A stretch of 64,000 bases of DNA from Stentor roeselii (taxonomy: Eukaryota > Ciliophora > Heterotrichea > Heterotrichida > Stentoridae): contig RSEH01000178.1 in NCBI GenBank assembly GCA_006503475.1, positions 1-64,000 on the forward strand, written 5' to 3'. Every line of letters starts with the position of its first letter. Position 1 is the stretch's first letter. A program made the translations under genes and the position numbers. This document shows positions 1 through 64,000 of this stretch, piece after piece. The notes under the pieces are model-generated. The model had not been told where the DNA came from, did no database searches, and was given only the letters and a program-made list of their open reading frames with translations.

Positions 1-421
1 AATCGTATCCAACTCGTTTAATCTGTGATCTGATAACATTTCCTCCATCAACTCTAATAACAGATACAAAATTTGATGCATCTAAATATCGCATCGATAA
101 ATAATAGTCTTCTTCATCTAATGACTTTATCCACATTATCAGTGAAAAAGTAGAACCGAGTGATAATGGTGAAGACACTTTATCGTTTGGAGGGAGTTTT
201 ATGTAACTTCTTGGATTTGAAATCCTAAAATAAGCTCCACGGTCTGTTGGGATTGTATCTGATGTCGTTGTCGAGATACTTTCCCCGTTTTGGCCGTGAT
301 TACAGGAGCCTGAGTAGTCGTAAAAGATCTGACCGAAGTTAGACCCAAATTTGTACTCAACTATCTTTGTGGCTTCAAAAATCGACCAAAAAAGATAAGT
401 TGTTGAAAAAAATGCCTTCAT
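1..421 (-). CDS. Secreted or surface protein with LamG/concanavalin-like domain (partial)
   Basis: The reverse strand is open from an ATG at 421 to the window edge, so about 140 N-terminal residues are visible and the rest lies upstream of position 1. The start is hydrophobic (MKAFFSTTYLFWSIF), which fits a signal peptide. After a Cys/Gly-rich stretch (residues about 38-50) there is a pattern typical of a jelly-roll LamG or concanavalin-like module: YIKLPPNDK, then SLGSTFSLIMWIKSLDEEDYY, then SNFVSVIRVDGG. This suggests an extracellular or surface binding protein. The exact family is an inference. Confidence 0.6.
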   Translation of the reverse strand, partial: MKAFFSTTYLFWSIFEATKIVEYKFGSNFGQIFYDYSGSCNHGQNGESISTTTSDTIPTDRGAYFRISNPRSYIKLPPNDKVSSPLSLGSTFSLIMWIKSLDEEDYYLSMRYLDASNFVSVIRVDGGNVIRSQIKRVGYD

Positions 422-707
422 TAAATTATATCCTTTTTTATCTGAAAGATTTAAAGTATTTTTAGATATCAAAAGGTTTTATGCTGGTTTTGAATAGATG
501 TAATTTTATATATTTAAGAGAAGATTCAAATTAGCTTATTATAAAATATTTAAAGTAAATCAAAAAGCTCAACATGGATTCTAATAAAATTTAAAAATTT
601 ACATAACATAAAGCCACCCAATTTCAGAAAATAACAAATTTAATTCATATATCATCAAATACTAAAAATCTCTCTAATTCAATAATCACCTCCAAAAAAC
701 AAATCCA

Positions 708-1484
708 ATGGAAAGAATTCATTTAAACAGCAAAGCCGCAGAAGCCGTTCAAGCCTACATCGAATACGAGAACATCGTAGGAGGTGCAGACGGTGGAAAG
801 ATGCTAAGCCCAGCAGAATACGAAGAATTCAAAAAGCAAGTAGCCTCCCAGCGCGCAAACCGATTATTCGTCTACTGGACGAACGTGGAAGGTCTCGAGT
901 GCAAGACAATCGGTCCCTTTTCCAAGTGTTTCTGCGACCACCGGTACAAAGACCACTTAACCGACAACCTGAAGACAAAGAAAGTTCCTTGCAAGGTCCC
1001 TAAATGCAAATGTAAACATTTCAACTACGTCCCAATTTACGGATCTAACGACTTGAAGTGCCTTTGCAAGCATTCCTTCCGTGAACATGACAAAGCCTTG
1101 AAAAAATGTGAAAGACCTGGATGTAAATGTGCTGGATTCTCAAGTACACATTCTTGTGCTTGTTCTATGCATTATAATTCACATGCTACTCGATTTTATA
1201 CCAAGGATGAAAGGGTCGCTATAGGAAAACCTGTTGATAATCTGGGAGGAGGAGGAGAAATGTACGCCGCTCTTGGAGGACTCACTGATTTTTCTGATCT
1301 TGTTGATGGAATTGAAAGAGGACCTCCACCTTCATTGCCGGTTGAGTATGAACAGCAGCTTGCTATTAAGGGCGGGAAGACTGGGAGTAAAGTGGGAAGT
1401 AGAACTGGTAATTCGGAGGGCAGAAGGGAGATTTTGGTTAGTGCTTTGGATCTTTATCATCTGCCTTTTAGGCTTACTAATTAG
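708..1484 (+). CDS. FAM221-like Cys/His-rich protein
   Basis: A 258-residue protein. Residues about 74-160 hold a regular run of Cys/His motifs: CFCDHRYKDH, KCKCKHF, CLCKHSFREH, CERPGCKCAGF and CACSMHYNSH. The order CxCxH-H, CxCxxF, CxCxHxxxEH, CxxCxCxxF, CxC is the signature I associate with FAM221A/B proteins, whose biochemical role is poorly defined. These clusters probably bind zinc. The tail carries a Gly-rich stretch and an AALGGLTDFSDL segment. The start follows a clear AT-rich leader. An overlapping frame at 1234-1521 is a shadow. Confidence 0.75.
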   Translation: MERIHLNSKAAEAVQAYIEYENIVGGADGGKMLSPAEYEEFKKQVASQRANRLFVYWTNVEGLECKTIGPFSKCFCDHRYKDHLTDNLKTKKVPCKVPKCKCKHFNYVPIYGSNDLKCLCKHSFREHDKALKKCERPGCKCAGFSSTHSCACSMHYNSHATRFYTKDERVAIGKPVDNLGGGGEMYAALGGLTDFSDLVDGIERGPPPSLPVEYEQQLAIKGGKTGSKVGSRTGNSEGRREILVSALDLYHLPFRLTN

Positions 1485-1821
1485 ATTGAGGTTTGGAATG
1501 AGATTGAGTTGTGGGGGTTAGTTTGAATCGAGTTTGAAGGAGTTGGATGAGAGAAGGAAGAAGTGAGGAGAGTTATAATATTTATTCAACTCATATCTTA
1601 TCTGCTGGTCTTTCGATTTCAAATAGAAGATGAAATAAGATTTCGAGAACAGCCATTAAATTAACCATTAATGTTTCTTCAGGATTTGAATCATAATAAA
1701 TTATCTTTATTTTGAAGATATCACAGCTTAAGTATTTCTATATCTCAATATTTAAGGCTTTTAATTAGAAGACTTATCAGTGTTTGTTTTCCATTTATAA
1801 TCTGAATACAGCTTATTATAA
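1485..1821. other. Intergenic stretch, no gene seen
   Basis: AT-rich spacer between the FAM221-like gene and the bZIP gene. I see no extended coding pattern. It ends in TTATTATAAATG, the recurrent local start motif. Confidence 0.5.
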
Positions 1822-2409
1822 ATGACAAACGTGGAACTTTTGCCAATAGACTGTCTAGATTTCGACGAATTCGAATCAGATACAACAAACTCCTGCTACC
1901 AATTCCCATGCAAGCATCACCGAGATGACGAGTCAATGTATCCCCCAGGTTCAGAAGAATACAAAAAAGCCCGAAAACGTCGTCAAAACCGAGAAAGTGC
2001 CGTCAGAATCAGAGCCAGAAAAAAACTAGAAGAATGTCAAATCTTCTCATCTTTAGACCTGCTGAAGGAGTCGACCGGGAAGCTGAAAGTGGAAAATGCG
2101 CAGTTGAGAAGTGAAAACGAAATCTTGAAGCATCAAATCGCAATGCTTAAAAAATTATCTGATGAAAAAAGCGAAGTGTCGAAAGAAAGTCAAGAAAAGA
2201 AGCCAAAAGGAAAGAATTTCGCGAAATCTACACTGGCTGTCATGATATTTGCCATGGTTTATATCGCGAATGTCGAAGAAAAACAAGCTGTCAGCTCTGG
2301 GGAAAGGAAACAGGTTAGCATTGAGGATGGATTTGGAGTCAAACCTGTGGTTTTGACTGTTTTGGCTTTGTTTTGTCTGATTTGTGCCCATTTTGTGTTT
2401 AAAAGTTAA
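1822..2409 (+). CDS. bZIP transcription factor with hydrophobic C-terminal segments
   Basis: A 195-residue protein. A bZIP basic region lies at about 48-69, with the core NRESAVRIR matching the N-x7-R rule. A leucine-zipper-like heptad region follows (about 78-112). Beyond it are two hydrophobic stretches, about 133-149 (STLAVMIFAMVYIA) and 174-193 (PVVLTVLALFCLICAHFVF), separated by a short polar loop. A bZIP with a membrane anchor resembles ATF6, CREB3/OASIS and plant bZIP17/28/60, which are held in the ER or Golgi and released by proteolysis or splicing. Here the DNA-binding part is N-terminal, so cytosolic exposure and release are plausible but inferred. The start lies in TATAAATG. Confidence 0.75.
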   Translation: MTNVELLPIDCLDFDEFESDTTNSCYQFPCKHHRDDESMYPPGSEEYKKARKRRQNRESAVRIRARKKLEECQIFSSLDLLKESTGKLKVENAQLRSENEILKHQIAMLKKLSDEKSEVSKESQEKKPKGKNFAKSTLAVMIFAMVYIANVEEKQAVSSGERKQVSIEDGFGVKPVVLTVLALFCLICAHFVFKS

Positions 2410-2659
2410 GCTAGAGATTATGGATTATTTAGTGATGGATTAAGGTTAATGGGGTATTAAAAATCGCATGTTGATTGGGGTAGAGATTTTCAATAAAAAA
2501 TAAGAAAATATCCAATAAAAACTTCCCTAATCTCACCCACCTTCTCATCATATTCCAAATAAAACCCAAAACACATCTTATTTTCCAAAATTTTCCATAT
2601 CTTCCAATAACTGCTAATTGCTTGAATAATTATTCAATTTCATTTAATAAATCCTATAA

Positions 2660-4195
2660 ATGGACGAGTTAAATTTGAATTCAATCGAATCACTTTCCTC
2701 TCTATTCACGACTCCGCCAAACCTTCGAACCCAATCCCAGCTAGAAAAAATAATGTTTTATACAAAAGACAATAAATTCCTAAAAAAGCTATGCGAAGAG
2801 CACAACTCAGACCGTATCTTCTGGGAATGTTGCCGAGTGTTAACCTTAGAAATCTACGAGAAAAACACCCCAATTATAACATTTGGAGAAATTGGAGACC
2901 GTTTTTACATCATTCTTAAAGGAAAAGTGAGAGTCGTGGTCCCAACAAGAGCGCTTAAAAGGTCAAACTCGACTAAGAAGGAAATCGTGGAGGGCATCAA
3001 AAGAATGAATTCAATTGTTCAAGATGAAGACGATTGTTCTGGATTTAGTGAACATGAAAGAAGAGTCAGTAGCATTATCAGAGGACTTCAGAGGCAGAAG
3101 ACTCAGTTGGACTTCGACTATTTAACGAACTTCGGAGTTATTGAAGAAAGCAAAGAAGTAAGGATTTTAACTGATGGTGACTGTTTTGGAGAACTTGCTT
3201 TGATTAATAATAAACCGAGAACTGCTACGATTTTGGCACAGGGACTTGTTTATCTTGCGGTTTTATCGAAAAAGGATTATAATAGGATACTTGCTACTCA
3301 TACTTTTAAGTCACTTGATGAAAGAGTTGAACATTTGAAGATGCTTCCTAGTTTTAATTTGGCTACTAAACTTAGCTTGCAAAAACTTGCTTATACTTTT
3401 ACGGAGAAGTCATATAAAAAAGATCAAGTTGTTTATACTAAAGGTGACCCGACAGACACTCTATACTTCATAAAATCAGGTGAATTCAAGTTAAGCCAAT
3501 GCGAAATGATCGAGACTCCAAAGTACTCCAGTTCTGACGTAGCAGTAAAGTTATCCCTAATGCGAAAGCTCTCCCGCCGAGTAAAACTAAAAGAAGTAAT
3601 AAAAGGTAAAAACGAGATCTTCGGATACGAAGAGCTGGTCGAATGCCGTGATTCAAGAGTACGTAAATGTATTTGCATTTCCCCCTTTTGCCAAATCTAC
3701 GAAGTAAAAATCGAAGACATGAAGCGTTTTCCCCTATTCGAAGAAGTATCAACCTTCTTCCAAGAGCGCTACGAGACCGAATACGTGCGTCACGCAATCT
3801 CAACAGAAATGCTCGAAAAGACCCCGAGGTCAAAACTTGCATCATTAAATACTTCAAAGCCAGAAGGCGAGGTGCATCACATGTTATACAACATGCGAAA
3901 GAAAAAAGAACTATTTAAAATTAACACCCTGAAGGCGAATCCAAGCATGTCAACCCTTTCAAGTCCAGTTTGCGAAGTTCAGTTCAAAGTGACTGAAGCC
4001 GCGACGCCAGTGGTAAGACCTTCTCATTATATAAAACAAAAAAACAAGTTAAGTCAACAGTTCATTCAAAACGCTTTAGCCGAAAGAGACCCTCAGCCTA
4101 AAGTTTTTCATAGAAGAGGACTAAGAAAAAGCACCTTAGAAACCGCGACAGCCAGAGACGAACTGAGAAGATTTGGCAGTATTTTTTCTTATTAA
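2660..4195 (+). CDS. Cyclic-nucleotide-binding domain protein
   Basis: A 511-residue protein with two cyclic-nucleotide-binding domains and no kinase or channel segment. In domain 1, GEIGDRFYIILKGKV (about 76-90) is followed by a charged insertion of roughly 70 residues, then a good phosphate-binding cassette FGELALINNKPRTAT (about 176-190). The Arg that contacts the cyclic phosphate is kept. Domain 2 (from about 240) begins YTKGDPTDTLYFIKSG, but its cassette is degenerate (FGYEELVECRDSRVRK), so it may not bind nucleotide. The family is related to PKA regulatory subunits, but no N-terminal docking domain or inhibitor site is obvious. The basic, Ser/Thr-rich tail has no recognisable domain. 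Start in TATAAATG. Confidence 0.8.
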   Translation: MDELNLNSIESLSSLFTTPPNLRTQSQLEKIMFYTKDNKFLKKLCEEHNSDRIFWECCRVLTLEIYEKNTPIITFGEIGDRFYIILKGKVRVVVPTRALKRSNSTKKEIVEGIKRMNSIVQDEDDCSGFSEHERRVSSIIRGLQRQKTQLDFDYLTNFGVIEESKEVRILTDGDCFGELALINNKPRTATILAQGLVYLAVLSKKDYNRILATHTFKSLDERVEHLKMLPSFNLATKLSLQKLAYTFTEKSYKKDQVVYTKGDPTDTLYFIKSGEFKLSQCEMIETPKYSSSDVAVKLSLMRKLSRRVKLKEVIKGKNEIFGYEELVECRDSRVRKCICISPFCQIYEVKIEDMKRFPLFEEVSTFFQERYETEYVRHAISTEMLEKTPRSKLASLNTSKPEGEVHHMLYNMRKKKELFKINTLKANPSMSTLSSPVCEVQFKVTEAATPVVRPSHYIKQKNKLSQQFIQNALAERDPQPKVFHRRGLRKSTLETATARDELRRFGSIFSY

Positions 4196-4205
4196 TTAGA
4201 AATAT

Positions 4206-4871
4206 TCATACCACTGTGCATTGGCAACCTTCATGAGCTTCTTCTGACTCGAAGTTAATCTCGTGAAGTGATTTTTCAAGATTTTCTAGTTTTTCTTGAA
4301 GTTTTATGTTCTCTGCGTCAGTTTCTTTCAGAAGGTCTTCAGTTTCTTGAAGCTTTTTACATGCGTTTTCAATGTCTTTTTGAATTGCGATGATTTGCTC
4401 GTGAATTATGAGAATATTTTCACCTTTTTCGAGGTTTTCTGAACAGCTTCTGTCTTTTTGCTCTTCTATGGCGCTGGTTAAGATGTTTTTCACGTTTTCT
4501 AGTTCTGTGATTAGAAGGTTTTTTTTGTCTGAGACGAGGATTGAACGAGATAAGAACTCTTTTGAGGTCGACTTGTAAGCTTTTACTGCTTCTTTCACTG
4601 TTTTTTTTAGTTCTTGGTTCTTGATTTGGATCTCTGAAACGTCGCTTATCATTGAAATCTCGTCGAAGAATAGAGATGAATCGTTGCTGATAAAACTTCC
4701 ACTTATGTAACTCTCTTCGAAATCTTTTGGAGGAGGGATTCCGCAGGTTTTGTTTTGCTCTGATATCTGGCTTAATGTGTGGACTAGGCTTAGTACTACG
4801 TCGTCTGATAACTTTTTGATGTCTTCTTTGGAGATGGTTGAGCATGGACTGAATGGTTCTTCGATATTCAT
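4206..4871 (-). CDS. Coiled-coil protein with C-terminal CQCTVV
   Basis: Mostly long heptad-like coiled coil in its C-terminal two thirds, with a Ser-rich N-terminus. The chain ends GCQCTVV. CTVV could be a CaaX-type prenylation box and the extra Cys a palmitoylation site, which would tether the coiled coil to a membrane; this is inference. I prefer the ATG at 4871 (MNIEEPFSP) over the upstream in-frame ATG at 4919, because the 16 extra residues look like leader sequence. The stop lies only 10 nt from the end of the convergent cyclic-nucleotide-binding gene. Confidence 0.6.
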   Translation of the reverse strand: MNIEEPFSPCSTISKEDIKKLSDDVVLSLVHTLSQISEQNKTCGIPPPKDFEESYISGSFISNDSSLFFDEISMISDVSEIQIKNQELKKTVKEAVKAYKSTSKEFLSRSILVSDKKNLLITELENVKNILTSAIEEQKDRSCSENLEKGENILIIHEQIIAIQKDIENACKKLQETEDLLKETDAENIKLQEKLENLEKSLHEINFESEEAHEGCQCTVV

Positions 4872-5024
4872 TACAAAATATTTAAATAATCCGTTTGAAT
4901 GGTGATAAACCAATCTCATTACTTAAAATCACTTAAAAAAAGTGTTTAAAATCACAATATACTAAAAATCACCCTGAAAATATCTAAATCCCAAGCCCAT
5001 TCTATAAAAACATTAAATTAATCA

Positions 5025-6911
5025 TTAATTACTAACAAATGTCCACCCAGGTAACACCTGCTGACTATCATCCAAAACATCTCCAATAACCTCATCACTC
5101 AAATACCCCTTGCTAATCACAGGCAAAGGTGGTACCGGTGGTGAAAGTCCTTTATTATATACAAACATCCAGTCAACCCCTTCGAAAAACTCATGTTTTT
5201 TAACATCAGCTGCATCATTCTCACTTCCAAGTCTCTTCGAAGGGTCCTTCTGCAGGAGTTCCTTCAACAAGTTCTTACATTCACTACTCAAAGAAGCAGG
5301 CACTCTAAGCTTCCCCTTCTTTATATTAAAAAACAGTTCATTTCTGTTCTGAGAGTAAAAAGGTGGAATTCCTATGATCATCTCATAAAGCAAAGTGCCT
5401 AACAAGTACCAGTCAACAGCTTTTCCATGTCCTGTCCTTTGAAGCATCTCCGGGGCGAGATAAGCGACGCTGCCGCAGAAGCTCCTGGCTGAGTCCTTTT
5501 CTTGAACACCTTCTTTTGACAGTCCGAAGTCTGTCAACAACGCGTGGCCTTGGGCGTCGAGGACTACGTTGTCGGGCTTCAGGTCTCTGTAAATTATGTC
5601 GCGCTTGTGGAGTTCTTCCAGCGCTAATAGTATTTCGCTTAAGTAAAGACGGGCACGGTCTTCGTTGAAACGCTTTTCTTTTTTTAAATGCTGGGATAAA
5701 CTACCTCCTGGACAGTAGTCTAGGATTAGGTATAACTTGTTTGAGGTCTGGAAAGAGTAACGAAGAGGGACTATAAATGGGTGCTTCACGCAACTTGCCA
5801 CGTTTCTTTCTGTCACCGCATAACGAATTAGATTCTGCCCTAAAATCTTATTCTTCATCAAAATTTTCATAGCAAACAACTTCTTGGTATCCTTTTTCTC
5901 CACCAAATAAACCTCTCCAAAGCTTCCTTTCCCAAGCATCTGAACAGGTCGAAAATGTGAAGGATTGAGTTTAATCCCATTTTCAAACTCTTCCGAATTA
6001 CACGATTTCCTAATAAGTCCATTAAGTTTTTGCATCATTCCCAAAAAATCAAAACTTTTCGCAAGACTAAAAACCGGACTACTGACCTGATTCCTTTTTT
6101 CAAGAAATTCCCTAACATCCAAATTTTCACAAATATCAAAAGGTGTCCTTCCCCTGCAATTTTTACAATTAAAATCAACTCCCCTCGCAGAGATCCACTC
6201 AACAAGCCGAACATTTCCCGAAACAACAGAAAAATGAGCTGAGTTATTTCCTTCCCGATCCTTTAAAAGCAGGTCAGCTCCAGACCTGACAAGCATCTGA
6301 ACAATATCCTGAAAGCCTTTAAGACAAGCGAGATGTAAAGGGCTTCTTCCACTGAGATTCCTTGCATTAATCTCAATACTTTCACCGTAGTCCAAAAGCG
6401 TTTCACAGACTTTTAAATATCCTTTTTCACTCGCGATGTGAAGAGGACTGTTGCCTTCGAAGTCCCTTGCGCAACACCTGGCAGCAAGTTCTCCGAGTTC
6501 TCTTTTATCAAGAAGTTGCCTGCAGAGACTTGCGTCGTTTGTTTGAACTGCGAGAATCAGGCTTGAATTGATTTCTGCTGATTTTTCTTTTATCATTTCA
6601 AGAGCTTTTTCGTAGTCTTGGTTCGAGAGAAGGTCGGAAATGTGCCGGATTAGATGATGATGAGATTTCAAGGACTGTTCACGAGGAATGATGGGAAAAC
6701 CTGCGTGGAAGTGACTTGTTGGGAGGAGTTGAGCTTTTATTCCTTCACTTATGGAACCTGATGGCGTTAGCTGTGGATCTTGGTCTTCTTCGAGACCGTG
6801 ACTTAAAGTCTCTCCTGAGGAGGTAGTGTGAGTTAGAGATGATGAGGTTTTTTCGAGGGTTGTTAGATTTTCTAGCAGCTTTTTCAGTTTTTGGATCATC
6901 ACTGATTCCAT
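5025..6911 (-). CDS. Ankyrin-repeat AGC-type protein kinase
   Basis: A 628-residue protein. Ankyrin repeats span about 120-275 (GNSPLHIASEKGYLKV, GRSPLHLACLKGFQDIV, GNNSAHFSVVSGN). A complete Ser/Thr kinase domain follows: Gly loop GKGSFG (327-332), VAIK-type Lys 349, YRDLKPDN (441-448), DFG (461-463) and APE (486-488). YRD and the activation-loop SFCGS (AGC consensus TFCGT) place it in the AGC group. The C-terminal extension, with PPVPPLP and a final GWTFVSN, resembles an AGC tail with a weak hydrophobic motif. All catalytic residues are present, so it should be active. Ankyrin plus AGC kinase is not a common animal or fungal layout. Confidence 0.9.
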   Translation of the reverse strand: MESVMIQKLKKLLENLTTLEKTSSSLTHTTSSGETLSHGLEEDQDPQLTPSGSISEGIKAQLLPTSHFHAGFPIIPREQSLKSHHHLIRHISDLLSNQDYEKALEMIKEKSAEINSSLILAVQTNDASLCRQLLDKRELGELAARCCARDFEGNSPLHIASEKGYLKVCETLLDYGESIEINARNLSGRSPLHLACLKGFQDIVQMLVRSGADLLLKDREGNNSAHFSVVSGNVRLVEWISARGVDFNCKNCRGRTPFDICENLDVREFLEKRNQVSSPVFSLAKSFDFLGMMQKLNGLIRKSCNSEEFENGIKLNPSHFRPVQMLGKGSFGEVYLVEKKDTKKLFAMKILMKNKILGQNLIRYAVTERNVASCVKHPFIVPLRYSFQTSNKLYLILDYCPGGSLSQHLKKEKRFNEDRARLYLSEILLALEELHKRDIIYRDLKPDNVVLDAQGHALLTDFGLSKEGVQEKDSARSFCGSVAYLAPEMLQRTGHGKAVDWYLLGTLLYEMIIGIPPFYSQNRNELFFNIKKGKLRVPASLSSECKNLLKELLQKDPSKRLGSENDAADVKKHEFFEGVDWMFVYNKGLSPPVPPLPVISKGYLSDEVIGDVLDDSQQVLPGWTFVSN

Positions 6912-6989
6912 TTTTTAAGGATTTTAGAGGAATTTTGGTTTGAGATGATTTGATGAGTTGAGTTAAATGAATCTAGCTAATGAATTAAT

Positions 6990-8114
6990 TTATCCAAATA
7001 AATGTCCATGTTTTCCAAGTTTTTTCGCAATCTTTGCTTCATGCTCCTCAATTTTCTTGATTTTCTTATCTTTTTTCTCTCTCAATTCCTTAAGAGTTTT
7101 CTTGAGCTCCTTTCCATTAAGATCATCTTCAGGATGATGTTCTAAAATCGGGTTCAATTGAGCCATTTCTTCATTAGCCTTACTAATCTTTGCCCTGACC
7201 TTCGCCAGCTTCTCCTCAATTTTTTCTTTCTTTTGATTCAAATCATTTAAATCTTCACTAAGTTCCTTATGTTTCTCAAAAGCATCTTTCAATATTTCCA
7301 ATTTTTCAGTAAGCTTCACAAAAGTTTGAGTTAAATTTTCAGCTTTTTCCCTTTCATCAGCAGTTAAAGTGACTTGAGCAAGTTCATTTTCCTTTTCATT
7401 TAAAGTGCTTTTCGCAGCTTGAACCTTCGCATGAACATCTTCGACATCAGCGAGTTTTGCTTCAAGATTTTGATTTTCTTCAACAATTCCCTGAATTTTT
7501 TCAGTCAAATCATTTCTTTCCTTGCTAAGCCTGACATCTTCTTTATTTTTCACGTCCCTTGCACGAGCACTTTCCAATTCAGCTTCAGAAGCTTTGAGTT
7601 GACTTTGAAGTTCATTTTTTTTTCCCTCTTTTAAATGAAGCTCCTGGCGAGATTGAGCAAGATCTTCAAGTTTTGAGTCAAGGTCTTGATTATTTTCCTT
7701 ATTTTCCCTGACTTTTTCGTGGATTTCATGGACTTTTACCTTAAAATCATGAACTTCGTGTTCTAGTTTCTGTTTTTTTCCAGTTTGTTCAGTGAGATCA
7801 TGATCTGCTTTGAGAGTCTCTGAATGACAATGGTCAACTTTGTGTCTTAATTCAACTTCCAAAGGGTCCTGGTCATGAATACTGAGTTTTTTGATGTCTT
7901 CTTTCAGTTCATCTACTTTTTTTTGGAATTTCGATTCTTTATGATTGAGTTTTTTCTTTTCCTCGTGTCGCTCTTCAAAGATCTTCTTATTCTCAGAGTT
8001 AGCTTTTTCCAGCTTTGCTTTTTCTTCTTCCAAGGACTTTTTATCAGACTCCAACTTCGAGAGCTGGCTTTTCAAGTTGTTGATCAAAGTGTCCTTACTT
8101 GGCCCGCACCCCAT
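6990..8114 (-). CDS. Long coiled-coil protein with acylation-type N-terminus
   Basis: A 374-residue protein, almost entirely Glu/Lys-rich coiled coil. It begins MGCGPSK: Gly2 and Cys3 fit N-myristoylation plus palmitoylation, which would anchor the rod to a membrane. The family is not recognised; such proteins often have a structural role in the ciliate cortex, but that is inference. It lies in a run of minus-strand genes between the ankyrin kinase and the phosphoglycerate-mutase-like gene. Confidence 0.7.
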   Translation of the reverse strand: MGCGPSKDTLINNLKSQLSKLESDKKSLEEEKAKLEKANSENKKIFEERHEEKKKLNHKESKFQKKVDELKEDIKKLSIHDQDPLEVELRHKVDHCHSETLKADHDLTEQTGKKQKLEHEVHDFKVKVHEIHEKVRENKENNQDLDSKLEDLAQSRQELHLKEGKKNELQSQLKASEAELESARARDVKNKEDVRLSKERNDLTEKIQGIVEENQNLEAKLADVEDVHAKVQAAKSTLNEKENELAQVTLTADEREKAENLTQTFVKLTEKLEILKDAFEKHKELSEDLNDLNQKKEKIEEKLAKVRAKISKANEEMAQLNPILEHHPEDDLNGKELKKTLKELREKKDKKIKKIEEHEAKIAKKLGKHGHLFG

Positions 8115-8170
8115 TTTATTACCACTCTTTTGAAAAGGGTTTTTAAGAGGTTATTGAGAAATGTTAAACA

Positions 8171-8890
8171 TTAGACTATTCTTGTTATTCTTCTTGCAAT
8201 GTCTTCAGCGTTTCCCAAGTCAGTCTTGGTGAGAATTTCTAGCTTTTCATTGAACTCGTACACCCTGGGCACACAAGCAGCGACTTCAAGTTTAGAGATA
8301 TCGTCTTCGTAGTCTCCCCAAAAATGCCTAAGCGCCCTGATTGTGTTGTTATGACTGACAACTAAAACAGTCTTTCCCTTCAACAAGCAAGGTGCGATCT
8401 TATCAAACCAATAAGGAACTACCCGAGCTTGGGTGTCGAGAAGACTTTCACTACTAGGAAGTGCCTTTGTAGGAACAAGGGAATATCTTAAGTCATAAGA
8501 AGGGTTCGCTTCATCAGCATCACTCATTTTCGCGAACTTCAAGTTGAGTCCTCTCCTGATCTCTTCATAGTTCTCTGCTTTTTCAGCCTCACTTCTCAAT
8601 AACCCTTGAACGGCTCCGAAATGTCTTGGATTGAGTCTCCAATGTTTTTTGATTTTTACACAATTCTGATCAATTTCATCTAAAATGATGCAAGTTGTGT
8701 GAATCCCTCTTTTCAGAAAAGATGTGAAAGCGACATCGATTTTTCTTGACCCTATCAAATAAGCTGCTTCTTTACACTGATTAACTCCGAGTTCTGAAAG
8801 AGGAACATCAGTCCACCCAGTGATTTTCTTTTCCTCGTCCCAGATGGACTCGCCTGAGCTGACAAGGATGAGTGTTGAATGTTTTGACAT
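8171..8890 (-). CDS. Phosphoglycerate mutase-like protein, probable pseudoenzyme
   Basis: A 239-residue protein with the length and order of cofactor-dependent phosphoglycerate mutase. ITGWTDVPLSELG, FTSFLKRGIHT (Arg61), WRLNPRHFGAVQG and VLVVSHNNTIRALR (His180) align with the family. The N-terminal catalytic motif, normally LxRHGES, reads LVSSGES, so both the Arg and the phosphohistidine are Ser (residues 11-12). Glycolytic mutase activity by the usual mechanism therefore looks impossible. The RRSYDxPPP segment is also lost (NPSYDLRYS). It may serve as a binding or regulatory protein; a true mutase gene should exist elsewhere. The reading frame is clean with no sign of decay, suggesting function under selection. 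Confidence 0.85.
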   Translation of the reverse strand: MSKHSTLILVSSGESIWDEEKKITGWTDVPLSELGVNQCKEAAYLIGSRKIDVAFTSFLKRGIHTTCIILDEIDQNCVKIKKHWRLNPRHFGAVQGLLRSEAEKAENYEEIRRGLNLKFAKMSDADEANPSYDLRYSLVPTKALPSSESLLDTQARVVPYWFDKIAPCLLKGKTVLVVSHNNTIRALRHFWGDYEDDISKLEVAACVPRVYEFNEKLEILTKTDLGNAEDIARRITRIV

Positions 8891-8895
8891 TTTTA

Positions 8896-11490
8896 TTATT
8901 TGTATTTAAGTCTGTCGTAATCACGTCGAAGTTGTGACAACATCCGGTTTGTTATCTTGTAACTTTGAAGCTCAGTCAAGAAGCTTCTGTCAAAAATCGT
9001 CATGTGAGGTGAGCTTTGGATTCCAGTAAGCAAACACATGATTTCTTCATATTTCTTCCAGATAAGAAAACTTTTCAAACGACTTAAAATTGTAATGGCG
9101 ACTTGAAAAATGACTTTCCATCCACGCTGATTAGAAATTACGTAAATGAATAAGTCCCAGATACTTAACTGCAGGTCGAGATTTGAAAGGAGAAGAGCAC
9201 CGAATAAGGTTAGGAACCAAGGAGATGAAAAAGAACTCGAGGTTATTGTTTCTGATGAAAAAGTGTCGAATATGTCAGGAAGATGAAGGGCGATTAGCTT
9301 GTCAAGTGCGAAGAAAAGAAATTTTAGTTTTGGTAGTTCTTCTGAATATAAGTCAAACATCGAGTTGATTCTGATAAATTCATCCATCGCCCAGTAAGTT
9401 TTACTTTTTTCTTTAAAAACTATGAAAAAAGTACCTGCCAGGTAGTTCATTCCTTGACAGTACCCAACTTTCACATTACAAAACGCGTAGACCTTTAAAA
9501 TTTCTTTCACACTGTCAAGATCTACAAGGCCTTTATTATTATAAGACCGAAGTACGTCCATAGTGATAACATCTTCAAATTGTTTGATATTTTCACGATT
9601 TTCTTTCATATTTTTCACTAGTTTTGAGTAGTCTTTGTGCCTTCCACGACACAAGACCAAGTCCCATGCGACTTTTCGTGTTTTCAAGTTACGGTGAACG
9701 AGGAGTTCTTTTTCCAGGTACCAAGGTCGAAGTACGTGAAACCAAGTTTTACTTACAGTCAACAAACCTCGAATTTCACTTCTATTTAAATACTTAGCTG
9801 CGAGGCCTAAATACAAAAAAGAACCCCAACGGCCTCGAAGCTTTGAACCTTGTCTTGATGATTTACTTCTGGAGCTCTTTTCGAATTTGTAGTTACGGCT
9901 TAAGGAATGAAGCTCGATTATTATTGTTGAGAGCTTTGAAGGCTCTACACCTGCTTTCTTTGAACAGTCGTGAATTATTGATAGAGCTATTGACTGGTCT
10001 ACTTGGAAGTGAATCATGTAGAAGTTGAACTGAGATAATAACATCAAAGCTGAATTTTTTTCTGCTTGTTTTTCTTCGAATTTTCCAGGGTTGAATGATT
10101 TTATTTTCTGTTTTTTGAAGTTTTCGAGGTTTCTTTTGAAGATTTGCTTCTCGCAGTCTACTCTGTCGGAGATTGCTGTTTCGATTGTACGCTTCCAGAA
10201 GAAAGGGTTTTGGAAGATTGGGTGGATGCTTAGTGTTTTGAATAAATAAGTTTTGCCTTTTTCTGATATACTGAAAATATCATGAGAAATTAGAAGAATT
10301 TTAAAGAAAATCTGGAAATTGTTTGGATCTTCTGATTGCATCATTGATAGGACCTTGCTGAGTAATCGACTTAAGTCTTCGAGATTCTTTTCTTCTATGC
10401 AGGAGAAATGTTTGCGATTGTCGATTGCTTCGAAAAATGCCGGCCATGTGTTTAGGTTGCTTAGCAATTCGAGGAGATCATTTATTTCTCTTTCGCTGAC
10501 TAGAAATTTCGGGTTTCCTGAATGTTTGGAAGGGATTAGACTGTATATGACAGTTTTGATATGAGCCAAATAAGGTTCCATCGGTACATAAGCAACTTTA
10601 TTAGAAATCCATCCATCCTCACTTAAAAGTGGATCCTGTCCATTAACTTTCAATTCCATTTTCCACTTATCATAATCAATCCACTCCTCCCTCTGAACTT
10701 TCGGTAAATTCAAAAACCTTGTAACAAATCCTTTAACTTCATCAGCCGGATTGATAGCATCAGCAGTATCAAAAGAGTTAGAAAGACTAACCAAAAGATC
10801 ATTTCTGACACTTTTTTCCATTTTAAGGTGTTTTTGAAAGATTTTCTTGATAAACTGAACACGACTCTCCTCACTTTCCTTAAGAGACTCAATACAAAAG
10901 ACTCGATAATCATCACAGTCTCCCCAGGCCTGTTTTTCCTGTGCAAGTGATGAAAAATAGTCCTCAGAGGCTCGAAGTGCATGATTTCTCATTTCACTCG
11001 CATTAGTCTTCGCGAGTTCAAGTCGATCTTCATCATCTTCAATCAAAACAACTCTTTCTGCTTTTTCCGCTCGGACACTGGCCTGAAGGTAATTTTGTCT
11101 TTTTCGTTTCATGATTTCTCGAGTTTCTTCCAGTTGAAAGACTGAATTTTTTGTGCTTTTTATTGACTCGAAGATGCTACTGTTGAAGTTTTCTGTAAAA
11201 GTCGCCAGAGGGTCGAGTATCTGAGTTTGAATCGACCTGATTAAAGGTTACTGAGCTATTTCTAAGTGCTTCGCACTTTGAAGTTTGATGAAACCTGAAA
11301 GAGATGATAAGGATGAGGATAATGAACGGACTTGCTCTGAAGAGATCAAGTCGTATGTTAAGTCTGATAGGGTTACGGCCAGGTCTTCATTCATTCTTTT
11401 GTAGTTTTGGTAGAAGTTCATCAAGATCTTTAATGTTTCGCCTCCTTGGCATAAATAAGAATATGATGATTCCAGGCATTCTATTAGCAT
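8896..11490 (-). CDS. F-BAR-like and TBC-domain RabGAP (one 15-nt intron)
   Basis: Two open stretches in the same frame join across a 15-nt intron at 11237-11251, giving 859 residues. Residues 1 to about 250 are helical and charged (QNYKRMNEDL near the start, LDPLATFTENF, KRKRQNYLQA) and resemble an F-BAR membrane-bending domain. The C-terminal third is a TBC domain. ITMDVLR supplies the arginine finger (IxxDxxR) and YCQGMNYLAG the glutamine finger, so Rab GTPase-activating activity is likely. The combination suggests coupling of membrane curvature to Rab inactivation in trafficking. The stop lies only 5 nt from the next gene's start at 8890. The F-BAR call is weaker than the TBC call. Confidence 0.85.
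11237..11251 (-). other. 15-nt intron (F-BAR/TBC gene)
   Basis: On the minus strand it reads GTAACCTTTAATCAG. The TAA interrupts the frame in place. Removing it joins AQ to SIQTQILDPLATF and preserves the frame. Confidence 0.85.
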
Positions 11491-11585
11491 TATAAGGATT
11501 TTAAGAGGGTTTGTTTCAATGTGGAAGGTTAGAGGAAGGAGGGATGGATTTGGATTTTTTTTGATTCAGGAGAAATAATTTGATT

Positions 11586-12143
11586 ATGGAGAGTTTTAGA
11601 GTTGCGCCTGGGTATCTTTCGTTTGTTAGTGCGCTTGACTTGAATATATACAAGAATAAAAAAAAGGAGAAGGATTCGGTTGGTAATACTGTTAGTCATT
11701 TTAGTCCTAGTTCAAAATCTAGGATTCATGATTTTAGGAAACAATATCAACCTTTAAGTCCCCAGGTCGAAAAATCAGTAATTTATAAAGATAGCAGCTC
11801 TCCAATGTCCTTCAACGCATTTAGTCTAGCCAAAACGCAAAAAACATCTGAAAAATTCACTCAAACCAGGAGTCCTCACTTATCATGTGCCGAAGAACTT
11901 AAAATCTCTCAAAGAAACCTAGCATCAGACATTAGAAACTTGAGAAGCGATTTAAAAGACCTTCGTCAAAGTATCCAAGACATCCAAATTTTCTACCACG
12001 GCGTCATTTCTAATAAAAATTGTGGAAAATCCGATCAAGACTTTGAAGAATTGAAAATTTACTCGAAAACCCATCAAAAGTCATTCCTAGAAGACTCAGG
12101 AATGCAAAGAACCTTGAAAAGAGTGAAAAAAAGTTTCGGATGA
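11586..12143 (+). CDS. Unidentified coiled-coil protein
   Basis: A 185-residue protein starting at ATG 11586; the frame is open a few codons earlier but without ATG. The N-terminal half is Ser/Lys-rich and likely disordered. Residues about 100-140 (EELKISQRNLASDIRNLRSD and onward) form a short coiled coil. I recognise no family. It is divergent from the F-BAR/TBC gene, with starts about 95 nt apart. Confidence 0.6.
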   Translation: MESFRVAPGYLSFVSALDLNIYKNKKKEKDSVGNTVSHFSPSSKSRIHDFRKQYQPLSPQVEKSVIYKDSSSPMSFNAFSLAKTQKTSEKFTQTRSPHLSCAEELKISQRNLASDIRNLRSDLKDLRQSIQDIQIFYHGVISNKNCGKSDQDFEELKIYSKTHQKSFLEDSGMQRTLKRVKKSFG

Positions 12144-12458
12144 TTTTCATAGTTATTGAAATTTTAGCTTATCTAATATGAGTCTTTGGAAAATGTCAAA
12201 AATTTAAACTTTAAGATTTTCAACTTTCATTAAACTGATTCAAAAATGGTCTTTTTCATGTTAAGACTCTTCTCAGAATCTTTTAATATCAAAAAAATCA
12301 AGACAACTTCAAAGTTCTCAAAAGTTTTTAAATTACTTAAAATTGCTTTAAATTTATTTTCTGCCTTCAAATCCTAATAAAACCATTAAAATCATCAGAT
12401 TTTCATGTACCGAATAAACCACATTATATAAAAATTATGTCTGTTTAAAATATAAATA
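12144..12458. other. Intergenic stretch, no gene seen
   Basis: AT-rich with many short direct similarities (TTTCA, AAAATC). No coding pattern or RNA gene recognised. Confidence 0.4.
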
Positions 12459-12770
12459 ATGGCTTTATTCGAAATATCACAACAAGAAAACTCAGAGATG
12501 GTCCTTTGGCTTCGATCAGTCAGACAAGAGCTTAAATCCAACACACACATCAAAAGCTCTTTATACGACTTCGATTTCTTACAAGGAGCTCCTTCAGGGA
12601 AATCAAAAAGATACGACTGGGATGTCGATAGCGAATTTTTCTATGAAGAAAGAGAGTTTTCTACACAGCCTTCAATCACAAGACTCACAGGAGACCTTTT
12701 TGGAATCCTTTCCACACCAGAGTCACTTGTAAATATTCCGACTCTTGATATGGAAGACGTTTTATTGTAA
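12459..12770 (+). CDS. Small unidentified protein
   Basis: A 103-residue acidic protein with a short helical start (ISQQENSEMVLWLRSVRQEL) and no signal peptide or known motif. The start follows TATAAATA. I do not recognise it; clean codon use and a local start context are the main support. Confidence 0.5.
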   Translation: MALFEISQQENSEMVLWLRSVRQELKSNTHIKSSLYDFDFLQGAPSGKSKRYDWDVDSEFFYEEREFSTQPSITRLTGDLFGILSTPESLVNIPTLDMEDVLL

Positions 12771-13064
12771 ATATATTTAATACTATTTAATTCACAGTAA
12801 ATCTTCTGCATCATTCCAAATTTCTTTATCTCTAAATTCCCAAATCATAAAAAATCCAAAAAAAATCTCTCAAGATTTTTTTTTTAAGTTTTTCTGAAAA
12901 TCCTTATTTTTTTGAAAAATCTTTCAAATTTCTCATTATCTTCTTGAAAGTTTTTCCAGACATTGAAAATTTACATATTTCCAAACGTTTCACATCAATT
13001 GAAAATCCTCTAAAAACAGCCTTTCTTCTAAACCTTTCAAAATAATCGAAATAATTAATTACAT

Positions 13065-13409
13065 TCAAAAACTTTGGAAAACTCGGTCATGGTCCGAGTC
13101 CGAGTCTTCTGCAGTACTCAAGGCACTTTCAATCATTCTGAACTCTTCATCAGAAACAATCGGGTTCTTGTTTTCTCGCCTGTTTAGGTAAGTAGAGAAA
13201 AGACCCGTCGAAAAAAGATCCTTGCCAATCGTGGGCATCTCGCCTTGGTTCAAAATCTGGCTTAGTTCAGAAATGCAGGAATCTTCGAGAAGGTCGCAAC
13301 TTTGAGATCTTGATAGTTCTGGACTTTCAGGGAATAAGAAGTGCGAGTAAAGCCTTTTTGGCTCTGGAGATAAGAGAGCTTTTGTTTTGCTTGATGGTAA
13401 TGACACCAT
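13065..13409 (-). CDS. Small unidentified protein
   Basis: A 114-residue Ser/Glu-rich protein, probably largely disordered, with an acidic tail (STAEDSDSDHDRVFQSF). The start is preceded by AATAA, as in neighbouring genes. No family recognised. Confidence 0.5.
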   Translation of the reverse strand: MVSLPSSKTKALLSPEPKRLYSHFLFPESPELSRSQSCDLLEDSCISELSQILNQGEMPTIGKDLFSTGLFSTYLNRRENKNPIVSDEEFRMIESALSTAEDSDSDHDRVFQSF

Positions 13410-13567
13410 TTATTACTGAGGTATCGGGGGTTTAGTGATTAGAAGAATTTTTGACGGTTTTATGATTAAAGGTGCTTTCTGATTATCGAAGAATGAGAAT
13501 TCTCTATTGAAAATTCGCAGTTAATCTAGATTTTTTATATATTAAAATGTATGGATTGGGATTATAA

Positions 13568-14218
13568 ATGAATGAAACTTCTTTAGATGACCTCATGCTG
13601 CAATCAGCTTATAAGAATTTTTTTGATATGATTGAAAATTTAGAAATTCAAGCTAAAACCGACGAAAAAATTTGCGAGATTAACAACCAGATGTATCTAT
13701 TATTTAGAGAAATATTGAAAGAAGTCCTAGTCCAAGCTGAGTTTCAGTTAAATTGCTACCGTTGCCATGAAAAACTATTGAAAAACGACAAAATAACTTT
13801 AGAAAACACTTTAAAATCCCTTAAGGAAGAAACAAATTTAATAAAAACTTCGAAAAATCATCAAAATATTGAAATAGCCATGAAAATTGAAGAAGCCCAC
13901 AAGGAAAAAGCCTTTCTAGAAGAACAATGCCTGAACTTCGAATCAAAAGTAGCCAGCCTTTATTTATCATCGAGTAGTTTAATTGAATTTACTAAAGATC
14001 TCGCATCTCAGTCAAAAGACCGAGACCAAGAAATCCAGAAGTTGTTAGATTTAAGCGATTCAGTCAAAGATAAAAGCACAAATGCGAATAACTCTTCTTT
14101 AAAAACCGACTCAGAAAAAGCCGCTCCAATAAAGTTAAACAGTCCGAAAAATTTTTTAGGTTCCTACTTTTCTGGAATGTTTAGAAAAAAAGAATCAAGT
14201 GTTGGGCAAAAGTCTTAA
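13568..14218 (+). CDS. Unidentified coiled-coil protein
   Basis: A 216-residue protein with heptad-rich helices over about residues 15-170 and a polar Lys/Ser-rich tail. One CYRCHEK motif lies inside the coil. The start lies in TATAAATG. It is divergent from the 13409 gene, with about 158 nt between the starts. No known domain seen. Confidence 0.6.
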   Translation: MNETSLDDLMLQSAYKNFFDMIENLEIQAKTDEKICEINNQMYLLFREILKEVLVQAEFQLNCYRCHEKLLKNDKITLENTLKSLKEETNLIKTSKNHQNIEIAMKIEEAHKEKAFLEEQCLNFESKVASLYLSSSSLIEFTKDLASQSKDRDQEIQKLLDLSDSVKDKSTNANNSSLKTDSEKAAPIKLNSPKNFLGSYFSGMFRKKESSVGQKS

Positions 14219-14374
14219 AAAGTAGTAAAGTCTTCTGGGTACATTGAATGGTAGAATTTAAATAAACTATTGAAAATTTTTAAGAGGTTTGAGAGCCTTC
14301 ATTTAATAAAGTGACTTATGAATTATGAAAAATAATCTTGGTGAAGGTAGTCTTTTATCATCAACTTCTTAGAA

Positions 14375-16072
14375 TTAATTAGGAGAATAAAGCATTTCCC
14401 TGATTTGGTCTTTATACAAGACCCGCTTTTCTCTTTCTTCCAGTTCTTCTTTCTGCTTAAAAGCCATGCTCCTCAACTCGTAAAACCTGTCAACGCCTTT
14501 AACCTTGACATCGCCATCCGAGAAGATCCTATTCATCCTCTTCGGCCTGAAAGTGCATTTTTCACTATTTCTAACCTCTAAAGCATGTTTCACTCTTTTC
14601 ACAGCTTCCATTTTTTCCTTACGACTCGTTTCAATCCCTTTCATGATCTCTTCATTCTGAGCATATCTCGACTTGACCTCATCAAATTTCTTATTTTTCT
14701 GCAAATTAGGACTAAAACTACAGATTTTTTCAATTTCCGCAACTTTCGCAGTGGCTTTTTCTTTTTGAGTACTTTTTCTGTGATCATCATTGAAACCCTT
14801 TGAACTTTTCGCAAGATCTTTCGACAAAGAGTTTATATCCGGTGAAAATTTTAACTTTCCATAAACATCTCGAGTAAGTTTTTCCTTAATTTCCTTATTT
14901 TTCAAAATATCTCCTGAAGTGATTCTAATAATTTTATCTTTAAAAGTTTCTGGAGACCTTTTACAATTGATGAGAATTTTTGAGTTCTCGCTGATTGAAG
15001 GGCGGAAGTTGAAATTTTCCATAGAAGCTGAAAGAAGAAGTTTTTTTTCATTGTTGTGTTTTTCGAGATGTTCTTGTTGACGGTTAAGGAAGTCTGTGCT
15101 TTGATGAGACGGTTGGGTGTTGATTGAAACTGAAGAGTTAAATGACTGGCATTTGCTGATACTACTTGTTTGAGAAAGGCGCGAGATAAGACTGCCTCTT
15201 GAATTTTCCCTTGCCATTATTTTCGAATTAGGTGAAATACTTGGGTGAAAAGTGTAGATATTTTTCAGGTCTTCCTTTTGTTTTTCAATTTGCTTTAAAA
15301 GTGCTCTTTCTTCTTGCACTTGTTTAACTCTCAAATAAAGAGGTTTTTGAAATTTTCTGTTATCTGTCAACTTAGAAACACTTTCTGAGACTTGAGGAGC
15401 GAATGGAAAAGCTTTGATTTCCTCTTCTTCCTTCTTCCTTTTCAACATCTCATACTTCAAGGCTTTATTTTCCCTTGAATAAAGCCGGTCCTCGACCTTG
15501 CTTTCCCTGCTGCAAACGCTTCTGGTCTTCGAGCTTTTCGAAGTTTCTCTATCCTCAATCAAACGTTTCGCTTTTTCCCTTTCCAGGACGACTTCAGCCC
15601 TGGACTTTGCAAGCTTGTTGAACATTTCTTCCCTGCTGGTACTTGATAAGGATTTGTGAGTATTGATTTTAGGTTGAAAGGTGCATTCTTCTTTAAATTT
15701 TTCCTCGTTTTCTTCTAGAAGCTTTCCTTTGGTCTTTAGAAATACTGGAGGAGATTGAGCTTCTCGCTTTGGGGATGAGAATTTTTGATACATTTTACTG
15801 TCTGTTGGAGCTTTTGAGTAACTTGAGTAAATTGAGTTTAGGTGGAGGAAACTGGGATTTGATAACTCGTGATGATGAGGGGATTGGACTGGCAATTCGA
15901 AGGTCACTTGGCTTCTTCGTTTACGGTTTAAAGTACTTTCTAATAGTTGACGGGCCGAGGAGAGCTTTGTTAGGACTGAGGAATTTGAGGGGTTTAGAGA
16001 GGGTTGATCGTGGGTTGTAGAGGAATGTAGCTTTGATGATGCTTTGGATGAACTGTTTTGGAAGCGGAACAT
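14375..16072 (-). CDS. TFxPxI-repeat protein, probably cytoskeletal or ciliary
   Basis: I place the start at ATG 16072 (MFRFQNSSSK), giving about 565 residues; the frame extends to 16165 without an ATG. At least seven scattered short motifs share an aromatic-x-F-x-P-x pattern: CTFQPKIN, FPFAPQVS, YTFHPSIS, FNFRPSIS, LKFSPDIN, CSFSPNLQ and CTFRPKRM. They sit between Lys/Glu-rich helical linkers. Proteins with this spaced motif are common among protist flagellar and basal-body candidates, so a ciliary or cortical role is a reasonable guess but not shown here. Confidence 0.65.
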   Translation of the reverse strand: MFRFQNSSSKASSKLHSSTTHDQPSLNPSNSSVLTKLSSARQLLESTLNRKRRSQVTFELPVQSPHHHELSNPSFLHLNSIYSSYSKAPTDSKMYQKFSSPKREAQSPPVFLKTKGKLLEENEEKFKEECTFQPKINTHKSLSSTSREEMFNKLAKSRAEVVLEREKAKRLIEDRETSKSSKTRSVCSRESKVEDRLYSRENKALKYEMLKRKKEEEEIKAFPFAPQVSESVSKLTDNRKFQKPLYLRVKQVQEERALLKQIEKQKEDLKNIYTFHPSISPNSKIMARENSRGSLISRLSQTSSISKCQSFNSSVSINTQPSHQSTDFLNRQQEHLEKHNNEKKLLLSASMENFNFRPSISENSKILINCKRSPETFKDKIIRITSGDILKNKEIKEKLTRDVYGKLKFSPDINSLSKDLAKSSKGFNDDHRKSTQKEKATAKVAEIEKICSFSPNLQKNKKFDEVKSRYAQNEEIMKGIETSRKEKMEAVKRVKHALEVRNSEKCTFRPKRMNRIFSDGDVKVKGVDRFYELRSMAFKQKEELEEREKRVLYKDQIREMLYSPN

Positions 16073-16239
16073 TATTGATTTATTACTTGGGGTATGACAA
16101 TTAATATTTTCCTTTCTATTCAAAATCCATCCATATGCAAACCTTTCGAAAAACTCTGAAACCACTCAATAACTTCAAGAAACTCCCCATTCTTCCATCC
16201 AATCCACAAAATCCAAAATTTCCAAACCTTGAATGAAAA

Positions 16240-17343
16240 ATGACAGATTTCAAATTATTATTCCGTCTTTCCCCAGTTTCATTCAACTTATCATCAACCT
16301 TCACAAGCCAGTCCTACCACTGCTCCCCAGAGGCATCGATGAAAAACATGACGATTCAACAAACGCAAAAGCAGAACTACCGCAAATCAATAAGCCATCG
16401 TCGAAACTATTCCCTTGGCCAAGACAACATAACAACGCTTTACCAGAAGTCCTTAGAAGAGAACTTCAAGTTAAAAAAGCTGAAAACTTTAATCCAAGCT
16501 AGACTTCTCAACCTTTTTTCTTCAATGAATTCAAAAGCAACGAAAATCCAGAAAATCGTGAAAGGTTTTTTAGTCCGCAAGGGAAATTCAGAGCTTTTAA
16601 TTGAAAAACACAAGAAATACACATTTGGACTGATTGAAGACCTGAAAATCTTCACAGAAAAATGTTATTATTCAGGAAAGCGGCTTTTTAAAGCTGTAGT
16701 TAAAGTCCAAAGCGTTTTCAGAACCTGGAACTTCTTAAAACTCAACAAGGCCCAGTTGGAAAACATGAAAAAAGTTTTGAAAGATGTGAAAACCGTGATA
16801 AAGACCCTAATAAGTTCATATAAACTCTCAAAAGGCAAGAAATCCTTCATAAAACGAAAACTTTTTGAAATCCGCAAACGCTTAGCAATGCAAACTATAT
16901 CAAAGGCCTTATCAACCTACAAAAAATCACGTTTTAAAAGCAAGAAACACTCAAGAAAAATAAGTTTCGACAACTTATTATTAAACTTCGCTTCAAAGTT
17001 CCCCAATCCACACATGACAAGTCTTCACCAGCCCTCAAGTCCCGACAAAAGTGAATCTTCCGACGAAAGTTCTCTAGAAGCAACTCGATTTTATTCAAAA
17101 AAACAATCATTTGACCTTAGAAAATTCCGTCCTTCCCTTCTAGGCACTATTCCAGTGCTAATCGAGCAGAAAAGACACTCAATGATCTGGGTGGAAAGGT
17201 TCGACGAGGAGTCCAAGTCGCAGGTGATCGGTTTGAAAGAAGCAGAGTCAGGATCTCATTTAATTATCAGAAAAAAAACCTTAAATCGGCCGATTTCAGC
17301 AAGTCTTTCCAAACCCCGCACATCAATTTCAAGAGTTGTTTAA
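16240..17343 (+). CDS. IQ-motif protein
   Basis: A 367-residue, very basic protein. IQKIVKGFLVRKG (about 103-115) is a good IQ calmodulin-binding motif, and VQSVFRTWNFLK (about 150) is a second, weaker one. The remainder is Lys/Arg/Ser-rich, with no enzyme domain seen. Calmodulin or centrin binding is likely; heterotrich contractile systems use many centrins, but a link is inference. The next gene starts 21 nt after its stop on the same strand. Confidence 0.7.
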   Translation: MTDFKLLFRLSPVSFNLSSTFTSQSYHCSPEASMKNMTIQQTQKQNYRKSISHRRNYSLGQDNITTLYQKSLEENFKLKKLKTLIQARLLNLFSSMNSKATKIQKIVKGFLVRKGNSELLIEKHKKYTFGLIEDLKIFTEKCYYSGKRLFKAVVKVQSVFRTWNFLKLNKAQLENMKKVLKDVKTVIKTLISSYKLSKGKKSFIKRKLFEIRKRLAMQTISKALSTYKKSRFKSKKHSRKISFDNLLLNFASKFPNPHMTSLHQPSSPDKSESSDESSLEATRFYSKKQSFDLRKFRPSLLGTIPVLIEQKRHSMIWVERFDEESKSQVIGLKEAESGSHLIIRKKTLNRPISASLSKPRTSISRVV

Positions 17344-17364
17344 AAATGTTGATTAAAATAAATA

Positions 17365-17937
17365 ATGGACTGGATCAACCCTCCTGCATCTTCAGAGCTG
17401 GGAACTTTCACATCTGACCAGCATGGCGCTTCTTTTGACTTTCTGAACTCGAAGGCCTCTGGTCGTTCTGACTACTGGAGGAAGACACATTACGGGTTTG
17501 TTAGGGAAAGTGGAAATTTCTTTTGTTTGGATGTGGAAAGTAACTTTGAAGTCACTGTCGCTGTCTCTGGAAAGTATCGGGAAAGATATGACCAGGCTGG
17601 ATTGATGATGTTGGCTGATGACGAGAACTGGGTGAAACTTGGAATTGAGTATGTCGATGGGATTCAGAAAGTAAGCGCTGTTGTCACTAGAGACTACTCG
17701 GATTGGTCTGTTATTCAACTTGAAGATCCACCTGAGAGGGTTTTCTTTAAGGTCAAGTATGTTGATGGGTCTTTTGAAGTGTTTTACTCGTTGGATGGGG
17801 AAAATTTTATTTTGTATCGACTTGCGTTTTTAAGTGGAAATAAGAAGATTAAGGTTGGAGTCACTTTAGCATCACCTGATTGTGATGATGGGGTTGAAGT
17901 CCAGTTTAGGGATTTTAGGATTAGGTATTTAGGTTAA
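17365..17937 (+). CDS. DUF1349 family protein (concanavalin-like fold)
   Basis: A 190-residue protein matching the DUF1349 pattern: an opening W/F-rich strand, FEVTVAVSGKYRERYDQAGLM, WVKLGIEYVDG, DWSVI, FFKVKYVDGSFEVFYSLDG and the closing IKVGVTLASPDCDDGVEVQF. DUF1349 proteins have a beta-sandwich resembling glycoside-binding lectin folds and are widespread in bacteria and fungi; their function is unsettled. No signal peptide, so it is probably cytosolic. Confidence 0.8.
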   Translation: MDWINPPASSELGTFTSDQHGASFDFLNSKASGRSDYWRKTHYGFVRESGNFFCLDVESNFEVTVAVSGKYRERYDQAGLMMLADDENWVKLGIEYVDGIQKVSAVVTRDYSDWSVIQLEDPPERVFFKVKYVDGSFEVFYSLDGENFILYRLAFLSGNKKIKVGVTLASPDCDDGVEVQFRDFRIRYLG

Positions 17938-18756
17938 GGGAGTATTGGGGTTGAAGAAAAGGAATTTTTTAGGGTTTTATAGAAGTGAATAAATTAGGAT
18001 TTAATTTAGTGGTTGATCGGTGATCGTCTTAAATGTTTAGTGTTCAAGCACTTAATTTTTGTTTTAATAAATTGATAATTAATTACTCTTGACGTAATTG
18101 CAAATCATTTTAAAACTTAGTTTGATTAATATTAAACCTTAGTTTGATTAATATTAAACCTTAGTTTGATTAATATTAAACCTTAGTTTGATTAATATTA
18201 AACCTTAATTTGATTAATATTGAACTTAGTTTGATTAATATTGAACCTTGGTTTGATTAATATTAAACCTTAGTTTGATTAATATTAAACCTTAGTTTGA
18301 TTAATTATTAAATATGTTTTCTGGATTGAACTTATTTAATTTCTTTATTTTTATGCTGATTCTAATGTAGATATTGCCGTCAGTGCCTCGAATCAGTTGT
18401 AAGTCAAGAGCTTTATATTCATCTTGATCAATAAATCAGAGAATTACCTAGTGCTAGCCTTTTTAGCGAATTTGTGTTTTCTGAGGCTTGATTCTTGAAT
18501 TAAACATAATTAGTAATAAATTGTAATGTTGATTAATCTAGCTAAGTTTTTTATAACATTTTATGATATAATTTATAGAGTATCATTTGAGAGTCAAGAC
18601 TTACAATAAAAAAATCAAACAATTATTAAAGCTAATCTTTTATTATAAGTTTAAATTGACAAATATCTCCATACAAATATTTTATGAATATCACTTTGGC
18701 CTTCTGATTAAACTAATAAATCTCGTAGTTCTCTTCAAGAATATTTTGTTGTAAAT
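17938..18756. other. Intergenic stretch with minisatellite
   Basis: Long AT-rich spacer. Apart from the 22-nt repeat array at 18116-18309 I see no gene. Confidence 0.5.
18116..18309. repeat. 22-bp tandem repeat, about nine copies
   Basis: Units of the form CTTAGTTTGATTAATATTAA plus two bases repeat head to tail about nine times. Most differ by single bases, and one unit is a nucleotide shorter. It lies in an intergenic spacer, so it is a simple minisatellite. Confidence 0.9.
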
Positions 18757-20015
18757 ATGTCTGAAAGAAAAAAATAGTACTAGTGGAACATTGGGAAGAA
18801 GAATTTCCTCCTGATTTGGATATTATAGATGCTAAAATTAGAAAGGTTCGTGATACGAAAAAGTTCATGATGAAGAGAATTAAAATATGCAGTGTGATTT
18901 ATGATTTTTCGGACAAAATGAAAGATTATTCAAACAAATTGAAGAAAACTATAGCCTTGCAGGAGATTTACCATTTTTTGATTCAGTATAGACAAGAATC
19001 CATTCCTTTTTCTGAACTCTTATTTGAAATGATTTGTAAGAACATTTTTCGACCTTTACAAATAAATCTCAATTCTGTACATCAAAGACCTCCTCATGAA
19101 AGTAATCAAGTGGATAGTTCATATAAAGATCCTTCATGGCCTCATCTAGAAGGAGTTTATCAAGTATTTGATAAATTTATCTCTATAAATTCAGAATATA
19201 CCTTAATTAATTCTTTTTTGACAGACTCTTTTAACTACGAATTTATTAACATGTTCAAAAGCGAAGATCCAAATGAAAGATGGCACTTATGGAATATCCT
19301 ATCAAATTACTATAAAAATTTTTCACTTCAAAAAAAATCAATAAGAGAAATAATTCGTGAATGTTTGAAAACAATTATAAAAAAAAATCTTAGATTCCCA
19401 GGTGCTACAGAAATTCTTTTTCATTATTCAACATTCATCCCTAAAGTTTTGGATTATTTAGGAGAAGAAAATGTGATTTTCTTTAAAACCATCATCATTC
19501 CGCTTTATTTTATAGAAACTTCTCATCTTCATCATAAAGCATTAAACTTTTGTTCGATTTTGTATGTAAAAAATGATCACTCTTTAGCTATTCCGCTTGT
19601 TGAGGGACTTTTAAGGAATTGGCCTTACGGAAATCCATTCAAAGAAGTTTGGTTTATTGCAGAGATTAATGATATTATTAGAGTGTGTCAACTTTCAGAA
19701 TTAGAATCTTTTGCTATGATACTTATGGAAACTATTATTAAATTCTTTTCTAGAGCTGAAATGCAGATTTCTGACCAGGCCATTGAATTATTAGAAAATG
19801 ATAGGTTTATAAGAATTTTAAGAGGTGTCAAAGGGGCGCGTTTACCTTTTATTCTTTTTGATAATCCTAATTATCAAAACTATCACTGGAGTGATGAAGT
19901 AATTGATATATTTAATAATTTGAAGAATCTTCTAAAAAAAATTGACCCTTTTGCTTTGGACCTTGTACTTCAAACTCCGAAATATTCAGGAAAGGTATTT
20001 GATCGGAAAGTTTAA
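18757..20015 (+). CDS. PP2A regulatory subunit B56-like, copy 1 (N-terminal frame break)
   Basis: A B56/B' family HEAT-like scaffold that directs protein phosphatase 2A to substrates. Family landmarks: RIKICSVIYDFSDKMKDYS, NIFRPLQIN, DPSWPHLEGVY, FKSEDPNERWHLW, HSLAIPLVEGLLRNWP. The frame with all homology is open from 18765 but has no early ATG. An ATG at 18757 starts MSERKK, matching the MSERKQ start of the copy at 49948, then meets a stop just after a run of seven A (18768-18774). One more A would join the frames. Either the run is miscounted in the assembly, or the gene has a real frameshift, or it initiates at a downstream Met. Confidence 0.8.
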
Positions 20016-20843
20016 AAAAATAAATAAGAAAATGATTTAGGATTTTTTATTTTAACAATTTCTTTATAGTTTAAATTATCAATAAAAGCTCTTGATTTTC
20101 ATCTGTAAATATTTACATGAAAATGATCATTTTGGTGCATAAACATTAATTTTGTGCACAAGAATATATAAAATTAAAACGATGATTAAATTCTAACAAT
20201 TTTTAAATTATAGATTATGAATCCTTTATAAATTTAAATAAGATGAGACTAAGACATATATTACAAAGTTTCGAAGTGATGAAATTTATATAAAATTAAA
20301 ACAATAGTTTTATCAATATTCATTTTAAGGCCAACAAAACAGACTAAAATGCATAAAAGATTAAACTTGATTTTTAATCATTCATCATAAATATTTCCAT
20401 ATTTAATCAATCATTCATCTATAAATATTCCAAATTTAATGAGATGTAACTCAAAATATTTAATTCTTTCGGAAGTGGGTTATTCATTAAAAAAATTTAA
20501 TCATTAATCAAATAGAATAAATCTAATCACCTATTAAAATATAGATATTAACTAATCTAACATTATTATTAAAGATATTCAAATATCTGCTTCATTTTCC
20601 AAAATATTATCAAGTCTAAAATACATTCAATAACTAAATAATTCAAAGGTATCCCAATTTTAAATTAATCAATTAGATTTATATTATTCTCTTACATTCA
20701 TATCGAAAATGCATAATCTGAAGTAATTAAATCAGTTTCATAATCAACATATGAAAAATAAGGTGAAACTGTAAAGAGTATAAAATTCATACAAAAAATC
20801 TTGAAACTTAATTCAATTAAATGATGTAAACTGTTAGTTACAC
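20016..20843. other. Intergenic stretch, no gene seen
   Basis: Very AT-rich spacer between the convergent B56 and HSP70 genes. It contains an imperfect pair of about 30-nt direct repeats near 20376-20440 (both with ATTCATC and TAAATATT). No coding pattern found. Confidence 0.4.
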
Positions 20844-22889
20844 TTAATCAACTTCTTCAACATTGGGTGCTCTTCCTGATCCTCCAGCTCCAGGTGGGGC
20901 TCCTCCACCAGGGAATCCTCCAGCTCCTCCAGGGAATCCTCCAGCTCCTCCAGGGAATCCTCCAGCTCCTCCAGGGAATCCGCCAGCTCCTCCAGGGAAT
21001 CCACCAGGCATGCCACCAGGCATTCCTCCAGGTGCACCTCCAGCAGCAGCATAAATTTTCTGCATAATCGGATTGACGACACTTTCAAGATCCTTCTGCT
21101 TGGCTTCATATTCCTCAGTAGTAGCATCATGATTAGACTCAAGCCATTTGGTGACTTCCTGAACCTTTCCTTCAATAGCTGATCTATCCTCAGCAGTGAC
21201 TTTATCTTTAATTTTCTCATCATTAAGAGTATTCTTCAAGTTATAAGCATAGCTTTCAAGTCCATTCTTAGCTTCAACCTTTTTCCTGACAGCTTCATCC
21301 TGTTGTTTATATCTTTCAGCTTCAGCAACCATTCTTTCAATATCATTCTTGCTGAGTCTTCCCTTATCATTAGTGATAGTGACTTGGCTGGTCTTTCCAG
21401 TTCCCTTGTCCTGAGCATTGACGTTCATAATACCATTGGCGTCAATGTCGAAAGTGACTTCAATTTGAGGGACTCCTCTGGGGGCAGGGGGGATTCCTTC
21501 AAGGTTGAACTTGCCGAGCATGTTGCAGTCTTTCGTCATTTGTCTTTCTCCTTCGAAGACTTGAATGCACACTCCTGGCTGGTTGTCTGAATATGTGGTG
21601 AAAACTTGAGCTTTCTTTGTGGGAATTGTTGAATTTCTTGGAATCAAAACTGTCATCACTCCTCCTGCTGTTTCTATTCCGAGAGATAATGGAGTCACGT
21701 CTAAGAGGAGAAGGTCTTTCACTTGGTTTGATGAGTCTCCGGATAGAATTGCACCTTGAACTGCTGCTCCGTAGGCTACGGCTTCGTCTGGGTTTATTGC
21801 TTTGCAGAGCTCTTTACCGTTGAAGAACTCTTGAAGGAGTTGCTGGACTTTAGGAATACGAGTGGATCCTCCAACAAGTACAACTTCATGAATCTGATTC
21901 TTAGCCAATCCTCCATCTCTCAAGACACGTTCAACTGGTTCAATGCATCCTCTGAAGTAATCCATATTAAGTTCCTCAAACTTAGCTCTAGTCATAGTAG
22001 TGAAATAATCCACACCATCAGCTAAAGTTTCAATTTCAATGCTAGCCTGAGTCGCAGACGAGAGTGATCTCTTAGCTTTTTCACAAGCAATCCTAAGTCT
22101 CTTCAACGCTCTATTATTCCCCTTGATATCAATTCCATTCTTTTTCTTAAAGTCAGCCGAGCAGAACTCGACCATTCTATTATCAAAGTCTTCTCCACCA
22201 AGATGGGTGTTACCAGCAGTGGCCTTGACTTCAAAGATTCCATCTTCAATAGTAAGCAACGAGACATCAAAAGTACCTCCACCAAGATCAAAGATAAGAA
22301 TATTCTGTTCTCCTGCATTTTTCTTGTCAAGTCCATAAGCAATGGCAGCTGCAGTAGGTTCATTAATGATTCTTTTCACGTCAAGTCCTGAAATGACTCC
22401 AGCGTCTTTAGTGGCTTGTCTTTGAGAGTCGTTGAAATAAGCAGGGACTGTGACCACTGCGGTTTTAATGGTTCTGCCAAGATAAGCTTCTGCGGTTTCC
22501 TTCATTTTGAGAAGGACCATTGCGGAGATTTCTTCTGCGTAGAACTTTTTCTCTTCGCCTTTGAAGATGACTACGATGTGAGGTCTGCTGTCGGCTCCTC
22601 GGACTACTCTGAAAGGCCAGAGCTTCATGTCGGCTTGGACAATTGGGTCTTCGAACTTGCGTCCAATTAGTCTTTTTGCGTCAAAGATTGTGTTTTCTGG
22701 GTTTCTTGCGACTTGGTTCTTCGCAGCGTCACCGATTAGACGCTCAGTGTCGGTGAAGGCGACATAGCTGGGAGTTGTTCTATTACCCTGGTCGTTGGCA
22801 ATGATTTCAACTCTATCGTTTTGCCACACTCCTACGCAACTGTAAGTTGTTCCTAAATCGATTCCGATGCAAGGTCCGTCTGCTGACAT
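20844..22889 (-). CDS. HSP70: Cytosolic heat-shock protein HSP70
   Basis: A 681-residue chaperone with all family signatures: GIDLGTTYS near the start, [12 protein letters not shown] and [12 protein letters not shown]. The substrate-binding domain and helical lid follow. The C-terminus has five GGFPGGA-type 7-residue repeats plus GGMPGGMP and ends in EEVD, the TPR co-chaperone docking motif of cytosolic HSP70. Heat-shock elements and a TATA box lie just upstream, so strong stress induction is expected. A divergent second copy lies at 45990-47867. Confidence 0.98.
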
Positions 22890-22902
22890 TATATAAAAGA
22901 AA

Positions 22903-22910
22903 TTCTAGAA
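22903..22910 (-). promoter_or_regulatory. Heat-shock half-site pair next to HSP70 start
   Basis: TTCTAGAA (TTCnnGAA) only 14-21 nt upstream of the HSP70 ATG, between the TATA box and the coding start. Being downstream of the TATA box it may act less strongly than the distal element. Confidence 0.5.
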
Positions 22911-22914
22911 CGGG

Positions 22915-22922
22915 TATTTATA
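22915..22922 (-). promoter_or_regulatory. TATA box of HSP70
   Basis: TATAAATA on the minus strand, 26-33 nt upstream of the HSP70 ATG. If it works at the usual distance, transcription would start almost at the ATG, implying a very short 5' leader. Confidence 0.6.
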
Positions 22923-22929
22923 CTTGTTA

Positions 22930-22942
22930 GAATTTTCTAGAA
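22930..22942 (-). promoter_or_regulatory. Heat-shock element, three perfect units
   Basis: GAATTTTCTAGAA is an exact GAAnnTTCnnGAA, the trimer-binding site for heat-shock factor, placed just upstream of the TATA box. A further TTC unit follows directly. Confidence 0.8.
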
Positions 22943-23265
22943 TTCCAAGGAAAAAATGTCGAAAGATAAGAAGGTCTAGACCTGTTACTCAAGACAAAAA
23001 ATTCAATCTAGATGTAACTCTAACTATAAAGACCTAAAAAAACAAGAATTAGAAGAAATCCTTTATTTCACAAGTTTTACTTGAAAAAGGGTAAATTTTG
23101 GGTTTTGGGTTTTCATTCAGGCCAAAAGAAGCACAAGGCTCCAATGATAGACTTGAAGTGGAAAACAATCAACTTAAATATAATTAAAAAAGCTTTAGCC
23201 AGGGTAAAAATTTTCAAAGAATTCTTTGATTATTGAATTATTAAAATTTTAGAAGAATAATTTAA
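22943..23265. other. HSP70 distal upstream region
   Basis: Shared upstream region of the divergent HSP70 and small secreted-protein genes. It contains a 12-nt palindrome AGGTCTAGACCT at 22972-22983. No gene seen. Confidence 0.4.
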
Positions 23266-23577
23266 ATGCTTGTATTAACGGTACTTTTTACCCTCACTCT
23301 CATTACCAAGTCTCAGGACTACCCTTCATTTGAAGTTGAAGGGGACTGGACGCCTGAAACTCTGAAGATTCCAACTCGCAGTCCACAAGTTGAAGGGTTT
23401 CAAGAAGTAGTTTATGTCGAAAGTCTCAGATCTGTTAATGATAAACAAGCGCCTCATAGCGTTACTGACCCAAGGTTCATCCCTGTGACCATCGAAAGTA
23501 AAGAAGAAAGTATAAAACAACGAGAACCTCTTATAAAAAACCCTTCATCATTCAGTAGGTTCTTTCGCACTTCCTAA
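23266..23577 (+). CDS. Small secreted protein, unidentified
   Basis: A 103-residue protein with a clear signal peptide (MLVLTVLFTLTLITKSQ). The mature part is polar with no Cys and no known domain. It is likely secreted or lumenal. Function unknown. Confidence 0.6.
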   Translation: MLVLTVLFTLTLITKSQDYPSFEVEGDWTPETLKIPTRSPQVEGFQEVVYVESLRSVNDKQAPHSVTDPRFIPVTIESKEESIKQREPLIKNPSSFSRFFRTS

Positions 23578-23862
23578 TAGAATTCATTGATCACATACTT
23601 AAAATAACCTGCTTCTACTAATATCCTTGAAAAATCTTTTCTTTTTCTAATTTTCAGACAAAATTACATTACTTCTAAAACCTGTTAAAATACCTAATTC
23701 CCTACCATTTATCTTAATTCTAAATTTAACTTTCCTAAACAAAATCTCTGAATATTCTTAAATCCCCACAATTTAATTCAGCTTAAATTTAAAAAATCCC
23801 CAATTATAAATCACAAGTCTTCCAAAAACTCGATAAAACAATATAATTAACTCCATAATTAA

Positions 23863-24693
23863 ATGGACTGCATCGAAATCCTATGCATCAACTGCGAGTC
23901 ACTGATTCCTCCATCATCAATCGAAAGCCATTCAAGATTCTGTCTAAAATCTCTAACTCCTCAATTTTCGCCATCAGAAGACGAGTTGTTCCTTCTAAAC
24001 CAGAAGCTACTAAAGTTAAAACTATCTCTGGAGCGTTATTCAAATTCATCCAACTTAAAAAACATTGAAAAAGAAGTTTGCTTCTTTCTAGTCCGCCAAT
24101 GTGCGGAAGTCCTTTCATTGAAGTCAGTTTCCCTTGAAAACTTAAACCTTTGCCTTTCAATCAACGAAGGTTTAAAGAGTTACTCAAAAGTTCCAAACAG
24201 CGACGTTTTCCTTCTCATCAGCCACGAAAGACTTAAACTTTGCGCCAAGTCCAAAGCTCGGGCGATGTTGGAGCTGATCCGGAAAGACCCTGTTGAAAAG
24301 CCGTCATTTTTATTTGAAAACTTTGATACTAACGACCTGTCGAAGATCACTGAAGAAAAAGACAGCAGAAAAGAAACGGAAATCGAAAATTTTCAACTTT
24401 CTAGTATACAAAGTATGGTGTATTCGAAAAATGTGAGTAATGTGAGTAATGTTTATTCTATTACTTCTAGTTTCGCTGAGGGTTGTTTTGCTAGTTTATC
24501 TAGTGAAGATATGAAAAAGTGCTTTTATAGCAAGTGTCTTCAGGTCAAAAGCAGAAATTCTGCTGATGGTAGGAAAAGTCTTATGCAGGTCTCCGAGTTG
24601 TATAAAAAAGCTGTTCAAAATGGAATTCGACCTGAAAAGTGGGAAGAGTTTATAGTGAATAGCATGATGAATGGAGAGTCAGGTTTTTATTAA
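23863..24693 (+). CDS. Unidentified protein with N-terminal CxxC zinc motif
   Basis: A 276-residue protein. The N-terminus has CINCESLI, then HSRFC about 12 residues later, an arrangement compatible with a small C2HC zinc finger. The rest is helical and ends KAVQNGIRPEKWEEFI. No enzyme signature seen; it could be an RNA- or protein-binding factor. No family assigned. Confidence 0.6.
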   Translation: MDCIEILCINCESLIPPSSIESHSRFCLKSLTPQFSPSEDELFLLNQKLLKLKLSLERYSNSSNLKNIEKEVCFFLVRQCAEVLSLKSVSLENLNLCLSINEGLKSYSKVPNSDVFLLISHERLKLCAKSKARAMLELIRKDPVEKPSFLFENFDTNDLSKITEEKDSRKETEIENFQLSSIQSMVYSKNVSNVSNVYSITSSFAEGCFASLSSEDMKKCFYSKCLQVKSRNSADGRKSLMQVSELYKKAVQNGIRPEKWEEFIVNSMMNGESGFY

Positions 24694-24983
24694 GTTATTA
24701 GTTGTAGATAATTTTAGAATGATTAATGATCTGAAACCTGCTGATTATTTAAAACCATCTAAGCATATAAAGTGGTTTCATGTTTGAATTTCCAGATCCA
24801 ATTGAACCCTAAAATCTTTATAATCCTCTAAAACCCTTTCTTCCCTAAAAAACCTAAAAAATACCCTCTCCTCAACCACCTCAACCCTTTCCTTCAACAT
24901 ACCCCTAACCCTCCTCATCAAACCGATAAATCCTCAGAAGATAAAAACCCTAATATCCAAACAATTCCTATTAATGGTTATAA

Positions 24984-25470
24984 ATGTCATTCCACAGTGA
25001 CTCAACTGAAAGTGGTGAAGACCTTCCCCGGAAGTGCCTAACTTATTCTATGCTTCTCGACCGTTCCGCAATTCCATGTTTTTGAAGGCTATTCTTCAGA
25101 CCTTCTTGAATCAGACTCAGGTTATTTCCTCCAATTTCCTGACTTTTCTGATCCAAGTTCAGAGCTGATAAGCTTTATTCCTGGTCTTTCTAGTGGAGTC
25201 GAGCTGGCTAGCATTAGGTCTTTTAGGTTTAAAAGGAATGTTTATGCGAAAGCAGTGGACAATTTGGTGAAACCGGCTCTTTTGGCCCTGATTAAAGCAG
25301 CTGAAGACTTTGGATGCGAGTTTTTGTTCATGGCGGTGCCTTTTGAACTGTGCAACTTTCGGAATATGCTGAAAATGCTTGCTTATGTCGGGTTTAAACA
25401 GGTTCCTCCTGATAAGCAAAGAGAAATTTGCAATGTTCGTGCTGTTCTTATGAGATATGAACTTGGATAG
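24984..25470 (+). CDS. OAZ: Ornithine decarboxylase antizyme, expressed by +1 ribosomal frameshift
   Basis: Antizyme binds ornithine decarboxylase, sends it to the proteasome and restrains polyamine uptake. A short first frame starts at ATG 24984 in TATAAATG and ends at TGA (25083-25085) after 33 codons. The main frame lies at +1 and runs to TAG at 25468. Its C-terminal half has the antizyme core: LVKPALLALIKAAEDFGCEF, then FRNMLKMLAYVGFKQVPP. The shift site reads TTT-TGA (25080-25085); tRNA-Phe can re-pair with TTT after slipping one base. A possible small stem (GAAGG 25084-25088 with CCTTC 25101-25105) follows at once. With the shift the product is 161 residues. Antizyme genes use this arrangement from yeast to humans, with polyamines promoting the shift. 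Confidence 0.93.
25080..25085 (+). promoter_or_regulatory. +1 programmed frameshift site TTT-TGA
   Basis: The last sense codon of frame one plus its stop. Skipping the T at 25083 continues as GAA GGC TAT TCT. Phe codon, slow TGA and exact re-pairing are the known ingredients of antizyme shifting. Confidence 0.85.
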
Positions 25471-25484
25471 AATAGTTAATAAGT

Positions 25485-26949
25485 ATGAGCTTGAGGAAGG
25501 TACTTATGAGGTGTCTTTATGATGATGACTTGGAAGGATTCACTCAGAATGTCGCTGGGGTTCAGATTGAACAGATCAGTCTTCTGCAGAATGTGAAAGG
25601 GACAAATATTTTGCATGATTTTGCAAATTGCTCAAGATCGACCTTGCCTTTTTTTATGAAATGTGTGAATTTCTTACCGACTGAACTGATTCGACAGATG
25701 CTAGATTCCAAGTCATCAGAAAAAGACAACCTGACTCCTCTCCAGCTCTCAGTAGTCTTCAACAAGCGGGTAGTGTTAAATAGTGGAGGGCTCTTGCGTT
25801 TTTAAACATAGACCAAGACCTTCAAGTGAAAGACGACCAAGGCAGGGCTCTTTCTCACTTAGCCGTAAGAAGTAACAACGTGATGATCCTTGCGAAGCTT
25901 TTCGAAAAAGGATGCAATATAAACGAGAAAGATTTCTTCGGGAACAGCCCTCTTCATGTAGCAATTCAAGAAAGGTATACAAGTGCCGCCCTTGCCTTGA
26001 TAGACTTGGGAGCCGAGATCAACAATCAAGACCAGAACATGAACAGTGCTCTTCATTTGGCAGTCATTCATGAAGACTACCGCGTCGTCAGAAGACTTTT
26101 AGCTTTCAACGCACGACAAGACTTGCAAAATGACGAAAAACTTCTCGCAAAAGACCTCGAAACAACAAAAGAAATAAAACAACTGGTATGATTAAATAGT
26201 TCGTTTCTGGACTTTTCTGTCAAAAAAACCAGTTCAAGAAAAGTTACTTGTTTCCTTGTTTACTTGTTTTTGCCTTTACTTTGAAATTTGTGATGATCTG
26301 GATTTTTAATGTCCAGTTGATTCAGGTTAATCCTTTTGTTTTGAAGTTTCCTGAATGGATTGTGATTTTGATGGTAACTTTTGTGTTTTTCACTAATTTG
26401 GTTGTGTTTTTTGTCAGTGCTTTTAAGGATCCTGGATTTGTTGAGAAAGGAAATGGGTTGGTTTCTGTGATTATTATTTAGGAACTACTTGTGAAGCATA
26501 AATCTGAATCTGTTTGTTTCTCTTGCAAGGTAGTGAAAAATACTGGAGTTTATCACTGCGTGATCTGCCAAAGATGCATAAAGGTACCCGTTATTCAGCA
26601 TTATGACCATCACTGCAAATGGTTAAACAACTGTGTAGGTGAAAATAACCTAAAGCCATTCACAGGTTTTTTAATAATTTCACTTGGAGACCTATTCATA
26701 GCTTTCCTAATGGGTCAGAACTTTCTAGAAACCTCTTCTGGGGAGATATCTTTAAACTCAATCTTTTTATTCATGATTCTCGCTCTCTGCGCAATGATGA
26801 TAGTCCTGATATCGCCAATCACCTTTCTTCAAGTAACTAACTCAATCAACGCGACCACCACATCAGACCGTTTCAGTAAAAAATCAGTCCAATCACTGAA
26901 CACTTCAGTTTTCCGTGAAAGTTTCATGAACGATAGCTTCGAGGACTAG
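25485..26949 (+). CDS. Ankyrin-repeat DHHC palmitoyltransferase (three tiny introns)
   Basis: Four open stretches join across introns of 14, 14 and 15 nt to give 473 residues. The N-terminal part has about five ankyrin repeats (LTPLQLSV, GRALSHLAVRSN, GNSPLHVAIQERY, NSALHLAVIHEDY). Two membrane segments follow (LFPCLLVFAFTLKFVMIW; IVILMVTFVFFTNLVVFF), then the Cys-rich catalytic domain CVICQRCIKVPVIQHYDHHC and WLNNCVGENN, then two more membrane segments. DHHC proteins S-acylate cytosolic Cys; ankyrin-DHHC enzymes such as yeast Akr1 and animal ZDHHC13/17 work at the Golgi, with the repeats recruiting substrates. The active motif is intact. It starts 14 nt after the antizyme stop. Confidence 0.9.
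25770..25783 (+). other. 14-nt intron (DHHC gene)
   Basis: GTAGTGTTAAATAG. A removal of 14 nt is needed to change frame correctly and gives exactly 33 residues between the TPLQL and ALSHL landmarks of adjacent ankyrin repeats. Confidence 0.75.
26186..26199 (+). other. 14-nt intron (DHHC gene)
   Basis: GTATGATTAAATAG. Its removal joins KEIKQL to FVSGLFCQK and restores the frame of the first membrane segment. Confidence 0.7.
26467..26481 (+). other. 15-nt intron (DHHC gene)
   Basis: GTGATTATTATTTAG, in frame, carrying its own TAG. It begins GTG, unlike the GTA of the other introns. A 21-nt alternative start at 26461 cannot be excluded. Confidence 0.65.
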
Positions 26950-26964
26950 TTAATCTTCATAAAT

Positions 26965-27864
26965 ATGCCGAGTCCCAGTCGCAAAAGATCCCGATCAAGA
27001 AGTAAACTTGACTTCAAATACCCTGCGAGTTCAGATAAAGAGCTTCAAGCTCTTCTTTTGCAATACATGCACAGTGACAAGTTTTCAGTACCTGTCGACT
27101 CTTTGACTCTCATGAAGAACTTGCGGCAACAGTTCAAGACTCTTACGGGAAAAATGATGATGAAGGACTTTAACATCAGTAAACTTCTTGTGGACTTGGA
27201 AGACCGAGGATGTATTGAAACTCAGAAACTTTCTCTTGGAAGTAAAAGTTTTTTGATGATAAAAAGAGTCAATAATGATAAAATCTTAGCACTTTGTAGA
27301 GAAACTTCTAAAGAAAGACCGAAAAAACCACCTTCAGCTGTTTGTGACTCTTTAGATCACTTTCCTTGGGTTAATTCTGTTGGAAATATCACTTTTGAAG
27401 GAAATCGAAGCAGTAAGGTTGAACCTTTAGTTAACTTTAGGGTTAAAGGAACTCTTAAAGACTTGAAAAACGCGGATTTGGTCTTGGTTAATATGAAAGA
27501 ATTCAAGTTTTTACAGGTTTTGGCGGAAATCAAAGCGGAAGACTGGCAAAAAGAAGGAGTTCTTGTCTTTCGTGACTCGAAAGTTGCGGTTTTTGAAGAG
27601 TTTGTTAAGAAATTAGGGTATCGAGTCGCTGGAATCGTCGGAGTTGTCAAATTTAGGAAGTCTTACTGGAGGAAAAACCTTTGGAATGTTTTTAGTCATG
27701 AGGAAATTTTGGTCGCTTGTAAAGGATGTGAAGTCAATTTGCCTGAAGCGATTGAATATGAAATTGAACAGGATGTTTATAAGGAACTTTCCAAAGCTTT
27801 TTCAAGTAATCGGGCAGTTGAAGTAGTTAGAAGTAGCTCCGGAATAGAATTTTTATTGATTTAG
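26965..27864 (+). CDS. MT-A70-like protein lacking the DPPW motif
   Basis: A 299-residue protein. A basic N-terminus (SPSRKRSRSRSK) precedes a helical domain that looks like a winged helix (about 30-95). The C-terminal half resembles the MT-A70 methyltransferase fold: GVLVFRDSKVAVFEEFVKKLGY, FRKSYWRKNLWNVFSHEEIL and VACKG parallel the wVxgR, lGy and HwLnHgkEhcLvGvKG stretch of METTL3-type enzymes. Where catalytic DPPW should be, it reads NADLVLVNMKEF. It could therefore be a non-catalytic partner, as METTL14 is for METTL3 or MTA9 for MTA1 in ciliate DNA N6-adenine methylation. The assignment is by eye and tentative. It starts 15 nt after the DHHC gene. Confidence 0.5.
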   Translation: MPSPSRKRSRSRSKLDFKYPASSDKELQALLLQYMHSDKFSVPVDSLTLMKNLRQQFKTLTGKMMMKDFNISKLLVDLEDRGCIETQKLSLGSKSFLMIKRVNNDKILALCRETSKERPKKPPSAVCDSLDHFPWVNSVGNITFEGNRSSKVEPLVNFRVKGTLKDLKNADLVLVNMKEFKFLQVLAEIKAEDWQKEGVLVFRDSKVAVFEEFVKKLGYRVAGIVGVVKFRKSYWRKNLWNVFSHEEILVACKGCEVNLPEAIEYEIEQDVYKELSKAFSSNRAVEVVRSSSGIEFLLI

Positions 27865-27886
27865 TTTGAGAGAATATATAATCTTC

Positions 27887-30289
27887 ATGGAAATCATTTT
27901 CACAAATCTCGACCAAAGCGACGACGAAGAAGTCACAAGTCCCAACTTCCGCACAAGTACTCGAATCAGCTACATGAACTTTTCCGAGATAAGCCCAAGT
28001 CCCATCGCAGGCCTTCCAATCCGAGTAAGTTCGCGAAACACTTTAATGAAAAAAAAGTTAAAAATCGAGGACCCAAGCGAGGTCCAGGTGGACTCAAGAA
28101 TAACATCTTCCTACATCCAAGCCACTGAACAACAAAAACTTCAATCAATTCAACCTGTCGATCAAAAGTCAGTGATTCAGCCTCTTCAGACCTGTTACAA
28201 GCCGTTGTCTTGTTTTCTTCTTCACATCATCGGCCGTGCTGGACTTCGACTTTCGATTGCGGAAACTGAACTGAAAACTTTCAGGTCTTCGTTTAATTCA
28301 ATGCTGTCAAAAGATGATAATTGTCATGAAGCTCACTTTGGACTTGGAAAACTTCATGCTTATGTTGGAGAATTTGAAATCGCCTCGAAACACTTGAAAA
28401 AAGCGGCTAGTCTTAATTTTAATGATCAGATGTATAGGGTTTGGGCAGAGGTACTTCAGAATTTTATTAGGAAAGATTTGGAGTTAAAAAAGGAATCGCT
28501 TTTGAGTAAAATTTAAATAGAACTTTTGAAGACTGACCCACGTCGAATAGAATACCTCTGGGCACTAATGGAAACAGTAGGCACCTCAGACCCAAAACTA
28601 TCTCGTAAAATCGCATCAAAAATCAAAAAAATCGACGAATATTTCGGTTACCTAGCCTGGTCCGAAGTCTTCACCTTCGAAAACAACAAAGACCGGTCTC
28701 TCTCAATCCTAAAAGAACTGATTTCATTCGACGCAAACCGTCCAGAAGCCTACTTCAAACTATGGAAGCATTTCTATTCCTCAAAGCTTTTCCGCGATTC
28801 AGAGTTAATAGCAGCATCAGCATTTGTCCGAGTGACTCAACTAACATTTTCTCATTATTTCATAGTTTTCTGCATTTGCTACAGCAAGTCTTACTTCCAG
28901 ACAGGAAAAATCCGAGGGTCACTTGAGTTGTTGCAGCAAAAATACATGGAACATCGAAAATTCGGGATTTTTTTGTATCAATATGGAAGACTCTGCATTA
29001 AATCAGGTGAAGACTGTTATTTAATTTGTGGAATCACTGCTTTAGAAGAGTGTCTTCGTGTTTGTGACGTTTCTCTTCATGGAAAGGTCTGGTTCTGGCT
29101 TGGAGTCGGGTACAACTCGCATGATTTTTTAATGAAAAGTAACAGTTCATTGCAAAAAGCTCTGAAAATGCTTCCTTCGAATGATTTGAAGAAAATTGCA
29201 GAGATTAACTTGATACTTGGAAGACAAAGTGCCTTGATTTCTAAGTTGAAACAAATTGAAAATAATAAAAACCTGATGAAACATGATGAAATTTTACAGA
29301 AAATTTCAGAGACTCACCCTGTTGAAGGAATTTTAGCTTTTGGGAAGTCGATTTGGACACATTCAAAAGAAGAAGGTTTTAAATTTCTTTATAATTATCG
29401 CAGCACTGTAACCAGATGTGACTTTTTTTTCTTAATGTTTCAGTTCGCGAAAGAAAGAAAAGACTTCACGACATTAAAGAAACAATCAAAGAAATTAATA
29501 GAAAAGTTAAAAGGAATGAATGTGACAACCAGTGACTGGCTGACAAGTCACATTTGGTACGCGAAATCCTTGACCTACACAGGAAAACCTGAAAAATCAC
29601 TGATCCTTTTAAAATGTTTAGGAAAAGTCTTCCCAAGCATTCCTTACCTAGAACAAAAATACACAAAATTCTTATCATCAGCCGAAACAGTAGAGGACCT
29701 GATGGACTGCTCAGATATTAACCAGTCCTCCCGCCAGTCAGTGCACATCGTGTCCAACGCTTACCTTCAGGCTTTAGCATCGCAGAATGTTCCACTTTTT
29801 TTACAAGAAAGAAAAGACCTGGCGCAGCAGATCTATTCAACAGACCCGGTTTTTCAGAAGTCTCCTCAACCTTCAACTCTGTTTGAAGACAGGAATTCAA
29901 CACGTCTCTCGAGAAATCCTCAGATGAGCAAATTTTCACAGTATTCGAAATTTGCTTCGCAAAATTTCGAGTTTATGATGGAAAAAAGAAGTAAAAATGA
30001 ATTTTTTGGGTTTTCTTTATCGTCTGACCCGGAATTTTTGAGGATTATTGCGAAAGTTGCACTTAGGACTGAAGATTCCAGTAAGGATGGATTACTTGCT
30101 ATTGAGGATTATTTGGAAATCGTTGAGGATCAGAAAAGAAGAGCGAATGGAATGTTTTATAAGGCCATGCTGCTTTATAAGGAACAGAATGAAAGAGAGT
30201 TTTTACCTTTGATGCAAGATTTACTTACTGTGCTTAAGGGTGAAGGGAAGAAATTGGACAAGATTAAGAAAATTTTAGACTCGAGATGA
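27887..30289 (+). CDS. TPR-repeat protein (one 15-nt intron)
   Basis: Two open stretches in one frame join across a 15-nt intron to 795 residues. I start at ATG 27887 (MEIIFTNLDQSDDEE); the frame is open earlier without ATG. After an acidic, Ser-rich N-terminus there is a series of TPR-like helical pairs: AHFGLGKLHAYVGEFEIASK, SYFQTGKIRGSLELLQQKY, VWFWLGVGYN and ALKMLPS. TPR arrays are protein-interaction scaffolds, for example in APC/C or intraflagellar transport subunits, but I cannot assign a complex. Confidence 0.7.
28506..28520 (+). other. 15-nt intron (TPR gene)
   Basis: GTAAAATTTAAATAG, with an in-frame TAA. Removal joins KKESLL to KLLKTDPRR. Confidence 0.85.
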
Positions 30290-30467
30290 AGGGTTAGTTT
30301 TTGTAGATCTAGGGATGATTGATTAAGATTTATTTTTTAGGATTAGATTATGTAACTAATATAATCTTGGGTTATGACCAAATTTGTGAATATGGTTGAA
30401 GCCGAAAATATTTTATAGATCACATAAAGTTCATACTAAAAATCAATCTAAATCTAAGTTAATAATT

Positions 30468-31346
30468 CTACTCTTTTTTCTTCTTTCCTAAGACGAAACC
30501 CAATAGTAGTGCTAAAAAACAGACGAATTTGATAAAAAGTAAGGTTAAACCAAAAAATGCGAATTCCACGATATACAAATAATGATTGCCTAATAATGTA
30601 TAAGGAAACTGAGTATCAGGAAAACAAAGCTGGAAATTAATATTCGCCCATGTCAGAACTGAAGCATTTCCTTGGACAAGTCTTCCAAACAATGAAAAAC
30701 TATGAAATCCCTAATTTTCAAATACAAACAAAACACTTAAAAAGTCGATATCACCATTAACACAATGTCTTCTTCTATAAACTAGAAGTACTGGGCAAAT
30801 CAAGCCTCCCAGAATATGTTGAACCCAGAATAGTTCAAGTTCTCCAAAATAAGTGATGAGACCTGTCTCAGGGTAAACTAATGCTGTAAACCTACTTTAA
30901 AATTACGCTCCTGAACTCCAAACCATCACTGATAAGTACATCTTTAAACTAAATTTCGAAGGGCTAGATAACAGCAGATATCCCTGCATCAAACAACAGA
31001 GATGACAATGACTCAATGAAAAAATCAAGCGATGAGTGATAGATTTGTAAAAAATTTGCAAGAAAAAGACAGAAACTTGAATGATTCCTAAAATTTTTTC
31101 AATCAAATTTGGACTTTGACTTCCACTTTTCATCTTTTCAACATGCGATTTTGTTAAGATCTTATAAAGCGAAATGTGAAGAAGTGACTAAATTTTCATT
31201 ACCACTGAAAAGAAGACTGCTAGTCTGTAACTTATTGACATCTGCTCTAAACATGCTGGTCCTCCGTCAGCTAAGGTTTCTTTGCCTGGGGAATAAACAT
31301 TTCCAAGAAAGAGTTCGGAAAGACTCGATAGAAATGTTGATGCCAT
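30468..31346 (-). CDS. TMEM164-like multi-pass membrane protein (three 15-nt introns)
   Basis: Four open stretches join across introns at 31188-31202, 30892-30906 and 30711-30725 into 277 residues starting at ATG 31346 (MASTFLSSLSELFLGN). The order of motifs follows TMEM164: LSHCHLCCLMQGYLLLSSP (family NPCHxxTxxxxFLLACPP), then ALVYPETGLITYFGELE, FWVQHILGGLICPVLLVY, FHSFSLFGRLVQGN and NINFQLCFPD. Several hydrophobic segments and a KKKKE tail complete it. TMEM164 has been described as an acyltransferase making ether phospholipids; the conserved HC and QH residues fit, but activity here is inferred. Confidence 0.82.
30711..30725 (-). other. 15-nt intron (TMEM164-like gene)
   Basis: Minus-strand GTATTTGAAAATTAG, carrying an in-frame TAG. 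Removal joins DFLSVLF to GFHSFSL. Confidence 0.8.
30892..30906 (-). other. 15-nt intron (TMEM164-like gene)
   Basis: Minus-strand GTAATTTTAAAGTAG with an in-frame TAA. Removal joins MVWSSGA to FTALVYPE. Confidence 0.85.
31188..31202 (-). other. 15-nt intron (TMEM164-like gene)
   Basis: Minus-strand GTAATGAAAATTTAG with an in-frame TAG. Removal joins LAVFFSV to SLLHISL. Confidence 0.85.
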
Positions 31347-31494
31347 TAATATAAGCTAAGAAATTTCTAGCTTGTTTTAAGATATTTTACTAAGAAATAT
31401 GAATACTTTATCATGAGTTAAGTGATATTACTGAATAATTACTAATTTTACCTCCATATCAATAAAGAAACTAGTAAGAAAAGTGGAAAAGATT

Positions 31495-32283
31495 TTACGA
31501 TATCAGAATATTATGAAACATTTTTTTGTTCCTAGGAAGACTCGGCTTTGCACTAAGGCCTTTAAAAATTTTTCCTTTTGCAGAGCTACACGATTTTCCA
31601 TGAGTCCTGAAACCTATTTTTCTAGTCACTACTAGTCCAATTCTTTTGTGAGGATAAGGAGATGTATTGACAACTGGAACAGGAATTATTAATGATTTTT
31701 CACAGAGGTCTTCATTTGTTTTTTCTGAAATCACGTGCTGTGAAGTTTGTCGAGGACTTGACTTTCGTTCAGACCAAATCATTTTCGTGTAGTCATCCAT
31801 ACTGGTGTACTCTTCGTCGAAAAGTTTCGGGTCACTTAAATTAAAACCTTGATTTCTACCAGAAATGACAGAAGTTCTTCTTTTCATATCAACCTTCACA
31901 TCTATTTTTCTTTTGCTTGAATAAACAGAATACGCAGTCAAGGGTCTACCCTTAATGCAAAAATCAGTTTTTTTCTGCACACTTTTATGTCTTGATTTCT
32001 TACAAACGTCAAATGAATGACTTATTAATTCTTGAATTCGTTGTGCCCTAACTGTTGACTTTTCTTCGCTGGTATCGACATAGCATTTATCAGCTCGAGT
32101 TGAATTTATGAATGAAGCGTTAGAACTCTCTGTAGCCACATAAGGCGAGTCTTCTGTGTCGAAGTCTTTGTAACTCGACTGGGGCCTGACCCTTGTCTGT
32201 GCTTCGATCAGAAATTTCTCGATTTCGTCTTTTTCAACGAAGTCCTGACTATTGGCTCGCTTTTGTATGATGAATCTTCTCAT
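31495..32283 (-). CDS. Unidentified basic protein
   Basis: About 262 residues from ATG 32283 (MRRFIIQKRANSQDF), preferred over the ATG at 32313 because it follows TATTTATT and avoids overlap with the divergent gene at 32302. It is Ser/Arg/Lys-rich, probably disordered, with a basic C-terminal end. No domain recognised. Confidence 0.55.
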   Translation of the reverse strand: MRRFIIQKRANSQDFVEKDEIEKFLIEAQTRVRPQSSYKDFDTEDSPYVATESSNASFINSTRADKCYVDTSEEKSTVRAQRIQELISHSFDVCKKSRHKSVQKKTDFCIKGRPLTAYSVYSSKRKIDVKVDMKRRTSVISGRNQGFNLSDPKLFDEEYTSMDDYTKMIWSERKSSPRQTSQHVISEKTNEDLCEKSLIIPVPVVNTSPYPHKRIGLVVTRKIGFRTHGKSCSSAKGKIFKGLSAKPSLPRNKKMFHNILIS

Positions 32284-32301
32284 AATAAATAGCTTGAGAA
32301 T

Positions 32302-32703
32302 ATGAACACTCAAAACTCAAGCCAAAACATTAAACTGCATTCAGGTTCCTACCAAATCGAAAAAGAATACCCCGAAATCTACTCAAACTTTCTAATTAAC
32401 AGACTGAAACTCCTCAGATCCTGTCCAAACGACTGGAAATCCATATGCCAGTCACGAGCCGATTCATTAAAGCCTCTAATAGAGTCCTTCCACCCAGATC
32501 AAATAAAATCAGAAATCCTAGAAAAATGCGAAGGTTACTCCAAAGGTCCAACACATTTGCTTGAATGCAAATCAAAAATTTACTCAGCAAGATCAACAAA
32601 GCTTATAGCAGAGTCTCAAAAGATCGAGAATTTTTTATCTAACTTAACTAGATTCACTTATTCCTCCTTCTTCTTGCAGGTGTTCGAGCCGCTCTTCGAT
32701 TAA
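32302..32703 (+). CDS. Unidentified small protein
   Basis: 133 residues with three Cys in the middle (LLRSCPNDW, KSICQSR, LEKCEGYSKGPTHLLECKSK). The C-C spacing might mark a small helical Cys protein, but no family is recognised. Its last 50 nt overlap the tail of the RBR gene on the other strand. A tiny unseen intron near the end would change the C-terminus. Confidence 0.5.
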   Translation: MNTQNSSQNIKLHSGSYQIEKEYPEIYSNFLINRLKLLRSCPNDWKSICQSRADSLKPLIESFHPDQIKSEILEKCEGYSKGPTHLLECKSKIYSARSTKLIAESQKIENFLSNLTRFTYSSFFLQVFEPLFD

Positions 32704-33874
32704 CAACAGGAACATTAAAGATCCCTCCAGCGACCTGCTGTTGTTTTCGATTTTTCCACCGTGGTTGACAATCATGTGGAGCATGGTCTCCTTTCAACTT
32801 AATTCCGCATTCATAACAAAAGAAAGTCTTTCCACGACACTCCGTAGAAGAGCAGACCATATACTGACACCCTGAGATCCTCTGCACAACAGCCTGACAT
32901 TCAGGGCACTTAAGAAGTCCTTCTTCTTCCAAAAGCTGATCAAACAATTTATCCGCTTCAGAATTTTCATTTTTCCATTCTTTGAACTCTTCACAAGAAA
33001 AGCCTTCATGAGTAGGTTCTCTACAAAAAGGACAACATTTATGTTTACACTTCGGACACTCGAACTCTTCACTTCCTTTTTCAACGATGCAGAAATATTC
33101 ACAGTCATTTCCAGGACAATGAAACAAGATCTCGTCTTCAGTCAGTTCAGAGAGTTTGAGACTTCTAAGTTTGAACTTTTCGTATTTTTTGTAAAGATCG
33201 GCACTTGCCACCTCTTCAACTTCGTATAAAGTAATAGGCTCTGGGCACTTCGGGCATTTTAACTGGTCGTCGGAGACTTGGGCGGAGTCGATGAGTAAAG
33301 AAATGTGTTGTCGAAGGCATTCAAGGCAGTAACGATGATTGCAGTTTAAAGTTATTCCGTCTTCTACCTTGTAAGACATCAGGCAGATCTCGCAGTCGAA
33401 CTTCGCTGAAAGAAGCTCTGCGAGAGAGGATGGGTCGAGAAGGGACTTCAAGGCACGGTCGCAGGCGTCTGATTGAATACTTTCTAAACGGCCTTCGAAT
33501 GAATCTGATATCAGGGATACTGGAATTGATGAAAAACAACGAGGACAACAAACGAATTGAAGGTCGAGCAGGGTGTTGTTGGTTGAGATTAGAGAATGAC
33601 GCTTTATGCAGTCTTTTGAACAGAAATAGTGACTCTTGTCACATGGAAGGGAATTTCCAGATGATAGAGAAGATGATGGAGTGTATTTTCCACAGTAGAG
33701 ACATGGAAGACCTAATGCGGTTACTTGGAGTTTTAATGAGATATCATAGTGATTCAAAAGTTTAGAGTAGACCTGCAGAAAATTATTGATTTCTGAAGAC
33801 TGCAAAGATTTAGCCTTCGAGTTTAAAGCTTTTCCGAAATATTCTGTGCAACTTTTCAATGCAAAATTTTCCAT
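32654..33874 (-). CDS. RBR-type E3 ubiquitin ligase
   Basis: A 406-residue protein with an N-terminal Cys/His region (about 58-113), RING1 (CEICLMSYK to CPKCPEP, 161-212), IBR (FHCPGNDCEYFC to FCREPTHEGFSC, 252-294) and RING2 (KCPECQAVVQ to CYECGIKLK, 322-361). RBR ligases pass ubiquitin through a Cys thioester in RING2. That Cys is present (SGCQYMVC, C336), but the His normally two residues later (GCNHM or GCMHM) is Tyr. The C-terminus is Arg-rich and probably basic enough for nucleic-acid or membrane contact. Confidence 0.9.
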   Translation of the reverse strand: MENFALKSCTEYFGKALNSKAKSLQSSEINNFLQVYSKLLNHYDISLKLQVTALGLPCLYCGKYTPSSSLSSGNSLPCDKSHYFCSKDCIKRHSLISTNNTLLDLQFVCCPRCFSSIPVSLISDSFEGRLESIQSDACDRALKSLLDPSSLAELLSAKFDCEICLMSYKVEDGITLNCNHRYCLECLRQHISLLIDSAQVSDDQLKCPKCPEPITLYEVEEVASADLYKKYEKFKLRSLKLSELTEDEILFHCPGNDCEYFCIVEKGSEEFECPKCKHKCCPFCREPTHEGFSCEEFKEWKNENSEADKLFDQLLEEEGLLKCPECQAVVQRISGCQYMVCSSTECRGKTFFCYECGIKLKGDHAPHDCQPRWKNRKQQQVAGGIFNVPVVNRRAARTPARRRRNK

Positions 33875-34326
33875 TTTTCTGATTCATAAGTTTTGTAAAA
33901 CTTACCTAATCCCTGGAAAACTGTTCGTTAGATTAACAATAAAATCTATAATCCTGATTGATTGTTTTCTAAGACATTTATATTCTGATAATTAATTTCA
34001 TAAACTTAAGTTATTATAATAATCTCTTACAATTACTTCTCAACATTTTAATTAAGGTGCCCATAAATCATTAATCCTTCTAAAACTTTCTCCAATTGTA
34101 CCTCAATCTAAATAACACATCTCTTCAAACTCCTTTTCACATCTTCATGATCAAAACTTTCTCCACATTGATCTGTTAATTAAAATAAAGAATCTCTTAA
34201 AAAATCATGTCACATCTTCAATGAGTCAATAAAGATTTAAACCTTGAAACAAAATTGAATCAGTGAACTCTTTCAACTAGATTCTTGAAGAATCACTGGG
34301 AACATATGACTAACAAATGGTTATAA
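33875..34326. other. Intergenic stretch, no gene seen
   Basis: AT-rich divergent spacer between the RBR and twin-CX9C genes, ending in GGTTATAAATG. No coding pattern. Confidence 0.5.
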
Positions 34327-34866
34327 ATGTCAAGTATATACGCTTGGGGTGTTCCAGTCTCAGTGCCGCCAGTGCACGACACTACTCCCTGCATGGACTA
34401 CATGTTGGCCTATGAAGAGTGCATCGTGGACGCAGTTCCTCGCAACGGCGAAGTCTTTCATCCGAACTGGCCGACGCTCTGGCCGCGTCTTTTAACAGAC
34501 GGTCGTCTACGACCAGACCTAATCGACGACCCAGAAGCCGAGAAAGGTCCTTCACAGGCAAGAAACTTCCGATGGACTCAGCCTTTAGAATCAGGAGTGA
34601 AAGAAAAGCTATGGGAATGCGAAGAAGAGCGATTCTTATACAAAGCATGTCTAAGGAAACTCGTAAGACTAAAGGAGGACAAAAGAACTCGACTGCCAGT
34701 CTTCCAGCCCGAAGAAAACGTGTACAAAGCACTTCCAAGAAGACTTTACGTGAACCCTGAAAACCGATACCCAAGCGACGTATGGAGCTGTGAACCAGAA
34801 GACGACGCGACGCACATGCGTTGGAGATGGCGAAAATTTGCTGAAAACGAAGAAGAGTCACTTTAA
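34327..34866 (+). CDS. Twin-CX9C protein, probably mitochondrial
   Basis: A 179-residue protein with two CX9C motifs: Cys22-Cys32 (CMDYMLAYEEC) and Cys98-Cys108 (CEEERFLYKAC). Twin-CX9C proteins are oxidised by Mia40 in the mitochondrial intermembrane space and include respiratory-chain subunits and assembly factors. The gap between the motifs (65 residues) is much longer than in the compact CHCH fold. Trp-rich segments (HPNWPTLWPRLL; MRWRWRKF) flank them. I suspect a complex I or other respiratory accessory subunit, but cannot name it. Start in TATAAATG. Confidence 0.6.
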   Translation: MSSIYAWGVPVSVPPVHDTTPCMDYMLAYEECIVDAVPRNGEVFHPNWPTLWPRLLTDGRLRPDLIDDPEAEKGPSQARNFRWTQPLESGVKEKLWECEEERFLYKACLRKLVRLKEDKRTRLPVFQPEENVYKALPRRLYVNPENRYPSDVWSCEPEDDATHMRWRWRKFAENEEESL

Positions 34867-34932
34867 GTAGCTAAGATAGTTACTCATCATTAATCATTCT
34901 TAGTCTAAAATAGAAAAATCGCAGATATACAG

Positions 34933-35895
34933 CTATTTCTTGTCTACTCTCCTTTCTAGTTTTCTTTCCTCATCTTTTCTCTTCGCATCTGATTGAGAAC
35001 CGATTAATCCACTCCAGTCAAAAATCCCGTCATTTGTGTAGTTTTCCTTTAAAAGCAGTTCTTTAAACAGTCTTTTCAAATACGTGTAGTCTGGCCGGTC
35101 CTCAAAGCGTAGGCCTTTGCAATAATTCAAGAAAACAGAGAACTCAGCAGGGAATCCTCTACAAAGAGTTTCAACACTCGTAGCGATTTTAGACTCCATG
35201 ATTCGTTCGTACTTTTCTTTCTTATTCCCAGCGGGAAGGCCCTGCCAAGGTAAAGATCCTCTTAAGAAGTACATAAAAACATATCCAAGTCCTTCCAAGT
35301 CATCTCTTCTGCTCTGCTCAACACCCTGATGAGTGTAAATCGAGGTGTAACGGGCAGTGCCAGTTAAACTTTTCCCTTCACGATAAGGAATATGCTGCTG
35401 AGTTCGAGGATCACGATAACGCTTCGCAAGTCCAAAGTCAATGATGAACACCTGCTGGGCTTTCCTGCCAAGTCCCACTAAAAAGTTATCAGGTTTGATA
35501 TCCCGATGCAAGAAGTTCTTGGCATGCATGTACTCGACCCTTGTGATCATCTGTTCAGCAAGCATAAGAACAGTCTTAACAGAGAACCGTCTTCCACAGA
35601 GTCCCATTAAATCCTCTAAAGAAGGACCTAAAAGGTCAATAACCATCACATTGTAGTTGTTTTCAGTGCCGTAGTAGTAAATGTTTGGAATTCCTACACC
35701 GCCTTGAAGGTACCTGCAGAGTTTCGACTCGTAAAATAATTGAGGGTTCTGAGCTCGTGATTCTTCAAGCTTCACTGCGACTTCTTCGTTGCTTGCCACG
35801 TTTTGACCGAGGTATATCACTCCGAATGAACCACTTCCGATCTTTTTCTTCAGTCTGTACTTGTTGCCTACTAGCATGTCGGCTAATGGGTCCAT
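34933..35895 (-). CDS. Casein kinase 1 family protein kinase
   Basis: A 320-residue kinase with canonical CK1 signatures: Gly loop GSGSFG (20-25), [37 protein letters not shown], the CK1 T-loop [20 protein letters not shown] (SIN replaced by SIY) and LPWQGLPA. All catalytic residues are present. The C-terminal tail is short and basic. CK1 enzymes act in signalling, vesicle traffic and motility. Its start is only 14 nt from the start of the divergent gene at 35910. Confidence 0.95.
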
Positions 35896-35909
35896 GTTTA
35901 TGGAAATAA

Positions 35910-36614
35910 ATGGAAGTCCAGAGAATTTTAGCTGATGATGTCGATGTTTTAGTGTTTGGAGAAGGCTGTGAGGAGTTCTTGATTCGCATGTTTAGAAGTG
36001 ATTTCAATGCTTTTGTTGTTAATCAGTGGAATGGAGTTAAACAGGTTACGCAGGTGGTTTCTACTGAACATCTTTTTATGCATTTTAACTTTTTTGTTGT
36101 TGGAGAAGGGTTGGTTGGTGAAGTGGTTGATGTGTTGAAAAGAGACATATACCTCGGAATAGTCACATTCCTCCTCGACGATTCGAACTCCTTCGAAAAA
36201 TGCTCTGAGCTCTACGACAAGTTCATCCAAGACCAGCAAGTCGCATTGAAATCACTTCCAGGGAAACTAGGTTTTTGCCAATCTTCAATAATCCCAGAAG
36301 ACCTAAACCTTCTGACCCACTGGCATTCTTCCGACTCCCATCAACCAATCCAAGCAGGTTTAAAAGCAGCTTTATGTTCAGAGCGAAAAGCATCAATCTA
36401 CCTAAACCAAAACCGTGACGGTGTATTAAACAACGTGAAATTCATAACAAAAAGCGAGGAAAAGCCCTTCATAGAAGAAAAACAAAGTATTTTTCTCTGG
36501 ATGTTCGAAAACTTCATGAGAAAAAACAAGAAACTCGGAATAACTCAAGACCTTCTCTCAGAGCTTAAAGATTCTTTCGAGACTTTCAACACAAGTTCAT
36601 GTATTTTAATATAA
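35910..36614 (+). CDS. Degenerate small-GTPase-like protein with CaaX end
   Basis: 234 residues. The first half follows the strand-helix order of a Ras/Rab fold: [18 protein letters not shown] where the P-loop should be, then FNFFVVGEG, then [20 protein letters not shown], which resembles the GIIVVYDVTDQESF region of Rab proteins. The P-loop GKS/T and the NKxD motif are missing, so nucleotide binding is doubtful. The protein ends SSCILI, a good CaaX box for geranylgeranylation. It may be a membrane-bound pseudo-GTPase. Homology is by eye and tentative. Confidence 0.5.
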
Positions 36615-38081
36615 ATGTTGTTTTTTTTGCTTTTCAGTCAAGTGCAAAGCTTCCGTCCTTCTGAAGGAATCCAGCATTTGCTAAAGCTCTCTTCTGACCA
36701 GGACTACGATAACTCAGTGACCTGCAAAAGGCCTTCAGTGAAATCAATGGTAAACCTTTGGGAAGCGTATCCGAATTCTTGCATTTTACATGACAAGCAC
36801 AGTTTTTTATCGATAAAAACTGAAAGGTTTCAATTTGAACGAGGGACTGAAGTGCGCTTTGACTTTGTAAAGATTTGGGGAAAAATTTTAGAAAAAAAAG
36901 AATTTTTTGACTCTTGGCGCGTGATTGACGGAGAAGGAGTGAATGATAAGGGCGGGTTAAGGCAGATGCTTTATGACAATGTCGACTCTTCTTACTTGTT
37001 GGGTGAGAAAGACCAGTTGGAAGCAACGATTCAAGCCGTGGAAAATGATGGGCTTGAGTTTAAAGGAGATATCGACACTCACTTGTTCATCACTCATCAC
37101 TTGGCAGGCTTACTCAGTGGCTTCTACTTGACAAGTAGTCCTGTTCTTAAAGAAAAAGCTGTCCTTTTCGGAGAAAAAGCTCTCAAGTTCTATAAAAACT
37201 GGCACCCGTTCGCAAGGTTTAACTTCGAGACTAATCACGGTATTATCGACAAGATTCACTTGAAACAGTTTGTAAATCTTGGAGAATTTTACATTCTCTT
37301 CAGACTTACAAAGGACCAAAGATATGAAAAAGTTATAAACGACACTGTTAAAGCACTTGAAACACTTACAAGGTATGAAGTCCTTCCAGAATTCGCATCT
37401 TTTGAAAAAGGAAAAGTCACTTTTTCAGGGTTTTTGACTGGAAACTCGGAATCCGCTCAAGTTCAGAGAATTTTGTGGAATAACTGGAAATTAAGTAAAA
37501 AGTCACAGCAGGTCTTTAGGACTTTAATGGATATCAATAAAAAGTCAGTACTTTCTTTACTTCCTTTCACTACCAAGCAAGGTGACGTGGTGATGATCGA
37601 GCGAAGGCCGGAGGACTTCGAATATCGCATGAATCTTAAAATGTGCGCCTGGGCAGGTGTCTTAGCTGAGGAAAACAGAAGAACTATTAATTCCACTGAA
37701 ATGATTTTAGCTCAGAAGCTCTTCGCAACTTGTATCAAAGCCTTTCGATTAAAGGAACCTGCTGATTTTGTTTATTTGGATCCTGAAAAAATTGTTACTA
37801 AGGTCAAAGGATTTTCGATTCCTGGAGAAATTTTTGAAAGCTTGTTTTTTATTTGGAGGTCGCATGGAGACCACTCGCTTAGGAAACTTGGAATTGCACT
37901 TTTTGCTGAATTGAAAAATCGGTTTGGGAAAAGGTTTGGATTCGCGGGGATTGGAAGTGAATTGATGCCTCAGGATTTTTTGAGTAAAAGTTTGAAGTAC
38001 TTGTTTTTGACTCAGGCTTCACATACTGTCTTCCTTGGAGCTCAGTTTAATAATGAAGGACATTTGTTAGGTACTAAGTAA
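36615..38081 (+). CDS. GH47-like alpha-mannosidase, ER type, divergent
   Basis: A 488-residue protein with a signal peptide (MLFFLLFSQVQS). Regions match class I alpha-mannosidases and EDEM proteins: WRVIDGEGVNDKGGLRQML, ETNHGIIDKIHL, GEFYILFRLTKDQRY, AGVLAEENRR, FSIPGEIFESLFFIWRSHGD, FLSKSLKYLFLTQA and FNNEGHLL (family FNTEAHPL). These trim or read mannoses during N-glycan processing and ER-associated degradation. Several acidic residues are changed, so catalysis cannot be assumed. Its ATG directly follows the TAA of the upstream gene in the same frame. Confidence 0.75.
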   Translation: MLFFLLFSQVQSFRPSEGIQHLLKLSSDQDYDNSVTCKRPSVKSMVNLWEAYPNSCILHDKHSFLSIKTERFQFERGTEVRFDFVKIWGKILEKKEFFDSWRVIDGEGVNDKGGLRQMLYDNVDSSYLLGEKDQLEATIQAVENDGLEFKGDIDTHLFITHHLAGLLSGFYLTSSPVLKEKAVLFGEKALKFYKNWHPFARFNFETNHGIIDKIHLKQFVNLGEFYILFRLTKDQRYEKVINDTVKALETLTRYEVLPEFASFEKGKVTFSGFLTGNSESAQVQRILWNNWKLSKKSQQVFRTLMDINKKSVLSLLPFTTKQGDVVMIERRPEDFEYRMNLKMCAWAGVLAEENRRTINSTEMILAQKLFATCIKAFRLKEPADFVYLDPEKIVTKVKGFSIPGEIFESLFFIWRSHGDHSLRKLGIALFAELKNRFGKRFGFAGIGSELMPQDFLSKSLKYLFLTQASHTVFLGAQFNNEGHLLGTK

Positions 38082-38225
38082 TGATTGAAGGTTAAGGATT
38101 TTTAATGTTTTTAAGGATTTGATTATGATTTCGGATAGGGGTTTAAGGGTTTTTTTGATAGGGGTTTGGTTTTATAGTTTTAGGGATTTTGAAGATTTAT
38201 TTGGAGTTTTAATATGCTCTTATAA

Positions 38226-39494
38226 ATGGATCAAAAAAACCAAATTAGATTTTTTTTCCAAACAAAAAAGTCAATTGCTTCTGCTCCTGAAAGAATAGAA
38301 GCTAAGGTGCTAAAAGTTAAAAATAAGGAAAAGTTTTTAACCAAGAGAATCCAAATATGCAGCCAGATTTACGACTTTACTCAAGAATTGAAAAACTATT
38401 CAGAGAAGGCTAAGAGACTAAAAGCTTTGCAGGAGCTTAGACTGTTTTTAAATCATTACCCAATTAATTATCATTCAGATCATTGGCTAGTCTTTAAAAT
38501 GATTTGCAAGAATATTTTTCGGCCTTTACCACTCAACCAAAATCCAAGAAACGTAAGACCTCCTCATGAAGGGATTGAAGTGGACATTTTTCATGACCCT
38601 TCCTGGATTCATCTTAAAGGAGTTTATGAGATCTTTTTAGATTCATTTTATCAACTCGAAAAAATATTTCAGAAGGATAAACTAATAAAGACCTTTACAC
38701 AAGAACTTATCTATTTATTTAATAGTGAAAATGAAGAAGAAAGATTATATTTATGGAGAATTTTACAAACCTACTATGATTTTATGATAGGCAATAGGAA
38801 ATTAATAAGAGAAACAATCTATAATCTTTTTATAACGATTATAGAAAAAAAATTAACCTTCAATGGAATAAGTGAACTTCTTGTGAAATATTCGGCGATA
38901 ATCTCTGTGTTTTTAGTCCCATTACGAGAAGATCAGTTGCATTTTTTTCATAGAATTTTAATTCCGCTTCATTTTCTCGAGACTTCTCATCTTTTTCATA
39001 AACAACTTATTGTTTGCTCTGTGAGATATGTTGAAAAAAATCATTCTTTGGCAATACCACTTTTTGAAGCACTCTTAAAAAATTGGCCTTTCGGAAATGA
39101 CTATAAAGAACCTTGGTTCCTCGCTGAGATAAATGATGTGATTACTGTTTGTGAAATTTCAGAATTAGAATCTTTTATTCCCAAATTGACTGAAGATATT
39201 ATTCGATGCATTTCAAGATCTGAGTTGGAGACCTCTGAAAAAATTATTCATTTGATTGAAAGTGGTGGATTTTTTGGTATTATAAGAATTTTCAAACAGT
39301 TCACCTTTCCATTGATTTTTAAATCGAATAGTATTTTTACGAAATATCACTGGAGTAGTAAACTTATAGAAAATTATTATAGTTTTAGGGATTTCCTAAA
39401 AAACATCGACCAAAATGCATTTAATTTTCCAATCTCAAAAACACAGGGATTTCAATCAATTATATTTAGCATCGAAAAATTAAGATTGTATTAA
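38226..39494 (+). CDS. PP2A regulatory subunit B56-like, copy 2
   Basis: A 422-residue B56 protein with intact N-terminus: RIQICSQIYDFTQELKNYS, NIFRPLPLN, DPSWIHLKGVY, HFLETSHLFHKQLIVCSVRY, HSLAIPLFEALLKNWP. It is related but clearly divergent from the copies at 18757 and 49948, especially in the final 100 residues. Start in TATAAATG. Like other B56 subunits it should bind the PP2A core, but the short N- and C-terminal tails offer no targeting motif. Confidence 0.9.
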   Translation: MDQKNQIRFFFQTKKSIASAPERIEAKVLKVKNKEKFLTKRIQICSQIYDFTQELKNYSEKAKRLKALQELRLFLNHYPINYHSDHWLVFKMICKNIFRPLPLNQNPRNVRPPHEGIEVDIFHDPSWIHLKGVYEIFLDSFYQLEKIFQKDKLIKTFTQELIYLFNSENEEERLYLWRILQTYYDFMIGNRKLIRETIYNLFITIIEKKLTFNGISELLVKYSAIISVFLVPLREDQLHFFHRILIPLHFLETSHLFHKQLIVCSVRYVEKNHSLAIPLFEALLKNWPFGNDYKEPWFLAEINDVITVCEISELESFIPKLTEDIIRCISRSELETSEKIIHLIESGGFFGIIRIFKQFTFPLIFKSNSIFTKYHWSSKLIENYYSFRDFLKNIDQNAFNFPISKTQGFQSIIFSIEKLRLY

Positions 39495-40385
39495 ACCAAT
39501 CTTTATTAGTAGTTAAACTTTTTAGTTCCAACTTTAATATTAAAGACCTAAGAGCCTAAATGAATAGGAAAATATTTTGTTTAATTATTACAGAATTTAA
39601 ATCAATGATAAACTAATTAGTTTTTAGTGTTAACTAAACAAAACTAATTTTAAGAAATGAGAATGAGCAACGATTTTCTTATCTATGAATTAAGAAATTT
39701 AATATTAACTTAGGAATAAAACAAACTTAAGGTTTAAATAAGATTTAATCGCATTTAAAATAAAATGAACTTTGTTAATTTGTAAAGCACAACTATCCAC
39801 TTAACTATCAAATACACTTCCAATGCAAATAAAGAAATAAAATACACAATAGTTTAAAAAATATTGAAAATACTATTTAAGTTATTCGATAAGTTAATCG
39901 ATATGCTTACACTTAAATTAAGAACTTGATTTAGAAGTGTAAAAAAATATTTTTTAACTTCGTTTAATTAATCAGATTTGCTTAATTACTCAGCAATACC
40001 TGATGAGTTTTGATAAATTTGCAATGATATTTAATAGATTGCTCATGCAGGAAGAATAGTCATTTTGAGCAAGATATTCAAGGGAGATCAATAGAAAACT
40101 TTAAGTTTATGATATTAACAATCAAGAATATGAAAAAGATTTCTTAGGGTTAGTATTTTACTGAAGTACATACAACCCACACTATTTAATCGCATTAGGC
40201 TAAATGATGACTGCAATAATTTGATAAAAGTTTTGGCATTGATCTTATGGAAATTAATGAAATCGTTAAATAAACTTATGATGTTAATGTGGAGAGAAGG
40301 CTTGAAGCACCCGATGATGTTCTAAAAGTAAAAAAAATCCTAGCATAATAAAGGCAATAAAAAAAGGAATATTCTATATTATAAA
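39495..40385. other. AT-rich intergenic stretch with coding remnant
   Basis: Mostly very AT-rich. Its second half holds the eroded coding-like stretch listed at 39994-40348. Nothing else recognised. Confidence 0.4.
39994..40348 (+). pseudogene. Eroded coding remnant, family unknown
   Basis: Reading 39994 onward gives protein-like blocks (QYLMSFDKFAMIFNRLLMQ; NNQEYEKDFLGLVFY; VERRLEAPDDVLKVKKILA) broken by several stops and at least one frame change. Composition is coding-like compared with the flanks. I cannot identify the parent gene. Confidence 0.35.
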
Positions 40386-41636
40386 ATGGCAGAGGAGGTG
40401 AATATTCTTTTGAAAGGAGGGTATTCTATCACTTTATCAACAAGCTTAGATAAAGTAAAAGCCCTAGTTCATTCAAGAAATAAAGTGAAAAAATGGGAAG
40501 GATACATTCAAGGTTTTAAGCATCAAACATTTATATATTTAGCAAAATTACCAAATCTAATCCAAAGAAGACTAGAAATCAACCAGTTTTCTCTTGAGCC
40601 AATATACTTATCAGGCCTATTGGGTTCAGGACATTGCTACAGTAAAAAACCGATAGAAGGATCTATAGTACCCACAAAGAAGATGTATCCAAATATCCCA
40701 GTAAACAAAATTTCTAATTTTCATTGTGGGGATAATATGATTAGTCCAGATGATAGAGTGAATGAAGGAACAGTTGTCAATATATATCAAGATACTCCTA
40801 GAGCTGAAGAGCTTGAAAAAATTAATCAAGAATTGAAAAATGAAAAAGAAAAAGAAGAATTCAAAAAAGAAAAACAAACATTGGAGAACGATATTAAACA
40901 TTTGCGTAATAAAAATATTGAATTAGTGGAACTATCAGAAAACTTGAGAGAAGAATTTAAAAATTTAGAAAAAGATAAAAGAAAATTAGAAGAAGATAAA
41001 AGCAAATTAGAAGAAGACAAAAGCAAATTAGAAGAAGACAAAAGTAAATTAGAGCAAGAATCAAAAATTTTAAGTGAAAAATTTGAACAAATACAGGAAA
41101 AGAATAAAAAGTTAGAAGAGGATTCCAAAATTTTGAGTGAAAAATATGAAAAAGTACGAGATGATAATATTAAAGGTCTTAAGCAAAAACTTATAGAATA
41201 TGAAAACATAATAATTCAAAAAGAAAAGGAGATTCAGGCTCTGAAGGATGAATATGAACGTGAAAAAATCGCTAATAACCAAATTATGGATAAGATGCAT
41301 AAACAAATGGGACAAATTATAGACTCTAAGGAAGCAGAAATAAAAAGATTGGAATTTGAAGTTAAAAGACTTCGCGAAGAAAAAGACTTATTCGAAAAAA
41401 GAATATCAGAAATGAGAATCACTCAGAATACACTAATAAAAGATATTGAAAAAAGAACTAATGCAGAAAGTACTTTAAGATTAGAACTAAGAATGAGTAG
41501 TGTTCCAGATCGTTTGAAGATGCTTGAAGTTTGGTTTCACGAAGATGATAAAAACAAAATTACCAAGAATATTCTTGTTACTAACTGTGGAAATTATATA
41601 TTTTATTGTAAGGTTGTTTCAGGTATTGATCATTAG
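40386..41636 (+). CDS. Unidentified coiled-coil protein with KLEEDKS repeats
   Basis: A 416-residue protein. The first 130 residues look globular (HCYSKKPIEGS, NFHCGDNMISPDDRV) and match nothing I know. From about 140 to 360 it is a continuous coiled coil, including near-perfect 7-residue repeats of KLEEDKS, one per heptad. The last 50 residues (VWFHEDDKNK to CGNYIFYCKVV) are again compact. Start in TATAAAATG. AT-rich codon use resembles other genes of the 38-60 kb cluster. Confidence 0.65.
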   Translation: MAEEVNILLKGGYSITLSTSLDKVKALVHSRNKVKKWEGYIQGFKHQTFIYLAKLPNLIQRRLEINQFSLEPIYLSGLLGSGHCYSKKPIEGSIVPTKKMYPNIPVNKISNFHCGDNMISPDDRVNEGTVVNIYQDTPRAEELEKINQELKNEKEKEEFKKEKQTLENDIKHLRNKNIELVELSENLREEFKNLEKDKRKLEEDKSKLEEDKSKLEEDKSKLEQESKILSEKFEQIQEKNKKLEEDSKILSEKYEKVRDDNIKGLKQKLIEYENIIIQKEKEIQALKDEYEREKIANNQIMDKMHKQMGQIIDSKEAEIKRLEFEVKRLREEKDLFEKRISEMRITQNTLIKDIEKRTNAESTLRLELRMSSVPDRLKMLEVWFHEDDKNKITKNILVTNCGNYIFYCKVVSGIDH

Positions 41637-43154
41637 ATTGTATGTTTTTTGAAGTTTGTTAAGGAAATATAGCTTCGAAAAATACAAGCAAAGGATCGAG
41701 TAATTTTTAGATAGACAGTAAAGTAAAAAAAGTATATTGTAATTTAATATTAGTGAAGATTTTTAATATAGATGAATTCGGACCTCAAAATAATACCAGC
41801 TACAAGTTAACTCATCCGAAATCAATTGAAATGAGAAATAAATTTCCTGAGTGCGCTGAATATGAATAATAGATAGGTATAGTTAGATATTTTTATTAAA
41901 ATTATAGTGGACAAGATTTAAAATAATGAGGTAGGGTAAAAACTTTATTTTATAATAGTTTTCATTTGGAATGCCTAGGAATATAGCTAAGCATTGAAAT
42001 CTTATTCAATTATTAATAAAATCTATTGTATCAATAGAGTAGTTTATTTTAGACAATATAGAGTATAATAATTATTAATTACTATTTTATTTTTAATATC
42101 AATTACTAAACTCATCATAAGTATTAATGATAATAGTTCATAATTTAAGATATATTTTTATACTACCATATTTTGATTATTAACTAATAATTTCTTATTA
42201 ATCTGTAAACTATTGCAATTTTTAACTTTGCGTAAAGAATTACAATGAGAAAAAGTCAGTTCTTAAACATTTAAGACCTAACCAATATGTTGAGGTATTA
42301 GGGATTTTTCAACACTTATATAGTAACAGCTTCACTCCTTTGAAGATAGTCAATTTTCTTCAGTGATAAATGGTGCATTATTTTCTGATTCTCTATTTTT
42401 CAAGATACTTCTAAGTATTTGCCATGACATCCGTAAATATTATTGTAGGAACCTCCAGAGGGTAGTTAATATCAGTCATTTTTTATTAATTTAGTTTGAC
42501 AATTTATTACTTAAATAATGATGAAATATTTATATTAAGGATTAACAAATTTAGGATAGACTATAAAAAAATGGTTTTATTAAGGGAAAGGCGTCAATCG
42601 ATTAATTAGACTTTAGGTATTTGCAGAATAATTGATATATAAATTTCCTTTATTATAGCATTCATGTTTTTTGATTATGATCTTAAATCTTATATGCTTG
42701 AACTATTCTTTGAATTAAACTAATTCTTTTTTGAATTGAAATTTAGTGAATTGTGTAATCTCACAGCTTTAATGTGAATATTTTATTTAGAAAAAGTGAT
42801 TATTTTTATTATTTAGTTATGTCACTAGTGCTTGTTGTCCAATACTTATTTCATAAATGAATAACAATTACATATATACTGTGAATGAAAAGGGGAAGAA
42901 TATAGATATTAGACTGAGGATAATCAATTTGATATGATTTCGATAAAATACATTAATTTATAAGTTCGAAAATACTAAAAATAAATATTCCGAAAAATTA
43001 TTTCTCAACGACTAACATCACAATAATCTCTTATTATTTTACCTAAATTACGCTATGATTTAAACTATTATCAAATGAAGCCATTTTAAGATATACAATA
43101 TATATTAACAATAATGATTTCCTTAAACCCTTAACTAATAAACTAATCCTAATT
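41637..43154. other. AT-rich intergenic stretch containing the TMUB-like pseudogene
   Basis: 1.5 kb of very AT-rich DNA. It contains the decayed gene at 42190-42479, and about 190 nt beyond it (42480-42670) resemble the upstream region of the intact copy at 56812-56970 (both share GGAAAGGC-TCAAT and CTTT-TTATAG). No other feature seen. Confidence 0.5.
42190..42479 (-). pseudogene. Decayed copy of the TMUB-like gene
   Basis: On the minus strand an ATG at 42479 starts MTDINYPLEVPTIIF, matching MTDIIHPLVLPTIIV of the intact gene at 56269-56811. Nucleotide similarity continues through the ubiquitin-like region (AGAAAATAATGCACC against AGAAAATCCTACTCC; AAGTGTTGAAAA against AAGTGTCGAAAA; CTCAACA-AT-GG in both), but several stops and frame changes interrupt it and the C-terminal half is no longer recognisable. 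It is a host-gene pseudogene next to a SABATH gene, as the intact copy is. Confidence 0.8.
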
Positions 43155-44162
43155 TCAATGACTTCTCTTGAATATCACACAAATAAAATCCAAGTTCAAT
43201 TCCATAATTTCTTCATCAATCATATTTCCAATTTCCTTCAATGCAAGCTCAAAAATTTCTCCTTTTTTATCTTCATCTCTGTCTAAAGCAGTAAAAAGAG
43301 GATTTTTCATCATAACTCTCATCATATCAGTCATACTTGTTTTGAACTTTTCCTTATCTTGATCACTAAGAAATTCAGAATAATTTGGAAATGGAATTTT
43401 TCCGTATTTAGACTTGATTATTTCGATTTGATCTCCGAAAGGTTCAAGGATTTGATGAATCTCTTGTATATGGTAAGGATAAGAATGCCAGACATAGTTC
43501 TTGAATTCATTTTCAGTGATGATCTTCTTTTCTAGAAGTCTTTTAATTGATCCAAAAGTGTACCTTGCAACACTTGGGTCTTGGTCTAGTTTTTCTCGTG
43601 CATTTATGATCATTACAAATACTCCACCTATTGCAAGTTCGTTAATTCTTATTCTGAGGAGGTTGGTCAAATCTTTGAAGCTTTGCTTTTTAGCATTTTC
43701 GAAGACCCAGCCATATTCTTCGGACTCTCGAGGCTGCTTTTCGGATAAGTAGTGAAGTGCATATGAACTGAACCCCAAATGCACTGAACCTTCAGGAACA
43801 ATTTGATTAAAAAAACTTCTTCCAATCGTTGAGAAAAAGATGTTATCATGCTTCAAATAAGTCTCCTCACTTTCATTTATAGTATTAAAAACTACCTGCC
43901 AATTGTTTTCAGGTAAATCTGTGTGAAGAATCGAGACAGGGATCGAATGAGATTCTCTAAACAACTTTAAGACCTCAGCAAGAACTATCATTGAATTCCG
44001 ACCTTCAGAACATCCATAGTCAACGATGCTGATGAGTTCAGATGACAAGGATTCAACTGAGTTTAAGGATGAGAGGAGGTCTGGTACGAATTTCAATGAA
44101 ACCTGAAGCTGCCTTTGGGAGACCTTGTTGTAGCCATGAAGTCCTTTCGACTGGAAAGCCAT
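43155..44162 (-). CDS. SABATH-type SAM-dependent methyltransferase, copy 1
   Basis: A 335-residue protein with the SABATH pattern: VDYGCSEGRNSM (SAM-binding loop, family DLGCSSGPNT), HTDLPENNWQVVF (family DLPxNDFNxxF), FFNQIVPEGSVHLGFSSYALHYLSEKQP (family SVHFxHSSYSLHWLS) and a late VFVMIINARE strand. SABATH enzymes methylate carboxyl groups or ring nitrogens of small molecules and are best known from plants. Substrate is unknown. The copy at 55057-56064 has the same length and is very similar. Confidence 0.85.
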   Translation of the reverse strand: MAFQSKGLHGYNKVSQRQLQVSLKFVPDLLSSLNSVESLSSELISIVDYGCSEGRNSMIVLAEVLKLFRESHSIPVSILHTDLPENNWQVVFNTINESEETYLKHDNIFFSTIGRSFFNQIVPEGSVHLGFSSYALHYLSEKQPRESEEYGWVFENAKKQSFKDLTNLLRIRINELAIGGVFVMIINAREKLDQDPSVARYTFGSIKRLLEKKIITENEFKNYVWHSYPYHIQEIHQILEPFGDQIEIIKSKYGKIPFPNYSEFLSDQDKEKFKTSMTDMMRVMMKNPLFTALDRDEDKKGEIFELALKEIGNMIDEEIMELNLDFICVIFKRSH

Positions 44163-45989
44163 TTATTACTGGCAGATTTTATGGAAGTCAAATCTATTAA
44201 ATTCTAAAACCTCTGGGGTATAAATGAAATTATTTCAGAATATTTAAACAATCTATGTAGGATGAAAGTAGATAAATTACGGAAATTTAAGAAATAGATT
44301 GATTTTAAATATATCAGCATTCATAGATTATAAATATCATGTGAATTTCAAGGTAGATATGTTCAGAGTCTATTAAGATTATCTAAGAACTGATTGGTAC
44401 TATAAAAATTTATTATTCTGATTATACATAGATCAGGTAGTGAAAGTGAATACGTCAATACAAATTAAGCATTTACTTGAATACATGATGAAGAGATGTC
44501 TTTCTTCACTACCATATAAAACATAGCATCCTAAAATTAGGTAATTATTACACCCATTTACTGAAAACACGTATATCATATTTATACTTAGTCTTTTAGC
44601 ATCAAAGCATTTATATCAGTCCAAAAAAAAACACTTCATGGGTACTCCAAAAATTTATTTAGAATATTCTTTTGATTTGAATTATTCTTTAAACCGATGA
44701 AAAATCTTGACAAGATGACCTTAACTACAGATAAAACTAAATAGGGTTGCTTATTTCAACTGAGCCAGATATCACTTAAAGGAAAGTGACTTAACAAAAA
44801 TTTATAAAACTCAATCGTTTATTATACCTTTCTTTATGGGTCATCTCTGGCTTTTCCAGTAGATGAAGTATGAATAGTAAACTTTCCGTATAACCATTGC
44901 AGAAGTTTTCGTAATTTATGTGAAGAACTGATGAATATGTTAGACTTGATATACTTCCTAAATATTGGCCAAGGTATTCTTTGAGAATAACACGAATCTC
45001 TGATATTATCTTATAAGAATTACTAGATTTGAAATATTCAATGGAAAAATTTTATATATCATATAATATAAGCTTTCTGGAAGTTTAGATTGAAATTGTT
45101 TGATTAAAATCAACTTATTAGGTTTTTTTTATTATAGTAGATGACTTGGTATTGAATTTCGCTAGATCTCGATTTAACCTTTTATGAATTTTTCATTTCG
45201 ATCGTTTGATATCACTTAAGTAAGTATAAATATAATATTTTCTATTATCACAAATATATAGGCAACTTCAACAATATGAATATCATAGATCTAAACATTA
45301 ATGTTATCCAAATTATATTAAATATATTCTATTGAAATAAATAGGTATTCGATTAGGTAAGATATTGATTTTATCATCACCCATAAATAAATATGTTCTA
45401 TGAGGTATTTTTCAGTAAAATATCTCTAGAGCTCCATATATTTTCTAGTGTTTAAATAGCAACTATCTACAGCTATCTTCAAGTGCTCGAGAACTAAATC
45501 AGCGAAAAGTATTCGGAAATCCCATATGCTTAGTTTTTTTATATTTACACAGATTTAAATTGTGATCAAGCCATACCAAAGGAAATCCTTTGAATCAACG
45601 TATCAGGACAGTGCTGCGGTAAATTTTTTCTTGGCCTTGATAAAAAAGGTGATCTCATCAGGAGAACAAAAAATCAAATGAGTCAAATAAATTCCTGAAA
45701 TGATAAAAATTTCTATTATCTCTTTTATTATACTATTTTTCTCCATTTATATTCACTATACTTTACATATATGCCTGTTTCATAAATTATCTTATAAATA
45801 ACCTATCCTATGATTTTCTAGGTATTATTCTTGCTTTAACCTAAGACCCTATCAAACTTTATAAATAATTTGATCTTACCAATAAATACTATCCAATAAA
45901 TACTTAAAAATTTGAAAATAAACAGAAATCATTCTTAGTTTTCTTGATCTTTTTTCAACATACATAAAAATATTAAGACTTAAAAACTA
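44163..45989. other. AT-rich intergenic stretch with eroded coding blocks
   Basis: 1.8 kb without an intact gene. The part 44791-45700 carries the coding-like blocks listed separately. The remainder shows nothing recognisable. Confidence 0.4.
44791..45700 (-). pseudogene. Eroded coding remnant in three blocks, family unknown
   Basis: Three minus-strand blocks read like protein: 45555-45693 (EITFFIKAKKKFTAALS, KDFLWYGLIT), 45318-45530 (IWDFRILFADLVLEHLKIAV, CYLNTRKYMEL) and 44791-45048 (KIISEIRVILKEYLGQYLG, FCNGYTESLLFILHLLEKPE). They are separated and interrupted by stops and lack a start. They may belong to one former gene. The parent family is not recognised. Confidence 0.45.
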
Positions 45990-47867
45990 TCAATCTTCAA
46001 ATAATCCTTCATTCCTACTTGCAACATGACAACGATTCTGATTAACCAATTTAAAAACCTGCTGAATTTCATCATACCAGTCTTGATAAACCTGAGTATC
46101 CGCATCCAAATTATTCCCAAGCCACTCACAAGCCTCTTCAATTTTCTCTTCAACACTCTCAAACCCCGCCACATCAACATTTCCCATCTCTATCATAACC
46201 CTCAACTCATTTTTCAAATTAAAAATAAAACTTTCAAGTTGATTCCTTTTCTCACTTTTAATCCTCTCAACTTTTTCCATTTCTTTAAATTTTTCATTCT
46301 CCAAGGCAAAATTTTCAATATCCTGATTCGAAAGTCTTCCTTTTTTACAACAAATAGTAACCCCACTAGTCCTTCCACTTCCTTTATCCTTCGCAAAAAC
46401 CTCTAAAATTCCATCAACATCAATTTGAAAAGTGACTTCAATCTGAGGAACTCCCTTAGGAGCCAGTTCAATTCCATTCAACTGAAATTCTCCAAGCAAC
46501 TTGCAATCTTTAGTCATTTTCCCCTCACCTTCAAAGACCTTAATAATCACAGCAGGTTGATCATCAAGAAAAGTCGAAAAATTTTCCATTCTTTTGACAG
46601 GAATGCACATATTCTTGCTTATCAAAACAGTCATCACGCCTCCAGCGGTTTCGAACCCGAGTGAAAAAGGAGCCACATCAAGCAGAAGTATTTTTTCTAG
46701 AGTTTCATTCAATTTAATGGAAAGAATCCCGGCTTGAACTGCGGCGCCATAAGCGACGGCTTCGTCAGGGTTGATCGATTTGCAGAGTTCTTTTCCGTTG
46801 AAGAACTCTTGGATCAGTTGTTGAATCTTAGGAATGCGGGTCGACCCTCCAACAAGAACGATTTCAGAGATTTGGGACTTGGTTAAATGGGCTTCTTGAA
46901 GAACTTGGTTTAAGAGTGAAAGGGTTTTGAGAAAAAGGTCCATGTTTAGCTCTTCGAATTTTAATCGTGTAAGGGTTTTTGAGTAGTCAAGACCTGGGGT
47001 TATTTCTTCGATTTCTATTGTTGTTTGGGTGCAGGATGATAGAGATCTTTTTGATTTCTCGCATGATGTTTGTAACCTTTTTAAACTGCGGGGCATGGAT
47101 TTTAGGTTTATTCCTGTTTTTTGGTGGAAGTCGGAGAGACAGAAGTCTACTAGTCGGTTGTCGAAGTCGCTTCCTCCCAGGTGAGAGTCTCCTGCTATGG
47201 CTCGTACCTCGAATATGCCTTCTTCTATTGTGAGTAGAGAAATATCGCAAGTTCCACCACCCAGATCAAAAACAATAACATGTTTCTCTCCAAAGCTAAT
47301 TTTCTGAAGTCCATAAGTAATAGCAGCAGCAGTAGGTTCATTAATAAGTCTTTTAATCCTAATTCCAGCGATTTCGCCAGCATCTTTAGTAGCCTGTCTC
47401 TGCGAGTCATTAAAATAAGCCGGAATAGTAACAACAGCAGAATCAACAGTCCTTCCAAGGAACCCTTCCGCCGTTTCCTTCATTTTCGCCAAGACCATAG
47501 CAGAGATTTCTTCAGCAAAGAAAAACTTTTCCTCTCCTTTAAAAGAAACAACGATAAGAGGGCGGCTTTCAGGTCCTCTAATGACTCGAAAAGGCCAGAT
47601 TTTTATGTCTTCCTGAACAGAAAAGTCTTCAAATTTACGCCCGATGAGTCGTTTGACGTCGAAAATCGTGTTTTCTGGGTTTCTTGATGCTTGGTTCTTC
47701 GCTGCAGTGCCGATTAAGCGCTGAGTAGAGGTGAAGGCTACGCAACTTGGAGTTGTTCGGCTGCCATAGTCGTTTGGGATTATTTCGACTTGGTTATTAC
47801 GCCAAACTCCTATGCAACTGTAAGTTGTTCCTAAGTCGATACCGATACAAAGATTGTCTTCTGACAT
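45990..47867 (-). CDS. Divergent HSP70 paralogue without EEVD tail
   Basis: A 625-residue HSP70 with full ATPase and substrate-binding domains: [28 protein letters not shown] (TFDVS in the other copy), [12 protein letters not shown]. It lacks the Gly-rich repeats and the EEVD terminus and ends [13 protein letters not shown], so binding of Hop or CHIP-type co-chaperones is not expected. No signal or transit peptide is evident, so it is probably cytosolic. Only weak GAA motifs lie upstream, without a perfect heat-shock element. A constitutive or specialised chaperone is likely. Confidence 0.95.
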
Positions 47868-48727
47868 TATCTGGTATTTTTAGAAATTTTGAAAGGTTTA
47901 GATCAGTTTTGATGTTGAGGAAATTGGTCGGTTTAGTGGAAGGTGAAAAAAGTGTTTTATACAATTTACTTTTTCAATCATCAACTAATTTATTCAAACT
48001 TGAATCAAACCAGCCTAAATTGACTGGAACCACAAGAAAATATAACATCGATAATATATGTCTATAATCTTAAGGATAATATTGATTGAAATTTAACCTG
48101 AATTTACCTTATTTTGATATTATCTGATTTGATTTAGTGGTAAATAAGAGTCTTACTCTATTATACATTATTTGAAGAATATTACTATATGAAATATATA
48201 AAATCGGCTTTAATATACTTGTTACATGATATGAATTACAATATACTTGAATTGCAAAAAATATTTTTAATACAAATCATAAAAACAGCACTGAAATAAA
48301 TTTTTCTGTAAAAAATTTGCTTTTATGACTGAAATTCCACTAATCAATAAAATATTTTATGAATCAAACTTATACTCTATGATTTAAACATTCAATTTGG
48401 AACTTACTAATTAATTGAATATTATTTCAAACCTTAAACTTAAGATTTAAAATTTCTAATGAGAAATTGAACGAAAGTTTACAATTTATTGACTTTTGTT
48501 TATTCAGTATGCAGAAAGTTTTCTATCCTTTTTCACTATCAAATAAATTATTGATTGAATATAAGTATAAGCATTTAAGCCAGCAAATCGATTTTATTCA
48601 AACAGAAACATCATCACAAAAGGCTATAAATTAATAATTCAACCAGTGAAAATTAGAGATTCAATATAGTTTAATTCTCACTAAATACTTCTAAAAGAAT
48701 ATCATTCATAAATTATGCAAAATTTAG

Positions 48728-48919
48728 CTTGCCTTTGATTACCATGCAATACAGTTACAAACTTTCGATTCAACCACCAGGGTTTATTGGAGATGCCATT
48801 TGGCTGCTAAGAATCTGCCAAAGTAAAACAACGGTCTTAAAACTCTAGTCTCTGCGAATCTCTTTACTTATACTAGTTCAATAACCCAAAGATCCATGAT
48901 TTATCTAATAAGAGCTTGA
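48728..48919 (+). pseudogene. Possible eroded coding remnant
   Basis: One frame reads LAFDYHAIQLQTFDSTTRVY, then RCHLAAKNLPK, and after a stop GLKTLVSANLFTY and ITQRSMIYLIRA. The stretch is less AT-rich than its flanks. No family recognised, and it could be chance. Confidence 0.3.
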
Positions 48920-48942
48920 GAGTATTAAAATAGTCCTAATCT

Positions 48943-49068
48943 ATAAACATATGATAAGTTACTTAAGATAAAGTGTTTTTCCTTATTTAAAGTACCATAA
49001 TAATTATAAACATATGATAAGTTACTTAAGATAAAGCATTTTCCAATAGTTAAAGTACCATAATAATT
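48943..49068. repeat. 63-bp tandem duplication in promoter
   Basis: Two adjacent copies, starting at 48943 and 49006, each running from ATAAACATATGATAAGTTAC to TAAAGTACCATAATAATT with a few differences in the middle. The second ends 7 nt before the ATG at 49076, so the core promoter of that gene is duplicated. Confidence 0.85.
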
Positions 49069-49075
49069 ATAAAAG

Positions 49076-49753
49076 ATGAGTGAAGCCATTGCAAGGTTTA
49101 CCGAGAACTGGATAAAAAGCGGCTATGAATGTAGAACTGAAGAAAATTTTACTGTTTTCACTATAGAAAGCATCGATATATATCTAGGAAAAGATTTAAA
49201 TGCTTCTGTAATCAGCATTTACATTATCGATAATTCAGAAAACTACTCGAAATACTTCAGTAAATTCATTCAAAAGCTACTTAATAATTATTTTCAATAT
49301 TATACCCCAGACAAGTTCGTTTACCCTGATGCACTGGAAAACCCTTCATTCAAAACTTTGAATGATTTCTTCAGCGATTGTAAAACAAGATTTCTCACAT
49401 TTCGTAAAAAATTTCAAAGTAAAATTCCTAAACTTGATAATCGAATGAAAAAACCGAAGTACAGAAATCTTGACTTAGCTGCAGAAATATTTTTTGAAAA
49501 AGTTTACTTTGAAATAACCCAAGAAGAATATTCAAGGATTACTCAAAAAATACCTGTTGAAATATTCAGGAATTTTTCAATCTTTGGAACAAAAGTTGAT
49601 GGAAATAGTATAAAAGTTGAAATTTTTCTTCATTGTTTTGAAGATAAATTAAAATTAATACATACTGTTGACAATTACAATTTTAGTACTTTGGAAAATT
49701 TGGTTTTTATGTGTCATGGGTACGTCAAAAATTTTAGCTTAGATTTATCATAA
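49076..49753 (+). CDS. Unidentified protein
   Basis: A 225-residue protein, AT-rich in codon use, rich in Phe, Tyr and Lys. It looks globular alpha/beta (FTVFTIESIDIYLGKDLNA; VEIFLHCFEDKLKLIHTVDN). No membrane segment or motif recognised. Embedded in the duplication cluster and possibly lineage-specific. Confidence 0.6.
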   Translation: MSEAIARFTENWIKSGYECRTEENFTVFTIESIDIYLGKDLNASVISIYIIDNSENYSKYFSKFIQKLLNNYFQYYTPDKFVYPDALENPSFKTLNDFFSDCKTRFLTFRKKFQSKIPKLDNRMKKPKYRNLDLAAEIFFEKVYFEITQEEYSRITQKIPVEIFRNFSIFGTKVDGNSIKVEIFLHCFEDKLKLIHTVDNYNFSTLENLVFMCHGYVKNFSLDLS

Positions 49754-49947
49754 ATCATCGATGAATATGCATTTTAGAGGTTATTTCTTTTAAAGATTTT
49801 AATGTAATGTTCCATTAGTTTGATTGATAAAATTTTGTAAATATTTTTATTATTAAGATACCACCAGGCTTCTTTTCTGCATCAAAATGCTTCTTGTAAT
49901 TAATATTTGGTGATAAATTTAAAATTAATATTTATGATAATATTTTA

Positions 49948-51216
49948 TTATTGATCATTAATCTTGTTTATATGAATCTCCTCAAAGTATTTTGGAGTTT
50001 GAATAACTAAGTCGTATGCATATGGATCTATTTCTTGTAGGAGTTTCGTTAAACCATTATACTTTTCAATAGTTTTACTAGTCCAGTAATAACTTTTCAA
50101 ATCACAATCTTCTGAAATAATCAATGGCAATTCCCTCATTTTTACAACTCTTAAAACGCCTAAAAGTCTATTTTTTTCCATCAATTTATCAGCTTGTTCA
50201 GAAACCTGCACATCAGATCTAGAGATACAAAGAGTAATATTTTCCCTCAGTATAAAAAAGAAAGATTCTAGTTCTGACAATCCACAAACATTAATAAAAT
50301 CATTGATTTCAGCAATAAACCAAGGTAATTTTAATCTATTTTCATAAGGCCAATGTTTTAAAAGTGCCTCAACAAGTGGAATAGCCAAAGAGTGATCTTT
50401 TCTCAGAAACATAATCGAACAAAAGGCTAGCGCTTTGTGATAAAGATAAGAAGTCTCGACAAGATGAAGTGGAATGATAATAGTTTGAAAGTAAATCACA
50501 TGTTCTTCTCTTAATGGTAGAGAAAAACCAGAAATTATTCTTGAAAGATGAAGAAGAAGTTCACTTGCACCAGAAAATCTTAAATTTTTTTCAATGATTA
50601 TTTTGAAACATTCACTTATTACTGTTCTTATTATTTTTCTTCTAGAAACAAATTTTAAATAATAATAAGTCAAACATATTTGTAAAAGTGATCTTTCAAC
50701 TAAATCTTCGCTTCGGAATAGGTGGATTAATTCTTGAGTAGAAGCATAGGTCATGAAAGGTTTAAGGAATTTTAGGCAACCATGTACCATCATTAAATTT
50801 ACAAAAAGCTGATAAGCGTCTTTTAAGTGAGGTAAAGTTGACTCTAAATGTTTCCCTTGGACTTTCAAAACTTGATTGGGAGGATTGAGATTCTCATGAA
50901 TTACATTGATTGGCAGGGGTCTGAAAATATTCTTAAAAATCATTTCAATTAAATTCTCAGCATGAGGTATATAATCTTTGTTGTATATTTCAAAAAAATA
51001 GCAAAGCTCTTCAAATGCTCTTGTTTTTTGTAGCTTGCCCGAAATGTCTTTTGTTTCATCTGAAAAGTCGTAAATAACACTGCATATTTGAATCCTCTTG
51101 GTAATGAACTTTACCTTATCTTTTACATTCTTCACTTTAGCTTCTATAAAGGTAGAACTGGGCAGGGCTTCATTTTTTGAATGCTTAGATATTCTTATTT
51201 GCTTTCTTTCAGACAT
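49948..51216 (-). CDS. PP2A regulatory subunit B56-like, copy 3
   Basis: A 422-residue B56 protein starting MSERKQIRISKHSKNE. Landmarks: RIQICSVIYDFSDETKDIS, NIFRPLPIN, FRSEDLVERSLLQ, SGFSLPLREEHVIYFQTII, HSLAIPLVEALLKHWP, FIAEINDFINVC. It is closest to copy 1 (18757), sharing the N-terminal MSERK and a C-terminal DLV-QTPKY segment. It should act as a PP2A targeting subunit. Confidence 0.92.
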   Translation of the reverse strand: MSERKQIRISKHSKNEALPSSTFIEAKVKNVKDKVKFITKRIQICSVIYDFSDETKDISGKLQKTRAFEELCYFFEIYNKDYIPHAENLIEMIFKNIFRPLPINVIHENLNPPNQVLKVQGKHLESTLPHLKDAYQLFVNLMMVHGCLKFLKPFMTYASTQELIHLFRSEDLVERSLLQICLTYYYLKFVSRRKIIRTVISECFKIIIEKNLRFSGASELLLHLSRIISGFSLPLREEHVIYFQTIIIPLHLVETSYLYHKALAFCSIMFLRKDHSLAIPLVEALLKHWPYENRLKLPWFIAEINDFINVCGLSELESFFFILRENITLCISRSDVQVSEQADKLMEKNRLLGVLRVVKMRELPLIISEDCDLKSYYWTSKTIEKYNGLTKLLQEIDPYAYDLVIQTPKYFEEIHINKINDQ

Positions 51217-51406
51217 ATTTGCAAATAATGAAGTTTATTAGAGAAATTAGAGGAAAATTAGAAATGAATTTCAAATGAAGAGAGTATTATATGCAAGCAG
51301 CATTAATCCTAAAACATTAAAACCCAAATTTCCTACAACCAAATCTTCTCCAAAAATTAAAAATCTTCTCAATCCCAAACCTATCCTAAACATCAAACCT
51401 ATTCAA

Positions 51407-53479
51407 TTAAACATCAAGTCGATAATACTTAGGGTCCGGTTTAAACTCCCCATTAAAATACCCAGATTTCGCAACAGCACAAATCAAGTTAATCCCAAGA
51501 TCGCCAACGAGCATAGCAGCTCCAGCAATAGAAGCAATAACCCCAGTGACTCCAACACTAGCCCTAATGGCAGTACTAGCGACTCCCCTCATAAAAAAAT
51601 ACCTTCCCGCATTAGTGACTCCAATTCCGAAAGCGACTCCAGCTCCAGCAAGTATTCCATTTCCAAGATTCAATAAATTACTTTTAACCTCATCAATATC
51701 AATCTTCAAAGCAAGATGTTGATTAATCAAAGCCTGATAATTCGGATAAATCGACAAATCTCCAGTGATCTGATATTGAACCAGCACTTCTTTTTCCTTA
51801 CAAGTGCTTAAATAATCAAAAAAAGCATAAAAGTCCAAAAGTCTTTCTTCATCGACGCTACTCGAGTTGAGGACCTTTTTAAGTCCTTTTAGCAATTTCG
51901 AGTTTTTCACTGAAATTTCACCGATATTGGAACCGAGTAGTGTATGACAAAAATTGACGAATTTTGATAAAGAGGCCAACATTTGGTCTGATGGCTCGAT
52001 TTGTACTTTGAAGTTTTGGGTGTCTGTTACGAGTTTTAAGTATTTTTTTAATAGGATTCCTTTTATGTCGATCAGGTCTTTTATCTCTGATGAGTCGCTT
52101 GAAAAGGAGTTTAAGTCAATAGTTTTCATTAGAAGTTGGAAAATATTAGGAAGCTTTAAGACGTAGTTTTCTAGAGATTCTTTTATTTCAGGTGAAAGGT
52201 TGGATTTTTTGCAATTTTTTAGGTACTTTTGAAGATTTTTGAACATTCGGATTGAAGGGAATCTTTCTGTTATTTTTTTCTTGGTTCGCATGCACTCGTT
52301 TATGAAAAGTTTTAACTTTAGGTCGATTGTTATTGTTTTGATTTTGAAGAATGGATCTGATTCTATTCGGCCGAAATTTGGGTTGAGGTAGACGATGAGG
52401 TCGATGTATTTGTTGTTGTGAGAAGCATATTCTGTCCAAAAGCCATTAACACAAATGCTTTCCAGTCTAAAAAACTGATGGTTCAAGTTAAATTCCTCAG
52501 GAATCGGATCAGGAAAGATAACATTTTCTCTGATATTTTTAGTACTAATAACTAAAGCTTTTCCATGGATAACTTTTTTAACATTTTCATGAATCCTCAC
52601 AACAGGTTGATTTCCCGATACCTGAAAATAAATCTTTTTCTTATTATCAGAAGGTAAGACATAAATAATCGGCGCATTAAGTTCAAGTTCCTCAGAAATC
52701 AAGTTCAAATCCTTATCAACACACAAAATATAATCCGAAACCAGTTTTTTTCCACTAATTTCAGAGGTAAAAGTGATATTTCCCCATCTATTCAAATTAT
52801 TCCTCATACTAATCAGTTTATTTTCCACTCTTTTCGAAAGTCTTTCAACAAAAACATCACAATTTACTGAATCCATATCATTTAAACTTCTCAAAAACTC
52901 ATCCTTATTCCTTTCAACCATTTCAAAACCATTTCCATTAATTTCTGGTTTATCAAAAGGAAAAACCTTGATTTTCCTTTCTATTATTCCTTCAATAAAG
53001 AAATTATAACCATTCGGGAAGACCTCTTCAAAGTACTCAGAAATATTTGAACAAAATCCCGCAGAAGACTTAGAAACGATTAAAGCAAGTCCTGCAGCAT
53101 GTTCACTCTCAACATTCAAGATTTCAATCACATCTTGAACAAAATTTAAAAAATTCTCCCCGTTGTTCATGCAGATATAAGACTCATCAACCAACAAAAA
53201 CAATCGAAAGGTCTCAAAATTCTGAATTTCGCTTAAAATGTTGAGAATCACTGAAAAGTTGCTCTCATCGCCTCGAGTGTCGCTAAGCCCTGGAAGGTCG
53301 CAGAAGTTGTTGAAGTAATGAGACCGTCGGACTGAATGAAAAGACTCAGAATGACTGATATTGAATTTTAATCCGGATTTTTCTATGCGAAGATTTTTAC
53401 CTGATATAAAGTTGTAGAAGGAAGTTTTTCCTGAATGCTTTGGGCCTAGGATTAGGTTTATATGATGAGATCCTTCCAT
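51407..53479 (-). CDS. P-loop GTPase-like protein with Gly-rich hydrophobic C-terminus, copy 1
   Basis: A 690-residue protein. Walker A is GPKHSGKTS (12-20) and a G3-type DLPG lies at 61-64 (FCDLPGLSDTRG), so nucleotide binding is likely. A clear N/TKxD base-recognition motif is missing; LIVSKSSAG sits in its place. The middle is a long region of unknown fold containing RLESICVNGFWTEYASHNNK, conserved in the paralogue. The C-terminus (about 615-675) is a glycine-zipper-like hydrophobic stretch (GAGVAFGIGVTNAGRYFF; GVIASIAGAAMLVGDLGINL) that could insert into a membrane. It superficially resembles AIG1/GIMAP or IRG GTPases but I cannot place it. Start in TATAAATG. Confidence 0.8.
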   Translation of the reverse strand: MEGSHHINLILGPKHSGKTSFYNFISGKNLRIEKSGLKFNISHSESFHSVRRSHYFNNFCDLPGLSDTRGDESNFSVILNILSEIQNFETFRLFLLVDESYICMNNGENFLNFVQDVIEILNVESEHAAGLALIVSKSSAGFCSNISEYFEEVFPNGYNFFIEGIIERKIKVFPFDKPEINGNGFEMVERNKDEFLRSLNDMDSVNCDVFVERLSKRVENKLISMRNNLNRWGNITFTSEISGKKLVSDYILCVDKDLNLISEELELNAPIIYVLPSDNKKKIYFQVSGNQPVVRIHENVKKVIHGKALVISTKNIRENVIFPDPIPEEFNLNHQFFRLESICVNGFWTEYASHNNKYIDLIVYLNPNFGRIESDPFFKIKTITIDLKLKLFINECMRTKKKITERFPSIRMFKNLQKYLKNCKKSNLSPEIKESLENYVLKLPNIFQLLMKTIDLNSFSSDSSEIKDLIDIKGILLKKYLKLVTDTQNFKVQIEPSDQMLASLSKFVNFCHTLLGSNIGEISVKNSKLLKGLKKVLNSSSVDEERLLDFYAFFDYLSTCKEKEVLVQYQITGDLSIYPNYQALINQHLALKIDIDEVKSNLLNLGNGILAGAGVAFGIGVTNAGRYFFMRGVASTAIRASVGVTGVIASIAGAAMLVGDLGINLICAVAKSGYFNGEFKPDPKYYRLDV

Positions 53480-55056
53480 TTATAGAGATTTGGATTTTTG
53501 GAATTTTGGATTTTTGGATTTTTTTGGATGATTATTTGTTGGTAGGAGATTTTTAGAGTCTAGGAGGAGGAAGATTTATGGGTCATGGAATTGATGACTT
53601 GAAGGTGGCTTTTAGGGTTTTGGGTTTTTGAGGAGAAAACTTGGAAATGTAGAAAACTTGGGGTTTTTTTGTGAGTCGTTTTGGTTTGAGTTTAGGAGAA
53701 TCAAGGAAATTTTAATTGTGGATCAAAGAATTTAGATTGGGTGGCTTTTAGTTTAGAAATTATTGAATTAGGAGAATTTGCAAGAGGAGAAGGTAGACAA
53801 TTGTGCAGAGAAGGAGTTTTATGATTTTAATTTTTCTAAGATTCAAGAAAGTCAAGGTTTTAAACAAACATCGATAACAATCAAAGAGATAATTATTAAA
53901 ATATATTTAGGATCAATACAGTGATCCAAGAGAATTATAGAGGAAATTTACCAATGATTCATCTAAATATATATCGATAGTTTTAAATTTTCCCACTATA
54001 ATATCTATCAAATCATATAAATCTTCTATCATTTTCTCCAATTATTCTTTTTATTATCTAATATAACTGTATAGGAATTTATGATTATTGTATCTTCCTC
54101 AAGAACATCTAGGCCATAAGTGTGTCATTCAAATAAATCTGTCACATTTATTAGTCCTTCAATTTTAATAGTAAAAATTCTAATTAGATTATGGGAAAAT
54201 GATTATTCCTAGTCCATTTAATGGTGGCGAGCCAGAGGATGCATATTCAAAGACAGCTTCATTTAAGCGATAGAGTTTAATAAGTTTCTGTTGATAAGCT
54301 TCCTCTAAATAGACATTGGCTTCCTGTTGGGACAAGGTTTGACCCTTGTTTTTTGCTTTTAATTGGATTTGTCTAGCAAAAATTTTGCATCTGTTTTAAG
54401 TAATTAAGTAAATAAACAAGCAGTCCTGAAGGTATTTTTGGTGAAGTGACGAACTATTATTTCCTGATTATTAGGAGTTTTTATGTGAAAACCAAATATC
54501 AGTATATGAATCTACCTACTTTGTATGAGATAGATGTACTGATAAGAATATTAGATTTTGAAGGTGAACTCTTTATATGCTAGTGATTTAAGAAGGATCT
54601 CTGCATAATTTATAAGAATAAGTGTTCTGTCTGTGGTACATGCCACACTTATACTACCTGTGCTTTAATCATATAATAAAGGTCTTTGATTTATCTGTCC
54701 GTTGTTGAATAATCTAGGTTTATAGGTTAAAATTGAATTCCTAATAGAAAGCTGTAATTTAAACTAATTGTTGAAATTATTAAATGTATTAATGTATGCT
54801 GAAATTTATTATCTCAATAGATTCTTACCATATCAAATGTCAACACCTATGAAAACTATAATTAATACTATTAGGAAAGCTGATTTACTCTTATTTTAAA
54901 CTATTTCTTGAAATCCAGATCTTTAAGTCTAATTTTATTTAGATGCAAAGTTAAAATTATTCTAAAATTATATTAATAATGTCCATGATTTTCAAGATTC
55001 TCCAAGCTTTAAAAATTTATCGATTTTCACATCAATACAAACAATCAGTAATATAA
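53480..55056. other. AT-rich intergenic stretch with one coding fragment
   Basis: 1.6 kb. Apart from the fragment at 54189-54395 I see only AT-rich sequence. It ends in TAATATAAATG of the SABATH gene. Confidence 0.4.
54189..54395 (-). pseudogene. Coding fragment without start, family unknown
   Basis: An open minus-strand stretch of 68 codons with clear protein character but no ATG: RCKIFARQIQLKAKNKG, LSQQEANVYLEEAYQQKLIK, LYRLNEAVFEYASSGSPPL, ending in IIIFP. Base composition is visibly less AT-rich than the flanks. It is either the last exon of a gene whose 5' part I cannot find or the remnant of a lost gene. Confidence 0.5.
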
Positions 55057-56064
55057 ATGGCTTTTCAGTCAAAAGGACTTTATGGCTACAACAGAGTATC
55101 TCAGAGCCAACTTCAAGTTGCATTAAAATTTGTGCCAGATATAGTCTCATCTTTAAACTCAGTAGAATCTTTATCACCAGAACTGATCAGAATAGTAGAC
55201 TATGGATGTTCTGAAGGTAGGAATTCAATGATTACTTTTGCTGAGGTTTTTAAGCTGTTTAGAGAATCTCATTCGATCCCTATCTCGATTCTTCACACGG
55301 ATTTACCTGAAAACAACTGGCAAGCAGTTAACAATGCTATAAATCAGGGTGAGGAGACCTACTTACAGTATCAGAATATCTTTTATTCAACACTTGGCAG
55401 AAGTTTTTTTAATCAAGTTGTTCCTGAAGGTTCAGTGCATTTGGGGTTCACTTCATATGCACTTCACTACTTATCTGAGAAGCAGCCTCGAGAGCCAGGA
55501 GAATTCGGGTGGGTCTTTGAAAATGGCAGAAAGCAAGGCTTCAAAGATTTAACCAACTTACTAAAAATTAGAATCAACGAACTAGCAATAGGAGGAGTGT
55601 TTGTTATGATCATCAATGCACGGGAAAATTTAAACCAAGATCCAAGCTTGGGAAGGTACAGTTTCGAATCTATAAAAAGACTTCTTGACAGGAACATAAT
55701 CACTGAAAACGAATTCAAACACTATGTCTGGCATTCTTATCCTTACCATATACAAGAGATTCATCAATTACTTGAAAAGTTCAGTGATCAAATTGAAATA
55801 ATTAAGGCTGAATACGGAAAAATCCCTTTTCCATATTATTCTGACTTTCTTCTTGATCAAGACAAGGAAAAGTTCAAAACAAGTATGAACGATATGTTGA
55901 GAGTAATGATGAAAAATCCACTTTTTACTGCCTTAGACCGAGATGAAGAGAAAAAAGAAGATATCATGGAGATCGCTTTGAAGGAAGTCGGATCCATGAT
56001 TGATGAGCAAATATTTGAATTGCACCAGGACTATATTTGTGTGATCTTTAAAAGAACTCATTGA
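55057..56064 (+). CDS. SABATH-type SAM-dependent methyltransferase, copy 2
   Basis: 335 residues, colinear with the copy at 43155-44162 and identical over long runs (GCSEGRNSM, HTDLPENNW, KDLTNLL, INELAIGGVFVMIINARE, YVWHSYPYHIQEIHQ). All SABATH landmarks are intact, so both copies are probably functional. It is followed convergently by the TMUB-like gene, whereas copy 1 is followed at lower coordinates by the TMUB-like pseudogene on the same strand. Start in TATAAATG. Confidence 0.87.
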   Translation: MAFQSKGLYGYNRVSQSQLQVALKFVPDIVSSLNSVESLSPELIRIVDYGCSEGRNSMITFAEVFKLFRESHSIPISILHTDLPENNWQAVNNAINQGEETYLQYQNIFYSTLGRSFFNQVVPEGSVHLGFTSYALHYLSEKQPREPGEFGWVFENGRKQGFKDLTNLLKIRINELAIGGVFVMIINARENLNQDPSLGRYSFESIKRLLDRNIITENEFKHYVWHSYPYHIQEIHQLLEKFSDQIEIIKAEYGKIPFPYYSDFLLDQDKEKFKTSMNDMLRVMMKNPLFTALDRDEEKKEDIMEIALKEVGSMIDEQIFELHQDYICVIFKRTH

Positions 56065-56268
56065 ATTAAGATATAGTTTAATTAGTGAAGGTTATAATGA
56101 AATCATGCTTTAAAACTCTTTTATTATTACATGGTTCATTCACTATTAGTTTGAATTATAAATATATCCAATCTTCAGATGAAATATAATTATTCTAAAC
56201 ATTTGATTGTTAAGAACTTTGACAACATAAACTATTATCTGCCCATTAATTATTTTCCTTTATTATAT

Positions 56269-56811
56269 CTACCTATTGCTCTTAATAACTTTAAACATCA
56301 CAACCGCTAAGATCTCTGTAAAGCCGATCATCAAAAGTCTTGAAAAAAACGAGAAAAACTCAGGATTTCCAAAATAAATCCACCAAAACCCAGTCAATAC
56401 AAAAGAACAAGCTGCTAAAGTGACCAGGTTATAATTATTATGGCTTTGTTCTCTCACTGCAAGTTTATCTACTTTTTGAATATGAAGAAACTGCCCATTT
56501 TTAACACCTTGAAGACCGATTGACATTTCATTGTAAAGCTTTTTACCATTCCAGATCACAATAGGGACTTTATTTATCAGTTCTTCAGAATTAAAGACCA
56601 TTTCGCCGATTTGTTGAGGAGTTAGAGAGTTTTCGACACTTAGGGTTAAAGCTTGATTTCCTTTAAAGATGTTTAAAGTGACTCTTTCTTCTGTAATGAC
56701 TGGAGTAGGATTTTCTGCTTCTTGTGTGTTTGAGATACTTTTTATTATTAGCCAAGTTGCTCCTGCTACTATTATTGTTGGAAGGACTAGAGGATGGATA
56801 ATATCAGTCAT
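56269..56811 (-). CDS. TMUB-like membrane protein with ubiquitin-like domain
   Basis: A 180-residue protein: N-terminal membrane segment (about 8-26, LVLPTIIVAGATWLIIKSI), a ubiquitin-like domain (about 43-115: RVTLNIFKGNQALTLSVEN, then LTPQQIGEMVF, VIWNGKKLYNEMS, GVKNGQFLHIQKV) and two C-terminal membrane segments (TLAACSFVLTGFWWIYF; LLMIGFTEILAVVMFKVI). This TM-Ubl-TM-TM layout matches animal TMUB1/2, which work with ER-associated degradation ligases. No C-terminal diglycine, so it is not a conjugated modifier. A decayed copy lies at 42190-42479. Confidence 0.8.
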   Translation of the reverse strand: MTDIIHPLVLPTIIVAGATWLIIKSISNTQEAENPTPVITEERVTLNIFKGNQALTLSVENSLTPQQIGEMVFNSEELINKVPIVIWNGKKLYNEMSIGLQGVKNGQFLHIQKVDKLAVREQSHNNYNLVTLAACSFVLTGFWWIYFGNPEFFSFFSRLLMIGFTEILAVVMFKVIKSNR

Positions 56812-57391
56812 TATTATAGTGATGAAGAGGTGATTTTTGTTAAAGATTGATATTAGGGATTAATATATGTCTTGATAGATAAATGGAAGGTTTTAAAGGA
56901 AAGGCATCAATATATTAAAGTTTATTTAAGGAATAAGGGAAATTTACAGTTTTCTTTGTTATAGTATATGGATTATATTATTTATAATAATTGTAATCTC
57001 TTGCTAATAAGAGTCATCCATCTATAGATGTGATAAGTTTTAGTGTATTGTTAAATCTCAAATTCTTAAGAAATTTATTGAATTTAATAAAGTAATTCTT
57101 TATAATTATGTAAATAAAGGATTTCAACTAATACTTGTATTACAAACGTTCTGATTCATGCATGCATAATGATTAGTTATGTAATGTGAATAATGATGCT
57201 GGGGTATAGGTCTATTACACTGGTAATGTTCAAATTTGATATGGTGCGATTAAATATGTTTAATAATGATTCAATTTCACTCGTAGTACTTTTTTAGGTG
57301 AGGCATTAAATCTAAAAATGATTTGTAAGATCAATTTAATTATCTACCCAATTAACACATCAATACTAAGCCCATTAACTATTTACTTAAA
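56812..57391. other. Intergenic stretch, partly duplicated
   Basis: The first about 160 nt resemble 42480-42670 upstream of the TMUB-like pseudogene, showing that the duplication included the promoter. The rest shows nothing recognisable. Confidence 0.5.
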
Positions 57392-59452
57392 TCAAACCTC
57401 TCTCCTATCTCTAAAATAATCCTTAAGATCAGGTTGAAACTCTCCTTTATAATACCCCGATTTCGCAGCAGCAACAATCAAATTGATTCCAATATCTCCA
57501 ACAAGCATGACAGCACCCAGGACAGAAGCCACAACACTTGCAGTGCCAATACTCGCCCTAAGAGCAGTATTAGCGATTCCCCTTGCCACAACATATCTTC
57601 CAGCACTAAAAGCTCCAAGACCAATAGAGACTCCAGCTCCAAAAAGAAGTCCATTTCCCGCGTTCAAAATTTGTTGTTTAAACGCTGAATAATTTGCATA
57701 AATACTCAAATCTCCAGTAATCTGATACTGAAAAAGAATTTCCTTATCAATTGAGTTGATTAAATAGTCAAAAAAAGAGAAAAATTGGGTAAGCTTTTTT
57801 TTTTCAATCTTTCCATTCATCCGAATGAGAAGTCTTTCAACTAGTTTCTTATTTTTCACAGTGATTCCTCCGACATCTCCAACAGTCGACCGACAAAACT
57901 TTTGAAATTTCTCTAAAGACTTATTAAGACACTCATTCGGTTTTATTTTCAGTTTTGAATTCTGATATTTTGTGATGATTTTCATATACCTTTTCAGTAA
58001 AATCCCTTGAATCTCAAGTAAATCATTTTTTTCTGAAGAGTCTCCAGCGAATTTCCCTAAATCTTCAACTTTCATGAAAATTTGAAAGATATTCGGTAAT
58101 TTTATTAAATAATCTTCTAAACATTTTCTGATTTTTTCTGAAATGTCTGTTTTTTTGCACTTGAGAAGGTACTCATCAAGATCCCTGCAAAAACGGATGG
58201 AAATAAATTTTTCCATGATATTTTTTTTTGTTTTCATGCATTCATTGATGAGAAGTTTCATCCTAATGTCAACATTTGTGACTTTTACTTCAAATTCAGG
58301 TTTGATGTCAACTTTTCCAATTTCTGGGTTAAGATAAACTATCAGTTCTATGAACTTGTTGTTATGAGAAGCGTATTCAGTCCAATTTCCATTAACACAA
58401 ATACTTTCTAATCGGAAAAACCTGGTATTTTTTTTGAATTTTTTAAAAGGATCAGGGAAATCGATTTTTTCATTTGGTGGCTTGATTAGGATATGTAACG
58501 ATTTACCTTTGATCACTTTTTTGACATTTTTAGAAAATTTTACAAGTGGCTCTTGGCCTGTTACTTCGATTTGAACTGTTTTGGAATTTTCAGAAGGCAG
58601 GATGTAAATAAATGGAGCGTCAAAGGATAAAAAGTTTGAATTGATCTCTCGGTTTGAGTCAATGCACAAGATTAAGTCAGATGAAAACCTGTTGTCTCTC
58701 ACTTCTGAGGTAAATACTATGTTATTTGACCTTATCTGAGAATGTTTCAATTGATTTAGTATTAAATCTACTCTTTGAGTGATACTTGAAAAAAAAGTCT
58801 CGGTTTCTAAAAATTCATGATTTTTTAGTTTTTCTTGAAAATCAATTTTTTCCTGTTGTTGAAAAGAATAATTACTGTCGGTTGAATGAGGCTTGCTAAA
58901 AGACATAACTCTCATTTTAGATCTTTTTATAGCTTCTATGATGAAATTTTGTTGAGAAGTGAAAATCAAGTTTAAGTAATTGGAAATACTTGAAGTGAAA
59001 CCAGATGATGTCTTTGAAACAACAAAAATCATTCCTTTCACGTGATCTGGACTCAAGTTGAACATTTCAATGACTTCTGAGGTAAAATTTAAGAAGCAGC
59101 TTCCATTGCTCATGATAATAAAAGCTTCTTCCACTACCAGGATGATTCTCATAGTTTTCCTCCTTTGAAGCTCGTTTAGAAGTTCCAGGGTTGATATTAA
59201 AGTCTTTTCTTCTACTCTGTTTTCCTGTAGACTAGGGAAATCGCATAGGTTTTCGAAGTGTTGAGGACTGGATGTGGTGGAGATGGGATTTTCTGATATT
59301 TCGTTGTTTAGTGAAGAACTTATGAAGCTGGTTTCGTACCTTAGACCCCTTCTTATGATTTTTAGATCAAAGTCTGAGATAAAATGGCAGAATACTGATT
59401 TTCCTGATTTCGGTGGACCCATTACAAGGTTTAGAGGATTTTGTGATTCCAT
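57392..59452 (-). CDS. P-loop GTPase-like protein with Gly-rich hydrophobic C-terminus, copy 2
   Basis: 686 residues, homologous end to end to the protein at 51407-53479. Walker A is GPPKSGKS (12-19). The G3 motif reads DFPS instead of DLPG, so the invariant Gly is lost and hydrolysis or switching may be impaired. Shared landmarks: RFFRLESICVNGNWTEYASH, LLINECMKTKKNI, LPNIFQIFMK, LFQYQITGDLSIYANY, and the hydrophobic end GNGLLFGAGVSIGLGAFSAG with ASVLGAVMLVGDIGINLIVA. Conservation of the C-terminal segment between otherwise divergent copies argues that it is functionally important. Confidence 0.8.
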   Translation of the reverse strand: MESQNPLNLVMGPPKSGKSVFCHFISDFDLKIIRRGLRYETSFISSSLNNEISENPISTTSSPQHFENLCDFPSLQENRVEEKTLISTLELLNELQRRKTMRIILVVEEAFIIMSNGSCFLNFTSEVIEMFNLSPDHVKGMIFVVSKTSSGFTSSISNYLNLIFTSQQNFIIEAIKRSKMRVMSFSKPHSTDSNYSFQQQEKIDFQEKLKNHEFLETETFFSSITQRVDLILNQLKHSQIRSNNIVFTSEVRDNRFSSDLILCIDSNREINSNFLSFDAPFIYILPSENSKTVQIEVTGQEPLVKFSKNVKKVIKGKSLHILIKPPNEKIDFPDPFKKFKKNTRFFRLESICVNGNWTEYASHNNKFIELIVYLNPEIGKVDIKPEFEVKVTNVDIRMKLLINECMKTKKNIMEKFISIRFCRDLDEYLLKCKKTDISEKIRKCLEDYLIKLPNIFQIFMKVEDLGKFAGDSSEKNDLLEIQGILLKRYMKIITKYQNSKLKIKPNECLNKSLEKFQKFCRSTVGDVGGITVKNKKLVERLLIRMNGKIEKKKLTQFFSFFDYLINSIDKEILFQYQITGDLSIYANYSAFKQQILNAGNGLLFGAGVSIGLGAFSAGRYVVARGIANTALRASIGTASVVASVLGAVMLVGDIGINLIVAAAKSGYYKGEFQPDLKDYFRDRREV

Positions 59453-60522
59453 TTTTATTTTAATCGTAGAAGGTTTTGGATATTAGTTTAAATGGTTAAG
59501 TTAGATTATTCAGAAGGTTTGCAAGTCTAGCCTCTCCTTAAAAATCTAGACTTACCATGAACATCCATAAAAGTTATTCCAAATCTCAAAAATTAATACA
59601 TTTGGAAAAATACTATCCACACCATCAACCTCATCACCTATAAAATTAATGATAAAGTTTGTCTATAATTATAACTCACAATCAGTTTAAAATATTTCTG
59701 AGGATTGAAAATTATCATCAACAGCACTTTGAAATTGTAAATATTTTCAGTGATTATAAGATATTTACTTAAACATTTTGAAAAAAGAAGCCTTCCTGAT
59801 TTAGTTAGTTGAAAAAGTAGGTTATGATTGCTTGGTTATATATTAAATATCTTATAAGATGTTTTCTGTAGGACCATTAATATTTCCAAGAAACTGATTT
59901 AGTCATGAATTTAGTTTCAAAATTTTATATTACTGTTGAAGAGAGGAGAAAATTTAAAAAAATTTAATATTTTATCATAAAGAATTTTAGGTTTAATTGA
60001 TAAAGATTTTAATTCTTATATGTGATGATCACAGTAATCTAAAAAATGAGATTAGTGTTAATAATCTGAATTCAATAACTGATAACTAATGATAAATTAA
60101 CAAAAAATAATATCTGTAACAAATACCCCTGAATCTAATCATGCAAAAAATACAAAATTTTTATAAATATATTTCAATCTAAAAACTCAAATAACTAACT
60201 AAAATCTTAATAATCCATATCTTTTCCAAACCCCTCTTACCATCCCTACACTAACCTCAAATAAATCTAAGATGACAAATACCTAACTAAATTCCTAATA
60301 ATCAATATCATTTTTAAACCCTGATAAACATCTCCAACACTAACCTCAAATAAATCTAAGATGACAAATACCTAACTAAATTCCTAATAATCAATTTCAT
60401 ATTTAAACCCTGATAAACATCTCCATACTAAAACCATAAAATCAAACATATCAATCACTTCCCTCAACCCTGATCATTCTCATGATTCCCTTCACAATCC
60501 AAAATAATCCCCTATCTATATC
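59453..60522. other. AT-rich intergenic stretch with minisatellite
   Basis: About 1.1 kb without a gene; the 3' part is the 89-bp repeat at 60186-60435. Confidence 0.5.
60186..60435. repeat. 89-bp tandem repeat, nearly three copies
   Basis: Units begin CTCAAATAAATCTAAGATGA and include CTAACTAAATTCCTAATAAT and AAACCCTGATAAACATCTCC. Copies start at 60256 and 60345, preceded by a shorter, more diverged copy from 60186. Confidence 0.85.
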
Positions 60523-60987
60523 TTATACTTTAATATGATTCCTAAGTATTGGTAATAACTTTCCTCTAATACAAACACTTTTCTTCTGCTCAAATAATCT
60601 TCTTTTCTGTTCATACAAGTTTTTTTTAATATAACTCAAAGAACAAAAACTCTTTTGCCCAGTTTTCCTCGTTGAAATCTGATTCATATCAAGAACACTC
60701 TCAACATATCTCCTAAACTTAACAGGTGTGACCGAGTTTTTCACATTCGACAAGCTATTACAATGAATTTTTTTTTCAAAGCTGAGATGTTTTTCTCCAG
60801 GAAAGCCGTGAATCCAGAGCCTGTACTTCAAAGGCACGAACTTATTTTCTAGAAGAATTGGACTGGTTTTCTTTTCTTTTGGTCTTTCTGTGAGTGGAGA
60901 TGATTTTTTTTCTTGTTGCTTGAATTCGACTTGCTCAGGGATGCTTGAAGGAAGTTTCACTAGAAGGTACGTTTTTCTGACCTTCAT
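60523..60987 (-). CDS. Small basic protein, unidentified
   Basis: 154 residues, strongly basic (many Lys/Arg), with a compact middle (KYRLWIHGFPGEKHLSFEKK) and no known motif. It starts MKVRKTYLLVKLPSSIPEQV. Possibly nucleic-acid or cytoskeleton binding, but nothing supports this beyond charge. Confidence 0.5.
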   Translation of the reverse strand: MKVRKTYLLVKLPSSIPEQVEFKQQEKKSSPLTERPKEKKTSPILLENKFVPLKYRLWIHGFPGEKHLSFEKKIHCNSLSNVKNSVTPVKFRRYVESVLDMNQISTRKTGQKSFCSLSYIKKNLYEQKRRLFEQKKSVCIRGKLLPILRNHIKV

Positions 60988-61420
60988 ATAATGAGAGTAA
61001 TAATTAGAAAATCTTAAGTTTTTTTAGATTTTATGGATTTTATATTTGGTTTATTTGGGATTTTTGGAAGTAATTGGGATTTTTGGTTGAGGTATTGGAG
61101 AATTGGTTACATTTTGAAGAATTGGAAGAATTAGTAATGGTTTCAAGTTCTAGTAAAATTAAGATAGGTGTTAAAATAGGGATATAGGAAATTTTTTAAA
61201 TTATCTTGGGGGAAATTTAGTTATCATCTTTTAAGCCTTTGAAGAAATATCACATTATTTAATTCATTCATTATTATAAGTAAAACGACAGATATATAAA
61301 GAATTTAAAAATAATCAAGAATTCAAACATCTCTCCACATCTAAACATTTCAACTCCTGTAATCCTTGAAAAAACCATAGTAAATAATTATAATAAAATG
61401 CATCTTATCCTTGAAGCTCG
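60988..61420. other. Intergenic stretch, no gene seen
   Basis: AT-rich, with short repeats of GGATTTTTGG-like words near 61060-61080. No coding pattern. Confidence 0.4.
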
Positions 61421-63271
61421 TCAACAAATTCTCCTAGCTTTGAAAATTTTCATACCAGCCTTAGCCTGCATCAAAGCTTCAGTCAAATTATCTAAAACCT
61501 TAACCTTTTCATTCAAATCCAACCTGGTCCTATAAGCCCTAACCCTAATCTTCAGCAAGTCCCTTTTTGCAAGTTGAACTTTCCTCTGCACCTCTTTCAT
61601 CTTCTCAAAAATTTCATTAAAAGTTTTCCTTTTTTCCTCAACAATTTTAAAATCCGAGAAATCGAAACCTTTTCCCTGTTTATTCATCAAATCCTTAGTG
61701 AATCTTTTCAAAGACTTTAAATTTTCTTCTTTATTTTTCCTTCTTTTCGCTTCTAATTCGTTTTTTTTCGTTAAATACGACTGCAGAAGTTCCTTTTGTT
61801 TCTCTTGATACAAGACAGACAACTCACAAAGGTACCTCTCTTTCAAAAAAATCAAATTATCCATATCTTGAATTTTCGTTAAAAGACTTTCACAGGACTG
61901 GCTGAATTGAAAATTGACTGAACTGCTCAAATCATTGAAAACTTCGACATCTGCTCCAGAAACTGAAAAAACTAAAGCTTTTGCCATTAATAAAGAAAAA
62001 CTTTGCATTGATTTGTTGAATTCGTTTAAAAAAAATAAACGTGTTTTTAGGATCTCTTGATTTGAAGATAAGAAGACTAGACTATTCGCTCTGGAATCTC
62101 GGGTTGATAAAAGAGTTGAAGTCATCATTTCTAAAACTGACATTTTTTGCTTTAACTTCTCGATTTGCCCTGAATAACTCGGAATTTCAGCTTCATTACT
62201 CTCTTCAAATTCCTGACTCATTAAATAATCCAAATTTTTCCCTACTTTTTCATTCTCATCAGTTAAAATTTCACTTACCTGCTGAAAATTCCTGATTTTT
62301 TCTTGAATTTTTTCACAGTTTTCATTTAAAATTTCAATATTTTCTTGAATATTTTGAATTTTTTCTACGATTTGTTGATTTACTTTTTTTTTTTCTATGA
62401 TTTTCTGATGAAAGTACTTTTTTGAGATATCAATCAAGTCATTTACCTCAACTTTTCTAGTCAAGAACCATTTATGACCCTTAACCTGAGAAGCAGTGAG
62501 TCTTTTTAAAGGATCAATGACCAAGACCTGTGCAAGTAATTTTTTCATTCCGACATCAAAATCATGCGGAAATTTGAAATTTCCCTTCTGAATATGTGCC
62601 AAGACTCCATGACTTCCAGTTTTCCTAAAAGGACTATGCCCAGCAAGTAATTCAAAAGCCAAGACGCCGACAGCCCAGACGTCGACAGAAGTTCCAAAGT
62701 CAGCTTTTCCAAACATCTCAGGAGCGAGGTAGTCTAAAGTACTTCCGGAATCTTGTTCAAGACTACCACCGGGCCAGGAAGAATCAGCGAGTTTCACAAT
62801 TCCACTCGAGTCAATAAAAATACTTTCTGGGTGCACGTGTTTATATATCACGGGAGGGTGTAAGGAATGAAGGTGCTCCAGTACTTCAAGAACTTGAATC
62901 AAAATCGACTTACAAAAGGACTTCTCTGGCTTTGGTCCTTGTTGAAGTCTTTTTTGTAATGAAAGACCTTCCAGATGTTCCATCAAAAGATAGAAAAAAT
63001 CTTCATCTTCACTGAAAGATGAAAGTTGTTGAAGGTTTTTATGACGGATCTTGAACCACCTTGAAAGTTCTCGAATGAATTGGGACTCTACTCGTTTTAT
63101 CTTGTTTTTCAAGAGTTTTTTTAAGGTGAAAAGTGAAGAGTCTTCTGAAAAACGCACTTTCCACACCTCGCCGAACTGACTTTTGCTGAGCATTTGAAGG
63201 TACACTAGTGATGACAGGTCTTTAGAAGATGGAACTTCACTTGTTCGAGGAGTTTTGTGTTTCAGGTCCAT
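61421..63271 (-). CDS. Pseudokinase with long coiled-coil tail
   Basis: I start at ATG 63271 (MDLKHKTPRT), giving 616 residues; the frame is open to 63298 without ATG. Residues about 20-275 have an Aurora-like kinase fold: LSKSQFGEVWKVR (Gly loop degraded), FTLKKL (Lys kept), YLLMEHLEGLSL, LDYLAPEMFGKADF, VDVWAVGVLAFELLAGHSPF. The HRD motif reads HVH and DFG reads DSS, so catalytic Asp and the magnesium motif are lost or altered: a pseudokinase. The remaining about 340 residues are coiled coil. Perhaps a scaffold in cell-cycle or cytoskeletal complexes. Confidence 0.85.
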   Translation of the reverse strand: MDLKHKTPRTSEVPSSKDLSSLVYLQMLSKSQFGEVWKVRFSEDSSLFTLKKLLKNKIKRVESQFIRELSRWFKIRHKNLQQLSSFSEDEDFFYLLMEHLEGLSLQKRLQQGPKPEKSFCKSILIQVLEVLEHLHSLHPPVIYKHVHPESIFIDSSGIVKLADSSWPGGSLEQDSGSTLDYLAPEMFGKADFGTSVDVWAVGVLAFELLAGHSPFRKTGSHGVLAHIQKGNFKFPHDFDVGMKKLLAQVLVIDPLKRLTASQVKGHKWFLTRKVEVNDLIDISKKYFHQKIIEKKKVNQQIVEKIQNIQENIEILNENCEKIQEKIRNFQQVSEILTDENEKVGKNLDYLMSQEFEESNEAEIPSYSGQIEKLKQKMSVLEMMTSTLLSTRDSRANSLVFLSSNQEILKTRLFFLNEFNKSMQSFSLLMAKALVFSVSGADVEVFNDLSSSVNFQFSQSCESLLTKIQDMDNLIFLKERYLCELSVLYQEKQKELLQSYLTKKNELEAKRRKNKEENLKSLKRFTKDLMNKQGKGFDFSDFKIVEEKRKTFNEIFEKMKEVQRKVQLAKRDLLKIRVRAYRTRLDLNEKVKVLDNLTEALMQAKAGMKIFKARRIC

Positions 63272-63380
63272 TTTTAATACATCAAACAAGAAATCCAAAC
63301 TTTAATCATAAAACATTGAAAAATTACCAAAGCCTAAAAAATTTCTTCAAATTAAAATTTTCTTTTCAGACAATAATAAA

Positions 63381-64000
63381 ATGGCTTTCCAAGAAATGGT
63401 CGAAATCGACACGAAAGACCCTTCAGAAGAAGTGAAAAAGCACCAAAGTAACGACGTGACTTCTGGCAATTCCTTGATCTTAAAAACTGAATCAGGTCTA
63501 ACAGACAACATCGAGCAGTTCCTTCCAAACTACTCAAGAGAACTTCCATTTTCATTTCCGACCACAGAGATCTTCGACATTTTCTCATCCTCTGCAAGTA
63601 AAAAGCACTTTCAAGTGATTGAACGAAACAGTTCAATGGCGACAGCTGTTTACAAAGAACGTTATTCCTTCAAAAACATTCTTCTCTGCTGCCTGACGCC
63701 AGAGCAGCGACAAAAGACGATAATCAGCGCAGTTCGAATCCACATCAACATAAACGAATCCGCCTGTACAAGAGTAGTTCACGTGAAAGGAATCTACGGC
63801 TTTCCTCAAGTGATCCACCCTCTCATCAGCGACTTTCAAAAGCGCCTTGACAGTTGTTTAAAGACTAGTAAAGTTCAGAAAGACTCTTATGACAACTTGG
63901 CAAATGAAGAAGAAGAAGGTGTTGTGACTTGTAAACATGAAAGTTCTTCTTATTATCAATTTCATAAGATTTTGTCTTCTGAAAGTTATACACTTGGAAA
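63381..64000 (+). CDS. Unidentified protein, partial at window end
   Basis: Open from ATG 63381 (MAFQEMVEIDTKDPSEEV) to the window edge, 206 codons. The segment FPTTEIFDIFSSS, FQVIERNSSM, FKNILLCC, RIHININESAC and RVVHVKGIYGFPQVIH looks like a folded alpha/beta domain, perhaps lipid- or membrane-binding, but no family is assigned. It is divergent from the pseudokinase gene, with 109 nt between the starts. Confidence 0.65.
   Translation, partial: MAFQEMVEIDTKDPSEEVKKHQSNDVTSGNSLILKTESGLTDNIEQFLPNYSRELPFSFPTTEIFDIFSSSASKKHFQVIERNSSMATAVYKERYSFKNILLCCLTPEQRQKTIISAVRIHININESACTRVVHVKGIYGFPQVIHPLISDFQKRLDSCLKTSKVQKDSYDNLANEEEEGVVTCKHESSSYYQFHKILSSESYTLG

Follow-up and report, generated by a model that had tools for sequence, protein, structure and literature searches.

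From yeast to mammals, antizyme frameshifting serves as a feedback switch for polyamines. A locus at positions 24984–25470 (plus strand) of a 64-kb stretch of Stentor roeselii DNA, the whole of which was analysed and is referred to below as the window, raises the question of whether a ciliate also makes its antizyme by shifting frame. The answer is probably yes: with a probability of roughly 0.8, the gene encodes a ciliate ornithine decarboxylase antizyme made by a +1 shift at UUU-UGA. Of the readings of this DNA, an antizyme that shifts by +1 at TTT-TGA has the best support, because a match to the antizyme profile, a two-ORF layout, the lack of an ATG ahead of the conserved core and the lack of a fitting intron of 14–16 nt all come together at this locus. 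It is a known mechanism in an informative host and not a new mechanism.

The gene consists of two overlapping reading frames. ORF1 (24984–25085, plus strand) has 33 codons and a TGA, translates as MSFHSDSTESGEDLPRKCLTYSMLLDRSAIPCF and ends with TGT TTT TGA. A TAA (24981–24983) lies immediately 5' of its ATG, a further in-frame ATG is found at 25050, and a short upstream ORF (24780–24812, plus strand), which encodes MFEFPDPIEP followed by a stop, lies 5' of ORF1. From 24900 to 25470 only two stops interrupt the +1 frame, a TAA at 25039 and a TAG at 25468; it is open from 25042 to the TAG (25468–25470). Its post-shift portion, ORF2 (25084–25470, plus strand), comprises 128 codons and the TAG, and a one-base slip at the TGA would yield a fused product of 161 residues. 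The original prediction, a 33-codon first frame ending in TGA with the antizyme core in the +1 frame, was exact in coordinates and in frames, and a short stop-terminated ORF1 followed by a core in the +1 frame is the architecture characteristic of antizyme genes. Three other routes to translation of ORF2 were rejected: an upstream start in the +1 frame because the approximately 200 open bases 5' of 25039 carry no ATG, stop readthrough because frame 0 runs into the next TGA already at 25107, and an internal start because the earliest Met of ORF2 is residue 83 of 128, within the conserved core.

The two frames meet at the proposed shift site, TTT TGA (25080–25085, plus strand). This is a shift-prone codon in front of UGA, and tRNA-Phe could re-pair exactly, as had been suggested, with the overlapping TTT (25081–25083), which leaves GAA (25084) as the next codon. 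Among 13,779 sense codons 3.6% are TTT; to find a codon that re-pairs perfectly in +1 at the very end of ORF1 is for that reason a mild surprise. TGA acts as a stop here, as was assumed at the outset: it ends nine of the 37 ORFs of at least 150 aa called mechanically from an ATG, the remainder ending in TAA (23, one of which, at 28516, falls inside an inferred intron) or TAG (five). The site had also been described as different from the common one, and it does differ from UCC-UGA, the majority antizyme shift site in the available text of PMC5009743. UUU-UGA is itself already known, being present in all Agaricomycete antizymes analysed in the accessible part of PMC4505036.

Codon usage, modelled on 35 ORFs of the window, changes its frame preference from 0 to +1, with the best-scoring switch points at ORF1 codons 26–33. 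ORF2 scores 34.9 bits in the +1 frame (−6.4 and 3.1 in the other two), and ORF1 scores 5.5 bits in frame 0, the best of its three frames (−1.5 and 0.8 in the others). In the calibration, in-frame stretches of 33 codons had a median of 7.6 bits and a 25th percentile of 5.3, and off-frame stretches had 95th percentiles of 4.9 and 7.4; ORF1 by itself is therefore moderately supported.

The shift site is also a T5 homopolymer (25079–25083), and removing one T gives a single open frame. The true genome could thus have one T fewer, and the antizyme would then be read without a frameshift, as is stated for Tetrahymena in the available portion of PMC5009743. We consider such an indel error improbable, since it would have to hit the antizyme shift position and, at the same time, create a perfect re-pairing site. 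The 35 ORFs (41,442 bases) read on without an indel through all 284 of their A/T runs that are exactly five long, a comparison weakened because these ORFs were picked for openness. Gene modelling with introns restricted to 14–16 nt places a +1 frameshift in the antizyme gene, and, counting further against an indel, no other complete gene model with a score above 4 used a frameshift under the stricter frameshift penalty. The other frameshift models then score 0, 0 and 4 or leave the window end; the only one above 4 (63381–63967) is open to the window end and represents an edge effect. The laxer penalty adds several: two are 5' extensions of intact ORFs (16233–17343 and 18757–20015), one lies at the window edge (63229–63967), one is on the minus strand (12904–13409, score 16), and four more score at most 8.

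An intron of unusual length could also remove the TGA and shift the frame. All GT..AG pairs of 10–60 nt and pairs of 14–16-nt introns were tried, and eight GT..AG segments (10–58 nt) would join the frames of ORF1 and ORF2. Candidates of 22 nt (25078–25099) and 25 nt (25063–25087) keep the frame open, and a gene model allowing introns of 12–40 nt chose the 25-nt candidate over a frameshift. Splicing of this kind is nevertheless very unlikely, given the introns that the window uses. In genes that have clear domains or score well as coding, the required introns are 14 nt (at 25770 and 26186) or 15 nt (at 26467 and 28506) long, another 15-nt intron is needed by a minus-strand gene (8896–11490), and two further 15-nt introns belong to a weaker minus-strand model (30468–31346). 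In the part of PMC9505925 that was available, annotated introns of Stentor coeruleus, which uses the standard code, are 15 nt (8,173 of 8,806) or 16 nt (633 of 8,806) long; the window resembles that genome in its standard stops and tiny introns, as would suit a heterotrich ciliate. No GT..AG intron of 14–16 nt, single or paired, joins the frames of ORF1 and ORF2. Moreover, the A+T content of the two candidates is 60–64%, compared with 67–87% in the seven inferred introns. At the level of sequence, then, the locus carries two overlapping frames, a re-pairing site, a profile match and no intron of the sizes typical of the window.

The two apparent 14-nt introns (25770–25783, GTAGTGTTAAATAG, and 26186–26199, GTATGATTAAATAG; plus strand) lie in an ankyrin-DHHC gene (25485–26949). 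Excision of the first yields, by hand count, an exact 33-residue ankyrin repeat, and both domains of the spliced product score. Their length falls below the 15–16 nt range of S. coeruleus in the available text of PMC9505925. The window has 11 GTA..TAG segments of 14 nt, compared with 27 that are 15 nt and 24 that are 16 nt long; this lack of enrichment speaks against introns of that size.

The identity of ORF2 is suggested by a profile. The original prediction expected a match of the +1-frame product to Pfam ODC_AZ (PF02100), and one is found with a significant E-value of 6.4e-5, but at 23.3 bits it falls 0.9 below the curated cut-off of 24.2. The match (25249–25464, plus strand) aligns ORF2 residues 56–127 with profile positions 36–114 of 114, and ODC_AZ is the sole Pfam family found for ORF2. 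The fused product scores 22.5 bits (E 1.1e-4), and a 63-residue fragment of human OAZ1, used as a positive control, gives 6.6e-15. None of seven shuffled copies of ORF2 matched any Pfam family at E-values up to 10.

Pairwise comparisons with human OAZ1 are not significant: BLASTP gives an E-value of 0.13, 357 of 5000 shuffles align equally well with the 63-aa fragment, and 327, 1671, 171 and 37 of 2000 shuffles do so with the 129-aa core in four settings. The family call rests for this reason on the profile and the gene architecture. An antisense frame, P0004 (25162–25503, minus strand), outscored ORF2 against the OAZ1 core under each of these settings (Z 3.4 to 5.3) and came first (50) in a Smith–Waterman comparison of OAZ1 with 510 open segments of the window. 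Second place went to an unrelated segment at 8243 (47), which shows that chance alone yields such scores in 510 trials. P0004, which has no match to any Pfam family at E-values up to 10, was treated as a chance match.

Taken at face value, the sub-threshold profile score, the insignificant pairwise similarity and the higher Smith–Waterman score of the antisense frame are what one would expect if the profile match were itself due to chance, the downstream frame were not an antizyme and the two frames were unrelated. This account is nonetheless highly implausible: the E-value is already corrected for the size of Pfam, the shuffled copies gave no match, and the expected antizyme architecture played no part in the profile search.

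In a MAFFT alignment, the putative antizyme ORF2 runs collinearly with OAZ1 of human and rat across the whole domain, at 17–21% identity. The alignment has 19 columns common to all three rows, including GF, V, P and, at the end, A..M.Y, and its register is that of the profile match, provided that there is no gap between. The accessible text of PMC4595762 names 13 residues through which OAZ1 contacts ornithine decarboxylase; in ORF2 three of them are identical (K153, L187 and Y216) and six are similar in our judgement, whereas K178, I197, H202 and E219 are not conserved. AlphaFold models from the single sequence are of low confidence (mean pLDDT of 40.2 for ORF2 and 46.5 for its last 93 residues). 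Among Protein Data Bank sequences, ORF2 and the fused product each retrieved only the unrelated, designed-looking THR2 (E 0.3 and 0.92). In collections containing few eukaryotes, no relative of ORF2 was confirmed among four pattern matches in viral contigs or 69 in genome contigs, nor among 71 matches in viral contigs to a pattern from the ORF2/OAZ1 alignment.

Some antizyme mRNAs, though not all, carry a stimulatory structure 3' of the shift site. A short GAAGG/CCTTC stem (25084–25105, plus strand) had been proposed just downstream, and the complementary segments do exist (GAAGG 25084–25088, CCTTC 25101–25105). In the predicted fold, however, UGAAG and CUUCA are the partners, and the stem region is indistinguishable from chance, being no more stable than its shuffles (z −0.46; 64 of 200 equally stable). 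A more stable hairpin (25105–25157, plus strand), which starts 19 nt 3' of the TGA, is a weak candidate stimulator. The fold of 25086–25160 has a z of −2.27 (three of 200 shuffles as stable), and the 54-nt segment at 25104 ranks within the most stable 1.3% of 4,406 coding segments. Another segment of the same gene, at 25164, folds more stably, and no stimulator is claimed for that reason.

Expression of the gene can be pictured as follows. Ribosomes would initiate at 24984, arrive at UUU-UGA after 33 codons and then either stop or slip by +1. Frameshifting presumably takes place at UUU-UGA itself: while UGA awaits the release factor, peptidyl-tRNA-Phe would shift from UUU to the overlapping UUU, and translation would resume at GAA (25084) to give the 161-residue antizyme. 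If the gene behaves like others of its family, a rise in polyamines would promote slipping, and polyamines may control the shift in S. roeselii; the antizyme would attach to ornithine decarboxylase and bring polyamine levels down.

A 2007 survey reportedly covered nearly 300 antizymes. No description of a heterotrich antizyme was found in the accessible open-licence literature, and an earlier notice may exist in that survey or in subscription journals. The shift site has a counterpart in fungi. Agaricomycete (mushroom) antizyme mRNAs also have two overlapping ORFs and a +1 shift at UUU-UGA, but their shift has stimulators, a conserved nascent peptide and 5' elements, according to the available sections of PMC4505036, and the present host is a ciliate. 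Mammalian OAZ1 resembles the S. roeselii gene in its short ORF1 ending in UGA and its ODC_AZ core in the +1 frame, and ORF2 can be aligned with it throughout the core. It differs in having UCC-UGA and a pseudoknot 3 nt 3' of the site (PMC5009743, in the text available), while the S. roeselii gene shares 17–21% identity and offers only a weak hairpin candidate.

Among ciliates, Euplotes likewise slips by +1 at the codon before a stop, with 54 genes carrying TTT-TAR in the accessible part of PMC4759687. There, however, slipping is genome-wide, occurs at TAA and TAG and is argued to be non-regulatory (PMC10235951, as far as its text was available), whereas here it would concern one gene and a TGA. 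The antizyme of Tetrahymena, also a ciliate, is stated to need no frameshift in the consulted portion of PMC5009743, which describes it as a case "where UGA is reassigned". This reason looks wrong, because UGA is the sole functional stop of Tetrahymena in the available text of PMC10942620; even so, it may be true that frameshifting is absent. In the heterotrich Blepharisma UGA codes for tryptophan (PMC10942620), and an antizyme shift site there should be of another kind.

As the Tetrahymena antizyme is stated to need no frameshift (PMC5009743, in the same portion), the S. roeselii gene suggests that one branch of the ciliates retained the frameshift and another lost it. If it was kept in a ciliate that uses UGA as a stop, this would place the antizyme frameshift in the ciliate ancestor. 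Its loss and any link to stop-codon reassignment would then become testable by comparing heterotrichs with other ciliates, and a standard-code ciliate with a frameshifting antizyme bears on the timing of the loss. A more far-reaching version is a long shot: that heterotrichs kept the ancestral antizyme frameshift and the Tetrahymena line lost it, and that a bare UUU-UGA suffices without strong 3' structure through the same tendency to slip before a stop that is seen genome-wide in Euplotes.

Apart from the antizyme gene, the window encodes Hsp70 (681 aa), a PP2A B56 subunit, an IBR/RING protein and a GH47 mannosidase, which mark it as eukaryotic, and several of its genes occur in similar copies. 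There are three B56-type PP2A regulatory subunit genes, at 18867–20015 (plus strand; confirmed by Pfam), 38226–39494 (plus) and 49948–51216 (minus), the last two judged by eye. Three further families form pairs in which the second copy was judged by eye: Hsp70 (20844–22889 and 45990–47867, both minus; the first confirmed by Pfam), SAM-dependent carboxyl methyltransferases (43155–44162, minus, which matches Pfam Methyltransf_7, and 55057–56064, plus), and GTP-binding-like proteins (51407–53479, without a Pfam match at an E-value of 1e-4, and 57392–59452, both minus).
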